From Rhizophagus irregularis (Eukaryota; Glomeromycota; Glomeromycetes; Glomerales; Glomeraceae): DNA of 64,000 bases. Under the pieces are notes generated by a model. It did not search any database, was not told the origin of the DNA, and was given only the letters and a program-made list of their open reading frames with translations. Where the stretch lies: the NCBI RefSeq assembly GCF_026210795.1, contig NC_089456.1, positions 1,118,501 through 1,182,500 of the forward strand, in the 5' to 3' direction. Of this stretch, positions 1 through 64,000 are shown in pieces; positions within the stretch are counted from its first letter, which is position 1, and each line of letters starts with the position of its first letter. The translations under genes and the position numbers were made by a program.

Positions 1-3000
1 AGTTTACTTCATCATAATTGAATTTAAATCATCTGAAATTTTTGACCACTAACATCGTGCTGATGTGTGTTACACGAAAATATTTGTTTAAATCTGTAAA
101 AAAATTTTCAAGTATTTCAAGAATAGTATTTTCGGATATATTCTTGGATATTTTAATATTTATTATGCGTATAGTATGATGTGATATTTATCTGCGTATT
201 CGAAAATTGATATGTATACTCAGCAAAAAAATACTGAGTTTTGCAGTCATAATTTTGCGGAATCAAACCAAGATCACGCTATACTGATCTATACTAAACT
301 CAGCTAGGCAATTAGTCTCAATTGTAAAAGAATTAGTGTTAGTCTCCGTAAATGTTGTAAGTCCAAAAAGTCAAGTAAATATACCGGTTGTAAATCAGAA
401 TTACCATCTTTTAGCTAACCACAATAGTGTAGTATTTACAGCCAATTTACAGCTAACGTTTATAAGATTACAACCGCTAAAGGTTGTAATCTGATATATA
501 ATAATCGTTACTACGGAAACCAACCTTAAAAGGAATTACCAAAAAATTTTAATAAAGTGAAAAAATTAAAATTTCGTGTTTTTTTCAAAAAATTATCTGA
601 AAAACAGCCTTTTTGACCTTAGACAGATCTCTTGTAAATTTTACATACAGTATAACTGTTTAATATCATAATATGTGTAATTAATTATTTAATTTAATAT
701 TAATCTTATAAAATTTAAAAAATCGGACTGGTGACATCTCTATCGAAAATATATTGATTTTTATCGTCCGGAACAGTTTATACCCTGTTAAAGCATCCTT
801 TCACAAAAGTCACCACTATCCTTTTTTCAATTAAATACATTTATGTAACTGTAACTCAAAGTAATCGTGGTTGATCGCAGTCATGTGCATACTGTGACCC
901 TACCAGTTATGACGATGAAAATTCTTTTGATCTAATAACTTCCAAATTCTGGATTTGTGTAATAATTTTGACACATGAATAATGCTAAATAAGCCATTGA
1001 GGTTTTAATGTTTTGAACCTAAACGGATTACCATTCACGATCAGAATTTCGTCATAATATTTTGACATGAATAAGTCATTGAGGTTTTAATGTTTTGAAC
1101 CTAAAAGGATACCGACGATCAGAATCACGTCATAATATTTTGATATGAATAAACCATTGAGGTTTTTAATATTTTAAACCTATAAAGGAAAACCATCCAA
1201 AATCCCGAAAATTCAAATCCCGAAATTCAAAATCTCGAAATTCAAAATCCTGAAATTCAAAATCCCGAAATTCAAAATCCCGAATCCCGACACTTATTAT
1301 ATATACTTCGCAAAAATTAATGAATTTATTATTAATGATTAAAAGTTATTATTCTGAATTTATTAATCTGAAAAAAATAAATTTTATTTTGTGAATTTAT
1401 AAAAAGTAATTTTATTTTGTGATTTATAAAAAAAAAAGAATAAAATATTAAATAGAAAAAAATAAAACTTTTTCTTTTTAAAAAAAAAATTTTGCTTTAT
1501 ATTAAATAAAATTGTTATTTTTTTTGAATTGCTTTTTAATATATTATTTAAAATCATTTTTTTTTAAATTTTTTTAATTTTTTTTTAATTTTTTTTTGTA
1601 TTCATTTCATTATAATATAATCGTCATTCGTCAGGAAGACAATAAGTGTCAGGATCTGAAATTTCTGGATTTTGTCTGTCAGGATTGTGGAACGTTGGGT
1701 TTTCGGGATTCTGGTTGTCGAGATTTCGTAGTAAATTAATAAATCCTATTATTAATCGAGGATTTTTGTCATTTATTAGTTATTACTAATAGCATTAATT
1801 TGTTAGTGAACTCTATGGTCAAAGATATTAACCAAAAAAAAAAATACCAAAATTATTTTACGTTGAACCGAAAAAGGAAATACAATTAATGAAGCCACAG
1901 ATTAGGCATGCATGAATAAAAATAAATGATGGCTATGTAGATCTTATAGACAATTCCGGTAAATTAATACTGACTGGCCAGATTTGAAATGGCATGACAT
2001 GTTCATCATAAGGATATGCATATTTGGAAGTTATTTAAGCCACATAAAAATTTCCTATTATTGTTAATTTATATAAAATCATTGTTTATATTCGTAAACC
2101 CTACCATTAAAAAAAATTATTGGTTCGGTGATCGATAATTTATTGAAATTTCATTTACGGTTTCATTGGTTTCATTGTTTTTTTTAAAAAAGAATAAAGA
2201 ATTCTCTAAAATTTTCTCACAAGAAACTTTTGAAAATCTTCGAGAACGTATTTAGATAATAAGGAAATTATATCTATTTTTAAGAAATTTTTTTCTTTAA
2301 AAAAATTTTTTTTAAAAAAAAATCATTAAAAAAAAAATATCTACAAATGAAACCCTTCAATCCCTGTGAAGTGGCTTAGTCATTCTATAAAAAGAAATAA
2401 TTAAGTGTAAATTTCTATAATTAATATACTAATAAATACTCCTCGGAAATTAACCAGCCTAGTTGCCGTAGTTGTCACACAAATGCAGCAATTAATATGT
2501 TTTTAATTTTAATAAAACGTAAAAAAATTATTTTTGGGAATTCCGTAATAATTTTGTAATTATCAATACAAAGGGCGAAAAAAAAAAATAGTTAAGGCTA
2601 AATAAAAATCGAATTTTTTGAATGAATTTAGTAATAATTAACTGTTTATATCTAATTAATTACTTAAAATTAATTTTATATGGTTCGACATATAAGTAGG
2701 GTCATTTCACGTGTGATCACTTAATCACGTGTAAGTGCATAACTCCGCATAACTTCAGCCGAGTATGATATTTCCTTGTAGTAATACTGGCTGAATATCA
2801 CGTGATGTTTATTTCTTTATTTATGTTCATCAAAACTGAACAAGAAAATACAAGTTATTACAGGTAACGAAGTTAGAAGGTGGCACATAAACAACACGGA
2901 AAAGATTTTCCGAACCAATTTTAGTATAAAGTAGCGCCAATTTTTTGAACGACAGAAATTTTCTGAATACGAAAGAATAAATTTGTTTTTTTTTAATAAA

Positions 3001-3040
3001 AAAAAAATAAAAAAAGAAAAAAAAATAAAATAAAAAAAAA
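1..3040. other. AT-rich intergenic region
   Basis: No ORF with recognisable protein content was seen on either strand. The stretch is AT-rich with homopolymer A/T runs (for example 1430-1620 and 2280-2340). The only clear structure is the short tandem repeat cluster at 961-1290, annotated separately. The 3' end (2970-3040) is an A-rich run leading directly into the kinase start codon. Confidence 0.6.
961..1290. repeat. Two adjacent short tandem repeats
   Basis: Three imperfect copies of a unit of roughly 70-100 bp lie at about 966-1060, 1061-1134 and 1135-1195. Each contains CATTGAGGTTTTAATGTTTT followed by GAACCT and, in two copies, a GATCAGAAT..CGTCATAATATTTTGA segment. Directly after them (1197-1290) is an array of 14-15 bp units of the form AAATCCCGAAATTC, five to six copies with point changes. 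They look like ordinary minisatellite expansion. Confidence 0.7.
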
Positions 3041-4463
3041 ATGAAAATGAAAATAAAATTAAAGTCATTGATTAATAAATTAAACATATTTGAAAAAGAT
3101 TCCAAACCAGCAATTAAAGGATGGACCAGCGGGAATTTAGATATTGATAAATTTATAAAAGATACAATGTATGATGCTAAACATTCTGATAATTATTATT
3201 CTCACTTTCTCGAATGGGTACCGTACGATAGATTTACAAATATCAAACAAATTGGTGTAGGAGGATTTTCCAAAGTATATTCCGCAACATGGTTAGATGG
3301 TAAATCATCATATTATAAATTGAATAGTGGAAGTTGGAAAAAATCAATTCCTAAACCTATGAAAGTTACTTTAAAGAGGTTGAATGGATCGCAGAATATG
3401 TCTCCTGAATATTTAAATGAGGTAAATTTTATATCCAAATATAATAATATGATTATATGTAATTCATTCACTAATTTTTTTTTCAATAAATCATAGCTTA
3501 AAGTATGTTGGAATTTATACATCAAGTTAAAAGAATCATTATTACCATTTTATGGAATAACTAAGGACCCAGAGACTAAGGAATTTATGATTATTGAAAA
3601 ATATGCAGGACAAGGAAATTTAAGAAATATTCTTTCAAATAACTTTAACAAGATTTTATGGAAAGATAAAATTGAATTATTATGTTATTTAGCATTAAAC
3701 CTTAAAAATTTACATGAATTGGAATATTATCATAAAAATATTCATAGTGGAAACATCTTATTTTACGATCATTATTATAAGAAATCATATATTTTAGATT
3801 TTGGATTAACTGGACCAGTAAAAGAACAAAAAGATAATGTAATATATGGAGTATTACCTTATATTGCTCCTGAAGTTTTAAATGGGGAACCATATACATC
3901 ATCATCTGATATTTATAGTTTTGGTGTAATTATGGCTGAATTATCATCCGGAAAACCACCCTTTCATGATAGAAAACATAATGCTAATTTATCATTAGAA
4001 ATATGTAATGGTCTTAGACCAGAATTTGGAAAAGAAACTCCGGAAATTTATAAGAAATTAGCTTATAGATGCATGAATGCTAATTCAAATCAAAGACCAA
4101 TAGCAACTCAATTATATGAGATACTGGAGATTTGGAAAGATTCTATTAATTGTAAAAATTTTGGTTATAAAAGGAAAGAAATTAAAGCTATATTTGAAGA
4201 AGCTGATAAAGGAATACCGGACATTTCAACCTCACATAAGAAGGATCCTGATGCGGTATATACTAGTAGAACATTTAAATTTAGCAATTTACCAAAACCT
4301 GTTAATTTATCTGTTATTGCCTCATATCTTAATGATGAAGAAAATTATCAAAGTATTATTATTTTAAAATTTTTATTATTTTTTTTTTAAAAAAATAATT
4401 TTATAAAATTACTAATTTTTTTTTTATCTTTATTTTTTTTTAATAGATTGTCATGTCAGCTAG
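3041..4463 (+). CDS. TKL-like protein kinase of the Rhizophagus expanded family, catalytic Asp replaced
   Basis: Spliced model: exon 1 3041-3421, intron 3422-3496 (GTAAAT..ATAG, 75 nt), exon 2 from 3497. The join is in frame and restores the family text (LNE|LKVCWNLYIK..PFYGITKDPETKEFMII). Without a further intron, translation runs to a stop at 4388-4390 through a poly-T stretch. A second intron 4353-4446 (GTATTA..AATAG) gives a short last exon ending NCHVS at 4461-4463, which I prefer. Visible motifs: glycine loop IGVGGFSKVY (about residues 71-80), VAIK-type Lys in VTLKRL (112), a candidate C-helix Glu (127), DFG (228-230), APE (251-253). The catalytic loop reads HKNIHSGNIL (206-215), so the HRD Asp is Asn. 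The N-terminus is short and lacks the Cys-rich head of many relatives. Known: such kinases are greatly expanded in Glomeromycotina. Inferred: a pseudokinase, or a kinase with low activity. Confidence 0.85.
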
Positions 4464-4945
4464 TTAGTTGACTTAGCCACTTAGGTCATATACAATTATA
4501 ATATATTTAACTTAGTTTATTGTTGTTATATATGTTTTAAAGTAGTACATTTTATATTATTTGTTATAAATTTATTTAAATTTATAGATGTTTTTAGGTA
4601 AATTAGTATTTATATATTAATTTATTGGCGAACTTGTTTAATAATTATATTTATTCTTTGTCTATAGTTTTTTTTTTTACTTTATTTATTTATTTATTTA
4701 TATATATACATCTTTGTAATTTATTTTTAATACCAATGTGTCTCTTGACAAATAAAATTAGCATTCAGATTACTAGTTTACAATTGTACCTTCGGTAGTA
4801 AATTTGGGAATGTTTTGTAAGAATTCATAAATAAATTTATTTAATATGGTTTGTTTTTTTTTAAGGGTATAAATATATTATTGTATATTTTTGTCCTTCC
4901 TCCATGGTTCCACCAATAATAAATTGGTTTATACTGTACTGTATA
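4464..4945. other. AT-rich intergenic region
   Basis: 3' flank of the kinase gene. It holds T-rich runs and short TTTA repeats (about 4680-4700). No gene was seen. Confidence 0.5.
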
Positions 4946-5443
4946 CAGTCAGCTCGCGTTATAACGAATTTGGTGTCCGGGCCGATCTGACTTTCGTTAT
5001 AAGAAAATTCGTTATTATTATGTTATTATTATAGGAAAACCTGGTATAATACGGGAAAATTTTGTATATCGCGGTATATCGCATTACCAATTGAAATTTA
5101 TATAATGTGAATGATTTTATGTCATACGGTGAAAATTACATACGCTGAAATATAACTTAAATAGTTCCTAAATTTACCTATATTCTATTGCCATAAGTAG
5201 TAACCATTTAAAACTCGTTTAATTTATGAAATTTTTATAAAATAGTGTGTCGTTATAATATTAAATTCGTTACAATGTGAGTCATTTTGTATATACTGTT
5301 TATACACTTTACTTCGTTAAACGGTATACAGCATTTAATTAGTAAAATTCGGTATAGTAAGATTATTTTTATGTCAAAATCCGTACCACAGTGAAAATCC
5401 GTTATACTAAATAATTCGTTATATCGATAACGCGAGCAGACTG
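4946..5443. mobile_element. pogo/Tc1-like non-autonomous DNA transposon (MITE)
   Basis: The left end begins CAGTCAGCTCGCGTTATAAC and the right end, read in reverse complement, begins CAGTCTGCTCGCGTTAT. Both are flanked by the dinucleotide TA (4944-4945 and 5444-5445). Inside, CGTTATA-type motifs recur on both strands and there is no coding capacity. TIRs of the form CAGTC..CGTTATAACGAA with TA duplication are typical of pogo/Tigger-type families. About 498 bp. Confidence 0.8.
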
Positions 5444-7019
5444 TATAGCCATAGAACAAGTTAGAGTTTATTTGGAGATTTACCGGATTTACTTAATATA
5501 TGTTGTGCCTCAGGTACCTCAGGTGTCGATTTGCGTTAGTTGATAACCGACGCTAGCCACGCGAGTAAATAAATTACAGTGTTGGCATATGACAAAGTCA
5601 TATAGTTTCGAAATATGACTTTTGTCATATGGCCATATTTTTTATTTTATTTTTATTTTTAAGATAACGACAGCGTCTGTCGACAAGTACAAATAACTAG
5701 TAATATACAATAAGAAAAGAGCCAAGCTACTGAGCTAATTCCTAAATTAAATAAAGACTAGGCTATAATCACAAATTGCAATCGAACTTGCCGATAAAGA
5801 AGAGAAAACGAAAATAAACGCACTGAGGAGAGCGGCTAAGCACAGCTATATTATATCATCTCATATCAAAACCACGTGACTTTATAATTCTAGCTGCTTA
5901 AAAACAAAAATTAAAATAATGCTGGCCAAATTTATAATGCTGGCCTGAATTAAAGATCTGTTGCCATGCGTCATATCGCACAATAATCACTTTTTTTTTA
6001 TTTACAAGTAAGCTGAGAGTGACTTTCAAAATTTAATGTTTAATTATACCTTATATTAATAAGAAATACTGTACTATGGACTACCACAGATACACATATC
6101 ATTCAAAGAATTTTTTATTTGAGTTCATTAGAGTTCATATGATCTAACCATATTATTTCATATGTCGAAAAGTCGAAGAAACATTTACTTTATTATTCAG
6201 TAATAAAAAACTTTTTTTTTTTTTGAAATTCCAAATTCCACAATATTTCTTTATATAGTTAATTAAGCGTGTATATAAATGAAAAGTGCTATGAGCGAGA
6301 GGAGAGTGACAAAAAAAACTTGAAGACACGCGACTTCTTTAGTAATAATGATCCTTATATTGAAATAAAATCTTCAAAAGTATTATAATGATAATATTAT
6401 AACGACATATACGACATACCATTTTTTGGATTCCTTTGATGTCGTTATATAAAACATAATAAATCTCATTATAATGACAATTAGAAAAAGTTTACTAATG
6501 ACCCGAAGAGTGTCGTTATAACGAGCAGCACTTGTATAATCAGCTGAGCGATTTCTTGGCTCAATGTTGTTAAGGAAAATAATTATTTTTTTTTGCTTAT
6601 TTTTTGCCTTTACTGATCCATTAAACTTTTTAATAAAACATCTCGGCTGTTTCAATGAATTAGATTATTAAGTTAGCCTGTTTACTATGTTTACTAGCAA
6701 TTTCTAAAGTTCTTTGACTGGTGCGGGTGGAAGTATCGACTGAATGATAATTAGATCATAATTTTTATCGAGCGGTTAATTCTTGCTCATTAAATATTGA
6801 CAATCTAATTTTCTTTTTATTATATTCGCTAGTAAATCTCTGTTAATCATCAAATTGGCTAAAAAGAACTTATGATTTTCTGTTTTTAGCCTCTACGAGT
6901 TTAAAGTGGATAATTTATCTACTCTTCCTTTTTGGGAGATAAAGTGATAATTTTCATATGTTTTCGTTTTACATGAAGTTAATTTATACAAATAAAAATA
7001 CGATGTTCCGGGGTATCTT
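5444..7019. other. Intergenic DNA with a hairpin and a pogo-like remnant
   Basis: No gene was recognised. A strong inverted repeat at 5586-5631 pairs CATATGACAAAGTCATA with TATGACTTTTGTCATATG around a short loop. At about 6380-6535 there is a degenerate pogo-like remnant: the right end read in reverse gives CTGCTCGTTATAACGACA, and several ATAACGACAT motifs lie inside, but the left end is not clear. Confidence 0.45.
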
Positions 7020-7290
7020 ATATGGCCAACATAGGTTTCTCCTTAATTGTCATGTGGTAATAAACATGCACTTATACTGTTTTTAACAACCTATAACGGA
7101 TTTTATTGATGCGCAGTATATCATACCCTATAAAAAATTTTATCCGTTATTTCTGTAAAAACTCCGTAAAAATGAGCCTTTTACGGATCCATTCACGGAA
7201 AATGTAAATAATCCGTGATATAAGGTTATTAATTCCGGAAATATGAGCCTTTTACGGAAAAAAGACGAAATATAAAAAACGGATAGACTT
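7020..7290 (+). repeat. Dispersed repeat, copy 1 (inverted copy at 51.9-52.05 kb)
   Basis: The segment about 7136-7260 (TTATTTCTGTAAAAACTCC, then ATGAGCCTTTTACGGAT, then TATAAGGTTATTAATTCCGG) recurs in reverse complement at about 51900-52050, with substitutions and small indels. Within it, ATGAGCCTTTTACGGA occurs twice. No coding capacity. Probably part of a non-autonomous transposon; ends not defined. Confidence 0.65.
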
Positions 7291-7572
7291 TTTTTACAAG
7301 GATAATAATATATATTTATAAAGTATTTTTTTATTAATCAAAAAACAGTAGCGATAGACTATTTTTTTTTATTTTGCTTTAAAAAGTAATAGTTGTGCAA
7401 CAAAAAAAAAATATTTAGAGTCCTTTTTCTTTTTTTTTATTGCACATCTTCTTATTCCACACATCCTCTTATTCTTCTCTCCTTAATAAATATTATTATT
7501 TTTTTTGTGCGTAAATTAATATTTTATTTTTATTTCATGCAAATAATATTTTTTTTTACACAAATAAATATC

Positions 7573-8125
7573 TAGGGTATACCATTTATTCCAAGGTCAA
7601 GATAACAAATGTTGAACAAGTAAAAAAACATTTTTTTTTAAAAAATGTAAAAAAAAAATCAAAATGAGGATTACTCCTAATATACCAACATAGAGATAAG
7701 GTGAGAACATTAGATTAGACTAACCTACTCAAGTGAAGTCAACCAATGGACCTGGTCGTTAAAAAGAACAAGTGGATGCAATGATAAGGGGAGTTATGGC
7801 GACCCTATTGAGCTGGCAGGTCTGTAATGGATACTGCCTCACGTCTATTTTAACGATGTCTAGGAGAGAAGTTGGTGGTGCGAAGCAATGACCTATTGCT
7901 GTGTCTTTGTCGGATCACTTGATGAATCATGAGACTAGGTGCCGCTGTAACTGCAGTGAAGCTTCTATGTTATGTTCACTTAGTTGACACTAACCTATTT
8001 ACTTTTTTTTCAGCCTAATTAAATTCATCAAAAAATGGTAATGACAGTTATTGTACACCAAAAATTTAAAAGCAGTAATCGAAAATATAAAATATCTAGG
8101 TAATACCATCTAATTCAAGGTCGGT
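7573..8125. other. Complex segment between 30-bp direct repeats
   Basis: A motif close to ATACCATTTATTCCAAGGTC occurs at 7579-7600 and again as ATACCATCTAATTCAAGGTC at 8104-8123, enclosing about 500 bp. The middle (7690-7995) is less AT-rich and more complex than its surroundings, but I found no open frame or RNA family in it. It could be a degenerate transposon or retroposon fragment. Confidence 0.35.
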
Positions 8126-10896
8126 AAATTATTTTTTGTTGTAATTTGCTGTCATCACGTGATTTTAAAATAAAGTTTGATTGGCTACAAATTTAATATT
8201 GCGATATATTGTATTATTTGTTAAAGGTAAATAAGATGGATTTTTTTTAATTATAGATATAATAAAAGATAAAAAAAAATGAAACTTTCCATCCAAAAAG
8301 CCATTTAAGAGTCTACAAAATAAAAATAAACATTAATTAAAGTTTGCTAAAAGAGATAAATTAAAAAAAAAAGTACGTGTTTCTTTATTAGATACTTATT
8401 TTTTGTGAAAGATTGGAATCAACAAAAAACAGAGAAATAACCAAATAAATGAAAATGTAAGAACTACCAACATCAAAACCAAAGATAATGAAATGAGACT
8501 GAAAAACAAAATCAAAGCCTAAGGGTAATGAAAACAAAATTAAAAATGAAATCAAAGCCAAAAAAAAAATGAGAGGAAAAATGAGACCAAAGGCCGAAAA
8601 TGAAACCAAAGCCCAAAAATAGAATGGAAAAAAATAAATGAAAATCTACAAAAACTAAGAAGAAATGGTTAATTAAAGAATAAAATACATAAACCTATGA
8701 CTTAACAATTTTAAGAGGCGATCATGCAAATTTTGATGCATAAAGTTAATTAACGCTAAACAGTTGTTACACAGTTTTATTTACATTTTATGATTATCTC
8801 CATTCAAAATAATAGTCATTTATTTAACCGGGCCGGTAAATACTAGAATGTGGTAATACGTCAAATATAACGAATAAAAATCAAGATAAGTCATTTTTAA
8901 GTCATCTTAGAAATGGAGAAAGAAGAGGACTCGAGGCAGGGACGATGACAATAGGTTCGATGAAACTTTCAAACTCAACTGTAAAGCAACTAGATGAAAC
9001 ACAAAGATTGAGATTCGGAAGGTGTCTTAACAAATTCAAAGATGTATTATTTAATCAATTAAATATTTAACTGCTAATATATTATTTTGAATTATAGATG
9101 CACTCAGAAATCTCAATTGGCTGAGCATACCGAATGAAACCCAACAAAAAAAGACGTACATTTGGTAATTTCTGATTTTTCTTTCCCTCTTCGCGGGAAA
9201 TTATTGGATGTGAGGGAAGATACACATGCCCGGAATAATAATAATATATAAATAAGCAAATTTTCTGACTGAAATAAGGCAAGAAATATGAGAATAATTA
9301 TCGATTTCTTATCCATCATTGTTTAAAGTTGCAGGTTCCCTGATAGAATTCATTGTAAAGTGTACAAGAAAGAGGTAACACTAAAAAGTCATAAAATAAC
9401 GATAATGGTAAAAGTTGATTAAACACTGCAGAGGTCTTAGTACGAACACTTCTGAAGAAATTAAAAATGTTTTAAAAATATAAAAATTACAAAAAAAATC
9501 AAGGTGAACGTGAATTAATTAACACAAATTTCAACAAGAACCAATGATTGAAAAGAAATTATGTACCAGGAATCTACACGAAAATCATGTCGAAGATCAT
9601 ATTTTATCAATATTTGTTCAGTTGAGCAGATAATGAAAGAACTGTACCAAAGTTTCCTTGATAGTTTAAACTTTACACTTGTATTTTTTGTAGGGTGGGA
9701 GTAGAGGAAACAAGAGTAATGCTAAAAAAATTAATTAAAAAAAAAATCGTTAGTATGGTTGGTACCAGAGGACCACACTAACATAAAAAAAAGAAACCTC
9801 CAAGAAAAGTGAAGGTAGGTTAATCCCTCCTTCAGGAAAACCAGTTCCACCCCTTCTCTTTTCAGTCTTTTTTTGTCTAATAAGCTTGTTTATCGAAATT
9901 ACCCTGCTTAGCCTGCTTAGCGTGCTTACCTTAATAGACTTAATAGATGCATGAAATACGATACATATATATCTTTGTTGATAGAAATAATTTCTTCTTC
10001 AACAAGTGCAAAAGATTCAATATGGTAAGAAGGATATTATGATAAGGATATATTGGTAAGAAGGATAAAAAAATTAATAGGGAAAAGTAGGGGAAATAAG
10101 GTCTTTTTATACCTTTTTTTGTCGTACAAACTTTTGTAATGGGAAATAAATATTTTTCAGATTTTCCCACGGGTACACACAAAAACGCGAAAAATAATCA
10201 GTTTCGCGTCTATTAAATATTAAAATAAACATTAGTTATTAAATAATAATACTATAGTATATTTAATTTGGTCCCACAGTCCAAATAAACTCAGATAGTC
10301 GATAGCCACATGAAAACGCCAAAATGAAAGTTTTTGTGTCTATATATAATGACTGTATAAATATACGCAGCAAAATAATTAAATGAGTCATTCCGTAAGA
10401 TGAAATTATAATATATTTATTGAATAACTTTTCCATGTACTAGTCTGTTTACTCCGCAATTTAAGCAATTTTTTAAAAAAAATAACTCCGGTTTTCTATA
10501 TTAAATAAAATTAAAAATTTCTAAAACAGACAAATAAAGTAATTAACAAAAAGAAACACTATAAATACCAAATAAACCTACCGAACTGAAATCACGTCTA
10601 AACAAAGGTTAAACATTGTTAGAGGGGATGGCAAAAATTATGTACCACCCGGGGACTTTTCCTAAAAGTATGTATATTAAATCAAAATATTTTCTCACCG
10701 GCCAGTGTATGTTAATATTCTGAGCTTTTGTTTTCAGTATAATCAAATAATATGTTTAAATGTATTTCACTACTGTATTGTTTAAACATGGTGACATAAA
10801 AGTCTGCCCGCTCGCTGTATGAGTCGATACTGTCATTGAACAATAATCTTGATAAAGAAAGTGCTCATAACTGATAATATACCACATTTTCGAATT
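8126..10896. other. Intergenic region
   Basis: No recognisable gene. 8420-8640 is a purine-rich tract with loose repeats of ATGAAA(C)CAAAGCC. The short ORFs in 9080-9320 and 9940-10180 have no family features and lie in AT-rich DNA, so they were not called. The region ends where homology to the HMG-gene duplication begins. Confidence 0.45.
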
Positions 10897-12902
10897 GAAT
10901 GTGAATGAAAATTTTTTTATTTTATCAATAATAATATTGTTACAACTTATACATTTTGGTGTCTTGGTCCCGAAATATTATTTGGTCAACATAATCCTAT
11001 CAAACCGCTAGACAAGAATAATCGGCCTTGTCGGTATCGGCACATAAAAACTCGTGGCATGAAAATTCAAAGATCTTGTTCCTAATGGCCACATTATATA
11101 TGGCCTAAAGTTCAGTCCAAAAAAAAAAAATAAATTTATGTTAACTACCAGTAAAATTGCAATAAAGTTAGTCAATACATTAACTTTTAATAAACTATTT
11201 TTCGTTCTTCGCTACCTGTTTCCTCTAGTACTTCCATGTACTTCCATGGAGAAACTCGATCATGACCTTGATAAATGTTAAGATTCGCTCAAAATTTATT
11301 CGACTATATTAAGATTTGGCAACTACATTCCCTATTCACGTAAATTTGATTCATGAGGAATCCTAATAAATGATATATTTGTTCGTTGTTGTAAAATATT
11401 GTATTGTTTCAGGTCTCAGGTGTGAGCACATATGTTTTATTTTTCCTAATTTTTTTAAAAAAAAAATGTTATTGCGGAAAAAAAAGACTGAGATGACTTG
11501 AATATACAACAAGTTCACTCTGAGAAATAATGAAATATATAGGTACCGGTTTTCTAGATGCAGACTTTTGATGCTTCCGCTTCTATTAATTATTTGAGAG
11601 AATTAAGTCGTAAATGTTTCAATCGGAAAACTTCTAATGAAGGTTACCAACGCTAATATGGGGTGAGTATATAAAAAGGGACCAAATTGATGAAAAATAT
11701 TTTTTTTTTTGCATTGTGAACAATCAATAACAATTTGAACATTTGATATAGAACAATACTATCTAAAAATTTTTTCAGCGATTTTGTTCCCTTTTTCTAG
11801 AACTCACCCCAATTTTGTAACCATAATAATGACGCCTTTACTAATAAATATAGAGTTCAAAAAAGTTTGCCCTTAATTTAACTTGATATTATTAAGCGAA
11901 CCAAATTTTATTGGACACTCCTATTGATCGGGGCACTCAGTAACTATTCAAGATACCATACGAATATGGTTTAATAAACTGCTGGCTCCTTGTTGTGAGT
12001 TACTAAAACGGTTAAACACTCGCTTAAACTTTATCATCTTTATTATTATATTGATAATTACAAGGAAGGTTAATAATCACACAAAAACTCCGAGAAATTA
12101 CCAATTTCGAAATGTAACATCACAAGCAAAGAAAGATTTAATGAAAGAGAATTATTATGAAACTAATAAATTAATGATTATATTGTCATACCACAGCGCT
12201 AACTAATAATAATAAAGTGCTTAATAATAGAAATATTTGGAAATATTTGGAAAAATGGGGGTAAAAAAAGAATGTTTGCGGCGTACGAAAAAGAATTTTT
12301 TTTTCTTCTTAATGAAGAATTTCATTACGAATGAAATCTTCAGTTAATTCACAAACGTTGTAACATTATGATACTTTGATAAAATTACTAAATTTGTTAT
12401 TATTGATCATGGTAGATCGCACCATAAATTTCTCTTTACGCGTTCTTGTGCCAATAAAATTGAAAAGTCTCAGTATCCTATTTCGGAAATTTGTGACATC
12501 TACACGATAATGTCGATCTTTCTTTTGTGCGATCGTATTTTTCTCTTATAAACTATACTAAATAATCAGTCTAATATTAAAAAAAAAATGACATCATATA
12601 GATCATTAAAAAATGTTTCTATAGTTTACAAATACGGTTTACTTATTCTAAAATTAGATTGCAATAATGAAAATACGATACTGTATAATATACTTCAATT
12701 TTTTTTTTTATATTTAACATTTTGATTTGGCGTATCGAAATAATAGTTTTTTCTATGCTCTCTGACGCAATGAGTTTGCCTTGAATGAAATTGCCCTTTC
12801 ATCTATTTCCGAATTTCGAAAGAATGTTTACATTTTCTTTTAATCGGAGAGAAAAACTGTCCATTGCTTTCAGAAGCAAGAAATTAATTATGAAAAAAAA
12901 AC

Positions 12903-12911
12903 GTATAAAAT
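12903..12911 (+). promoter_or_regulatory. TATA box of HMG gene 1
   Basis: CGTATAAAATGAC sits about 40 bp before the start codon. The paralog has the matching AGTATAAAATGAC at about 25610-25620 in the same position. The block between this element and the ATG (..CACCTTTTTCGGT..) is conserved in both copies, which implies a very short 5' leader or conserved core promoter. Confidence 0.5.
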
Positions 12912-12948
12912 GACGAACATTTAGCCCACCTTTTTCGGTAGGGTGGAT

Positions 12949-13329
12949 ATGACAAAGTATAAGAAAATACGTATGAATCCCTCCTCCTCAGCGACAATTA
13001 CAAAAAAAAAGAAACCCCCCAACGGGTTTTCCATTTTCCTCAAAATGTACACACCATATATAAAACAACAATTCCCTAATTATTCATCTAACGAAATTAT
13101 GAAAGAAGCCGCACATCAATGGAATAATACTCCGCAAGATTTAAAGAATTCATTCCTGATTTATGCCGTTGATGAAGGTTGGATTCATCATTATGCCCGG
13201 TCGACGGTGCCACCCCGATCGTCGACCAATATATTTGACTCGAATAAAAAAGAAGTGAAAGAAGTAGAGAAAGATTGTCATCAACCGGATGACGATGAAT
13301 TATTTCGTAAATTTATAAATATGCCTTAG
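12949..13329 (+). CDS. MATA-HMG-type HMG-box protein, gene 1
   Basis: Intronless ORF of 126 residues from the ATG at 12949. A GTG in frame six bases upstream also opens the frame, but the paralog starts at the position matching this ATG. After a basic Lys-rich stretch, the HMG box runs about residues 22-76: PPNGFSIFLK, FPNYSSNEIMKEAA, QW, LKNSFLIYA. The C-terminal tail is polar and ends with an acidic segment (DCHQPDDDELF) shared with gene 2. HMG-box proteins of this size bind DNA in the nucleus. In fungi the MATA-HMG type includes mating-type regulators, and in Rhizophagus the family is expanded to many copies; a mating role for this copy is not shown. Gene 2 is about half identical over the box and next residues. 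Confidence 0.85.
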   Translation: MTKYKKIRMNPSSSATITKKKKPPNGFSIFLKMYTPYIKQQFPNYSSNEIMKEAAHQWNNTPQDLKNSFLIYAVDEGWIHHYARSTVPPRSSTNIFDSNKKEVKEVEKDCHQPDDDELFRKFINMP

Positions 13330-14090
13330 TGCATTCTTTAAGCAACATAGTATAAATGTTTGGATTTTCGATTCGTATATTCGTTTATATATATATATAT
13401 ATATAATATTTTTTTTTTATTTCCTTCGTTTTTTTTTTCGTTTCGATGAGTGCTGTTATGAATAATTTTTATAATTAAAATTAAGCTTTATGATACATAT
13501 ATATGTACAGTATGTGCATATAATTACATTGACAAATTCTCTGTCTCCCATTTTATTATGAATTTGAAAATACTTGCTGTACGAGTTTTTATTTTATTAT
13601 TCCTGCATATTAAAAATTTGCGAATCATAAATTGATTACTAATTAAGGCATAAAGAGATTAATAGTTTTATAATTCACGCGACTTCGATAAAACTGGCTG
13701 AACAATATCACAATTTTCACAAAACAGAATACATTTTTAAAAATTTAAATGACCAATTAAATTTTATTCAGGGCGGTGTTAAAATTTTGACATGGTAATT
13801 TTATAGGAATTATAGGTATCAATGATTTTATGGTACAACTGGTACGTCGAATAACTCTTACCTGGAGCCGATAGGAAAAAGTGGAAAAGTATAAAAATAT
13901 TACCAAAAAAAACCATGATGAAAATACATTAGAAAATTACAGGTCATCAGAAAAAAAAAAAATTACTGGTAATGTTTGATATGACCTCCTATATCAATGC
14001 ATGTTCAATTTGACTTTGCACGCACTCATTAATGCTATTAACTATACTATTAGTTATTACACTAAAATATTAAAAATTATTTCTATAACT

Positions 14091-15254
14091 ATGTTATATG
14101 ACAGGACCATGTCTTTCTTTGCAATATAACTAGCCACCAAATAGCCCTATAAAAAAGGAACGTTCACTGAATATACATAAAATAATCACTTAATAATTGT
14201 TACTAATTCATAATCAAAAATATGTATAGTAATATACCGTAAAAATAACTTAAGATATTAAAATAAACAAATATTCACCATAGATGATATAATCATTATT
14301 CAATAAACATGACAGTACATATAATCATATTTTTTGTTTAATGAACAAACCTATCAATTTGATGATCACAAGCGATGTATCATTTTGAATTCCGAGAATT
14401 ATTTTCTTAAGATCATCGAAACCGAGGCGGCGGCTGGCTTGATTGTTGCCTGTTTCTCATTATAAATTTGCCATTTTCATTTCCAGTTCTCTTTACCAAA
14501 ATATACTCGTCCTAGAGACCTGAAGAATTACCCACAGAAGAATAAGGTTAATAAAAAAGTTTGTTAAAAAGTAAAATAATAAAAGAAGCAACCAATCAAT
14601 CAAATCCCACGTGTCTGACAACATTAGTGGCTGTTTTATTAAATTAAATATTTTTTAAAAAAGTTCAAATAAAAATATATACATATCTGATATCCTTTTT
14701 TTTCAGTAAATAGATAGTAGTTAATTTGTTGATTAAATTTTCATAAGAGGGGAGAAGCATCAGAAATTTATGTGGGTGTGAAACCAATAAAAGTTCCAAT
14801 TAAAATCATTATACACCATATTAGCAACGTGATAATTGTAATAACTAAAGAGGGTTTAAATGAAATATATATGGCTGCCTCGTACAGTATCATTAATTAA
14901 CATTTAATGATAACGCCGGTGTAAGTTTAAAAAATTCTTGCTTACCAAAATCTCAAGTCCAAATTCCAGAGATCCAAGAGAGTTACCTCAAAAAAAGAGA
15001 AAGAAATGAATTGCTAATAAAGATTGTTAAAATAAAACATTAAAGACATTTTTACTTACCAAAATAAATCCCAAGTTCAAACTCTGAAGACCCGTAGGAA
15101 TCGTCTAAAGAAAATAGAAAATACGAACTATAAGTTACCATTTGTTATAGTAATTAAAGAAAAAAAATGAAACATTTTGCCTAATATTTCATACATTTCG
15201 TTGAAAAAAACTTAGCCGATCTTTTCGCTATCACGTGTCACACGCGTCCGATAT
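14091..15254 (-). other. Intergenic DNA with micro-exon-like splice units
   Basis: No conventional gene. On the minus strand, related segments end in TTTTG|GTAAG-type donors: donors near 15057 (GTAAGT), 14943 (GTAAGC) and 14495 (GTAAAG), each preceded by a short segment of the form GGTCTTCAGAGTTTGAAC or GGATCTCTGGAATTTGG. The first two are 114 bp apart. A similar segment with GTAAGT lies near 28035. They resemble, loosely, the micro-exon units at 45-52 kb. Otherwise the region is AT-rich. Confidence 0.35.
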
Positions 15255-15871
15255 TGTTATATGTCAGTTCTTTATGTGCTTAAAAATAAGCGTTAAATTA
15301 AATGTAAGCAGAAGGATTAATAGGGTCGGAAATTAACAGGATCAGCGTAAATCTTATACTAATTTTATTAATTCAATGTAAATCCAACGTAAAAATCCGA
15401 TCAAATGCGAATATGGTATAGCTCTCCAAATAGCCTATACGATCAGACGCAAGTAAAGGATTAAACTAACCAAATATGAACAATGAATAAAAAAAATAAA
15501 GTGTATAAGAAATAACACGAAAAATAAAGTGTATATGAGTTTTAATAATCAATTTTATTAATGATTTTTATAAAGGACTGTTCTAAAACTAACTTTATTA
15601 AATTCTAATTGTAGTTATTTTTTCTAAAGCGCATTTACACCGTCTTTTTATAACAAATTTTTATAAAAAAAAATATCTAATATATCGAACAAATCCGATA
15701 AATGCTATATATTTGATAAATGTTATATATTCGATAAATGCTATAAATTCGATAAATGCTATATATTCGATATATCGAACATGTCGAACATATTCGACAT
15801 TTACGACATTGATCAACATCACGGGTCCGGTTATATCATGTGATTGCTGCGCGACATTTTACTGCGTAACA
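15255..15871 (-). repeat. LTR (3' LTR in element orientation)
   Basis: 617 bp, with TGTTA..TAACA ends, matching 22097-22713 without a difference that I can see. The A/T-rich part holds short repeats of GATAAATGCTATA(T/A)ATTC on the plus strand. The extra ORF of the element terminates 13 bp inside it. Confidence 0.95.
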
Positions 15872-16311
15872 TCACTCCCCTCCCAGTTTTCAACTCCGTT
15901 GAAAATCTCAAGAGCTTTGGTTACCAATCTTTGGTATTCGGTTTGACTAATCTCTCGGAGCATTGTGGGCGTGATTTGGGTTGTGCGCATAATTTGCTCG
16001 ACTCCTAGATACTCGAATAAAAAGAACATTCGGGTAACAATAATTCGGAAATGTTCAGTTAATTGTTGCCGATAATAGCTTCGCTGCTTATTATCCTTAG
16101 ATTGACGTTCCAATAATTGTCCTAAATAGAATAAATTAACTAGCCACAAGATTCGGTCACCAATTCGCTTGGATCTTTCTACGGCTTCATTAGTTAATCG
16201 GAATTTTTCTTCAAAATTCATATTATCCTCATATGGTTTTGGGTATGGAACAGCGTATTCTGATTGATGAGCTTTTCGTAAATCTTCCAATATGCGCTGA
16301 TATGGGGTCAT
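15859..16311 (-). CDS. Extra ORF of the Ty3 element, 150 aa, unknown function
   Basis: ATG at 16311, stop at 15859, so the last codons and stop lie inside the 3' LTR and the polypurine tract is translated. The protein is helical and polar (SKRIGDRILWLVNLFYLG, QQLTEHFRIIVTRMFFLFEY). It shows no zinc finger, signal peptide or obvious membrane span. Its place after integrase is where some gypsy elements carry an additional gene (env-like or antisense), but I see no envelope features. Being open in an element with identical LTRs suggests it is retained, though the age of the element is too low to prove selection. Confidence 0.6.
   Translation of the reverse strand: MTPYQRILEDLRKAHQSEYAVPYPKPYEDNMNFEEKFRLTNEAVERSKRIGDRILWLVNLFYLGQLLERQSKDNKQRSYYRQQLTEHFRIIVTRMFFLFEYLGVEQIMRTTQITPTMLREISQTEYQRLVTKALEIFNGVENWEGSDVTQ
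15872..15890 (-). promoter_or_regulatory. Polypurine tract
   Basis: On the minus strand, the run AACTGGGAGGGGAGTGA directly precedes the 3' LTR start TGTTACGC. It is the expected primer site for plus-strand DNA synthesis. Confidence 0.85.
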
Positions 16312-16515
16312 TCTTCTCTATCAAATTCAGCAGTCCTTCAACAATCCTTCAAAAATTTCCAATATATATATATAGAAAATAATAGATAAAAAAAAAAAAT
16401 TAAGATTTTCATAAATCTATATCAATCGATACATTAATCACCTATTGATCATCTAAAATAAGAGATGATCATCATATGCACATTCCCCAACAATTTTATC
16501 ATCCGATGTGAATAT

Positions 16516-17784
16516 CTATGGTGTTACCGTCCGACGTTGACAATACGATTTCAATCGGTCAGAATTTACGGGGTCCTTTAAGACTTTCCCATCCATGGTT
16601 CGTAATTTAAAGGCTCCGTTGTCCAATGATTCGTGAACATAATAGGGACCTTTCCAGCGTTCCTGTAACTTCTGTTTACCTCGGAGCTGACTTCGGAATA
16701 ATAGAACCAGGTCGCCGATTTTAAACTGTACATCACAAAGATTCTTATCATGTCGTTGCTTTTGTTTTTGCTGTGACTGATGAATTACGTCTTGGGTTGC
16801 AAGTCGATCTCCTATAACTTTTCCGGTAAGTGTATGAATCCGATTAAAAAGGTCTTGTTGAAAATCGCTTTCAGATAATTCAACTTGGGGAGTTCGATTA
16901 GCAAACTCGATCGGCAATATAGCTTCCCTTCCGTACATCAAATAAAAGGGTTCGTGACGAGTGGTGTTATGTCTCTTTGTCCTATACGCAAATAGTACTG
17001 ACGTTAAATAAATATCCCAGTCGTCCTTATTCTCATTAGCATACTTGGCCAATGCTTCGCACAGTGTTCTATTGAAGCGTTCTACAAGCCCGTTTGTCTG
17101 TGGATGGTATGCCGTTGACAATTTGTGCTTAACCCCCAATTCTATACACAAAGAGTCTAACATTTCGTTTACGAAATGTGTTCCACGATCAGTCAATAGT
17201 ACTTTAGGGCATCCATGTCGGCATATAATGTCTTCATAGAAAAAAGACACAACAGACGAAGCCTTAGCATTCGGGATGGCTCTAGCTTCCGGCCATTTAG
17301 TAAGGTATTCGGTTGCAACGACTATGTGCGTATTCCCCCTTTTCGTCTTTGGAAGTGGTCCAACAATATCCATTCCAAGTCTATCGAATGGTTGTCCAAC
17401 TTTTATTGGATGTAACGGTTCGACGCGGCGATTTTTTCCTCTGCGTTGACATTCGTCACAGGTTCGTACATAATGTCGAACATCGGTAAACATTTGAGGC
17501 CAGTAATACCGAATCTTAACTCTCCGGTACGTTTCGTCTATTGAAAAGTGTCCGGATAAAGGGTCCGAATGTAAATGGTATAATATACTTTCAACTTCAC
17601 TTTCTTTGACAACTTTTATAGGTCTGCTGGGGTTGTCCTTATTTTTCTTGTACAGTTGATCATTCAATATGATAAAATATCTCGACTTTCGTTTGATGGC
17701 AGCCCGCTGCTCTTTAGTTAAATGTATTGGCATAGAATAGTCCGTTAAAAATTGTATGAGCGAAAAATATGTGGATAAATCCAT
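16516..17784 (-). CDS. int: Ty3-type integrase as a separate ORF
   Basis: 422 residues from an ATG at 17784. HHCC zinc-binding domain: H72, H79, C109, C112 (HSDPLSGH and CDEC). Catalytic core: D139 (LGMDIVGPLP), D199 (LLTDRGTHF), E235 (NGLVERFNR), so the DDE triad is intact. A C-terminal GPY/F-type module (RWKGPYYV) is present. It inserts the cDNA into the host genome. Oddly, it is not fused to RNase H. The preceding pol frame stops at 17874, the integrase frame is -1 relative to pol, and it has its own in-frame stop four codons upstream of the ATG, so a simple frameshift at the pol stop would not reach it. Translation may use internal initiation or a spliced RNA; neither is shown. Confidence 0.92.
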   Translation of the reverse strand: MDLSTYFSLIQFLTDYSMPIHLTKEQRAAIKRKSRYFIILNDQLYKKNKDNPSRPIKVVKESEVESILYHLHSDPLSGHFSIDETYRRVKIRYYWPQMFTDVRHYVRTCDECQRRGKNRRVEPLHPIKVGQPFDRLGMDIVGPLPKTKRGNTHIVVATEYLTKWPEARAIPNAKASSVVSFFYEDIICRHGCPKVLLTDRGTHFVNEMLDSLCIELGVKHKLSTAYHPQTNGLVERFNRTLCEALAKYANENKDDWDIYLTSVLFAYRTKRHNTTRHEPFYLMYGREAILPIEFANRTPQVELSESDFQQDLFNRIHTLTGKVIGDRLATQDVIHQSQQKQKQRHDKNLCDVQFKIGDLVLLFRSQLRGKQKLQERWKGPYYVHESLDNGAFKLRTMDGKVLKDPVNSDRLKSYCQRRTVTP

Positions 17785-17873
17785 TCCGTCAAATCAATAT
17801 GGGTAGTCCGTAAAGTGGTGTCAAAAATGCGTGTCCGATGTAATAAAAAAATATTCAAACGTAAATACTTTTT

Positions 17874-20446
17874 TTAGTGTTTAATCCGACTAAGTGTATC
17901 TACGTTAGAGTGTTGTTTTCCGGGGCGATCTATGATTTCCAAGTCGTAGCCGTTCAATGTCATTAACCATCGTCCAAGTTTGCCAATTGGATTCGTCATT
18001 TTTAAGAGATATTTTAACGCGGCATGGTCCGTTATGACCGTGAATATTTGTCCATGTAAATAATGGTGGAAATATCGAACGGCCCAAACTACCGCTAGAC
18101 ATTCCAGTTCGGTGACTCCATAATTACGTTCATGTTTATGCAAAGTCCTGCTCGCATAAGCAATAACCCTTTCCCTTTTGAACTCATCTTTCTGGGATAA
18201 TATTGCTCCTAACGCAAAAGTAGAAGCGTCCGTATACAATATAAATGGCTTTTCGAAATTCGGATAAGCCAAAATAGGTGGTGTTGTCAAACACGTCTTT
18301 AGACGTTCAAAAGCATCATGTTGATCCTTTCCCCAAACATAGGGAGTATTTTTCTTTAGTAGTCGATTCAACGGTTCAACTACTGACGAGAAGTTCTTTA
18401 CGAACTTTCGATAATACGAGGCCAAGGCGATGAATCCCCTTAGTTGCGTCAGGTCTCTTGGCACAGGGAACTCTTTTATTACTTTTAATTTTTCAGGGTC
18501 AGTATGAATCCCGGTCCGACTCACCACATGGCCTAAGAATGGTATTTCATCCTTGAAGAAAAAACACTTTTCGGGGCTTAATTTCAATCCGGCTTCCTCT
18601 AAACGCGAAAAGACCTGTTCTAGATGTACCAGATGTTCTTCGAACGTCTTTGATCCTATATTAATATCGTCTATATACACGACGACAAACTGCCAAAGAA
18701 TGTCTCGTAGTACGGTGTCCATAAGTCGCTGAAAAGTTGCCGGGGCGTTACATAATCCAAACGGCATTACAGTAAATTCGTAAGTGCCGAATCTGGTAAT
18801 AAAGGTGGACTTCTCCCGGTCCTTTTGCTCCAATTCGACTTGCCAGAATCCGCTCGCTAAATCAAGGGAGGAAAACCATTGCGTTCCGGACAAGGTTTCC
18901 AACATATCGTCTATTCTAGGCAAAGGATAACTGTCTTTTTTTGTGACGTTATTCAGCTTCCGATAATCAACACAAAGACGCTTCTTTCCGTTTTTCTTTT
19001 CTACTACAACCACAGGCGAAGTCCATTGACTACTGGACGGTACTATTAATCCGGCCTTTAGAAGTCGCTGGATTTCTTCTTTTATAAACAGCTGATTTTG
19101 ATAAGACGTTCGGTAAAACCGTTGTTTGATAGGAGCTGCACTTCCGGTATCAATACTATGTGTGATTGCTGAAGTTCGTCCAAAATCATCAGACTCCCAA
19201 GCAAACAAATTCTGATGTTTGCTCATTAAATCTTCAAACATCTGACGCTGTTTATCATTTAAATTTCCAATATGGAAGGTACCCTTCTCTATTTCTTTAT
19301 ACTGGTAGAAATAATTATTTTCGACCATAGACCCTTCCCTTAAACTCTCTTCAATTTCTTGCGCTTCCTCTTGAGTAACGAACTGGGTATTGCAGAACAT
19401 TTGCTCTTGCGTATTTTCGTTACTCTCACTTTCATATTCTTCCTCTGTTTCATCTGCAACATCTTCCTCGTTTTCCTCTTCGGCATCTTCTTCACTTTCT
19501 TCCTCAACACCTTCCTCTTCTTCTTCTTCGACTTCGGGAGCTTCGATACTAACAATGTGATGTGGCATCTCTTGACATTCGGTAATAACCTCAAGAGTAT
19601 TACCTTTCCATTTAATCGTCATGAGATTGTTATCATAATCTATCACAGCTTTAGTTTTCCGTAGCCAATCGTTACCAACTATAGCAGAATACGAATTGGC
19701 GTCCGTGACAATAGCATCCATTGGTATAATACAATCATGTATCTTTAGTGGTATATCGGATACTGCTCCAAGCGGTCTTCGGCGTTCTCCATTGACGTTA
19801 ATCATCACGGTTTTTGACGCACGCGTGATTTCCATCTCTAAATCTTTTAACAGGGATAAAGAAATAATACTTCCGGCTGATCCGGAATCTACTATCAAGG
19901 GAAATCGGATGTGCTTTATCGACGCTTCACAATATAAGGCAGATGTCTTATTATCATTTGGTCGTGACAAATTTGCAGCTAACAAATCTTCAACCACGTC
20001 CATTTTTTCCTTTTTGTTTTCTTGGACTTCGTCCTTTTTTCTCATTATAGGCTTCCTCAACAACTTATTGGTGGCCATTCGAAGCTTGGGATTCATAGCG
20101 AGCAATTGTCCAACAGATATATCTGCGGGTTGGTCGAAAAGTTGTTGGGGAGTATATGGTTCAACCATTTTTTCTACAGGGGCTAACACCGGTATCTTTC
20201 TTTTGGTGATAGTCTTGACGGTTTTCTTGATTTTCCTTTTATCGGTCTCTTTTTGTTTTTGTTTTATTGAGCGAGTCACAGTTTCTTCTTCAGTTGGTTT
20301 TTCTTTAGCGGTACCTTGTAAAGGATTCAATCTAGACTGGCTTCTCGTTACTCGTTCAGCAGGATAGGCTTCCAGTAGGGTAATATTCGAGGGAATTTGA
20401 CTTTGGCTTGTACACTCACCCTCATGAGGTACGCCATTTAGTTTAA
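17874..20446 (-). CDS. pol: Ty3-type protease, reverse transcriptase and RNase H (pol)
   Basis: The open frame has no ATG near its start and stays open upstream to the gag end, consistent with production as a gag-pol fusion by -1 frameshifting. Counting from a TTG at 20330: basic linker, aspartic protease DSG at 148-150 (LIVDSGSAGS), a long Glu-rich linker at about 267-302, reverse transcriptase about 400-600 with YIDD at 552-555, RNase H with TDAS at 700-703 and ITDHAALK further on, and the end SRIKH at 17874. All catalytic motifs appear intact. Products would process the polyprotein, copy the RNA and degrade the template. The RNase H end lacks a fused integrase, which is in the next ORF. 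Confidence 0.92.
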
Positions 20447-22051
20447 ATGTTGTTCATCGGCTCCATTCGGCACCAGCTGTGCCAACAACTGATGAATTTG
20501 AGCAAGCTGTTCGCCAGTAGAGCCAGTTGTCTGATTCGTTGATCGATTATTGTTATTAGCATTATCACTATTATTAGGGAGTGTTATACCAGTATTTCGA
20601 TTTGGGCAAGTTCGTACAATATGTCCTGGTTGTCCACAGGAATAACATACAACCCGACTTTGACCATTATTTGGTTGTTGTGATTGACCTCCAACCTGTG
20701 CAACATTCCGAGGGTTTCTATTATCATATCGAGGTCTTCTACCGCCAGTACCTAGCTGTTGTACGTGCTTAGTCAATTCCTGAATCGCCTTACACAGTTC
20801 ATCGGATTGAGCATTGGCGCTAGTACCAATAGGCGCGAACTTGGTTATATAAGCACTAACCGCGCTCTGGTCTTGATGTGTTAATTCATAGGCCTTTGCT
20901 CTGTCAACGGCACCGTTCCATGTTTGATCGTTGTGGGGTTTAACTGTGACATAAAGATCAGGCAACAGGCCATTGACGAATTTTCGAGCCTTAATTGCTT
21001 CTGGATAGGCAAATGCATTCGTCTCCACTCTTCGGTATAATTCTTGCAAAGCAGCGGCGTAAGTATTTACGTCTTCTCCCGGTTGTTGTCGGCGTTGCTC
21101 CAATTCAGTTGTCCAAATTTCGACTAAGGTTTGCGTTCGGAAGGCGTTCGGAAAGTTTAAAATAAAATCGGTGTTATTATTATTACCGGTCCACGCAATA
21201 ATTCGTCCAGGATTACCATTATTCAACGCTTGGTTAGAATTCCACCATGTGGACGCGGCTCCTCTTAAGTATGCTGGCACAACCTCCAATTTCCGGGCGT
21301 CCTGTATACCATTTGCATTGCATGCTCGGGTAAAGTCTTCCAACCATGCTACTGGATCTTGATTTCCGCCGTAAAATTGAGGTAGATCGGCAACTCTTCC
21401 TTCTCGGCGTGGTGGATTGTTGATTGCTTGTATGTTTCCCGCCAATGCGTTGTTGACGTTTGGAAGTGCTTGGGTTAACGCGGCGATAGCAGCTCGCAAT
21501 TGTTGAAAATCTTGCTGATTCGGTTGAGCCATATTATTATTCGGTTGATTCTGAAGTAAGGGTTCCAAGTCCGGATTTTGGTCGAGTTCTAGCTCAGCTA
21601 TTCTTGGTAGGGATTCGTCCGAGTCTGATTCAGGTGGAGTTATAAAACTGATTTCACTATAATTATAGGCAATTATAAATATATCTAAGTGAAATCCCTG
21701 TGTAATGCTATATGCGTTCCAAATATCTTGCTGTAAAGTTTCGGAATTAATATTAGGTGTATATGCGTATCGAATACTAAATATTAGATCAATTATAGCA
21801 GTCCAAATATCTTCCCCTTCAACGTAGGATAATTCTTCTAAGTATTGTTGTGTATAATGTGTATAGGATCTAGCAGGGTACTCGACGCTGTACCAGTTCC
21901 AAAAGTTACCAAAATTTTCCGATGGTAATAACTCAGGTGGGTAACAGTATGCGCAAGATCTATCACGATGTCGATAAGTAATATTCGGACTGTTCAATTC
22001 CTGATGTAACCTGTCGTGATTTATATTCTTTTGGAAATGGGTTACAAACAT
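20438..22051 (-). CDS. gag: Ty3-type Gag with CCHC zinc knuckle
   Basis: 537 residues from an ATG at 22051. The central capsid-like region (AVAWLEDFTRAC-type text, PGEDVNTYAAALQELYRRV) is of the retrotransposon gag family. The CCHC knuckle is at C469, C472, H477, C482 (CYSCGQPGHIVRTC), followed by an Asn-rich tail. It forms the particle and binds the RNA. The stop TAA follows directly after the heptamer TTTAAAC, see the separate entry. Confidence 0.92.
   Translation of the reverse strand: MFVTHFQKNINHDRLHQELNSPNITYRHRDRSCAYCYPPELLPSENFGNFWNWYSVEYPARSYTHYTQQYLEELSYVEGEDIWTAIIDLIFSIRYAYTPNINSETLQQDIWNAYSITQGFHLDIFIIAYNYSEISFITPPESDSDESLPRIAELELDQNPDLEPLLQNQPNNNMAQPNQQDFQQLRAAIAALTQALPNVNNALAGNIQAINNPPRREGRVADLPQFYGGNQDPVAWLEDFTRACNANGIQDARKLEVVPAYLRGAASTWWNSNQALNNGNPGRIIAWTGNNNNTDFILNFPNAFRTQTLVEIWTTELEQRRQQPGEDVNTYAAALQELYRRVETNAFAYPEAIKARKFVNGLLPDLYVTVKPHNDQTWNGAVDRAKAYELTHQDQSAVSAYITKFAPIGTSANAQSDELCKAIQELTKHVQQLGTGGRRPRYDNRNPRNVAQVGGQSQQPNNGQSRVVCYSCGQPGHIVRTCPNRNTGITLPNNSDNANNNNRSTNQTTGSTGEQLAQIHQLLAQLVPNGADEQHLN
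20441..20447 (-). promoter_or_regulatory. Candidate -1 ribosomal frameshift heptamer at gag end
   Basis: In the gag frame the last codons read CA(T TTA AAC) TAA, an X XXY YYZ heptamer of the classical UUUAAAC type abutting the stop. Slipping back one base enters the frame that continues open into protease and RT. I could not fold a downstream stimulatory structure by eye. Confidence 0.7.
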
Positions 22052-22078
22052 ACAATAGGTCGGGTAAGATAAAGATTT

Positions 22079-22096
22079 CTGGCAGAAGGCACCAAA
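22079..22096 (-). promoter_or_regulatory. tRNA primer-binding site
   Basis: On the minus strand, the 5' LTR end CATATAACA is followed by TT and then TGGTGCCTTCTGCCAG. A TGG start matches the CCA 3' end of a tRNA. The rest predicts a tRNA ending in GGCACCA; which tRNA is not established. Confidence 0.75.
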
Positions 22097-22713
22097 TGTT
22101 ATATGTCAGTTCTTTATGTGCTTAAAAATAAGCGTTAAATTAAATGTAAGCAGAAGGATTAATAGGGTCGGAAATTAACAGGATCAGCGTAAATCTTATA
22201 CTAATTTTATTAATTCAATGTAAATCCAACGTAAAAATCCGATCAAATGCGAATATGGTATAGCTCTCCAAATAGCCTATACGATCAGACGCAAGTAAAG
22301 GATTAAACTAACCAAATATGAACAATGAATAAAAAAAATAAAGTGTATAAGAAATAACACGAAAAATAAAGTGTATATGAGTTTTAATAATCAATTTTAT
22401 TAATGATTTTTATAAAGGACTGTTCTAAAACTAACTTTATTAAATTCTAATTGTAGTTATTTTTTCTAAAGCGCATTTACACCGTCTTTTTATAACAAAT
22501 TTTTATAAAAAAAAATATCTAATATATCGAACAAATCCGATAAATGCTATATATTTGATAAATGTTATATATTCGATAAATGCTATAAATTCGATAAATG
22601 CTATATATTCGATATATCGAACATGTCGAACATATTCGACATTTACGACATTGATCAACATCACGGGTCCGGTTATATCATGTGATTGCTGCGCGACATT
22701 TTACTGCGTAACA
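22097..22713 (-). repeat. LTR (5' LTR in element orientation)
   Basis: Same 617-bp sequence as 15255-15871. It would hold the promoter driving leftward transcription. Confidence 0.95.
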
Positions 22714-23055
22714 ATATTCAATAATAATAATTTTTTATAAGATATAGTCTAATTATAAAAAAGTAAATAATGTTTCATTTGAGTTAAAAGATATACTAAG
22801 AATCTTTAATTTCTTTAATTTCCTTTATAAAAAAGAATTAAAAATAACTTACTAAACTATACTTCAAAATTTGAAAACATTGAACATTTTAACTTATGGA
22901 ATGAATTTCATATAATACTTTTTCATTAGTTTATTCCATATCAAAAATTGTACAATTAATGTATATATTAATTAATAAATACATTCTATATAATTACATT
23001 CTACGTACATATTTTCAAAATGGACATTTATCGTACATTTTGTGTATCTAATAAA

Positions 23056-23300
23056 ATATACAACTCTTCTATTTGCATGAGTGATAATAATGTGATTTTT
23101 AGTGAATAAACGCTAACATCATTTCACATTTGATTTATGATATGGGCTTTCACTTTGTTATTTTATACATTTTTCTACAATTAAATACGGTCTTATGATG
23201 TAAAGCAATTTATGCGAAATCATAATTATCTGTTTGATTTTTTTCGAAATATCCTTATTATTCTCCATATTTTGACCTTAGAGCCTACTAAAGAGTTAAT
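23056..23300 (+). repeat. Duplicated block, second copy at 27586-27945
   Basis: AAAATATACAACTCTTCT, TCATTTCACATTTGATTTAT, AAATACGGTCTTATG and TTTACTAAAGAGT-type landmarks (CCTACTAAAGAGT here) occur in the same order in 27586-27945, with small insertions in the latter. This block lies upstream of HMG gene 2 and again downstream of it, indicating an older tandem array. Confidence 0.7.
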
Positions 23301-23480
23301 AAAAATTTAGCGACATTAATTATTATTTTTTAAAATTAAGAAATTTAACAATATTTTATCAGTCTTACCTTAAATAAGAAATAAAATCCCCTTTCTTAGT
23401 ATGTACAGTACATGTTTTTTGAGAAATTTCTAGTAATAAATATTGTCCGTCTGTCCGATCTTCCATTGTAATGCTGTTTT

Positions 23481-26400
23481 CTGTGAATGAAAATTTTTTC
23501 ATTTAATTATTATGTTAGGTATCAATAGTAATATTATTACAATAATATATTTTGATGTCTTAACAAAATAGTAACATTACTGGTATCGGCACATAAAAAA
23601 CTCGTGTCACGGAAATTCAAAGATCTTGTTCCTAGCGACCACATTATATATGGCTTAAAGTTCAGTCCAAAATTATGATAAACTACCTACTACTACCAGT
23701 AAAATTGTAATAAAGTTAGTCAATACATTAAACTTAACTTTTAATGAACTATTTTTCGTTCTTCGCTATCTGGTTTCCTCTACTTCCATAGAGAAACTTA
23801 ACCATGACTTTGATAAATGTTAAAAATTTATTCGACTTTATTAAGATTTGGCAATTATATCCCTATTCACGTAAATTTGATTCGTGGGAAATCCTGATAA
23901 GTGGTATATTTATTCGTTGTTGTAAATTGCTATATTGTTTTAGGTGTGAGTGCATATGTTCTATTTTTCCTAATTTCAAAAAAAAAAAATGATATTGCGA
24001 AAGAAAAAGACTGAGATGACTTGAATATACAACAAGCTCATTCTGAGAAATCATGAAATATACAGGTACCGGTTTTCTAGATGCAAACTTTTGATGTTTC
24101 AACTTTTATTAATTAATCCATATTATGTAAATTCCAAACTTCATAACGCAACTTAAAAGCTTATTAGAATGTAATATTTGAAAGAATTAAGTCAAAAATT
24201 TTCTTATGATTTAAGGGACCGATTATCATCGGAAAAACTTCTAATGAAGGTAACCAACGCTAATATGGGGTGAGTATATAAAAAGGGACCAAATTGATGA
24301 AAAATAATTTTTTTGCATTGTGAACAATCAATAACAATTTGAACATTCGATATACAACAATACTATCTAAAAATTTTTTCAACGATTTATTCCCTTTTCT
24401 AGAACTCGCCCCAATTTGTAACAAATATATTTCATAATAATGACGCCTTTACTAATAAATGTAGAGCTCAAAAAAAAATTGCCCTTAATTTGATTTGATA
24501 TTATTAAGCGAACCAAATTTTATTGGACACTCCTATTGATCGGGTCACTCAATAATTATTCAGGATACCATACGAATATGGTTTAATAATTTGATGGCTC
24601 CTTGTTGTGAAAGGTACAACGTTACTAAAACGGTTAAACACTTGCTTAAACTTTATCATCTTTATTATTATTTATAAGAAAGGTTAATAATCACACAAAA
24701 ACTCCGATTTTGAAATGTAACATATTGTCACAAGCAAAGAAAGATTACGCATAATGAAAGAGAATTATGAAATAATGATTATATTGTCACTTCATTAATA
24801 AAGTGTCTAATAATTTATAATAGAAAAATGAAAGAAATATTTGGAAATATTTGGAAAAATGGGGATAAAAAAAAGAATGTTTGCGGCGTACGAAAAAGAA
24901 TTTTTTTTTTCTTCTTAATGAAGAATTTCATTACGGCTAATATTTTCGAATGAAATCTTTTTCAAATATATTCAGTTAATTCATAAACGTTGTAACATTA
25001 TAATGCTTTGATAAAATTACTAAATTTGTTACCACAAGTAGCAGATCGCACCATAAATTTCTCTTTAACGCGTCTATAAAATTAAAAATTCTCAGTATCC
25101 TATTTTGGAAATTTGTGACATTTACACAAGATAATGCCGATCTACGATCGTATTTTTCTCCTATATACTATAATTAAATAAATGACATCATGTATTTCCA
25201 TTATTATTGTTTGGATCATTAAAAAAACATCTCTATAGTTTACAAATACGGTTTTCATATTCTAAAATTAGATAGATTGCAATAAAATCATTAATCTTAA
25301 TTTTTTTTTTATTTCTCATTCCTTACATTCAACTTTTGTTTACCAATAATATTTTGACAATAGGTCCTTTTTAACATTTAGTAATTTAAACTCTTATCAA
25401 TCTATTTCTATTATCATCATTTCGATTTGGCGTATCGAAATAATGAACGCACGTAGTATTTTTTTATGCTCTCTGACGCAATGTGTTTACCCTTGAATGA
25501 AGTTACCTTTCATCTATTTCCGAATTTCGAAAAGAATATTTACATTTTCTTTTTAATCGGAGAGAAAAACTGTTCATTGACTTCAGCAAAAAATTAATTA
25601 TGAAAAAAAGTATAAAATGACAAAAATTTAGCTCACCTTTTTCGGTGTGTTGAGATGTCTAACATAAGAAGAGAGATCTGCGCAAATCAATCTTCAAAAG
25701 TAGTATGCATTAGTAGAAAAAGAAAGTCCCCTAATGGATTCGCTCTTTATTTCAAAATGGATAGAAGTAAACTAAAAGAAAAATTTCCAAATTATAGCCC
25801 TCAGGAAATTATGAAGGAAGCTGGTAGAAGTTGGAAGAAATTACCGCAAACACTAAGAAATTCTTTTACAATGTATGCTATGAATGATAGCTCCTTACGA
25901 CATTATGGCCGGCCAACACCACAACCCCTATCACCACTCCCACCCCCATATACACCATTAACTACCGTCTTCGATTATAAAGATTGTTGTCATCCGGATG
26001 ATAAAATGTTTGATGAACTTATAAATCCGGAATCATATACGCCTTAGTGCATTTAAGCTTTACAATATCATATAATTATGTCGTAATTTTCTCGTTTATT
26101 TTATATATAAATATATATATTTTTTTTTCGTTTTCATTTCGGTTTTTTTTTTCGATTGAATGCTGAATTGCTATATGTTATTATAACTGATATGTAATTA
26201 AGATAATTATGAAAATAAATTCTTAAGCTAATTTATGCAGTATGTGCATATAATTATTTTGACAAATCCACTGCCTCTAATTTTATTATGAATTTGAAAA
26301 TACTTGCTGTACGAGTTTTTATTTTATTATCCCGCATATCAAAAATTTGCGAATCATAATTGATTAATTCAGGCATAAAGAAATTAGTAGTTTTTAATTT

Positions 26401-26965
26401 ACGCGACTAAGTAAGCATATGACGATAAAAACTGGCTGTTAACAATATCAAATTATTTCACAAAACATGATAAAGGGGAATACATTTTAAAATATTAAAT
26501 GACTTAAATTTTATTCAGGACGATGTTAAAAATTTGACCGAAATTAAGCACGAGTTACGGCTGAAATTAACAGTTAAAGTGCAATAATATTATCAGTTTT
26601 TTTTTCATGATTTTTATAATGAAATTGAAATTCTTTTTATTTTCTAGAAGATTAGCAAAAAACACATATGTAATGTATGTAATGGTAATTTTATAATATC
26701 AATGATTTTATGGTACAACTGGTACGTTGAATAACTCTTACCTGAAGACGTGGAAAAGTATAAAAAATATTACCAAAAAAACAAACATGAAAATGTCATT
26801 AGAAAATTACAGGTATGAAAACCGCCAAAAAAAAAAAAATTACTGGTAATGTTTGATATGACCTCTTACATCAATGCATGTTTCAATTTAACTTTGCACG
26901 TACTTATTAATGCTATTAATTAATTATATTGTTAGTTATTACGCTAAATATTAAAAATGATTTCC
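23481..26965 (+). repeat. Segmental duplication, copy 2 (carries HMG gene 2)
   Basis: Collinear with 10897-14090, see that entry for landmarks. Copy 2 has extra short insertions (for example around 24120-24180, 25350-25400 and 26530-26680). Orientation is the same, so the event was tandem. The Ty3 element and unrelated DNA now separate the copies. Confidence 0.85.
25655..26047 (+). CDS. MATA-HMG-type HMG-box protein, gene 2
   Basis: Intronless, 130 residues from an ATG at 25655. Basic stretch (SRKRKSPNGF), then the HMG box about residues 24-75: NGFALYFKM, FPNYSPQEIMKEAG, SWKKLP, LRNSFTMYA. The tail is Pro-rich (LSPLPPPYTP) and ends with an acidic DCCHPDDKMFDELI segment like gene 1. The box and following residues are about half identical to gene 1, while about 200 bp of upstream DNA is much closer. 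Predicted nuclear DNA-binding protein of the expanded fungal MATA-HMG family. No second mating-type gene such as a homeodomain gene is in the window, so this is not evidence for a mating locus. Confidence 0.88.
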   Translation: MSNIRREICANQSSKVVCISRKRKSPNGFALYFKMDRSKLKEKFPNYSPQEIMKEAGRSWKKLPQTLRNSFTMYAMNDSSLRHYGRPTPQPLSPLPPPYTPLTTVFDYKDCCHPDDKMFDELINPESYTP

Positions 26966-27585
26966 ATAACTGGTACATCTCATATTCTTTTTGATCAAGT
27001 TGTTGAAAAAAAGAGATAGAGCACTATTCAGTTGTAGCACCATGATTGGACAACTAACACACCTATTATCTTTTCAGGAATAGGTAATTCTCCTTCATTT
27101 TAATTTTCATAACTTATATCTTTATTTTAATTAATAATATAAAGTAAGTCTTTAATGCTTTCGTATTTTTTCACGTAAAAGAGTAGCTATTTGTTTTGTT
27201 AACATCTATTTTTGTACCTTCTGAACCATTTGACAATATTGTAACTCATTTTGTATGTCGTTCCTCCTTCTTTACTTCATTTCCACCAAAAATATTTTAA
27301 AGCCAAAAATATTTTAAAGATCTAGTTCAAGGTTTCTCCAGTTAGATCTAGTTCATTATAATCTTTTTGAAAATTCATTATTATATCTTTGCATTAACAG
27401 GATAATTATTACCATAATTTTACATACTTTTGATAAGAAGTGCATAACCAACTAAGACCAGTAATCCTTATTTATTAATAATTAAAGAAACTTTTTAATC
27501 ACTTTAAAGGCTTCCAAATAGGTCATCAATCATATATACGAGTTAAATGGCATAGCACAGATGATCTCACAGAAGCAACTAAAAT

Positions 27586-27945
27586 ATACAACTCTTCTGT
27601 TCGGGACTGCAATTTGTAGATACGATACAGGTAAATATATATTTAAATTATGTAGTATACCTTTAATGTTAGTAGCTTAGGAGTATGAGTAATTGTAACT
27701 TCTTTTTGCATGAGCAATAATAATAATGTGATTTCATTTCACATTTGATTTATGATGTGGTAATAAGATGCGCTTTCATTGTGTTATTTTATACATTTTT
27801 CCACAGTTAAATACGGTCTTATGGTCTGTAAAGTAATTTATTCAAAATCATAATCCTTTTTCGCATAGGTTAATTATCTGTTTAATTTTTTCGAAATATC
27901 TTTATCATTCTCTATATTTTTGACATCAAAGTTTACTAAAGAGTC
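27586..27945 (+). repeat. Duplicated block, second copy of 23056-23300
   Basis: See 23056-23300. This copy has a roughly 100-bp insertion after the first 18 bp of homology, and several shorter ones. No HMG gene follows it within the window. Confidence 0.7.
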
Positions 27946-30900
27946 TTTCTTATTATTATTACTTATTAGTTATGATGTACTATTCACAAAAACTAATATC
28001 ATTCCTCAAAAAAAAAATATCAAAGAAACTCTACTTACCAAAAAAGTCTAGGAAATCAAGATTATAAAGTCTCGAAAATTTATGAAAGCGAAATGGCAGT
28101 ATCGCTAAATTATTCAGTTTGATTCTAGGGCAAGATTCTAATAATATTTCAATTGCGCGTTGGTAATATTTCTAATATTAGTACTCTTTAGAAGAAGAAG
28201 AAGAAGAGAAGTTAACGAAATAACCCAAATGAATATATAAAAAATCGAATCCAACATTAATTATACTTTCAATGCAAATGATGTTGAAAAACATTGTGCA
28301 ATGATGGAATGTATTAATGAATTAATGAATATTTTTATTAAAATCACAAAGAACCTATGAATAATTTTTCTATCATCATACAACCATTACGGTAAGCGTC
28401 TTTTAATATTTTACTCTTAAGCAAAAATTAAATTACATTGTTGATATGATTGCCGTAATTTTTTTCTTCAAATCAGACAGACCCTTCAAAAACTAGTAAG
28501 CGTGCACACAGTCATTATTGTCTTGCATCATTATACTTAAACTATATCCAACTATCCGACGTTAATGAATTTACCCTCTTTTCATCTGGAGTAAGTATTG
28601 TTTCTTTGCACTTTTTCTAAATAATTTATATCCATTGCTCGATCGATTTGGCCAGAACCTTTTTTTATCACATCAAACAAAATTTGACAATTCTCAAACT
28701 TGGAATAATGTTCACTTTTGAATACCGCCTCTACATGGATTTTGGAAGAGGGTTCGCACTATATTCATATGATTACGACCTAAACGCAAAAGTGATTATA
28801 TGACGTTCATTACAAGCTCTTAGAATACACGCTTTTATTCTTAAGGCATTATAAGGTGGACCGATAATTTAGGCCGATCGTTGATTTGGGGCACATCGTC
28901 AACTTGGGGCACAACAACAGCAATTATATATACCTTTCCTTTCGTGGTGAATTTTGAATAACGAAGATACAATGAAAAAAGTCTTCTATCATATGATCCA
29001 TGATATTTCAACATATATGATAAGCCCCGTTCAACTACTCTATCCAGCCATTTCTCTTAGAAACAGCACCAGGCTGTCTTAGATAAGAAAAAGCTGCTCA
29101 TATATTTAATTCTTATTTGTTGAATGTCCGTTAGTGAACATTAACATCTATAATTTAAATTATGGATCATTTTGCATCAAATTTGAAACACGAACTACTA
29201 ACAATAATATATAATATGAGTGTTAGATACTGGAGGGTTTTCTCATGTACTTGAAAATTTATTTAATATCGACTTACAGACTTACATCGATGGCAAAGGA
29301 TTCTTTAAAAACTTCAAGAAAAAAGCACATGACTACGACTATCTTGATAATATCGCATCTGATGTGAGCGGCTTTCGAATTTGACAACTGGCCAGTTGGA
29401 AGAATGGGGATATTGTGGTACTCAATGGTAATTTGGCTAAACTTGCAGATATATTTTTAGGAAGGTTGAGAAAAATGTAATTAATGGAAAAAACTGTTAA
29501 GGATTTCCTTGTAAAAAGAAAACAAATAATTGTTCATTAGAGATGACCAAAGTTTAAAGATGATGATTTCAAAAACTAAAGCAGCTTTGATATAGATTCT
29601 TAATGAAAAATTATGATCGGGAAACAATCATCACTACACAGCCATACAGCGGGAAAAAACATTTAGAGAACCCAGAAGCCGAAGGGTAAATCAAACTAAT
29701 AATTTGTCTTATTCTAAAATTATAGGGAATAATTATACTAGTAGTTCGTTCACAAGGGATAGTCTAAGAGTCGTTTAATAATATTTTCGTTGTTATATAA
29801 ATAGAATGAACTATTTATACAATATATTAAAAAGAAAGCGCTCACATCGATATATTCATATCTCAGAAAATAAAATTAAGTGAGGATTATCATGAAACCT
29901 TAGGATATTTAATCATCAACGTGTTGTGTTAAATAACTACTTATTCCATATTTACACCCACTGTTACTTTAATAACAACCAATATTTGCATATTTATTAG
30001 ATACTTTTACATGTAATAAAAACCAATCTCTCGTCCTCTCTAACACTTCTTAGATGTGGTGGTGTAAATATTATCGTGGTTTATTTTTACTTTTTTAGAA
30101 TAACTTCGTAATTTTTGTAAGGATTTTGGCAAAAAAGATCCATCTAATGTTTCATAGATGCCTTGATGCATTTTTTAAAGGTGAGATGGTGTGGGTGATG
30201 TTGGTATTGGTTGGCGAGTGTGTCCAACATGATCGTTATAATGACTTCGTATTTAATGCAATATTTTCAGTAAAAAGGGAAGAATAATAAAACCATTCTA
30301 ACACGTGGATGCTTTTTTTAAAGGTAATGTGAGTGGATAGGTTGATGATTGGTGTATCTAACGTTATCATGTTTTTATTTTTATTTTTATTTTTTAAAAA
30401 AAAATTACTTCGTATTTATAACCTATGAAGCAATCTTAGATTTGAAAAAAAAAATAAAGCTTCTGATATTTGTACTTTGTATCTTGATTAAGGTTTCTGA
30501 TGAATTAAGTATCGATGTTCTCAACGAACGTATAAATATTGATCTAGTTTGATTGTATATTAAACCAATTGAATGATTTTTTTCGGAATTGTCATCTTGA
30601 TCTTCACTATTGTCACTTTTCGTCGTCATCATAGAAAATATCCGTAGAAACTTATAAAGGTAAATTACTATATATACATAATATATTTATTCAAATTTTA
30701 ATTTATTAATAAAATTTTTTTGATCATTAAGCTTTCTTTTATTACATGATATCAAAATAATCAAGATTTATTTTTGACCTGTGAGTGAGTCTTATGGTGA
30801 TCATGATTTTTGTTAAGAGGTTAATACTAATAATACTAATACAGTAATAATTATTAGGATCTTTTCAATGATTACAGGGTTTTAAATATTTTGTTTTATT

Positions 30901-31673
30901 TATAGTTATAATGGGTGTACATTATTTTTGAGTTATATGCTGAATATTTAAATGAGAAAAAAAAAGAAAGAGGATGAAAAAAGTTATTAAAATGCCAAAA
31001 TTTTCAACAAAGCGATGAAAGTGAGAGATTTATAACGCATTTGAAGTTAAAAACAAGTACAATAATTTTTATCAAAAATAATTACGCTTGAAAAGAATTT
31101 AAAATTGTTATTTTATAATGTTAATTTTAGAGTTGATAGTTTCTAATGTATTATTATTCTGACAAATTAAGCAAGAAATTGCAGAAATTGATTTTGTGTA
31201 TAATTATTATTATCACATTTTCAGTTTCTTCAGCCTAGTTTAATAGCCCTCGATTTTTCATCACGAGTCATGGTATGGATAAAGCGACCGTTAGTAAACG
31301 ACCACTTGACGTAATTTGCAATATTTAATTTTAACTAATTAAAATAAAAATAATTATAATTTGTATAATTAACATTAGACCAATTAACGTTAATCTTTTA
31401 ATTTTATTCATGAAGCAAAAATTAAAAATAACACGCAAAAATTTTATATTCCAATTTCTTATATAAATCACAAGTTAAAAGGAATAAGCAGGGATGAAGG
31501 GAAATTGCATGGGTTACCACAAATTCATCAGGAAATTTTCCTGGTATTTTCTGTGGATCCACGTAGGAGTCGTAGGATATAAGGGAATGTATGAAATTCC
31601 ATATATTAATCCATATCATGCAGATAAATAATTTGTGATATACAGTAATATCATTTTAATATAAATGTTAAAC
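27946..31673. other. Gene-poor region with remnants
   Basis: No intact gene was seen. About 28600-29700 is less AT-rich and reads in short open stretches on the plus strand (for example 29396-29480, LASWKNGDIVVLNGNLAKLA) broken by stops; I do not recognise the family and it may be a decayed gene. At 30160-30240 and 30310-30375 a motif like TTTTTAAAGGT..GTGTCCAAC/GTATCTAAC is repeated directly. The small ORFs at 30349-30632 on both strands have no supporting features. 22714-23055 and 26966-27585 are likewise AT-rich with nothing recognised. Confidence 0.4.
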
Positions 31674-33918
31674 TAGTGTACTTTTGGATATAGTGAGTGA
31701 GTTTTATACTAATACTACTAATAAATTAATAAAAGATTTTTTTATAACAATAGATTGTGTTTAGTGAGATTTATAAAAAATTTAATGAGATTTCTTTTTA
31801 GTAATAGTTTGGTATAAAAAAAATTTCTGGGATTTTTTTTTAATAACAATATGTTGATAGTAGACAATTAACTTGTTAATAATTGTTTTTTAGTAAGATT
31901 TTTTTATAGTTCACAGTAACACTAATATTACTAGTAAGTAATATAAATGAAAGATTTTTATAACAATAGATTACATTTAATAAGGTTAATAAAAAAATTT
32001 TCTGAGATTTATTTTAATAACAATAGGTATGATAAATTTTTGGTGATTATTTTTTTTAGTAACAATAGTTTGGTAATAGACAATAAAAAATGTTGTGAAA
32101 ACATTAAAAACTGAACTGATAATGAATTGGTAAATCAGATCAGTTTTGGTCACAGTAATAATTGTCTATTACCAATCTATTGCTACTAAAAAAAAAATCA
32201 CCAAAAATTTTATCATATCTATTGTTATTTAAATAAATCCCAGAAAATTTTATATATTGTACTATACTAATTTGTCATAAAAAAATTCCAGAAACTGATC
32301 TATTATATTAATAAAAAATCTAAAAAATTTTTTATATCTCTCCATTATAATATAGTACTGATCTGTTGTTATCAAAAAAATTTTTTATATTGATTTATTG
32401 ACTCTATTGTTAAAAAAAAATTCAGAAAATATATTTATATCAATCTATTATTAAAAAAAAAGTTAAAATTTTTTTATATCTATTCATTGTACTATACCAA
32501 TCTATTGTTATTAAAAAAAGTCTCAGTAAATTTTTTGTATTGATCTATTGTTATTAAAAAAAATCTCCCAAAATTTTTTTTATATGTCATTAAATATAAT
32601 CTATTTATAAAAAATCTTTTATTAACTCATTAAACTAACTATTAATACCTATTAGTAGTAGTATTACTGGAAAAAATCTTACTAAAAAACAATTATTAAT
32701 TGAACAAATTAATAATCAGTTGTCTATTACCAATCTATTGTTATTAAAAAAAATCACAAAAAAATTTATTAAATTAGTCCATTGTACTATACCTATCTAT
32801 TGTTATTAAAATAATCCCAGAAAATTTTATATCTAGTAACTATTGTACTATACCAATCTAGTATTATTATTAAAAAAAAATCCTTAAAATTTTTTATTTC
32901 TATCCATTATACCATACTGATCTATTGTTATTAAAAAAAATCCAGAAAATTTTATACTGATATAATGACTTATTGCTAAAAAAAAATCCCAGAAAATATA
33001 TTCATATCAATCTATTATTAAAAAAAAGAATTCAGAAATATTTTTTTATATCTATACATTGTATTATACCAATCTGTTATTATTAAAATAGATCCCAGAA
33101 AATTTTATTATATCTATCTATTGTACTATACCATTCTATTATATCTCAAAAAATTTTTTTATTAACCTTATTAAATGTAATTAAAATCTTTTATTACCAT
33201 TACTTATTAGTAATATTAGTGTTACTATGTTGAAGATAGGGCCGTCTGGCTAAGATAACGCATTAAAAATGTTGTCTACCTACTGAGTCTAACGATCACT
33301 CGACAGTGCACACGTGGGGTACTATACGTATGACGAGTGGTTTGTAGTTTAATTATATTAGAGTAGCTTTTAGAATCATACTATGTATACATATTCTTTT
33401 ATTTTTCTACTTTAATAAAACTGCAAATGCGCTGCGATTAAAAAAAAAAGTAATATTAGTGTTACTGTAAACTGTAAAAAAATTATTAACTTCCGTTAAT
33501 AAGTTACCAATCTATTGTAATTAAAAAATAAATCACAGAAAATTTTTATTATATCTATCTATTGTGCTATACCAATATATTGTTATTAAGGAAGAATTCC
33601 AAAAAAAATTTATTATATCATCTATTATATGATACCAATTTACTGTTATTAAAAAAAAATTCCAAAAAATTTATTACATCTATTTATTGTATAGTTAACC
33701 CTATTGTACTATTACTACTATGCTGATATATCGTTATTAAAAAAAAATTCTAGAAAATTTTTTATACAAAGCTATTCTTATTAAAAAAAATTTCATAAAA
33801 TTTTTTCATAAATCTCACTAAACACAATCTATTGTTATAAAAAAATCTTTTATTAATTTATTAATAGTATTAGTATGCTTTTAAAATAAACTCACCCATT
33901 ATATCCAAAAGTACACTA
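31674..33918. mobile_element. 2.2-kb foldback element made of AT-rich repeats
   Basis: The left end AGTGTACTTTTGGATAT.. (31675 on) recurs in reverse complement ending at 33917. The match continues inwards for at least 130 bp (TAAATTAATAAAAGATTTTT, then ATAACAATAGATTGTGTTTA). Both arms consist of a degenerate unit of about 60 bp around CTATTGTTATTAAAAAAA..CCAGAAAATTTT. No ORF. It looks like a non-autonomous DNA element with very long inverted repeats, into which a SINE-like sequence has inserted in the right arm. Confidence 0.7.
33227..33448 (+). mobile_element. SINE-like retroposed insertion with 18-bp target duplication
   Basis: AGTAATATTAGTGTTACT occurs at 33209-33226 and again at 33449-33466, exactly bounding a 222-bp insert that ends in ATTAAAAAAAAAA. 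The insert is markedly less AT-rich than its host. Its 5' part has a possible polymerase III A-box-like TGGCTAAGATAACGC, but I do not find a good B box. A long direct duplication plus a 3' A tail is the hallmark of LINE-machinery retroposition. It could be a SINE or a retroposed copy of a small RNA. Confidence 0.75.
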
Positions 33919-33939
33919 ATATAATTAAAAAAAAATCAT

Positions 33940-35010
33940 TTTTTTTTTAATTTTTAATAACAAAAACGTCAAGTCTGACGTTTTTAATTAAAAAAATATT
34001 TTTTTTTGATTTTTAATAACAAAAAACGTCAAGTCTGACGTTTTTAATTAAAAAAATCACTTTTTTTTTGATTTTTAATAACAAAAAACGTCAAGTCTGA
34101 CGTTTTTAATTAAAAAAAATGTTTTTTTTTGATTTTTAATAACAAAAAACGTCAAGTCTGACGTTTTTAATTAAAAAAAATGTTTTTTTTTGATTTTTAA
34201 TAACAAAAAACGTCAAGTCTGACGTTTTTAATTAAAAAAAATATTTTTTTTGATTTTTAATAACAAAAAACGTCAAGTCTGACGTTTTTAATTAAAAAAA
34301 TCACTTTTTTTTTGATTTTTAATAACAAAAAACGTCAAGTCTGACGTTTTTAATTAAAAAAATCACTTTTTTTGATTTTTAATAACAAAAAACGTCAAGT
34401 CTGACGTTTTTAATTAAAAAAATCACTTTTTTTTGATTTTTAATAACAAAAAACGTCAAGTCTGACGTTTTTAATTAAAAAAAATATTTTTTTTGATTTT
34501 TAATAACAAAAAACGTCAAGTCTGACGTTTTTAATTAAAAAATATATTTTTTTTGATTTTTAATAACAAAAAACGTCAAGTCTGACGTTTTTAATTAAAA
34601 AATATATTTTTTTTGATTTTTAATAACAAAAAACGTCAAGTCTGACGTTTATAATTAAAAAAAATATTTTTTTGATTTTTAATAACAAAAAACGTCAAGT
34701 CTGACGTTTATAATTAAAAAAAATATTTTTTTTGATTTTTAATAACAAAAAACGTCAAGTCTGACGTTTTTAATTAAAAAATATATATTTTTTTGATTTT
34801 TAATAACAAAAAACGTCAAGTCTGACGTTTTTAATTAAAAAAAAATCATTTTTTTTGATTTTAATAACAAAAAACGTCAAGTCTGACATTTTTGATTAAT
34901 AAAATCATTTTTTTTTTGATTTTTAATAACAAAAAACGTCAAGTCTGACTTTTTTAATTAAAAAATTTAATTTTTTTTTGTTTTTTAATCAAGTTTTTGA
35001 CATTTTTAAT
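33940..35010. repeat. Hairpin minisatellite, 17 units of about 60 bp
   Basis: Each unit contains AAAACGTCAAGTCTGACGTT, a near-perfect inverted repeat (AAAACGTCA / TGACGTTTT around a short AGTC loop), followed by TTAATTAAAAAA, an A/T run of variable length and GATTTTTAATAACAAAA. Seventeen copies of CGTCAAGTCTGAC are countable; the last ones (34890-35010) are degenerate. The repeat core is nearly invariant, while only the flanking homopolymers vary. Not CRISPR: there are no unique spacers. Confidence 0.9.
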
Positions 35011-35139
35011 TAAAAAAAAAAAATTTTCACATTTTAATAAAAAATGATCAACATACTATTTCATGATCTGTCAAGTTAACATTCTTTTTGAGCAGCACAG
35101 TTAAACTCAGCGCAAAAAGTTTCCATAGTGAATGTTCAC

Positions 35140-35215
35140 TTTCTCTGTACATGTACATGTACATGTTCATGTTCTTGCTCTTGTACTTGTACATGTACAT
35201 GTACAGTACTGTACT
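35140..35215. repeat. ACATGT/GTACAT short palindromic tract
   Basis: Runs of CATGTA and its variants (ATGTACATGTACATGTACAT, then TTCATGTTCTTG, then GTACATGTACATGTACAGTA) make a self-complementary tract about 75 bp long. A small ORF that crosses it is an artefact of the repeat. 35011-35518 holds nothing else recognised. Confidence 0.6.
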
Positions 35216-35518
35216 AATATTTAAGATTAAACTGAGAGTTTTTTACGAAAAAGGCAATTTTTTTTGTATCCATGGCAACTATGCATGTGGATGATTTTCA
35301 AAAACGGAATAGAAAATTTTGGTGAAAATCTGACTGAAATGAAATGATCAACCAAAATTTTTGCCTTTTAAAGTAAAAAATCGCCTTAAAATCCTACTTG
35401 GGTGTTAAATAAATAATAAAATTTTTTTGTTTATTTTATTTATTGATAGTTTTAGTAAAAATACAAAATTGAATAGGAAATGTAATAAGTTTCCAACTAT
35501 TATATATATAATATATTA

Positions 35519-36501
35519 TTACATAAAAGTTGTATAAATAAATCCTACAAGACTAATTAAAATAATTCCAGAAAAATTATAAAATTGATGAGTAAGTTTC
35601 TGACCGTCAGATTTAAAGTTATTAGCAATATTACTAGTCATATTAGGACAACGTGCTTCATAACTTGCTAATTGGTTGTTTTTACCAATAAAAACCTTTT
35701 GTAAATTACGAGCATCAGGGGGATGAGATGATTGATAACTTAAGAGATTCTTATAAGATTGTTTGTTACATTCATCTTCACATGATAAACCATTTATAGT
35801 ATTCGTATTTGAAGTCGATGTATTTTGACTCGATTGTTCAAAACTTTTAACCGAACAATATTCTAAAAAAAAAAAGAAATAATTTGTTAAAAAAAACAGT
35901 ATTTTATATATATGTAAATGATATTATATACTTAAATACTTAATAACTTACGGTTATTTATTTTCAAACAAAAATTATCTCTTGTAGGTATAGCAATATA
36001 ATAATTAATCATAGTTGATATAGCTCTACCTCCGACACTACTAATATTAGTTTCACCAGTTCCAGTTCCATTAACAGAAATATATTCATTCACTTCTACA
36101 TCACAAGCATTAGCGACTTCGGTATAAGCATTTTTAGAATCTGATTCACTACATGCATTATTTGCGGTATCAGCGCAAGCTTGATCAAAAGCTAATGTTA
36201 ATTTTGGTATGTCTGGTGAGTCTAGGTTAATAGTACCATTAGAAGAAGGATCATTTACAGATATATGATAAAAGAGAAAACTAGTAAACAAGCATTTGTC
36301 AGAAGGTTGTTTTTTAGTCTCGAGGAATGATGAATCCAATGGATTATGTTTAAAAAGTGCTTGCTGACATGGTGTACATGTCGAGCCTTGTTGTAAAGCG
36401 AAAGTTAGTTCACAAGTAGCTGCTGCTGGAAGTGTTTGATCCTGAGCATAAGCGAAGAGGATTAATACGTTTAATAATACGAAAAAACTAAAAGATTTCA
36501 T
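35519..36501 (-). CDS. Secreted, probably GPI-anchored Cys-containing protein, two exons
   Basis: Exon 1 36501-35952, intron 35951-35863 (GTAAGT..TTTTAG, 89 nt), exon 2 35862-35519; 297 residues. I start at the ATG at 36501 because a signal peptide follows at once (MKSFSFFVLLNVLILFAYAQ, cleavage likely after AYA); an ATG 11 codons upstream would bury it. The body has about ten cysteines and several N-glycosylation sites (NGT, NIS, NMT). The C-terminus is a short hydrophobic segment (SGIILISLVGFIYTTF) that ends the protein, as in GPI-anchor signals. Expected location: cell surface or wall. I do not recognise the family. The same last 13 residues are encoded at the right edge of the window, so it is duplicated. 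Confidence 0.85.
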
Positions 36502-36534
36502 TGTTCTATTTGTTATATCAGTATTATAGTACAA

Positions 36535-37091
36535 TAAGGATTTTTTATTCAGAATGTAAATGTTTTTTATAAATGTTTTTTGTAAATGGGTTTTTTTTAA
36601 TTCTGACGGACTAAAAAATTCGATCTTTTTATAATATTAACGTAACACGAATTATTATTATTACGATTGTTTAAAAAAAAATGGAATTAATAAAAATAAA
36701 AAAATAAAACAAGGAAAATTAACAAAATGAAAGTAAGACAAGAAAATTATTAAATATAAAAGGTACCTTCTTTCTAATTGTGATCTAGTTTCAGTTTATG
36801 ATAAAGTTTGTCTCAATTTTTTTGTACAAAAGAAGAAAAAGAAAAAAAAACAATAATAAAGTTTCATTTATTAGTATTGTTACATAAAAATGTATGTTAA
36901 GCAATTTTTTACCTATGAAAAAAACTGGGAGGTTTACTTTTTATAATTATAACCAATTACTTAATTTTGAAAATTGAAACGATAATGACGATAATAATAT
37001 TAAAGAAAATTGTTAATATTATATGTTGTACAAAAACCTTTGTTTAAAAATGGATTTGTATCCCACAAACATTGGATTTCGGCTATTAATA
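36535..37091. other. Intergenic region
   Basis: AT-rich upstream region of the GPI-type gene. It should contain that gene's promoter but no clear element was identified. It ends at the TA duplication of the next transposon. Confidence 0.4.
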
Positions 37092-39842
37092 CAGTGCATA
37101 CAACTTAGTCCCGACTACTAAATTAGATAAATTTCAAATTGCTACTCTTCACTTAAAAAGAACAATAAAAGAAAAATAAAACCGCAGAATGATAGAGCAA
37201 GTCAAGCTTAATTAGCCCACGTTTTTAAATTTCCTGTAAGACAATTTTTAACGAAGTAGTAGCGATCCAAAGTCGGGTAATTTTATTATTAAGATGAGAA
37301 TTTTGGCCGCATTACACGTAATTCACGTGATCAAAATTCTTATCGTTGATTGGTTGTTTTTCATTTGAATATCAGGTTACATGACTAAATTGAAAATAAA
37401 ACATCTATCACGAAAAGTAAAAACTGAAAAAAAAACGAAAAACAAGCTTTTAACGTCTAAACAACACAAGTATTTGAGTTTATTTTAAAGTGTGGTTATT
37501 CTAATTTATTTACTAAATGCCAACTGATTGTAAAACTGAATCAGGAACCCGGCGGTGTGAACGGTATTTTTTAACAGCAAATTCTGCTGCCTTTCCTGTT
37601 AAACCCTTTCGATAAACATCCATATAACGAAATGCTTTTCTTGCATACCGGCGAATAGTTGTAAGAGGAACAGAAGCAAGTGCTAATGAAACAGTTCTTT
37701 GCAAACCTGTCCATAAATAATCACAATTTGAGCGACTAAATTTCTTAGCTGCACCCCAAAAATTTTCAATGTAGTTGAGCTCACAATGAAATTTAGGGTA
37801 AAATATAACTTTATGTCCAGCTGCAACAATAACCTCTTCTACCCGTCCCTTTTGCGCTAAAGAAATCTGGTTGCTGACTCATTATTTTTCGTGCTTCTTC
37901 TAATTTCAGCCCCTCATTTGGCCATAATCCCCTCTCCATAAGAACTTGCTTTAATCCTTTTGGCTGTCCGCGCAGGTTAGAAATACAATAGTCCGATGGA
38001 AAGATCATGTCTTGTTGGATATTTTCATCACCAAAATATGTTCTGCGCATCTTTGGCTGTTTTCCACCAGGATTGAGGTTCATATTTTTAGCAATAAGTG
38101 CATCTGGCGAAAAAGTAGCATGACTTGATGCATTATCAAATGCAAATAAGGCCTGGCATCCTGGAAAACGAGCTTCAAATATGGGAATGGCACGTTCAAT
38201 TACTTGACTTATTAAATCATCAGCCTTCCACCATCCATCATTATTTTTTCCCGGATGCATAATTACACAAGCTTCCCTAGGAAAGTCATCCGATACTTGC
38301 ATTTCATCAGGAAGCGCAAGACGACCACAAACATCAGTTAAAAATTCACTAACATGAATTGAACGACCATTACCTTTTTTTCGTAAGGGTTGCTCTCCAT
38401 CAGGAATCCAAAGACTCCGACTTCCATCATAAGCTGAAAAAATACACTCATCATGTGTTACAAGAATAAGTGGCTGTATATTACTGTCCGGCCAGGTAAT
38501 TTCGTCCAAATTATCTCCTGAGAAAATAGGCATCCTATGTTCAAATTTACTCATTTGTTCTAAAAATATTTTTCTGTATACCACCACACCTTCCCTTTCA
38601 TGACCATCAATATATATTCCCTTCTTTACCTTTGCATATGTATATCCAAGTTCTTTCAAATAGTTTCTTGCAGTATTGATATGAATAGTTGGAGATGGTG
38701 CAAATCCAAGTCCTGGTAAAATAATTTCATTCATCTGTATCATTAACATCTGTGGAGAAATATCCCACTTATGTTCCCGAATATATGATTTTACTTGAAG
38801 AAGAATATCTTCATCCCAGAGAAAGCTCCATATTTTAGCATGATGTTCCCGGCGGGAGTAAGGAATTTGACGGCTCATTACATATTCATGTGCCCAAGAA
38901 CGAATGCATCTGGCATGGTATACTCCTTTTCCTGCAGTGTTAGAAACAATCTCACTTGCATTCATTTTTGAATAGTTGCATTTCACAAGTTGAAGATAAA
39001 GACGGATACCATTTAAACGCACCCAAACCTCATTTTTTTTATTTTCTTTTTTAATATCTATTTCCAGATTTTCAAGAGCTGCCTGGATTTTATTATTCCA
39101 GTTGCAATCCTCAATCTCATTATCTGACTGTTTATCATTATTATCATTCGTATCATCACTCACATCATCATCCACATCAGCTATTGTCTTGTCAACTTCG
39201 TCAGTAGATTTCTTGGTATCCCAAAATGTGCACAATGCAAGGGTTCCCTTTGCTGCCTCAAGCAGTTGCTGATTTTTCCTTCTTCTAGTGCGAACAGAGT
39301 TTCCTATATAACGAAGTCTACGTATTTCATGAGAAGCACGTTCTTGATGATATTTTTTTGCTGCTTCTTTAAGTTTTCTTACAATACTTACTGCATTATC
39401 ATTTTCCACTGGTTCATCATTAACGGAAAAATTATCAGTATCATCAACATTATCAGAGTCATCATTGATAGACATATTATCAGAGTCATTATCAGAATTA
39501 TTCTTGCGTGTAGACTTTGCTTCATAAGCCTTTCTTGATCGTTTCTGATGTTTTGTTAGACGTGGCATGTTGGTAAATTGTGTTTATTTTTAATAACAAT
39601 CCAAGTTCTTAATAATAAAGCAAAAAATTCATGTGGGAAAAAAAGAAACATAACATAATTGCGAGACTTTTTCATTGTTCGTATATGATGTAATTATTTA
39701 TACCGTAGTTCGTATTCATTAAATCACGTGTATATATACGGACTAATAAAATTGCAAGTTATAAGTGTCACGTGATAACACATCAAAATCTAAAATTTGG
39801 CCGCTTAAAAATTTATTTGTTGGGACTAAGTTGTATGCACTG
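37092..39842 (-). mobile_element. DDE DNA transposon with TA target duplication (IS630-Tc1-mariner-like)
   Basis: The ends are inverted repeats: CAGTGCATACAACTTAGTCC starts at 37092 and its reverse complement ends at 39842, followed by one more matching base inside. Both are bounded by TA (37090-37091 and 39843-39844). The element is 2.75 kb and encodes one transposase on the minus strand. Near both ends, CACGTGAT and TTGGCCGC motifs recur (37300-37335 and 39768-39805), likely subterminal sites. Confidence 0.92.
37513..39568 (-). pseudogene. DDE transposase of the DDE_3-like fungal family, one frameshift
   Basis: 585 residues are open from an ATG at 39568, then the frame ends at 37811. The family's C-terminal part (LAQKGRVEEV.. 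HCELNYIENFWGAAKKF.. and on to 37513) continues in another frame, and one extra T in the run near 37868 explains the break. Features: acidic N-terminus (about 20-60, 120-155), a likely DNA-binding middle, D373 (THDECIF), D478 (FAFDNASSH), and the third catalytic Glu in YIENFW after the frameshift. Transposase for the surrounding element. With one lesion and well-kept TIRs the copy looks recent; a sequencing or assembly error in the T run is possible. Confidence 0.88.
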
Positions 39843-40476
39843 TAGAGTAATTTTGTGTTTCATTACATATGATCAACCAATAGAAAGAATAAGGGGTATA
39901 AACTTAAGCCTAATAAAGGATAATTGTTAATATATTTAGTAATATATTCATAGACTAATAGAGAATCATAGACTAATAGAGATTGAATTAATATACTTTT
40001 TTTTCAAATTGAAACTTTTGTATTAATTAGCTTAAATTAAGGTTACATAAAAATTGACAGAATTCAAAGAATTCAAAGAAGAAACCAGAAGAGGCTAAGT
40101 CTGAAAAGCCAAAAAAGCATAAAAAAGACAAGTCCCGTAAAGCATCATGATCAAAGGTCTTAGTGGAAATTATAGATGTTTTACGTAAATTAATCTAATT
40201 TAGTTAATTTAGCAACCAGTGGAAATTTCATTTCTCTTGTAATTATTAATAAATAATGATTTTTTATAATTTATATAACATAATTTTTTTTAAGTTGTAT
40301 ATTATAAAAACTTTATATATTTTTGTTCTTTGGGTCTATTTTACTTATTTAAATACCTTTTTTATTAATCAATACTTATATAAAAAATTTAAATTAAGCT
40401 AACTTTTATAATTTCAACCTCCATATACAACTCATTAGTAAAGATAAGTATTATTTTTAAGATTATAACTAATTTT
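39843..40476. other. Intergenic region
   Basis: AT-rich. A short open stretch around 40070-40150 (Lys-rich, KKPEEAKSEKPKKHKKDKSRKAS-like) ends at a stop and could be the tail of a lost gene. Nothing else is supported. Confidence 0.35.
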
Positions 40477-43357
40477 CACCCGGGGTGATTTAGCAATTTT
40501 TTACCTAGGGTGATTTAACCTGATAATTTTATATATTTTTATATAATTTACCCGGTGATATCACACCTCATTTAAATTTTATTGGCTAATTAGAACAAAC
40601 CCGTCACGCTACGCCGGGGATAAAAGTTGCCCATTAAGTCAAGAAAAGTAACAATGATATGATATATTTTAGAATAGGCTTAGTATTTTAATAATAATAT
40701 TTACAGTATGATAAGGTTAGAAGAAAATAATCTAATAAATTTATATAATTTACATATTTAACTCTATTTCATGGTTTCATTTCTTACTTATTTTTTTTAT
40801 TTTTTTTTATTTTGTTTCTGTTTCATATTTCGGTTTTCACTAATTTATTTCATTTTTTTTTTAATTATTGTAGTTCTTTCGGTTAATTAATAAGGGTATG
40901 TTTTTTTATTTTATTTATTTATTTTATTTATTTTGTTTTTATCTTATATTTCACTACTTACTAACTTCTTTTTTTACTTTATGGTTTGTTTTTTACTTGG
41001 TTTCCTCATGATCATTTTTTATTTTTTTGTCTCTCATCATTTTTCACCTCTCATTATTTGTCTTCCATTATTTTCTATTACATCTTTTCATTTTCTATTA
41101 TTTCATTTTCTCTCCTATTTACTTCCCATCATTTCTTTTGTCTCTCATCACTTCTTTTCATTCCCATCATTTCTTTTTGTCTCCATCACTCCTTTTTATC
41201 TTCCACATTACTCCTCTTCGTCTCCTATCACTCCTTTTCATCTCCCATCACTTCTTTTTGTCTTCCCACTTCTTTTCGTCTCCCATTATTCCTTTCCATC
41301 TCCCGTCACTTCTTTTCGTCTCCATTACTCCTTTTCGTCTCTTCATCCCATCACTCCTTTTTATCTCCCATCACTCCTCTTTGTCTCCCATCACTTTTTT
41401 TGTCTCCCATCACTCCATCTTCCTATCACTTCTTTTCGTCTCCATCACTCCTTTTGTCTCCCATCACTCCTCTTCGTCACCCATCACTCCTTTTCACTTC
41501 TCTTCGTCTACAATCACTCCTTTTAGTCTCCCATCACTCCTCTTCATCTTCCCATCACTCCTTTTCGTCACCCATCACTCCTCTTCATCTTCCCATTACT
41601 CCTCTTCGTCTCCCATCACTCTTTTTCATCATCCATCATGTCCTATTTTTTCCTTTTTGTTTCCTATCACTTCTCATTACTCTTTTTTACTCCCTTTCTT
41701 CTTCTATTACTTTCTATTACTCCATTGTTATTTCATTTTTTTTATTAGCATCTTTCTCCTTAATCATTGTCATTTACTTATCTTTTTTATTTATTGTTAT
41801 TGTTTTTTTTATTTGTATCACTTTATTAAAAATAAATACAGTGATTTTTTTCTTTAAAATCGAAAATGTGGGACTTAAATTTTAAAAATTTCATTTAATA
41901 AGATTATTTTGAACAAATATGTTTGCAAAAAAATTTTTAAAAAATATCTTTGCAATAAAATTTTAAGTTTAACCGATCAAAAATTAGCTAAGTTAAAAAA
42001 ATCTATACGTTTGCCGATCAAATAAATGGCCTTAACTTTTAAGTTTAAATCAGGCACTGAATCATGCTACACAATTCAAGATTATTTATACAGACTTAAT
42101 CTAAACGTTAGAAGATCAACATGTATTTTTTTATTATATTATATATATAGATATAGATATAGATATAGATATAGATATAGATTAATGTGCTGATCATTTC
42201 TTATGTTTGTTTTTTTTTTAAACGTATTCGAATAATCTTTTTTTTCTTTAAGTCTTTCGCTCTTTTGCATGGCACTCAAGGTACGTTTTCTTTCTTTTTT
42301 TTTTATTTGCTTCTTGCATTTTGTTTTCTACTAACTTTATTTCATTTTTTTAGGTCCTTTAGCTCTTTCAGCTTTGCAATTAAGGTATATATGTCCAGCA
42401 CTAAGCCGTTTCTTATTTTTTATTTCATTCTTATATTTCGTTTCTTACATTTTGTATTTCACTCTTTTTAGATCTTTCAGTTCTTCTCTGCAACTACTAA
42501 GGTATGTTTTTATTTTTTTATTTCCGTTTATTTATTACATGTAATTTCTGTTTCCTACTAACTTTATTTCTTCTTTTATTTTATGGGTTTGGTTTTTACT
42601 TTGTATCTCATTTTCGTTCCTTCTCCATTTTTTGTTCTTTTTTGTCTTTTCATTTTTTTGCTTTTTTATTCTTCCCTTCCTTTGTTTTTTTTGTTGTTTT
42701 TTATTTTCTCTGCGTTCCTTTCATTTTTTTTTGTTCCACTTCGTCTCTTTCATTTCTTTATACTACCCTTCATTCCTTTTGTTTTATTCCATTCCCGCTT
42801 CATCTTTTTTATTCCTTTACAAATTACACTACCTTTATTCTTTTTATTCCCCCTTTGCTCCATTTCATCTTTCCTTCATTTTTTTCATTTTTTTTCATTC
42901 CCACTTGATTTTTTTCGCCCTTTCATTTTTTTCACTCCCCTTTGCTCCATTTCGTTCCTCCTTCAATCCCCTTCGTTTCTTTCATTTCCATTCACCTTCA
43001 TTTTTTTTCCTTTTTTTATTCACATATTCTCTTTTCTTTATCATTGTGACTCATTTTTTTTGTTATTTCTATCAAAAATCTAGTATTTTGAATAGTATGA
43101 GTTTGTTTTTTCAATCAATGATTTATGTAATCTATTAAAAATTAATAAATTGCTATAAACTTTTAGTGCGAAAATATTTTAAGCATTGTTTATTATATAT
43201 TTAAAAATTTAGCCAATCAAAAAATTTCAAAAAATTTGCAGAGGATTTATATGCAAATTACGAAGTGAGAAATATTAAAATTTACACCAATCAAATTTAA
43301 TAAATTTAATAAATTAATTGTAAGTAAAATCACCTAGGTGAAATCACTCTAGGTGAT
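40477..43357 (+). mobile_element. Pyrimidine-rich repeat element C with inverted terminal motifs
   Basis: Left end: CACCCGGGGTGATTTAG then ACCTAGGGTGATTTAACC (40477-40520). Right end (43331-43357) carries the inverted partners CACCTAGGTGAAATCAC and TCTAGGTGAT. The interior is almost wholly pyrimidine on the plus strand. It includes a minisatellite (about 41140-41640) of roughly 21-25 bp units like CTCCCATCACTCCTTTTCGTC, an ATAGAT microsatellite (42149-42183), and micro-exon-like units (separate entry). The long overlapping Phe/Ser/Leu ORFs in all three plus frames are composition artefacts. The architecture echoes the mirror arrangement (pyrimidine tract plus micro-exons) in elements A and B. 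Confidence 0.55.
40874..42501 (+). other. Micro-exon-like units with complete splice signals (plus strand)
   Basis: Candidate exons: 40874-40895 (after TTGTAG, before GTATGT), 42253-42280 (after TTTAAG, before GTACGT), 42354-42384 (after TTTTAG, before GTATAT), 42472-42501 (after TTTTAG, before GTATGT). The last three share CTTTCxGxTCTTT..GCAA..(T)AAG. The 73-nt interval 42281-42353 has TACTAAC at 42329-42335, 18 nt before the AG, so it is a textbook fungal intron; the 87-nt interval 42385-42471 is less perfect. TACTAAC also occurs at 40959 and 42556, but no nearby acceptor follows. Confidence 0.5.
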
Positions 43358-43531
43358 CTTCATCCAGAGAGAAAGTTAGCAACAGTCAATTCAAAATTTA
43401 TGATTTTTGCAAAAATTAACCAATATTAAACTTATAAAGTTTACATAAATAATTACCAATTTTTTTGTGTAAATACAATTTTAATTGCAAATTACATATT
43501 ATAGTAAAATAATATTTTATATATTTATGAT

Positions 43532-43918
43532 ATTTATTAAATTTTATGATTAGACTAATTTTAAAAAGTTGTTAATAGTAAAAGTATTTCAATAATCATC
43601 CAATTTTAATAAAATTTAATATATGATTACTTTTAAAGGTTATAAAACAGTATATAAAATTTTAGTATATATTATTATATAAAATATTTCAAAATATTAA
43701 TCAGTATTTTACATATTAACTAAATGATCTGCATTTTTGTGTAACAGTAAATTTATTCAACGATTCTATAAATAACATATCCTCAAATTTTACATACTAT
43801 TTTATAACCTTTTGAAATGATTGTACATTAAATTTTATTAAAATTGGATGATTATTGAAATACTTTTACTATCAACAACTTTTTAAAATTAGTCAAATTA
43901 TAAAATTTAATAAACAAC
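43532..43918. mobile_element. Foldback element with arms of about 130 bp
   Basis: TTATTAAATTTTAT..GACTAATTTTAAAAAGTT and the following AGTAAAAGTATTTCAATAAT.. at 43535-43665 recur as the reverse complement at 43785-43917, with few differences. The spacer is about 120 bp. No ORF. A typical MITE-like foldback. Confidence 0.8.
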
Positions 43919-44049
43919 GTAATTATTCATATTGTTACCACATATGGATAGTATTGAACATAAGGATAAAGCCCAAAAGTGATGCCGCTCCTACAACAAT
44001 TCAAAATGATTTTGCAGTAATGGATATTGATTATAGAAGACCTGTTTGA

Positions 44050-45130
44050 ATTTGCCATAATTCAGATTTATTTCCAAATCTGATCGCACATATAGAATTT
44101 TTTCATTTTTCCCATAATTGACATCCGATTCTCCTTGTTAATCTGATGCTTGGAATTGTGTATCCACTACCAGAAGGCTTGCAGAATATAAAAAGTACAC
44201 AAAAGGCAAATTCCTTGTGGCCAATAGAGCTCTAATGTGTTTCATTCAGCATTAAATCATCAGTGAAAAAGATCACTGGTCCTATTTGCGCTCTACATCC
44301 ATAAAAAGCACATGGAGGAAGAATGGTCTTTACAAATTCAACTGATAAATTTTGTTTATTAGAAACTTACAATTGCAAATAAGTATAATTATTACTACCA
44401 ACTTATTGCCTTTTTTAAAGTGATTTCAAGCTCATCTAATGTAATGAATGAACAGCTCAAGGAAAAGCGTACCAGTGGTACAACTTGTGTACAATAGTGT
44501 TATTAAGGTATTTAGAGGCTCAAACAATGTGGATGCATCCATGTAACAAATTTTACTGGCCTGTAGAACAGTTTCATGTATGCAGTACATCAGACCAGTT
44601 ACAATACATAGGATGAAAGATTTTCTGACTTCCGCATCAAACTCTTGTAATACTGCTTTACCATTACCTGATATGTTGTAATTTTCAACTACTTCTCCTA
44701 AATATTTGAACATTTTTTTTCCATTGGGACTACCAAGTGTATTTTTGCAGTACTCTTGAAAAAGTCTAACAACATAACCATAATCCAGGTTGTTGCTTCA
44801 ATCTGCAAGCAGTTCCACTAGTTCTTAATTATTTTCTGTATTTTCTGCAAATAGATGGAGCTCATATTCATATAAATATTTCGCTGAAGCTGGAGAATAC
44901 CCATCCTTAAATAATTCTAAAATCTTTTCACACATTTCACCATTAATATGTCAAAAACTAAGAGACTGAATTTATCACATGATTATGCGTGAATCAGATA
45001 TTAATTTTGAATGGATAGTTAGTTTCAAGTCTTCATCTCTCTAAACAAAGATGAATTTCTGCAGTGCAATCTGTGTTTTGTACTCGAGACGATTGTGGAA
45101 GTTTTGTCTCACAGTTACCTTGCTTTTTCT
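44050..45130 (-). pseudogene. Mutator-like (MULE) transposase remnant
   Basis: Read on the minus strand from about 44950 down, the text is ILELFKDGYSPASAKYLYEY, ELVELLAD(stop)SNN, GYVVRLFQEYCKNTLGSPNG, then an open 93-aa stretch (44432-44713) with SKICYMDASTLFEPLNT, then after a frameshift LDELEITLKKA, then CAFYGCRAQIGPVIFFTDD and LCTFYILQAFW. This order matches Glomeromycotina MULE transposases as I recall them (first Asp in the YMDAS segment, second in FFTDD). At least two nonsense codons and one frameshift make it non-functional. Element A begins 20 bp beyond its upstream end. Confidence 0.7.
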
Positions 45131-45675
45131 TTACCTTTTTGCTATGGATCATCAGTAAGATTTTGGGTGGTGTATACTAGTGTTAATTAATGCCAATTGA
45201 CACTAGTGTTGTTTAATGCCTTAAAAACGTAGAAAAACTAACCCTATAATAACCGACACTATCAAAATATGCGTAAAAAAATGGCAAATTAATGTTAACC
45301 AACGCGTATCATATGTTAGTTTATTTATATTGTACAATAAACATATAGTATTAAAAAATACATTTATTTACATGTATATTTTAGTTGAAAAATGCATTTA
45401 AAAGTGTATTTATTTAGCATTATTTATATTAAATTATCTAATTATTTAACTAATGTAAATATCTAATGTAAATCTATATATAATAAAATAAAAAAATTAA
45501 GTTTTCGGAAGTACCAATATCCAGGTACCCGATTTAAAGCCCTTTTGCTGGATAATCGTTTTCACTGATTTTTGTAGATTGTTGGAATAAATCGCACTAA
45601 TCAAAGAAGTCTAATATCACAATTCATCATCTCTGATATTTAATATTTTGCTTCGGAATCATAAAAATTCTATTT

Positions 45676-47215
45676 GAAACCCTACAAAAAAAAAGAAAAA
45701 AAACATTAATAATAATAATAATAAAATAAAATAAGTTTCGTTTCAAAATTCGAAACTTACCATCCAATTGAAGGTGGAACTAATTAAAAAAAAATAATAA
45801 AATAATTCATTTCGCAACTGAATGTTGCGAAACTTATAGTTCAAGAATTCCCAACGCATTCCGGATTCGAAACCTACAAAAGAAAATAAAATAGAAACGT
45901 TAGCTAACGTTTCTAATTAAAATGAAAAAGTGATTATTTCACAATGGGACGTTGTGAAACTCACATTATAAGCGTTTCCAGCATATTCCCGATCTGAAAC
46001 CTACAAAAAAAAACAAGAGATACATTAGTTCACCATTTCTAATTAATGAGACGTTTCAAAAACTGGCCTGGGATTCTGATGTATCGATCGTTGCCAGAAT
46101 TCCCGTACTTTACCAGTATCACCGACAGCGCTAAAGCTTCTTTGCTTAACTATTATCAATCGATCTCATGTAACAATACTATACAAATCGCTTCTTTGCG
46201 TTTTTACAATTCCCCTTCATGCAATTGATGTATTATTGAACACACTCATTGATTGATCGATCCAATTATTTTGCCGGTTTCCAACAATTTCTAGGATCCT
46301 GGTTTCAAAATTGGAATTTGGAACGGATTCTATTGTATACCTAAATAAAAGAAAAAGAAAAAGGAAATGTTAATAAATATTTCCTAATTTATAAAAAAAA
46401 ACAAAAAAACAACGGAAGTTTCATAACGAAATGTACGAAACTTACCATTACAGGACCCGTATCCAATACCGGATATTCTTGAACCTACAAAAAATAAAGG
46501 AGACGTTCAGTTAGAACGTTTCCTAATAAAAAATTTTTTAAAAAAAGTTTTGAGATGAACAGCTCGAAACTTACCATTCCGTTTCCTCCAAAATCGAATA
46601 TGTCGAAAGTACTACAAAAAAAAAAATTATGGAAACATTAGTAACGTTTCCTAATAGAAATGAAAAAAAAAAATAATTTAAAAAAGTTTCGAAGCGAATG
46701 CTTCGAAACTTACCGTTTCCAAATTCCAAGTCAAGCGCGTCAAAGGTCCTACAAAAGAAAAATATAGGAAACGTTAGTAATGTTTCCTAAAAAGAAATTA
46801 AAAAATAAATTTCTTTAAAGATGTTTCGAGGTGAACGCCTCGAAACTTACCCTTTCTTTTCCACAGTCAAATACGCTAAAAGTCCTAAAAAAAGAAGTAT
46901 AGGAAGCGTTAAAAACGGTTCCTAAAAAATAAAAAAAAAAATATTAAAAGTTTCGAAGCGAACGCTTCGAAACTTACCATTTCGTTTTCCCAAAATCGAA
47001 TATGCCGAAGGTTCTACAAAAATATTATAGGAAACATTAGTAACGTTTCCTAATAGAAATTAAAAAAAAAAAAATTTAAAAAAAGTTTCGAGGCGAACGC
47101 CTCGAAACTTACCATTTAGCCCGAAGTAAAACCAAAGGAACGTTCCCTCATAAAATTAAGAAAAAAATAACTTTAAAAAAAAAGTTTCGAAGCAAAAGCT
47201 TCGAAACTTACCATT
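45676..47215 (-). repeat. Array A: tandem micro-exon/intron units
   Basis: Minus strand. About ten units of 93-139 bp. Each runs: T tract, TAG, exon of 34-39 nt, GTAAGT in the stem of a hairpin (AAGTTTCGAAGCG/CGCTTCGAAACTT), A/T spacer, a second hairpin (GGAAACGTTACTAATGTTTC type) that contains the branch-point-like CTAAY, and the next T tract. Example exons on the plus scale: 46575-46611, 46714-46748, 46851-46884, 46978-47013; the intervals between them are 102, 102 and 93 nt. Exons resemble each other (GACCTTTGACGCGCTTGACT, AACCTTCGGCATATTCGATT and so on). The unit near 45860 has lost its GT (ATAAGT), and the stretch 46040-46400 is longer and irregular. Confidence 0.85.
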
Positions 47216-47485
47216 TTGGAAATGGGAGAACGAAAAGGGGAAGGGGAAAAAGGGATAATGAAAGAGGAGAAGGGGAGAACGAAAACGAAAAGGGGAAGGG
47301 GATAACGAAAGAGAAGGAGAAGGGAGAACGAAAAGGGGAAGGGGAGAACGAAAAGGAAAAGGCGAAAAAAAAAAATTAAGCTTTGCTAAAAAAAGCTTAA
47401 TTTTTTTTTTTTCGCTATACCGCAGCACCACAGCAGGCGCAGCGGTAATTACTAATTTAAATCACGTGATACACGTGATACGTAA
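47216..47485 (-). promoter_or_regulatory. Leader module of element A
   Basis: In minus-strand order: CACGTG boxes (TATCACGTGTATCACGTGAT, about 47460-47481), a GC-richer GCTGCGCC..CTGCTG..CTGCGG block, an inverted repeat around AAGCTT (AATTAAGCTTT / AAAGCTTAATT, 47368-47405), then about 140 nt of CCCTTTTCGTTCTCC-type pyrimidine repeats leading into the first GTAAGT at 47211. The same order occurs in element B. The open frame through it has no ATG in this copy. It is a plausible promoter and first exon; transcription is not shown. Confidence 0.5.
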
Positions 47486-48225
47486 ATTTATATAAATAGG
47501 GCTTTCCCCGAACTTTGAAACTTTTCTTTTATAATTTTTAATAGATGTATATATGTGCTTATATATACATATATATATATCTATTAACTTTAATACTTTA
47601 CGAAAAGCCCCTTCTCTATAAATAGGTAGAGGTCATAAAGTACCTATAGGGGGAGAGCTATTGCTGCTCCCTCCGCCTGTTTTATAGTGATAAAAAGAGG
47701 GAGTCTTCAGTAGTAAGGTTTGATGTGTATTTATACACATTAATTATTAATATTGAACAACACAATAAACTACACCTAGTATTAAAAAATATGTATAATG
47801 TTAAAAAATACTAATAAAAATGAGTGTTTTTCTTTACTAAATTGCAGTATAACAAACTTTGTATTTATATGTACTGCTTAATACCATTTAACAATATGTT
47901 AAACTAAATTCTGTGTTGAAAAATATGTATACTGTTAATAAATGGCAATAACAACTAGTGTATTTTTATATTAAATTTTAATATTGCAACATTTTGTGTT
48001 TATTTACATTAATTAATGGCATTAAACTATATTGCATATCATATTAAACTATACTTAACATCAAACAACATAAAAAAACTTGTATAATTATACGTATATA
48101 ACAGCATTCAGTGTTAATCATTACAGTATACAGTATTAAACAATAGGATATATCATATTAAACAACTCCTTAATGTTAATTAACACTATAATTATGTAAA
48201 GCAACACTTTTAAAACTTGCTGATG

Positions 48226-49041
48226 ATGCAATGGCATTTTTCTCTAAAAAGTACCTGATTTTCCTTTACTTCATAACCTTTAGATTATGGCATCATTATT
48301 TTTGTATGCATATAGGCTGATTTATGGAATTAAGTTTTTATATTCAAAAAACTAACTTTATTAAGCAAATGCAAATACAAGTTACATGAAAATGATAGAT
48401 TTACACCAGCTGACATAAATAAAATTGATTTAATTATATTATTTTTTGTTTTTTTTTAATAATATCATTAAAATTAAAAATTTAAATATAATTGTCATGA
48501 CAAAATATTGAATAACTTAACGTGTATGTGTGCTAGATGAATAAATATATATTCATTATTAGAAAGAGGTAATCAAGAGCTATTCACAAACCAAATATCA
48601 CATGAATTGAATCACAAGTTGCTGAATAATTACGTTCAATATATTTATTTTTAACTTTTAACTTTGATCGTTAATATCTTCACATCTAGTAATTCGATAT
48701 GAATGATCTTTTTTTGTCCAGGTAGAGTAGGTTCTGGGCTTTCATATGAATATAAATATATATGTTTAGCATGCATGTATGCCAAGATATTAACGATTTT
48801 GTTAATTGAATAAAACTCTGACACAAAAATTTTTATAATTATAATTCTTACCAAATAATGATCTTTACAGGTATTATTGAGCTCTTTTTACTTTACTTAA
48901 CAAGGTTTTATTTGCTATTTCTGTTTTAAATTGAATAAATTAATAAAATTAATTTTAAAAAGTAATTAACAAGTAGAATAAAATCAGTATAGTAAAAAAC
49001 AAAAAAAAACATCTCAAAAACTCTAAATCATAATTCACATT
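48226..49041. other. Intergenic region between elements A and B
   Basis: AT-rich, with no recognised gene. The minus-strand 67-aa ORF at 48651-48854 has no family features. Confidence 0.4.
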
Positions 49042-49456
49042 CTTTACAGAAACTTTAAGTTTTCAAGTGATATCATTTCAATATCATTTCAATATCATTT
49101 CAATATCGATTTAATATCGATACGATATTGAAATAAAATATTATCACATCGATATTATTTCGATATTAAATCAATATTGAAATGATATCAAAATGATAAT
49201 AGAAATGATATCAAAACAACATCTTTAAGTTTAATTTAAAGATATCATTTCGATATCATTTTAATTATCATTTCGATATCATTTTAATATCGATTTAATA
49301 TCGTAATGATATCGAGGTGATAATACTTTATTTCGATATCATATCAATATTAAATCGATATTGAAATGATATTGAAATGATATCGAAATGATACCGTTAA
49401 GATAAACTTAACGATATCGATTCTATATTGATTAAAAATGGTAAGTTTCTGTAAAG
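49042..49456. mobile_element. MITE filled with GATATC palindromes
   Basis: The ends are inverted: CTTTACAGAAACTT at 49042 and AAGTTTCTGTAAAG ending 49456. The interior is built almost entirely of TCATTTCGATATC, AATATCGATTTAATATCG and their complements, so any part can pair with many others. Two central AAGTTTAATTT/AACTTAACG breaks divide it. No ORF. It sits 36 bp from element B. Confidence 0.75.
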
Positions 49457-50039
49457 TTTTTATTTTGTATATATTTTTACTAAAAAAAAGAACATCAGCA
49501 AGTTTTAAACAGGCGTATAAAGTGTTGAAAAATGCCATGTGTTGCTCAACGCCAAAAAATGTAGGGAAACGAACCCTTTGTCAATCAACGCCACTTAAAA
49601 ATATTGAAAAACGCATAGTGCAACAGTGTTTATGTGTAAAACAATGTACAGTAAAACAATACTAGTTTAATAACGTGTATTTAATGTATAAAAATGCGTA
49701 TATCGATATTAAAAACGCGTATAGCAATGGTAATTTTTAGTTATCGTATGATAGTTAAGTATTAGTTATTTAACATATATATTATTGTATATTATTAATA
49801 TATTTAAAATTTCATTAATTGTTAATTTATTTATAAATAAATACAGTACAATAATACAAATAAATACATTATCTAATATAAAATATCTAATATAAAATAT
49901 ATAAAAATTAATCCCTCTTGTTATAATTGGATTGCCACAGATTTTTAAGCGATCAACGTACTAAATTTCCGTTAACATAGCGCCCCTGGTGATACAACCA
50001 TAACAAGGTGGGTTTCAAATAAGAAAAAACAAAAATTAA

Positions 50040-51835
50040 AAGTTTCATAATTACGAAACTTACTTAAAAATTAGGAAAGTTTCATAACAAAATGTTACGA
50101 AACTCACTAATCTTTAGCCCAGAATCCTAAAGCCTACAAAATAAAAGAAATATGGTGTTAATAATATGTTTTCAATAAAAGAAAATACAAAAATAAGTTT
50201 CACAAATATATGAAACTCACCGTTGACCCAAACTAAAATTACAAAACCTACAGAAAAGAAAAAGGAAACATTAATTAACGTTTCCTAAAAAAAAAAACTA
50301 AAGAAAAGTTTTATGTTATGAAACTTACTCATTTCCCTATAAAGAAAAATCCAACGAAGAAAAAAAGAAAATCCAAGCCGAGGGTCGAAGTAACCATCCA
50401 AGCTGACCTACAAAAGAAAAATCCAGAGACGAAAAGAAAATCTAGGCCTACAAAAAAAAGAGAAATGTTCAATTAGAATGTTAAAAAAAAAAACAAAAAG
50501 AAAACAGAAGTTTCGTAACGAAACGTACAAAACTTACCGTTTTTCAACTTTCAAAATTCCCAGAAATTGAACCTATAAAAAATAAGAGAAACGTTCAGTT
50601 AGAACATTTCTTAAAGAAAAAAAGACAAAAAAAAACAGAAGTTTCTTATGAAACTTACCGTTTAAAGACCCTTTTCCAATATTAAGTTTCCTGAAACCTA
50701 AAAAAAGAATAAAGGAAACATTAGTAAGAGTTTCCTAATAAAAAAAAATTAAGTTTCATAATGAAATAAAACATTACGAAACTTACCCAATCGTTCTTCC
50801 ATTCCAAACTTTCCGAACCTACAAAAAGGATAAAGGAAACGTTTAGAAAACGTTTCATAATAAAAAAATTTAAAAAAATTAAGTTTCGAAGTGAAAGTGA
50901 TTCACTTCAAAACTTACCATATACAAAATCCCGAAGTTGAAGGTTCTACACAAAAAAAAATATAGGAAACGTTAGAAACGTTTCCTTATAAAAGAAATTA
51001 AAAAAAAAATTATTTTTAAAAAGTTTCGAAGCAAATGCTTTGAAACTTACCATTTCTGAATTCCAAGTAGAACACGCCAAAATCTACAAAAAAAAAATAT
51101 AGGAAATATCAGTAATGTTTCCTAAAAGAATTTAGAAAAAAAAGTTTTGAGACGAACGCCTCAAAACTTACCGTTTCGTTTTCCCAAGTTGAATAACCGA
51201 AAAGACCTATAAAAAAGGAAACGTTAGAAACGTTTTCTTATAAAAAAATGAAAAAAAAAATTTTAAAAAGTTTCAAAACAAAATGCTTTGAAACTTACCC
51301 TGTCCCCGTTTTCTAAAGCCAAATACCAAAAGACCTACAAAAAAAAAGGAAACATTAAAAACGTTTCCTTATAAAAAAAATGAAAAAAAAAATTTTAAAA
51401 AGTTTTGAAGCAAAATGCTTCGAAACTTACCCTCTCCCCCGTTTTCTAAAGCCAAAATACCGAAAGACCTATAAAAAAAGAAAGGAAACGTTAAAACGTT
51501 TCCTTATAAAAAAAAATGAAAAAAAAAAATTTTAAAAAGTTTCAAAGCAAAAAGCCAAATACCGAAAGACCTAAAAAAAAAGAAAGGAAACGTTAGAAAC
51601 GTTTCCTTATATAAAGAAAATGAAAAAAAAAATTTTTTCTAAAAGTTTCGAAACAGAACGCTTTGAAACTTACCCTTTCCGTCATTTCCCCTTTTTTCAA
51701 AGAAAGTCCTACGAAGGAAATGTTAGTAATGTTTTCTAATAAAAAAAAAATAAAATTTTTTAAAAAAAAGTATCAAAGCGAAAGCTTCGATACTAGCTTC
51801 AATACTTACTGTTTGAGAAATGGAAAAATGGAACG
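50040..51835 (-). repeat. Array B: tandem micro-exon/intron units
   Basis: Minus strand. About thirteen units with the same plan as array A: TAG acceptor after a T tract, exon of 26-39 nt, GTAAGT or GTGAGT, hairpin, A/T spacer, hairpin with GTTTCTAACGTTTCC or similar. Example exon texts start GTCTTTCGGTATTTTGGCTT, GTCTTTTCGGTTATTCAACT and ATTTTGGCGTGTTCTACTTG. One unit near 51540-51570 has lost its donor and half a hairpin. Units at the low-coordinate end are more diverged. Stem arms change together between units (AAGC/GCTT against AGGC/GCCT). Confidence 0.85.
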
Positions 51836-51899
51836 AAACGAAAGAAAAGGGGGAAGGGGGACAAAAGGGAAATGGAAGAATACCCTGTAACCCGTTTTT

Positions 51900-52050
51900 A
51901 TATTCCATTTTTTGTCTGTAAAAGGCTTATATCTCCGGAATTAATAACCTTATATTACGGAATTTATCAAATTATCTACATTTTCCATAAATGAATCCGT
52001 GAAAGGCTCATTTTATGGGAGTTTTTACAGAAATAACAGATAAAACGTTT
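51900..52050 (-). repeat. Dispersed repeat, copy 2 (inverted relative to 7.1 kb)
   Basis: The reverse complement of this segment aligns with 7136-7275: TTATTTCTGTAAAAACTCC, ATGAGCCTTT(T/C)ACGGAT, TATAAGGTTATTAATTCCGG. It interrupts the purine-rich tract of element B, so it is probably a later insertion. Confidence 0.65.
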
Positions 52051-52329
52051 GGGAAGGGCAGAACGAAAGAGAAAAGGAGGAATAAAAAGGAAAAAGAAAA
52101 GGAAATAGGAAGAATGGAACAAAAAGTGAAGGGGAGAATGAAACGAGAGAGAAAGGAAAGAACGAAACGAGTGAGAAAAGAGAAAACGGAAAGGGAAAAT
52201 GGGACGAAAGTGAAAGGGGTAAATAAAAGAGGAAGACGGGAGGAAAGTGAAAGGGGATAGTGAAAGGGGAAAAATGGGACGAAAGTGAAAGAGGAAATAG
52301 AATGAAAGTGAAAGAAAGAGAAAAGAAAA

Positions 52330-52460
52330 AACGTGAAAAAAAAAATTAAGCTTTGCCAAAAAAAGCTTAATTTTTTTTTTGCCATACCACAGCCGCAGCC
52401 ACGCAGCGATAATTATTAATCCGGTATCACGTGATACACGTGATATAGAGTACATTATGC
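52330..52460 (-). promoter_or_regulatory. Leader module of element B
   Basis: In minus-strand order: TATCACGTGTATCACGTGAT (52426-52445), GCTGCGTGGCTGCGGC, the AAGCTT inverted repeat (52343-52373), then the pyrimidine tract. It matches element A in order and in the CACGTG and hairpin sequences. Here an ATG (52455) opens a 159-codon frame through the tract, but the protein is Phe/Ser/Leu low-complexity and unlikely to be a normal product. Confidence 0.5.
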
Positions 52461-52545
52461 AATGCTTAGTATTGCCAGTATTTGCCGAAATAATTTTTTT
52501 TTAAATATTAATTTTAATATATATATATATATATTTAAATTAAAT

Positions 52546-52618
52546 AGTACAGTGGTTAGATCGTGAGATAATTAATAGTATAAGTTGAGGTGTTTGGTTC
52601 GGTTCCTAAGGTGAGTAA
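52546..52618 (+). other. tRNA-like segment (SINE or tRNA pseudogene)
   Basis: TGGTTAGATCG (A-box-like, 52553) and GGTTCGGTTCC (B box, 52596-52606) are spaced as in a tRNA, about 43 bp apart. The acceptor arms do not pair and the T stem has a mismatch, so it is not a functional tRNA gene. It could be the head of a tRNA-derived SINE. Confidence 0.35.
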
Positions 52619-52875
52619 AAATAATTATAATTTAATTTAATTTAAAATATATAATTAAAATATATATATAATATATGTTAATATACGGTTGTTGAACAAC
52701 AACGCATAATGTGTTGAACTACACATTAGAGTTGAACAACACATATATTAACATTATGCGTTGGTATACTCCAGTATATGGGTATTGATTAATATTGTAA
52801 ATCGTGTTGAACAACTAGCGGGTGTTAATCAACGCGTATACTGGTGTGAATCAACACTTTTCAAACTTGCTGATG

Positions 52876-53668
52876 AAGGAACTAAGGTTAAAAATAAATG
52901 AAAAAAGATTTTTCTTATTAATATAAATTATTAATATTTGTTTTCTTACTTACTGATTAAAAAAAACCTGCTATATATGCCTATAAACTTTTCTAAGTCA
53001 CTTAACAAAAATCTGATTGAAAAGTAATTGAAAAGTGATTGAAAAAGAAAGTAGTTGCCATTGTTATTTTTGAATAAACGTTAAAAAATTTTTTTTTTAT
53101 TTTTTGATAGATTTAGATCATCTAATTATGTAACACATATAATTTAAGCTTTGAAACATAATTCTTGTTAAAATGTGCAAATCTTTATGAAAATCTATTT
53201 TGGCTAATTCCATGAGTTGGCGGATATGGTGATTCGAATACCTTAAACCATTCTTATGCTTTTTCCTTGTCATTGATGTCTACAAACGCATCTAGTTTGA
53301 ATTGTGAAATCAAAAAATTCTCAGAAGTTCGATAGAATGGCAATTCGTTAAAGTTTTTGATTAAATATGTATACCCTAAGGAAATACTGATTTTAAAGGC
53401 TCTGGTAAAGAAATCCAAGAAAAAATCTAACAACAGCATAATCAATTTTAATATATCAGTAATAAAACTAAATAGATTTATTATGATAACAAAAGTAACA
53501 ATAAATAAATCACAAAAGTCTGCCATCATTTCTAATATTATTTATTACTAAAACTGTCTCCAAGTAGTTCCAGTTCTATACACTAAAGAAAAAGAGACAC
53601 CCACTGTGCACATATTGCTATCTTAACTGGTTATTTTTTAATTTAATAATTTCTATATTGATATTTTA
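52876..53668. other. Intergenic region
   Basis: AT-rich. Overlapping short ORFs on both strands at 53254-53551 show no family features. Nothing was recognised. Confidence 0.4.
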
Positions 53669-53767
53669 CAGTAGGTGATCAAAAGTATATAAACATTTTG
53701 ATTTGCCAAAATTACGCCAATCATCACATGATGATGTAATATAAACAATACGTCATTTAACACTTAA

Positions 53768-56700
53768 GGGTAGAGAAATCGCTATAATTAATTTTTATTA
53801 TAGTAAAATGTCCAAAAAAAAAAAATTCTGTAATACGATTTTCATTGCAATACCAACTTTTGGTAATACTTAACAAAAAAGGATAAAATTTACATGGTTA
53901 GAAAGCTACAGGTCTGAACTACTATTTTTTAACTTAAAAAGATATATTTGTTTAAAAACTTTTTTGAAAAACTTTCGTATGAAGTTTTAAAATGATCACG
54001 AATGTCTATATGTTTTTGGCGAATGTGAAATAAAGAAAATTATTGGGTTCCACATTTTTGGTTCATTTTTGAGTTGACGCGTCATATAAGTCTTTTCTAA
54101 TTTTAGAAACAAATTTTATTACATTATTTTATACATTATTTTATAAAATATACATATATTTATCTTCGAGAATGGCGAAGCCACATTTTCCAATTCTTTT
54201 CCATTACTATTGCAGTTACACCTTCAATAACACCAACTATGTGAATATTTTTTTGCAACGTATTTCCATTTGGATTTGGCCGGTACAAGTTTATCATTAT
54301 TTTTACCATTCCACGTATTATAAGCCAGTCTAGCAAGTGCTGAGCGTCTGCTTTTGTACGGACAATTTTTTTTCATGTTTCACGATAAATATTCAATGAG
54401 GTAAGCTCTTCATTATCACACTTGAGTTGACAATAAACCTGTATGATATCTTTTGGTGAAATTAATTTTCCACTTTCACGCAGCTTATTTATTATTTCTT
54501 CAACCACCTCTACCATTTTGATAGCATCAGTTTTTACATCAACTTCATGTACTAGCTCAGCTTGTACGCGTAAGCAGTTGTCACAATGTGCACATGGAGG
54601 ACTTAAATTATCACCATTCCATGCAAAATATTCGGCAAGCATTTGCTTTTTACAGATATATTGTTCTTCACAAAAATGAACAACTTCAAATATTTTTTCA
54701 CATGCTTTGGCCAGGTATTCTTTTCTTTTATTTGCCTCAAAACTATCATTCATATCTTCAGTTATACTACAAAATATATTTTTAATTAAATCATAATATT
54801 AATTATATTTCTTTACATAATTAATACTTACGATTCTCTACTTTGTGTTATAATTGTATAATTAGTGCAAATATCATGGCGGGTATAAAAAATTATACAC
54901 TTCGCGGGATTATGGTCTCTTCCCGCTCTTCTGGTTTCTTGTACAAAATTGCCTATTTTAAAGGGTAAGATTAGTTTTATTAATAATGCTATTATATTTA
55001 TTTCTTTGATATAATAGTAGTGTCTTACCTATACTCAATGGAAATGAATAATGTATTACCAAACGAACTTTTTTATCATTAAGATCCATACCAAAAGCAT
55101 TAGTTGCAATCATAAGTTGGATTGTATTCTCTTTCCATGATTTCAATTTTTTTTTTTCTTCACTGTCTAAGGAACTATAATACACAGCCATTGGTAATCC
55201 AAGGCCAGATTTTTCCTGAAGTTGCTCATAAACATCATCACATATTCGTACTGTTGGACAGTAAATAATGCATTTCCCTTCATTTAATTCTTTTAATAGG
55301 GTAATAATTTCTCCAATGGTTTTTTCCTTAGTACTTTTAGAGTGCATTTTCATTGTAAGTTCTGGACGTGAAAAAGATAACCCTCGAACAAAAGCCACAT
55401 CATTTGAAGCAAGTCCGAGATTCTCCAAAATTAGATAAGCATCAGATTCCTTGCAAGTTCCCGTAAGCATCATAATTGGACTACTTGGAAAGAATGTTGA
55501 AATTTTTCTTAATTTACTCCAGGATTCTCTATATAAGTTAAGTTTAATATATCAAATGAAATTTTTAAATTAATATTTGAATTATATCTTACCTAAAATG
55601 CTTGCATTCTATAATGCAATGCACTTCATCTATTACAAATGATACAGGTGCATATTTTGCGAAATTTAAAAGCATTCTGGTAAATGAACTATTGTTGATA
55701 AAGCTTTCTGCAGTTATATATAAGATTTTAATCAACCCAATAGCGATCTCAGAAAAGACTTTTTCAAAATATTGTGAAGGTTGATGCTTTTCGGTATAGA
55801 TGCTAGCACATCCAATTCCAGCAGCAATTGTTTCGATCTATAGAAATATTAAATTATAATCTTTCTTTCATTAATTGTAGTAAATAATCAGTTTAACTTA
55901 CCACTTGATCATCAATTAAAGATACTAATGGACTTATTACAACAGTCAAACCTCCGCATAAAATTGCAGAAATCCAATAACACATTGTTTTTCCTGCACC
56001 TGTACGCATTGAGATAAAGGTATATTTTCCATTTACATATGATGATATTGCTATTTCCTGCATATCTTGAAACTCTTGATATCCAAACATTTTTACAAGT
56101 ATATCATATGATGTAGGTGGATTAGCTATTAAATTTTGTGGTGGTGGTATATATTGTTTATTTGGAAATTCCTGATACCATCCATATTTGAAACAAAATT
56201 CATGGTATCGACATAAGCCTAATGGAGAATACTTTGGAAATGCTTTGCAAGCCAAACATTTCTGAATTTTTTCAAAATCAAGTATATGTTTGGCAAATGT
56301 AGGTTCAAATTCTTTAGCTTTGATTTTTTCTTGAACATTACGTCCATAAGGTACGAAATCCTAAAGAAAATATTTTTTATATTATTTATTTATTTTATTT
56401 ATTCAATTTTGAATTAGCATATGATGCTCACTGTACCTTATCCCAATCAAATGTTTCCAAGTTAGTTTTTTGTTCTTTGATTTTTTTGCCTCGTTCTTCA
56501 TTTCGTTTAGCAATATCATTAGAATTTCTTTGGTTTTGTTTTTTTCATTTTTCAGCTATTTTACTAATATTTTTCTCATCAGTTTCAGAAAAATATGGAA
56601 TATTACATGCTGATCGGGCAATTTTCAGCATATTTAACAAACCATTGTTATATTGAAGAACAGCTAGAGCATGTCGAGTACTATAGGTTTTCCAATAATC

Positions 56701-59510
56701 AATTTTTTTATCTTGAAAGCATAATTTAACTCGGTTGAATGCTTCATTATATGATGTTCTAATGTGAGTAATTAAGCTCTGTTTTGTTGGTATATAAAAG
56801 CATTCTTTGAGAAATTGACGAAACTTCTCTTTTTGATTAGATGTATATTCTTTTAAATGTGGTGCTTTTAATTGAATATCAGGATTTTCTTTTCTCCAAC
56901 ATACTTCATCTCAACAAAGACTATGATCATCTGAAAGGTGAGCAACAAGACCATCAATTTGTACTTTTTCTAATTCAGCATCGGATACAGTAATTTTATT
57001 TTCATCAAGTTTTCGTCCACTTGCTGCATAGACACATGAATTGTAATAGGTCATTATCGTATTTTCATATTCTTTCCACATGGAACTTTTTGCTGCAACA
57101 TAGAATAATTAATAATTGAGAATCAGAATAAATAAAACATTTAGCAGTTTATTAATTATTTATAATTAAAATGAAAATAATTACAACTTTTTACATTCTA
57201 TTCTATTACATAACTAATGTAAAATATTTACAATTATGAGTAAAAAATATTTGCAAAAAAAAATAATTTTCTATCAAAAAAAAATTATAATAAAATAAAG
57301 CTTAAATGATCAGCTAGCTGCATACTAATGACAAAAAGATAATCTAAAATTGTTAGTACTTAAGATTGTTTGTTACGTTAAACTGTTACGTTAATATTAT
57401 GTTATTGGTAAAAATACTTAAATTACCTTCAATAACTTACCAATCTTTGCTCTAATATTTTTGCCAATATGTTTTAAATCCGCATATACTTTGCTCACAC
57501 ATGGAATATTATTTAAAGTCTTATTTGAATTTAGATCACCATCTACTCCAATATCTAAAAGTACTTCAGCTGCTTCTAATACTGGAACAATTTTTTCAAT
57601 AATTCGTAATAATATTGCATGTTCCATTTGCCGTGACGTCTTTTCATGATTGCCATGAAAAACTTCATATTCTTGGCCATTTCTTTTTTTTAATTTACGT
57701 GGTTTTTCAGCAGTAGCAAAAGCAATAACAGGTTTGTGATCATATCCTATTATAAAAAAAATTGAATTTGTTTTTATTTTATTAAATATTGACAAAGTCT
57801 TTTTTCTTTTACCATCAAGATTTCCTTGATATATTAGTTCTCCACTAGCCTGGTTTGCATTCCGACAGTGAGACCAAGAGCAATCAAAACTAGTGGGTAA
57901 TATTCTTTCCCCTTTTGCTTTAATATGTGCAATAGCTTTAGTTAATGCAATTTGTGCACTTATCTCCACTTCATCATTTATTTTTTCCAAATATTCATTT
58001 TGTTTATTATGATAATGACCTTTTGATAATTGTGCTGTTATACCTATTATAGAAAATATAGTTTGAAGTTGTTGCCTATTAACGCCACCAACAAGTCCTG
58101 CACCTACTGCAAGAGAAGAGAATTGTGCATTAGGTGATTCATTACTATATTCCGTAATTCCTTGACAGATCTTACACTTAATTTTAATTTGAAGATTATG
58201 ACCGATTCTATGAACATCCAGTTTTTTTTTAGACAAATCAAGGTTGTGCCACGTTAAACAAGGTTGTGTATATATGCTGGTAAGATACTGATCTGTACTA
58301 ACGAATATAGTAGATCCAATATTCGTTTCCTCCAATGTTTTTTGTATCCAATTATTTAATAATTCTTGATCTTTTTCTTCATGTAGCTTATATTTCAAGT
58401 TTTTCATATATTCATTATTGGTCTTAGCTCGCTTGATCCGTTTACGTGATGTGTCTTCTAATTTTTTCAAAGCTTCATATTCAACTGCAAGTGCTAAAGT
58501 TGCTTCTGGAGTTAATTGCATTCCTGGTTCTTTGATTTCAATTCCATGACAAATTATTGGCGGTTGGGAGATTACTGATACTTTTTTTAGTAGTTTTTCT
58601 CCTTTCTTTTGCATAGTAGTAGTTAATTTAGCAATTTTATTTTGAGATTTAGTTGCAGTAATGTTAAAAAGATGTGGATAAATTGAGTTTACTTTTAATT
58701 GTAAATCATAAATTATATTAGGATCACGCAAACCAAGAACGTCAGGAATAGAGATTTCTCCTGATAGTTTTATGTATTTTTTCATGCTTACAAAAAAATC
58801 AGAATTTGCTCCCGAATATATAAGTTCAGACATTTCCACATTTTCATAAATTTCCCAACTATATATAAGGTGTTCTCCATTATTACTTTGAATTTCTAAA
58901 CGTATATATTGACCACAAAGTTTTCCAATTACACAATAACCAGGGAGTAGAGGAACCCATGGAGGAGTTGGTATATTTTCTTTTTTAGTAATGGCACGGT
59001 AATATGGATTAGAGCAATACTCTTTACTTGTTTGTAGTTCAGCATGGATAGAAAGAACTTCTAGTGTTCTGGATGTATCACAAAACATATATCCACCGTT
59101 TGCTCTTCTGAATATTTTCAGTGCAGGATTATAAGTTTGCATATGTTGTACCCAGTTAGGAAGTCTAAAATGTTTTAATAATTGAAAAACTATAGAAAAA
59201 CATTAAAGAATTTCTCAATTTCTTAATAATAAATATTACTTTTCTTGCTTTTTACCCTTAGTTGACGTTGTCATTGTGACTAAAAAACTTTATTTTGCAA
59301 GAAAAGAGTTACAAGACACGGTTAATTAATATAGCCGGTATTTCTAATTTTGTATAGCCAGCTATTTTTAGTACAAGATGCGGTAACTTATTTAGCCGAT
59401 ATTTTTATCTGCACCTCGTGTTTAAGGAGATAAACAAATCTGGGTTTTTGGAACTAAAAACAAATGGACATTTATTATAATAAAAATTAATTATAACGAA
59501 TACTCTACCC
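53768..59510 (-). mobile_element. Kolobok-type DNA transposon encoding a transposase-helicase gene
   Basis: GGGTAGAG starts at 53768 and CTCTACCC ends at 59510; both are flanked by TTAA (53764-53767 and 59511-59514). The inverted match continues inwards to about 45 bp (..TATAATTAATTTTTATTATA..). A TTAA duplication with GG-starting ends fits the Kolobok superfamily; piggyBac also uses TTAA, but the transposase here does not resemble it. 5.74 kb, one spliced gene on the minus strand. It is inserted in the 5' region of the Tc1-like element. Confidence 0.85.
54160..59274 (-). pseudogene. Transposase joined to RecQ-like helicase, 8-exon model with lesions
   Basis: Exons by eye (minus): 59274-59240, 59164-57441, 57092-56437, 56360-55902, 55837-55593, 55528-55029, 54952-54832, 54766-54160. 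All joins use GT..AG and keep frame. N-terminal part: Mutator/Kolobok-like transposase with SFDCSW and VDGDLNSNK (candidate catalytic Asp residues) and HSLC..DEVCW. C-terminal part: RecQ-like helicase with GAGKT (Walker A), DEVH, IIYCPT, IATNAFGMDL, FVQETRRAGRD (usual QxxGRAGRD with Gly to Arg), and a Cys-rich RQC zinc site (CKKQMLAEYF..CAHCDNC). Lesions: TGA at 56911-56913 and 56545-56547, and a stop plus frame slip at 54373-54385. Separate adjacent genes are the alternative; the in-frame splice across 57441/57092 and absence of a second promoter favour one gene. Confidence 0.75.
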
Positions 59511-59723
59511 TTAAAATCATAATGAAAACTGCCACAGTATTTTTTTTTTAGTAAACACACTGTTACCCCTAGTCACGTGTAGAGTTGCAACTTACTACGC
59601 CAGAAGATCATGTGGAAAATTAGGATCTACTGTGCCCAACTGACCTAGCCGCAGCCAACTTAGCCTATTATTTTTATTATATTAATTATATTTAATATAA
59701 ATGATATAATTATTTTAGAGTAA

Positions 59724-59867
59724 ATTTATTCATCGCACGTGCGATGCATCGCCACTTTCCTTTTTTGTAAATTATTTATGTTGATCAACCTGCTTATACA
59801 TCGCCACCCCCCTTAAAATGGCAATGATAAACATAAAAATTTGCATCGCACGTGCGATAAATAAATT
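59724..59867. mobile_element. Short MITE with CATCGCACGTGCGAT ends
   Basis: AATTTATTCATCGCACGTGC at the left and its reverse complement (GCACGTGCGATAAATAAATT) at the right enclose about 90 bp. Each end is itself palindromic around CGCACGTGCG. No ORF. Confidence 0.75.
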
Positions 59868-60050
59868 ATTTCATTATTTTATTTATTATATTTAATTTAT
59901 TTATTATATTTATTATATTTATTATATTTATTATATTTATTATATTTATTATATTAGTTATATTTATTATATTAGTTATATTTATTATATTAGTTATATT
60001 TCTTATATCTATTATATCTATTATATTTATTATATCTTTATATATGTAGT
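59868..60050. repeat. TTATATTTA microsatellite
   Basis: About 20 copies of a 9-bp TTATATTTA unit and variants (TTATATTAG). Confidence 0.85.
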
Positions 60051-60097
60051 AACTTTTATATAAATAATGTTGGTATTTTCCTTCGTTATAAGTTAAG

Positions 60098-60407
60098 TTC
60101 GAATAGGACCCAGATATCTAATATAAAGGTCATAATGGACTTTTGGCCAAAAACACCCTTTTTGCTAAAACTCAAAAAATCATTTTTTGTAAATATCTTA
60201 GCATCCAGTGATTCAATTTTAATGAACTTTTTTTTTATTTTGTAGCCCTCATTTAGCTCTACAATTTAAAAAAAATGTTCATCAAAATTGGACCACTAGA
60301 TGCCGAGATATTTACAAAAAACGATTTTTTGAGCCCTAAAAAATGGGCCAATCTGCCGAAAGTGTGACTTATGACCTGTTTTGGAGATATCCAGGATCCT
60401 GTTCGAA
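60098..60407. mobile_element. Foldback MITE with arms of about 150 bp
   Basis: TTCGAATAGGACCC..ATATC at 60098 and the inverted GATAT..GGATCCTGTTCGAA ending 60407. The arms match through TTTTTTGTAAATATCT and TTTGATGAACAT-type segments to the centre near 60255. No ORF; a nested insertion in the Tc1-like element. Confidence 0.8.
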
Positions 60408-60624
60408 TTAGTTCACCTTAGTTCTTTTAGTTCCTATTAGTTATTATTCTTGTAATTATAAAGTTCTATAATAAAGTATAACCCTTTACACTATAAACGA
60501 ACTCCCTATTTTAAGCATGTCTTGTTTGATTGGATTTCAGTCATAGTTAAACGTACTTAATCTTGCTGACTGCAAATCATAGTTAATCTATTCAACGTAC
60601 TGAATCGGTTAACAACACACCAAA

Positions 60625-62510
60625 TATGAGGCTACTTATCCCAAAAATCTGATATGCGATTATTTATGGTTATAATTGTGGTCAATCGGATCATATAATT
60701 GCAAAAAAATTGGGGTGTGGTAAAACTGCCATTTATGATGTACTTAAACATTTTCATGAAACTGGCTTTTTTACACCCAAAAAAATCAGGTTATCTGCTA
60801 CTTTTTAATTCACCAACATGACAAGAACTCAAAGCTTTTTGTTCAAGTAAATGGTGAAAATTGTCGATTCTATTCAAAAAAGATTGCAACTGTATGTTTG
60901 GACAGCTCGTAAAAAGCAACCTGTTTCTGCAATTACCATACACTATAACCTTAGAAAGGTTGGACTTCGTGCCTGTATTTCCTGTCGCAAATCTGCAATG
61001 ACAGAAACACATCTTACCTTGAATGGGCTTTTGCTTACAGAAATTAAAATGGAGAAGTGTACTTTTTCAGATGAAAGCACTTTTACACAGTTTCAACAAG
61101 ATCATTAGAGAAAGGTTTGGTGTAAACCATGAGAAATATTGAATCCTGATTGTATTGCAGTTACCATAAAATACAGCCCTAGCAGAATGTTTTGGGGTTG
61201 TTTCTCCTAGCATGGACTTGGACCAATTGTTCTGTTAAAAGGTTCAGTTACAGGTAAAACCCATACCAAAATTATTCAAGATTATGTCGTATCTACTTTG
61301 GATGAGTATTTTCTACATAGTAATGGATAGGGATTGGAACCGGTTAAGGTTAACCGGTTAATTAACCAGTTAAGGCGGTTAACCGGTTAAGACCTCTCAA
61401 AAAACGGTTAACCGGTTAATTTAACCGGTTAAATTAACCGACTAATTAACCGGTTAATTTAACCGGTTAAATTAACCGACTAATTAACCGGCTAACTTAA
61501 CCGGTTAAAATACAGATCATCCTAAATTAGTCATTCCTAGCCAACTTCTAACTTTAACTTTACTAGCATTAACTTTAATTTTGCCCACCCTAATAGATTC
61601 GATGATAAACCTGCAATCTTATATTTTAATATAATATATTGCATATGATATTTATAATTTAACATTATTTATGTTAAAATATTCTAAAGTTATAACCTTG
61701 ATTTATGCAGAAATCAGCATATGATCGGATATAGTATTTTAAATAAGAAAAAATGCAAAAATTTGAATACTACAGTGGCCATCAGAATTGGAATGGAATT
61801 TCGGATAGAACTAAAAATATAATTAAAAAACTTTTCAACTTAGTGCTGATACCGGTGACCACTGCATGACTGGGTAGTAAGTAATTACAATATATTGTAT
61901 GTAATTTTTTACTAATGTATACATTTTAATGTAAATATTTACCAGAAATTACTCTTAAATAATACTATTAAGTTAAAAACACAAAAATTTATCTTTAAAC
62001 GTGCGTTAAAATACAAAAAATAGGCCTCTAAACACACGTTAAAATATAAAATTTATATATTAACCAGTTATTAACCGGTTAGCCTCATTACAAATTAACC
62101 GGTTAATTAACCGATTAATTAACTGACTATTAACCGGTTAGATGCTCTAATTAACTGGTTATTAACCGGTTAAGCTTTTTTTTGACGGTTCCAATCCCTA
62201 GTAATGGAATTTTCCAAGAGGATAATGCTCCACCACATCATTCAAGAGTCGCTATGGCTGCCCATGAAGATGCAAAAATTGTTGTGCTTCAATGGCCAGC
62301 AGCTTAAACCCTATTAAGAATATGTGGGCAGAAATGAAAGCAATGGTGTGTCATCATGACCTACCACCATCTAATATTCAAATGCTTGAGAAGTATGTTA
62401 AAGATGCATGGGATGATATTCCTCCAGAATATTTTAAAAAATTAATTGACAGCATGCCGTGTAGAATTGAAGCAGTTATTGCTGCAAATAAATATAATAT
62501 TAATTATTAA
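60625..62510 (+). pseudogene. Tc1-like transposase, interrupted and mutated
   Basis: From an ATG at 60625 the text is MRLLIPKI(stop)YAIIYGYNCG, then IIAKKLGCGKTAIYDVLKHF (HTH), then TFSDESTF (first Asp), KYSPSRMFWGCFS, then a hAT MITE insertion at 61328-62200, then EDNAPPHHS (second Asp), then LNPIKNMWAEM and an open C-terminus to 62510. Several nonsense codons (TGA, TAG), a frameshift near 62300, and Lys where the third catalytic Glu (NPIE) belongs. Clearly dead. Confidence 0.85.
61328..62200. mobile_element. hAT-type MITE with 8-bp target duplication
   Basis: TAGGGATTGGAACCG at 61328 and its reverse complement ending at 62200. GTAATGGA occurs exactly on both sides (61320-61327 and 62201-62208). 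Both subterminal regions are packed with TTAACCGGTTAA palindromes. 873 bp, no ORF. The 8-bp duplication and TAGGG-type ends fit the hAT superfamily. Confidence 0.92.
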
Positions 62511-62648
62511 TATATAATTTTTTTTTACATATAATTAATAAAGGACAATCAGATTAATATATTTACTTAATAATTTTTATTTTTATTATATTTTTTTATA
62601 TGAAATTTTTATGTTAAAAAATGTCCGTATACTTTTGATTGCCTACTG

Positions 62649-63957
62649 TAATGGTTCTTTGTAAATTCTCTATTCTTTGATTGTTCATGTAAAACTTTAA
62701 CTGTTTTTCATTTCTTTAAAAATACATCTTTTATTAACTTTTCAATTATAGAAGATTTTCTACTCTGATACTTCCTTCTAATGTTATTATTTGTCTTTTC
62801 TCAGTATTTATTTACAGAAACTGCAAGATCATAGTGATGGCTTAATGTGCAGTAACTGCATATATGTAATTTCTTTACGATTACATAATGTGGTTACTAT
62901 GTATTTATAACGCAGTTACTGCGCATTAAGCCATTGCTACAATCTTGAAAGTTCTTTAAAATGCATTAAATTATTATATTCTTCACTTTTAATATCATTA
63001 AAAATTTCTTTAAATGTATTAAAATAATCCAAATAACAACTCTATATAATAAAATTCTTTAATTTCTAAATTTAATTGTACTTTATACTTTTTCATAATA
63101 TGTTTGGGTTTGTTAAGGATTTTTTTTTTTGAATGAATTTTCCTCAATTTGATTTGATATTCCGTCTTTTTCACATAAATTATTCTAATACTTTATTTAT
63201 TTTACTATAATAATACTATCTTACTTCCAAAATATTATGATTCATGATCCAATTTTAAGGGATCCGTACAAAATCCCGACAAATGGCCCGCGTTATGCAG
63301 AATTATTCAGAGTCACGTGATGTGTTTGACCAGCATTAGAGTTCGGTTGTCCCAGACCTATGTTGAATCCATATTTTAGTGTTAAATATTATTTGTTGAT
63401 ATATATATATATCCTTAATATATATCCTTTGTTGTTAGTTTTTAAAGTGATTCTGCTTTATTTATTTATTTATTCATAACATCTTTGACGTACTATGTTA
63501 CGGTAAATTTTCGTTTTTCTCTAGTAAGTAAATATTTATTAGTATTTTTATTTACTCTCCCCTTTACACTTTAAATTATTCAGTACTTAGAGAAAAAAGG
63601 GAGTCCATTATGGGATCATTTACACACATTTTTAGCATAAAAAAATACACCTATAGTACATAAATTATCAAAAGTTGATACTAGAACAGAGACAAATTCA
63701 ACCTAAAATTATTTGTTCGTGATTAAATATAAATTCCGGACAATATTATGGTTATTTATGGTTATTTCTTTAAACGGCAAATTTTCCCGAAATTAGTAAT
63801 TAACAATTTGTGATTTTAATAATGTTTATTTTTTTTATTTATTGGTACTAGTCTTTTTGTTTATTTCTAATTATTTTAAGAAAAAAATTTTTATGTATAT
63901 AAAATTAAATATAGAAACGTAATAAAATGTTCTAACTATTTATATATTAATATATTA
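62649..63957. other. Intergenic region with a short MITE
   Basis: AT-rich. At 62837-62934 a 98-bp MITE has ends ATGGCTTAATG(T/C)GCAGTAACTG in inverted orientation. The last 150 bp resemble the 3' flank of the GPI-type gene at 35.4-35.5 kb. No other gene was seen. Confidence 0.55.
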
Positions 63958-64000
63958 TTACATAAAAGTTGTATAAATAAATCCTACAAGACTAATTAAA
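63958..64000 (-). CDS. 3' end of a second GPI-type secreted protein gene (partial)
   Basis: TAA at 63958-63960 on the minus strand, preceded by codons for LISLVGFIYTTFM, which is the same C-terminus as the gene at 35519-36501. The DNA identity includes the stop and about 15 bp beyond it. The rest of the gene lies outside the window. Confidence 0.75.
   Translation of the reverse strand, partial: LISLVGFIYTTFM

Follow-up and report, generated by a model that had tools for sequence, protein, structure and literature searches.

Two PlavakaB-type transposons of Rhizophagus irregularis carrying tandem arrays of micro-exon and intron units

Two transposons with PlavakaB-type ends

The stretch of Rhizophagus irregularis DNA analysed here (the window, 64,000 nucleotides of contig NC_089456.1) contains two non-autonomous DNA transposons with PlavakaB-type ends, element A (3,076 bp, AT/AT on the flanks) and element B (3,383 bp, AA/AA on the flanks). 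Both lie where the first-pass annotation had placed them (45150-48225 and 49493-52875), each with a matching 2-bp target site duplication (TSD). The common ends that it had also described were confirmed for B and for the right end of A; the left end of A reads CATCAGTAAGATTTT, so that the exact 13-mer is found in A at the right end only.

45148-45149 (left) and 48226-48227 (right), unstranded: TSD of A (AT), from flank sequence
45150-48225, minus strand: element A, non-autonomous PlavakaB-type transposon, cargo sense minus, from ends and TSD
45150-45159, plus strand: left terminal inverted repeat of A, CATCAGTAAG, one mismatch against CATCAGCAAG
48213-48225, minus strand: right terminal inverted repeat of A, AAACTTGCTGATG
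49491-49492 (left) and 52876-52877 (right), unstranded: TSD of B (AA), from flank sequence
49493-52875, minus strand: element B, non-autonomous PlavakaB transposon, cargo sense minus
49493-49505, plus strand: left terminal inverted repeat of B, CATCAGCAAGTTT
52863-52875, minus strand: right terminal inverted repeat of B, AAACTTGCTGATG
52492-52875, unstranded: subterminal region of B (B sense 1-384) common to the 7.8-kb Plavaka element L053, 85.4%
49493-50012, unstranded: other subterminal region of B (B sense 2864-3383) common to L053, 74.9% over 521 columns

The elements were compared within a set of 33, consisting of 31 fetched by matching ends plus A and B. Matching 2-bp TSDs were observed in 31 of the 33 (the mismatches being L040 and L058), as compared with 5.9 expected for shuffled partners and a maximum of 16 in 10,000 shuffles. 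PlavakaB is defined, in the part of the source available (PMC12730594), by 5'-CATCA..TGATG-3' termini, a 2- or 3-bp TSD and a Plavaka transposase in autonomous members. The CATCA..TGATG termini are present on A and B and in 30 of the 31 fetched elements (L059 has TGATA on one side); because the fetched elements were chosen by their ends, their termini provide no independent test of this assignment. Six relatives of 7.8-8.5 kb have the same ends, and the ORF of L033, the one of these six that was tested, encodes a Plavaka transposase (PF18759, 3.9e-34) plus a C2H2 finger. The 146.7-Mb assembly also codes for transposase with matches among R. irregularis proteins. For the nine B-like elements tested, B included, matches to L053 were confined to its two end regions; at the threshold applied, L053 was matched neither by A nor by L040, the copy nearest to A (88.5% across the initial 1,081 aligned columns), and an autonomous partner of A was not found.

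A and B resemble PlavakaB (CACTA/EnSpm-Mirage-Chapaev-Transib clade) in their ends, their 2-bp TSDs and the PF18759 transposase of the long relative tested, but they carry no transposase themselves and have a tandem intron array in its place. Further copies that share these ends and contain arrays, for which the first-pass annotation had proposed a search, do exist, as at least 7 unit matches were obtained in 27 of the 33 complete elements, the other six being the 7.8-8.5-kb elements. Classification of A and B as MITEs was rejected on length, since MITEs are defined for R. irregularis as 50 bp to 1 kb (PMC11075540).

Leader, exons and introns of the arrays

A and B each have the three features reported earlier, namely a pair of CACGTG boxes, an AAGCTT hairpin and a leader rich in pyrimidines, and the 27-mer core of the AAGCTT hairpin has 51 genome matches at two or fewer mismatches (control, 0).

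47250-47720, minus strand: promoter/leader module of A, in common with the EnSpm-like locus L064, 79.6% over 499 columns
47463-47477, unstranded: two CACGTG boxes of A
47366-47410, unstranded: AAGCTT hairpin of A
47212-47365, minus strand: putative leader of A (exon 1 region), 90% pyrimidine, ending CCAAAATG/GTAAGT at 47212
52428-52442, unstranded: two CACGTG boxes of B
52336-52380, unstranded: AAGCTT hairpin of B
51810-52335, minus strand: putative leader of B, 75% pyrimidine, to the first donor CTCAAACA/GTAAGT

The arrays on the minus strand of A and B consist of ~35-nt exons and ~90-nt introns. About 10 and 13 units had been counted initially, and a unit profile now gave 10 matches for A and 14 for B. 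Six exons of A have both TAG and GT, as do 11 of B, and one more in A has AT in place of GT. A strict expression (YAG, 20-60 nt, GTRAGT, 50-115 nt, pyrimidines and YAG) returned 6 units in A, 9 in B and none on either plus strand, whereas 200 dinucleotide shuffles of each gave means of 0.15 (A) and 0.10 (B) and maxima of 2 and 1. The coordinates of the two exons that had been singled out as samples, 46575-46611 and 46714-46748, proved exact.

Exons of A, minus strand, from the unit profile:
46978-47013: 36 nt
46851-46884: 34 nt
46714-46748: 35 nt
46575-46611: 37 nt
46446-46484: 39 nt
45965-46000: 36 nt, GTGAGT donor
45838-45873: exon-like unit, AT instead of GT donor

Exons of B, minus strand, from the unit profile and gene-model mapping:
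51674-51708: 35 nt, contains the start of published protein OCT59_018906
51431-51468: 38 nt
51299-51334: 36 nt
51172-51206: 35 nt
51051-51083: 33 nt
50918-50945: 28 nt
50787-50818: 32 nt
50659-50697: 39 nt, sites intact, absent from published model OCT59_018906
50538-50572: 35 nt
50221-50247: 27 nt
50108-50133: 26 nt, OCT59_018906 terminates within

The introns have the marks of the U2 type, namely a GTRAGT donor, a T tract and a YAG acceptor with a branch point 20-30 nt ahead of it, and in A and B most of them contain a donor hairpin and many a branch-point hairpin. The CTAAY branch-like site that had been attributed to every unit is common rather than universal, CTRAY being present in 109 of 186 distinct introns across all loci examined; in introns with CTAAY, the branch-point A lies 22-27 nt from the acceptor (10th-90th percentile). 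The donor and branch-point hairpins, the Plavaka family of the ends and the many arrays elsewhere in the genome go beyond what the first-pass annotation contained.

Across 238 units, AG was aligned in 221 and GT in 174 (36 have no letters at GT), aligned TAG letters were 97-100% alike, and 28 of the 32 columns of the exon interior (22-53) fell below 1 bit, the intron being better conserved than the exon. Among 128 donor hairpins (distinct with flanks) collected without requiring GT, GT precedes the left arm in 118, and in 10 a mirrored GT lies past the right arm. The inner hairpin stems were paired in 86% of cells, versus 64% with shuffled partners (maximum 71%, 1,000 shuffles). In young copies outside the L062/L063 pair, changes amounted to 0/166 for GT, 4/249 for TAG, 5/415 for the branch-point motif and 89/3,047 for exons; within that pair, which is probably misregistered, GT was changed in 4/24. 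These counts, weak in numbers, suggest purifying selection on the splice sites of young copies. Exons change at roughly the rate of unclassified parts within the same copies, and T tract length differs between close copies. TAG and GTA are depleted in exons, which dinucleotide content accounts for. Some elements additionally have ~1 kb of hairpin arrays without exons, with GGCTAAC loops, ahead of their exon arrays.

Other carriers of the array

The donor hairpin has 947 matches genome-wide (control, 9), and by extrapolation there may be a few hundred array loci in this one fungal genome. The nine hairpin matches outside the fetched transposons that were inspected by eye, a small sample of the 947, all lay in micro-exon arrays and none in ordinary genes. 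A WD-repeat piece was seen within one array.

The module is also found inside CACAG-ended, EnSpm-like transposons; both loci with flanks fetched, L064 and L065, have CACAGGTCGAA..TTCGACCTGTG ends and 3-bp TSDs (TAT and CAA). Fungal EnSpm elements, as described in the available part of PMC12730594, have 5'-CAC..GTG-3' ends and a 3-bp TSD; L064 and L065 share both features but bear an A/B-type array, and are classed by their ends and TSD. Because L064 shares the promoter module of A, and both loci have EnSpm-type ends and TSDs, the sequences support the view that the unit was swapped between transposon families. TET/JBP genes are likewise a single cargo that passes between several fungal transposon superfamilies, according to the same portion of that source, the difference being that an enzyme gene is carried there and an array without a conserved frame here.

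A limited search of open-access papers found no described element with the A/B plan, in agreement with what had been noted at the outset. The carriers are of known kinds (PlavakaB and EnSpm-like), and for the array, as cargo and as repeated genomic unit, we found no described kind. The SP7 effectors belong to the same fungus and also contain tandem repeats, but in the available excerpts their conserved intron precedes the first repeat, whereas every A/B unit has an intron; the initial judgement that they offer no structural match was sustained, and we rejected A and B as SP7-like effectors for this reason.

Coding capacity and possible role of the arrays

The gene model OCT59_018906 (115 aa; 50117-51685, minus strand, from protein-to-B mapping) is accounted for by 13 ordered pieces on B that cover all 115 residues, 10 of them inside profile-listed exons and 3 outside, with one intact exon skipped. 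The contig that bears the model has exactly the length of the contig analysed here. The model presumably comes from the R. irregularis DAOM197198 annotation, which drew on Illumina and Nanopore RNA reads according to the accessible part of PMC10234402, and its junctions are gene-model junctions, either read-supported or placed by the predictor. A literature search for the locus tag returned nothing, and one exon-exon junction sought as a processed copy gave 0 matches. Altogether, removal of the array introns by the ordinary spliceosome is well supported, if indirectly.

The arrays could be micro-exon protein genes in which alternative splicing picks exons and frames and yields variable small proteins, which we consider unlikely. 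This reading draws on the gene model itself, on the L075-type array, which matches RIR_jg10469.t1, a predicted protein, at 100% across 70% of the query and reaches E<=0.01 with nine further predictions of R. irregularis, on the scarcity of stop-bearing exons in all three frames (39-54 versus 76-79 of 138 in shuffles) and on the joined exons of B, which stay open over 81 codons where within-exon letter shuffles average 45.7 (maximum 98). However, the lengths of the 138 distinct exons divide 32/55/51 over remainders 0/1/2 modulo 3, the actual order of the exons gives joined frames no more openness than permuted orders do (p 0.15-1.00, 15 loci), and homologous B exons begin at all three codon positions in OCT59_018906. 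The joined exons of A, and those of B, contain stops in every frame; TGA is not depleted (O/E 0.90-1.05), and the similar rates of change in exons and unclassified parts also speak against a coding role. Schistosome micro-exon genes have numerous very short exons too, but these are mostly symmetric and coding, whereas here 32 of 138 lengths are multiples of 3. A coding micro-exon gene was rejected on these exon lengths, which do not keep frame, with the L075-type array and its several 36-nt exons set apart. The data support, short of proof, that the arrays make no conserved protein.

The 947 donor hairpins and the exon-free stretches with GGCTAAC loops would suit a sponge for splicing factors, with U1/U2 tied up by structured donors and branch points, or a source of small RNAs, but complete introns with acceptors exceed what a sponge needs and the hairpin arms, ~10-14 bp by eye, are short for Dicer, making this role quite improbable. 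A satellite of palindromes and T tracts, homogenized by slippage or template switching and with inherited splice-like signals that are seldom used, would account for the variable T tracts, for the hairpin arrays ahead of exon arrays and, through palindrome correction, for paired stem changes; yet GT and TAG, although not part of the palindromes, are among the steadiest letters, GT is one-sided, and the public gene model employs most of these sites at B, so that we regard it as very improbable. More improbable still is an introner-like origin, with the hairpin intron as the mobile unit and the micro-exons as mere spacers. It has in its favour that introns are conserved above exons and that fungal introner-like introns and stwintrons are, in the excerpts available, symmetrical, hairpin-forming, repeated U2 introns; those occupy separate sites in coding genes, whereas the A/B introns are tandem within transposons. 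Neighbouring exons look homologous, so exon and intron were probably duplicated together, and an introner was rejected because, instead of single insertions across unrelated genes, the nine examined matches all fell in arrays.

We lean, with some reserve, towards A and B being mobile, mostly non-coding intron-array transcription units in which selection keeps splicing and not protein. The cargo would be one multi-intron transcription unit, with a promoter-like module bearing two CACGTG boxes and a pyrimidine-rich first exon, followed by repeats that each pair a ~35-nt exon with a U2-type intron of ~90 nt, whose donor in most cases opens a hairpin, whose branch point often lies in a second hairpin and whose T tract runs up to TAG. 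Selection on the unit would retain intron removal, and splicing would benefit the element, as dense, efficient co-transcriptional splicing may keep it transcribed and less subject to small-RNA silencing; in that state it may remain a good substrate for a trans-acting Plavaka transposase. More tentatively, the arrays may represent a class of mobile module in which tandem hairpin-intron arrays move between unrelated transposons and acquire host exons, with splicing shielding or powering transcription; these would be transposons sustained by the spliceosome instead of a protein product.

If junction reads confirm the splicing, the arrays would amount to a naturally replicated experiment on the value of splicing by itself for a mobile element, with ~10 introns per element, exons free not to code and many copies differing in age and intactness. 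If true, this would account for a portion of the repeats left unclassified in R. irregularis and for some short uncharacterized database proteins, and would offer a model for the origin and persistence of tandem introns and donor hairpins.

Transposon carriers and their surroundings

The ends shared by elements A (45150-48225) and B (49493-52875) were searched for in a 146.7-Mb assembly of 32 contigs. The window occupies 1,118,501-1,182,500 of contig C28 there, and a transposase encoded in this assembly matches R. irregularis proteins, for example at 92% over 61% and at 99% over 40% of its length. The end 13-mer AAACTTGCTGATG gave 165 matches, against 5 for its reversed control. A longer pattern for each end, with at most two mismatches allowed, gave 60 matches at one end, 52 of them perfect, and 57 at the other, 43 of them perfect; the controls gave none. 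Amongst the first 100 end matches listed, 28 elements with paired ends less than 10 kb apart were taken, about six wider candidates being excluded; three elements from 16 further end pairs, together with A and B, brought the set to 33. The 2-bp flank duplications matched in 31 of these, in nine kinds, where 5.9 matches were expected from shuffled partners. PlavakaB elements are defined, in a passage of a 2025 paper (PMC12730594), by CATCA..TGATG ends and 2-3-bp duplications, and the ends and duplications found here agree with that definition.

Six of the elements were 7.8-8.5 kb long and mutually 96-99% alike, and the one tested, L033, carried a Plavaka transposase domain and a C2H2 zinc finger. 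Each of the remaining 27 held 7 to 21 unit matches in a profile search. When 11 array elements were compared with the long element L053 (7,837 bp), nine matched it solely in its end regions (1-377 and 7328-7837), and A and L040 gave no match at the cut-off used. These two make up a second subfamily with mostly different subterminal sequence, the outer 102 bp of A aligning with B at 73%.

At window positions 52540-52610, and at the same end of elements L036 and L058, the words AGTACAGTGGTTAGATC .. GGTTCGGTTCC were seen on the strand opposite the array. They fall in the end region common to B-type elements and L053; this shared subterminal region is tRNA-like by eye, and the words resemble the tRNA A- and B-box. 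ARAGORN reported no tRNA in seven loci, and Rfam at gathering scores returned nothing in five. At E<=1, Rfam gave 26 matches over 45-53 kb, all below gathering score and mostly microRNA-like matches on palindromes.

Features beside the arrays (window coordinates unless an element is named)
40800-43140, plus strand: pyrimidine-rich stretch with short exon-like units and no hairpins; possibly an older array, or one of another kind
near 42470-42505, plus strand: exon-like example, ATCTTTCAGTTCTTCTCTGCAACTACTAAG between ..TTTTTAG and GTATGT
49041-49460: fold-back element in the interval separating A from B; its 161-nt arms are 89% complementary, lie 1 nt apart and consist of repeats resembling TATCATTTCGATA, and its outer ends resemble CTTTACAGAAACTT
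33929-34989: 60-bp repeat in 17.5 copies, with the near-palindrome AAAAACGTCAAGTCTGACGTTTTT between T/A tracts
15691-22614: retrotransposon, probably Gypsy-like, a single frame holding reverse transcriptase, RNase H and aspartyl protease; its LTRs may be marked by tandem repeats that share one 18-bp consensus, at 15696-15772 and at 22538-22614
57418-59202, minus strand: Mutator-like transposase frame (PF20700, 5.1e-11)
L036 about 780-1800 and L058 about 850-1500, sense: alternating exon-free hairpins CGAAACGTTTTTAACGTTTCG / ATCGGAACGTTGGCTAACGTTCCGAT, about 0.7-1 kb lying ahead of the exon array, absent by eye from A, B and element L062

Leader, units and donor hairpin

On the minus strand of A and B, two CACGTG boxes are followed by a strong AAGCTT hairpin, a pyrimidine-rich leader ending at a donor (in A about 150 nt with 90% pyrimidine, in B about 525 nt with 75%) and the tandem units. 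The unit profile was built from 61 seed units picked with donor and acceptor present, so its conservation figures are biased towards these two sites. It yielded 429 matches across 31 sequences, of which 238 span at least 75% of the model; the other 191 were excluded before counting. Amongst the 238 units, letter identity where aligned was 97-100% for the acceptor TAG, 91-97% for GTAAG and 98% for the final A of CTAAC, and 28 of the 32 columns of the exon interior held less than 1 bit. AG was aligned in 221 and GT in 174 of these units, and the donor columns were without letters in 36. Exon counts omit units lacking AG or GT, and identical hairpins were entered once. The 186 distinct introns had a median length of 90 nt (IQR 80-95); CTRAY was present in 109, and where CTAAY occurred its branch A lay 22-27 nt upstream of the acceptor (10th-90th percentile).

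In most introns a hairpin, GTAAGTTTCG..CGAAACTT, begins at the donor, and the sequence of its inner stem varies while pairing is preserved. Pairing was observed in 86% of cells against 64% for shuffled partners (70 distinct stems), which is not by itself proof of an RNA role, since palindrome correction at the DNA level could give the same result. Amongst 128 hairpins sought in the sampled loci without a GT requirement, four of these loci having come from a GT-containing pattern search, GT stood ahead of the left arm in 118 and a mirrored GT past the right arm in 10, the latter count being inflated by the arrays of L072, L073 and L076, which lie on the opposite strand and were read on the plus strand. 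Genome-wide, the bare donor hairpin gave 947 matches (control 9) and the GT-prefixed form 652 (control 0), equivalent to 652 of 1,894 arm ends. Symmetry is no explanation for the GT, which stands beyond the palindrome; common descent of the units does contribute. Conserved donors and acceptors lie on one strand, and splicing of the predicted introns is well supported. Three U1 RNA genes scored above the Rfam cut-off in this genome, with ACTTACC at the match start in one of the two loci inspected and missing from the other.

A spliced-leader gene array was rejected as an identity for these loci, because the exons are too variable and the units carry acceptors of their own. A search of the genome with one exon-exon junction, as the mark of a processed copy, found 0 matches.

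Coding capacity and the published gene model

Whether the arrays code for protein was weighed on the exons of A and B and of related loci. The lengths of 138 distinct exons divide into 32, 55 and 51 for 0, 1 and 2 modulo 3; joined exons were no more open than under permuted exon order (15 loci, p 0.15-1.00), and those of both A and B held stops in every frame. TGA counts in exons were near expectation. In favour of coding, stop-bearing exons were rarer than in shuffles, and the joined exons of B had an open stretch of 81 codons, where shuffling the letters within exons gave 45.7 on average and 98 at most. Exons were also depleted of TAG and GTA; this was considered as avoidance of splice signals but dropped, as dinucleotide content accounts for it.

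With the joined exons of B as query against 5.8 billion proteins at E<=0.01, the single match was OCT59_018906, a predicted protein of 115 residues; these correspond in order to 13 pieces of B, from 51685 to 50117. Ten of the 13 lie inside the exons we had listed for B and stop no more than about 3 nt from an exon boundary, save at the protein start, its end and the boundary beside residues 6-11. As mapped, the piece with residues 6-11 continues across an acceptor, which probably indicates a very short exon; two others, 87-98 and 99-101, fall beyond the listed exons, and the model omits the exon at 50659-50697. Homologous B exons begin at all three codon positions in this model, and the exons have no common frame. 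A passage of the genome paper describes annotation of DAOM197198 by BRAKER2 with Illumina reads and refinement with Nanopore cDNA (PMC10234402), from which we infer that the OCT59 models derive; a search of open-access papers for the OCT59 locus tag returned nothing.

Altogether, we conclude that the arrays are mostly non-coding, and retain a protein-coding reading as a rival. The best place to seek coding is in arrays of the L075 type, whose 36-nt exons keep frame over several units and one of which matched RIR_jg10469.t1 and nine more R. irregularis predicted proteins.

Genome-wide spread, change among copies and a possible role

The branch-point hairpin pattern had 74 genome matches (control 0), and these included clusters without a listed CATCAG end, such as C11:23,164-23,578 and C16:1,678,282-1,678,668. 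Four such clusters were sampled, and the two whose flanks were inspected both had CACAGGTCGAA..TTCGACCTGTG at their borders, next to 3-bp duplications (TAT, CAA). These ends and duplications fit the EnSpm definition taken here from a passage of PMC12730594. The promoter module of A was 79.6% identical to that of L064, one of these two loci, so the module has moved from one transposon family to another, a swap that the shared sequence supports.

Amongst 100 listed of the 652 GT-hairpin matches, about 43 clusters were counted by eye. Nine of these (eight isolated matches and one cluster of three) were examined, and by eye all lay in micro-exon arrays; by extrapolation, the 652 matches would represent a few hundred loci. 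In one array (L072/L076, G000:C1:3121150-3123150, minus strand), one exon includes a WD-repeat piece of 62 residues. Its identity is 90% to a site at C12:2024971, where a frame of 634 codons is open and which we take to be PWP2-like. This is apparently one captured host exon.

Seven copies of one subfamily were aligned and compared in 25 blocks of 150 columns: substitutions amounted to 0.4-4.3% in 18 blocks and to 6.2-11.8% in the other 7, which belong to the leader and to the hairpin array that lacks exons. T-tract indels occurred throughout, with 1-nt indels within exons. The identities of 70-79% that BLAST gave for small elements compared with one another were discarded as misleading, the repeats having been matched out of register. 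With the misregistered L062/L063 pair set aside, changes numbered 0/166 in GT, 4/249 in TAG, 5/415 in the branch motif and 89/3,047 in exons; this constancy of splice sites lends weak support, as only an intact unit could serve as reference. In L042, L046 and L048, several changes were clustered mid-exon in single exons with nearly identical flanking introns, a pattern suggestive of template switching, or of short tracts of conversion, in the exons.

No description of such arrays was found in searches of open-access papers, nor in passages of PMC9860276, PMC11075540, PMC12730594, PMC8469720, PMC11333574 and PMC10234402. The transposon ends, the duplications, the Plavaka transposase of one long relative and the module common to two element kinds are established by these data. 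A section heading of the genome paper states that young loci yield abundant small RNAs (PMC10234402), which makes small-RNA silencing pressure plausible. Splicing itself may be the useful product of the array, and would sustain transcription of the element and let it evade silencing by small RNAs.
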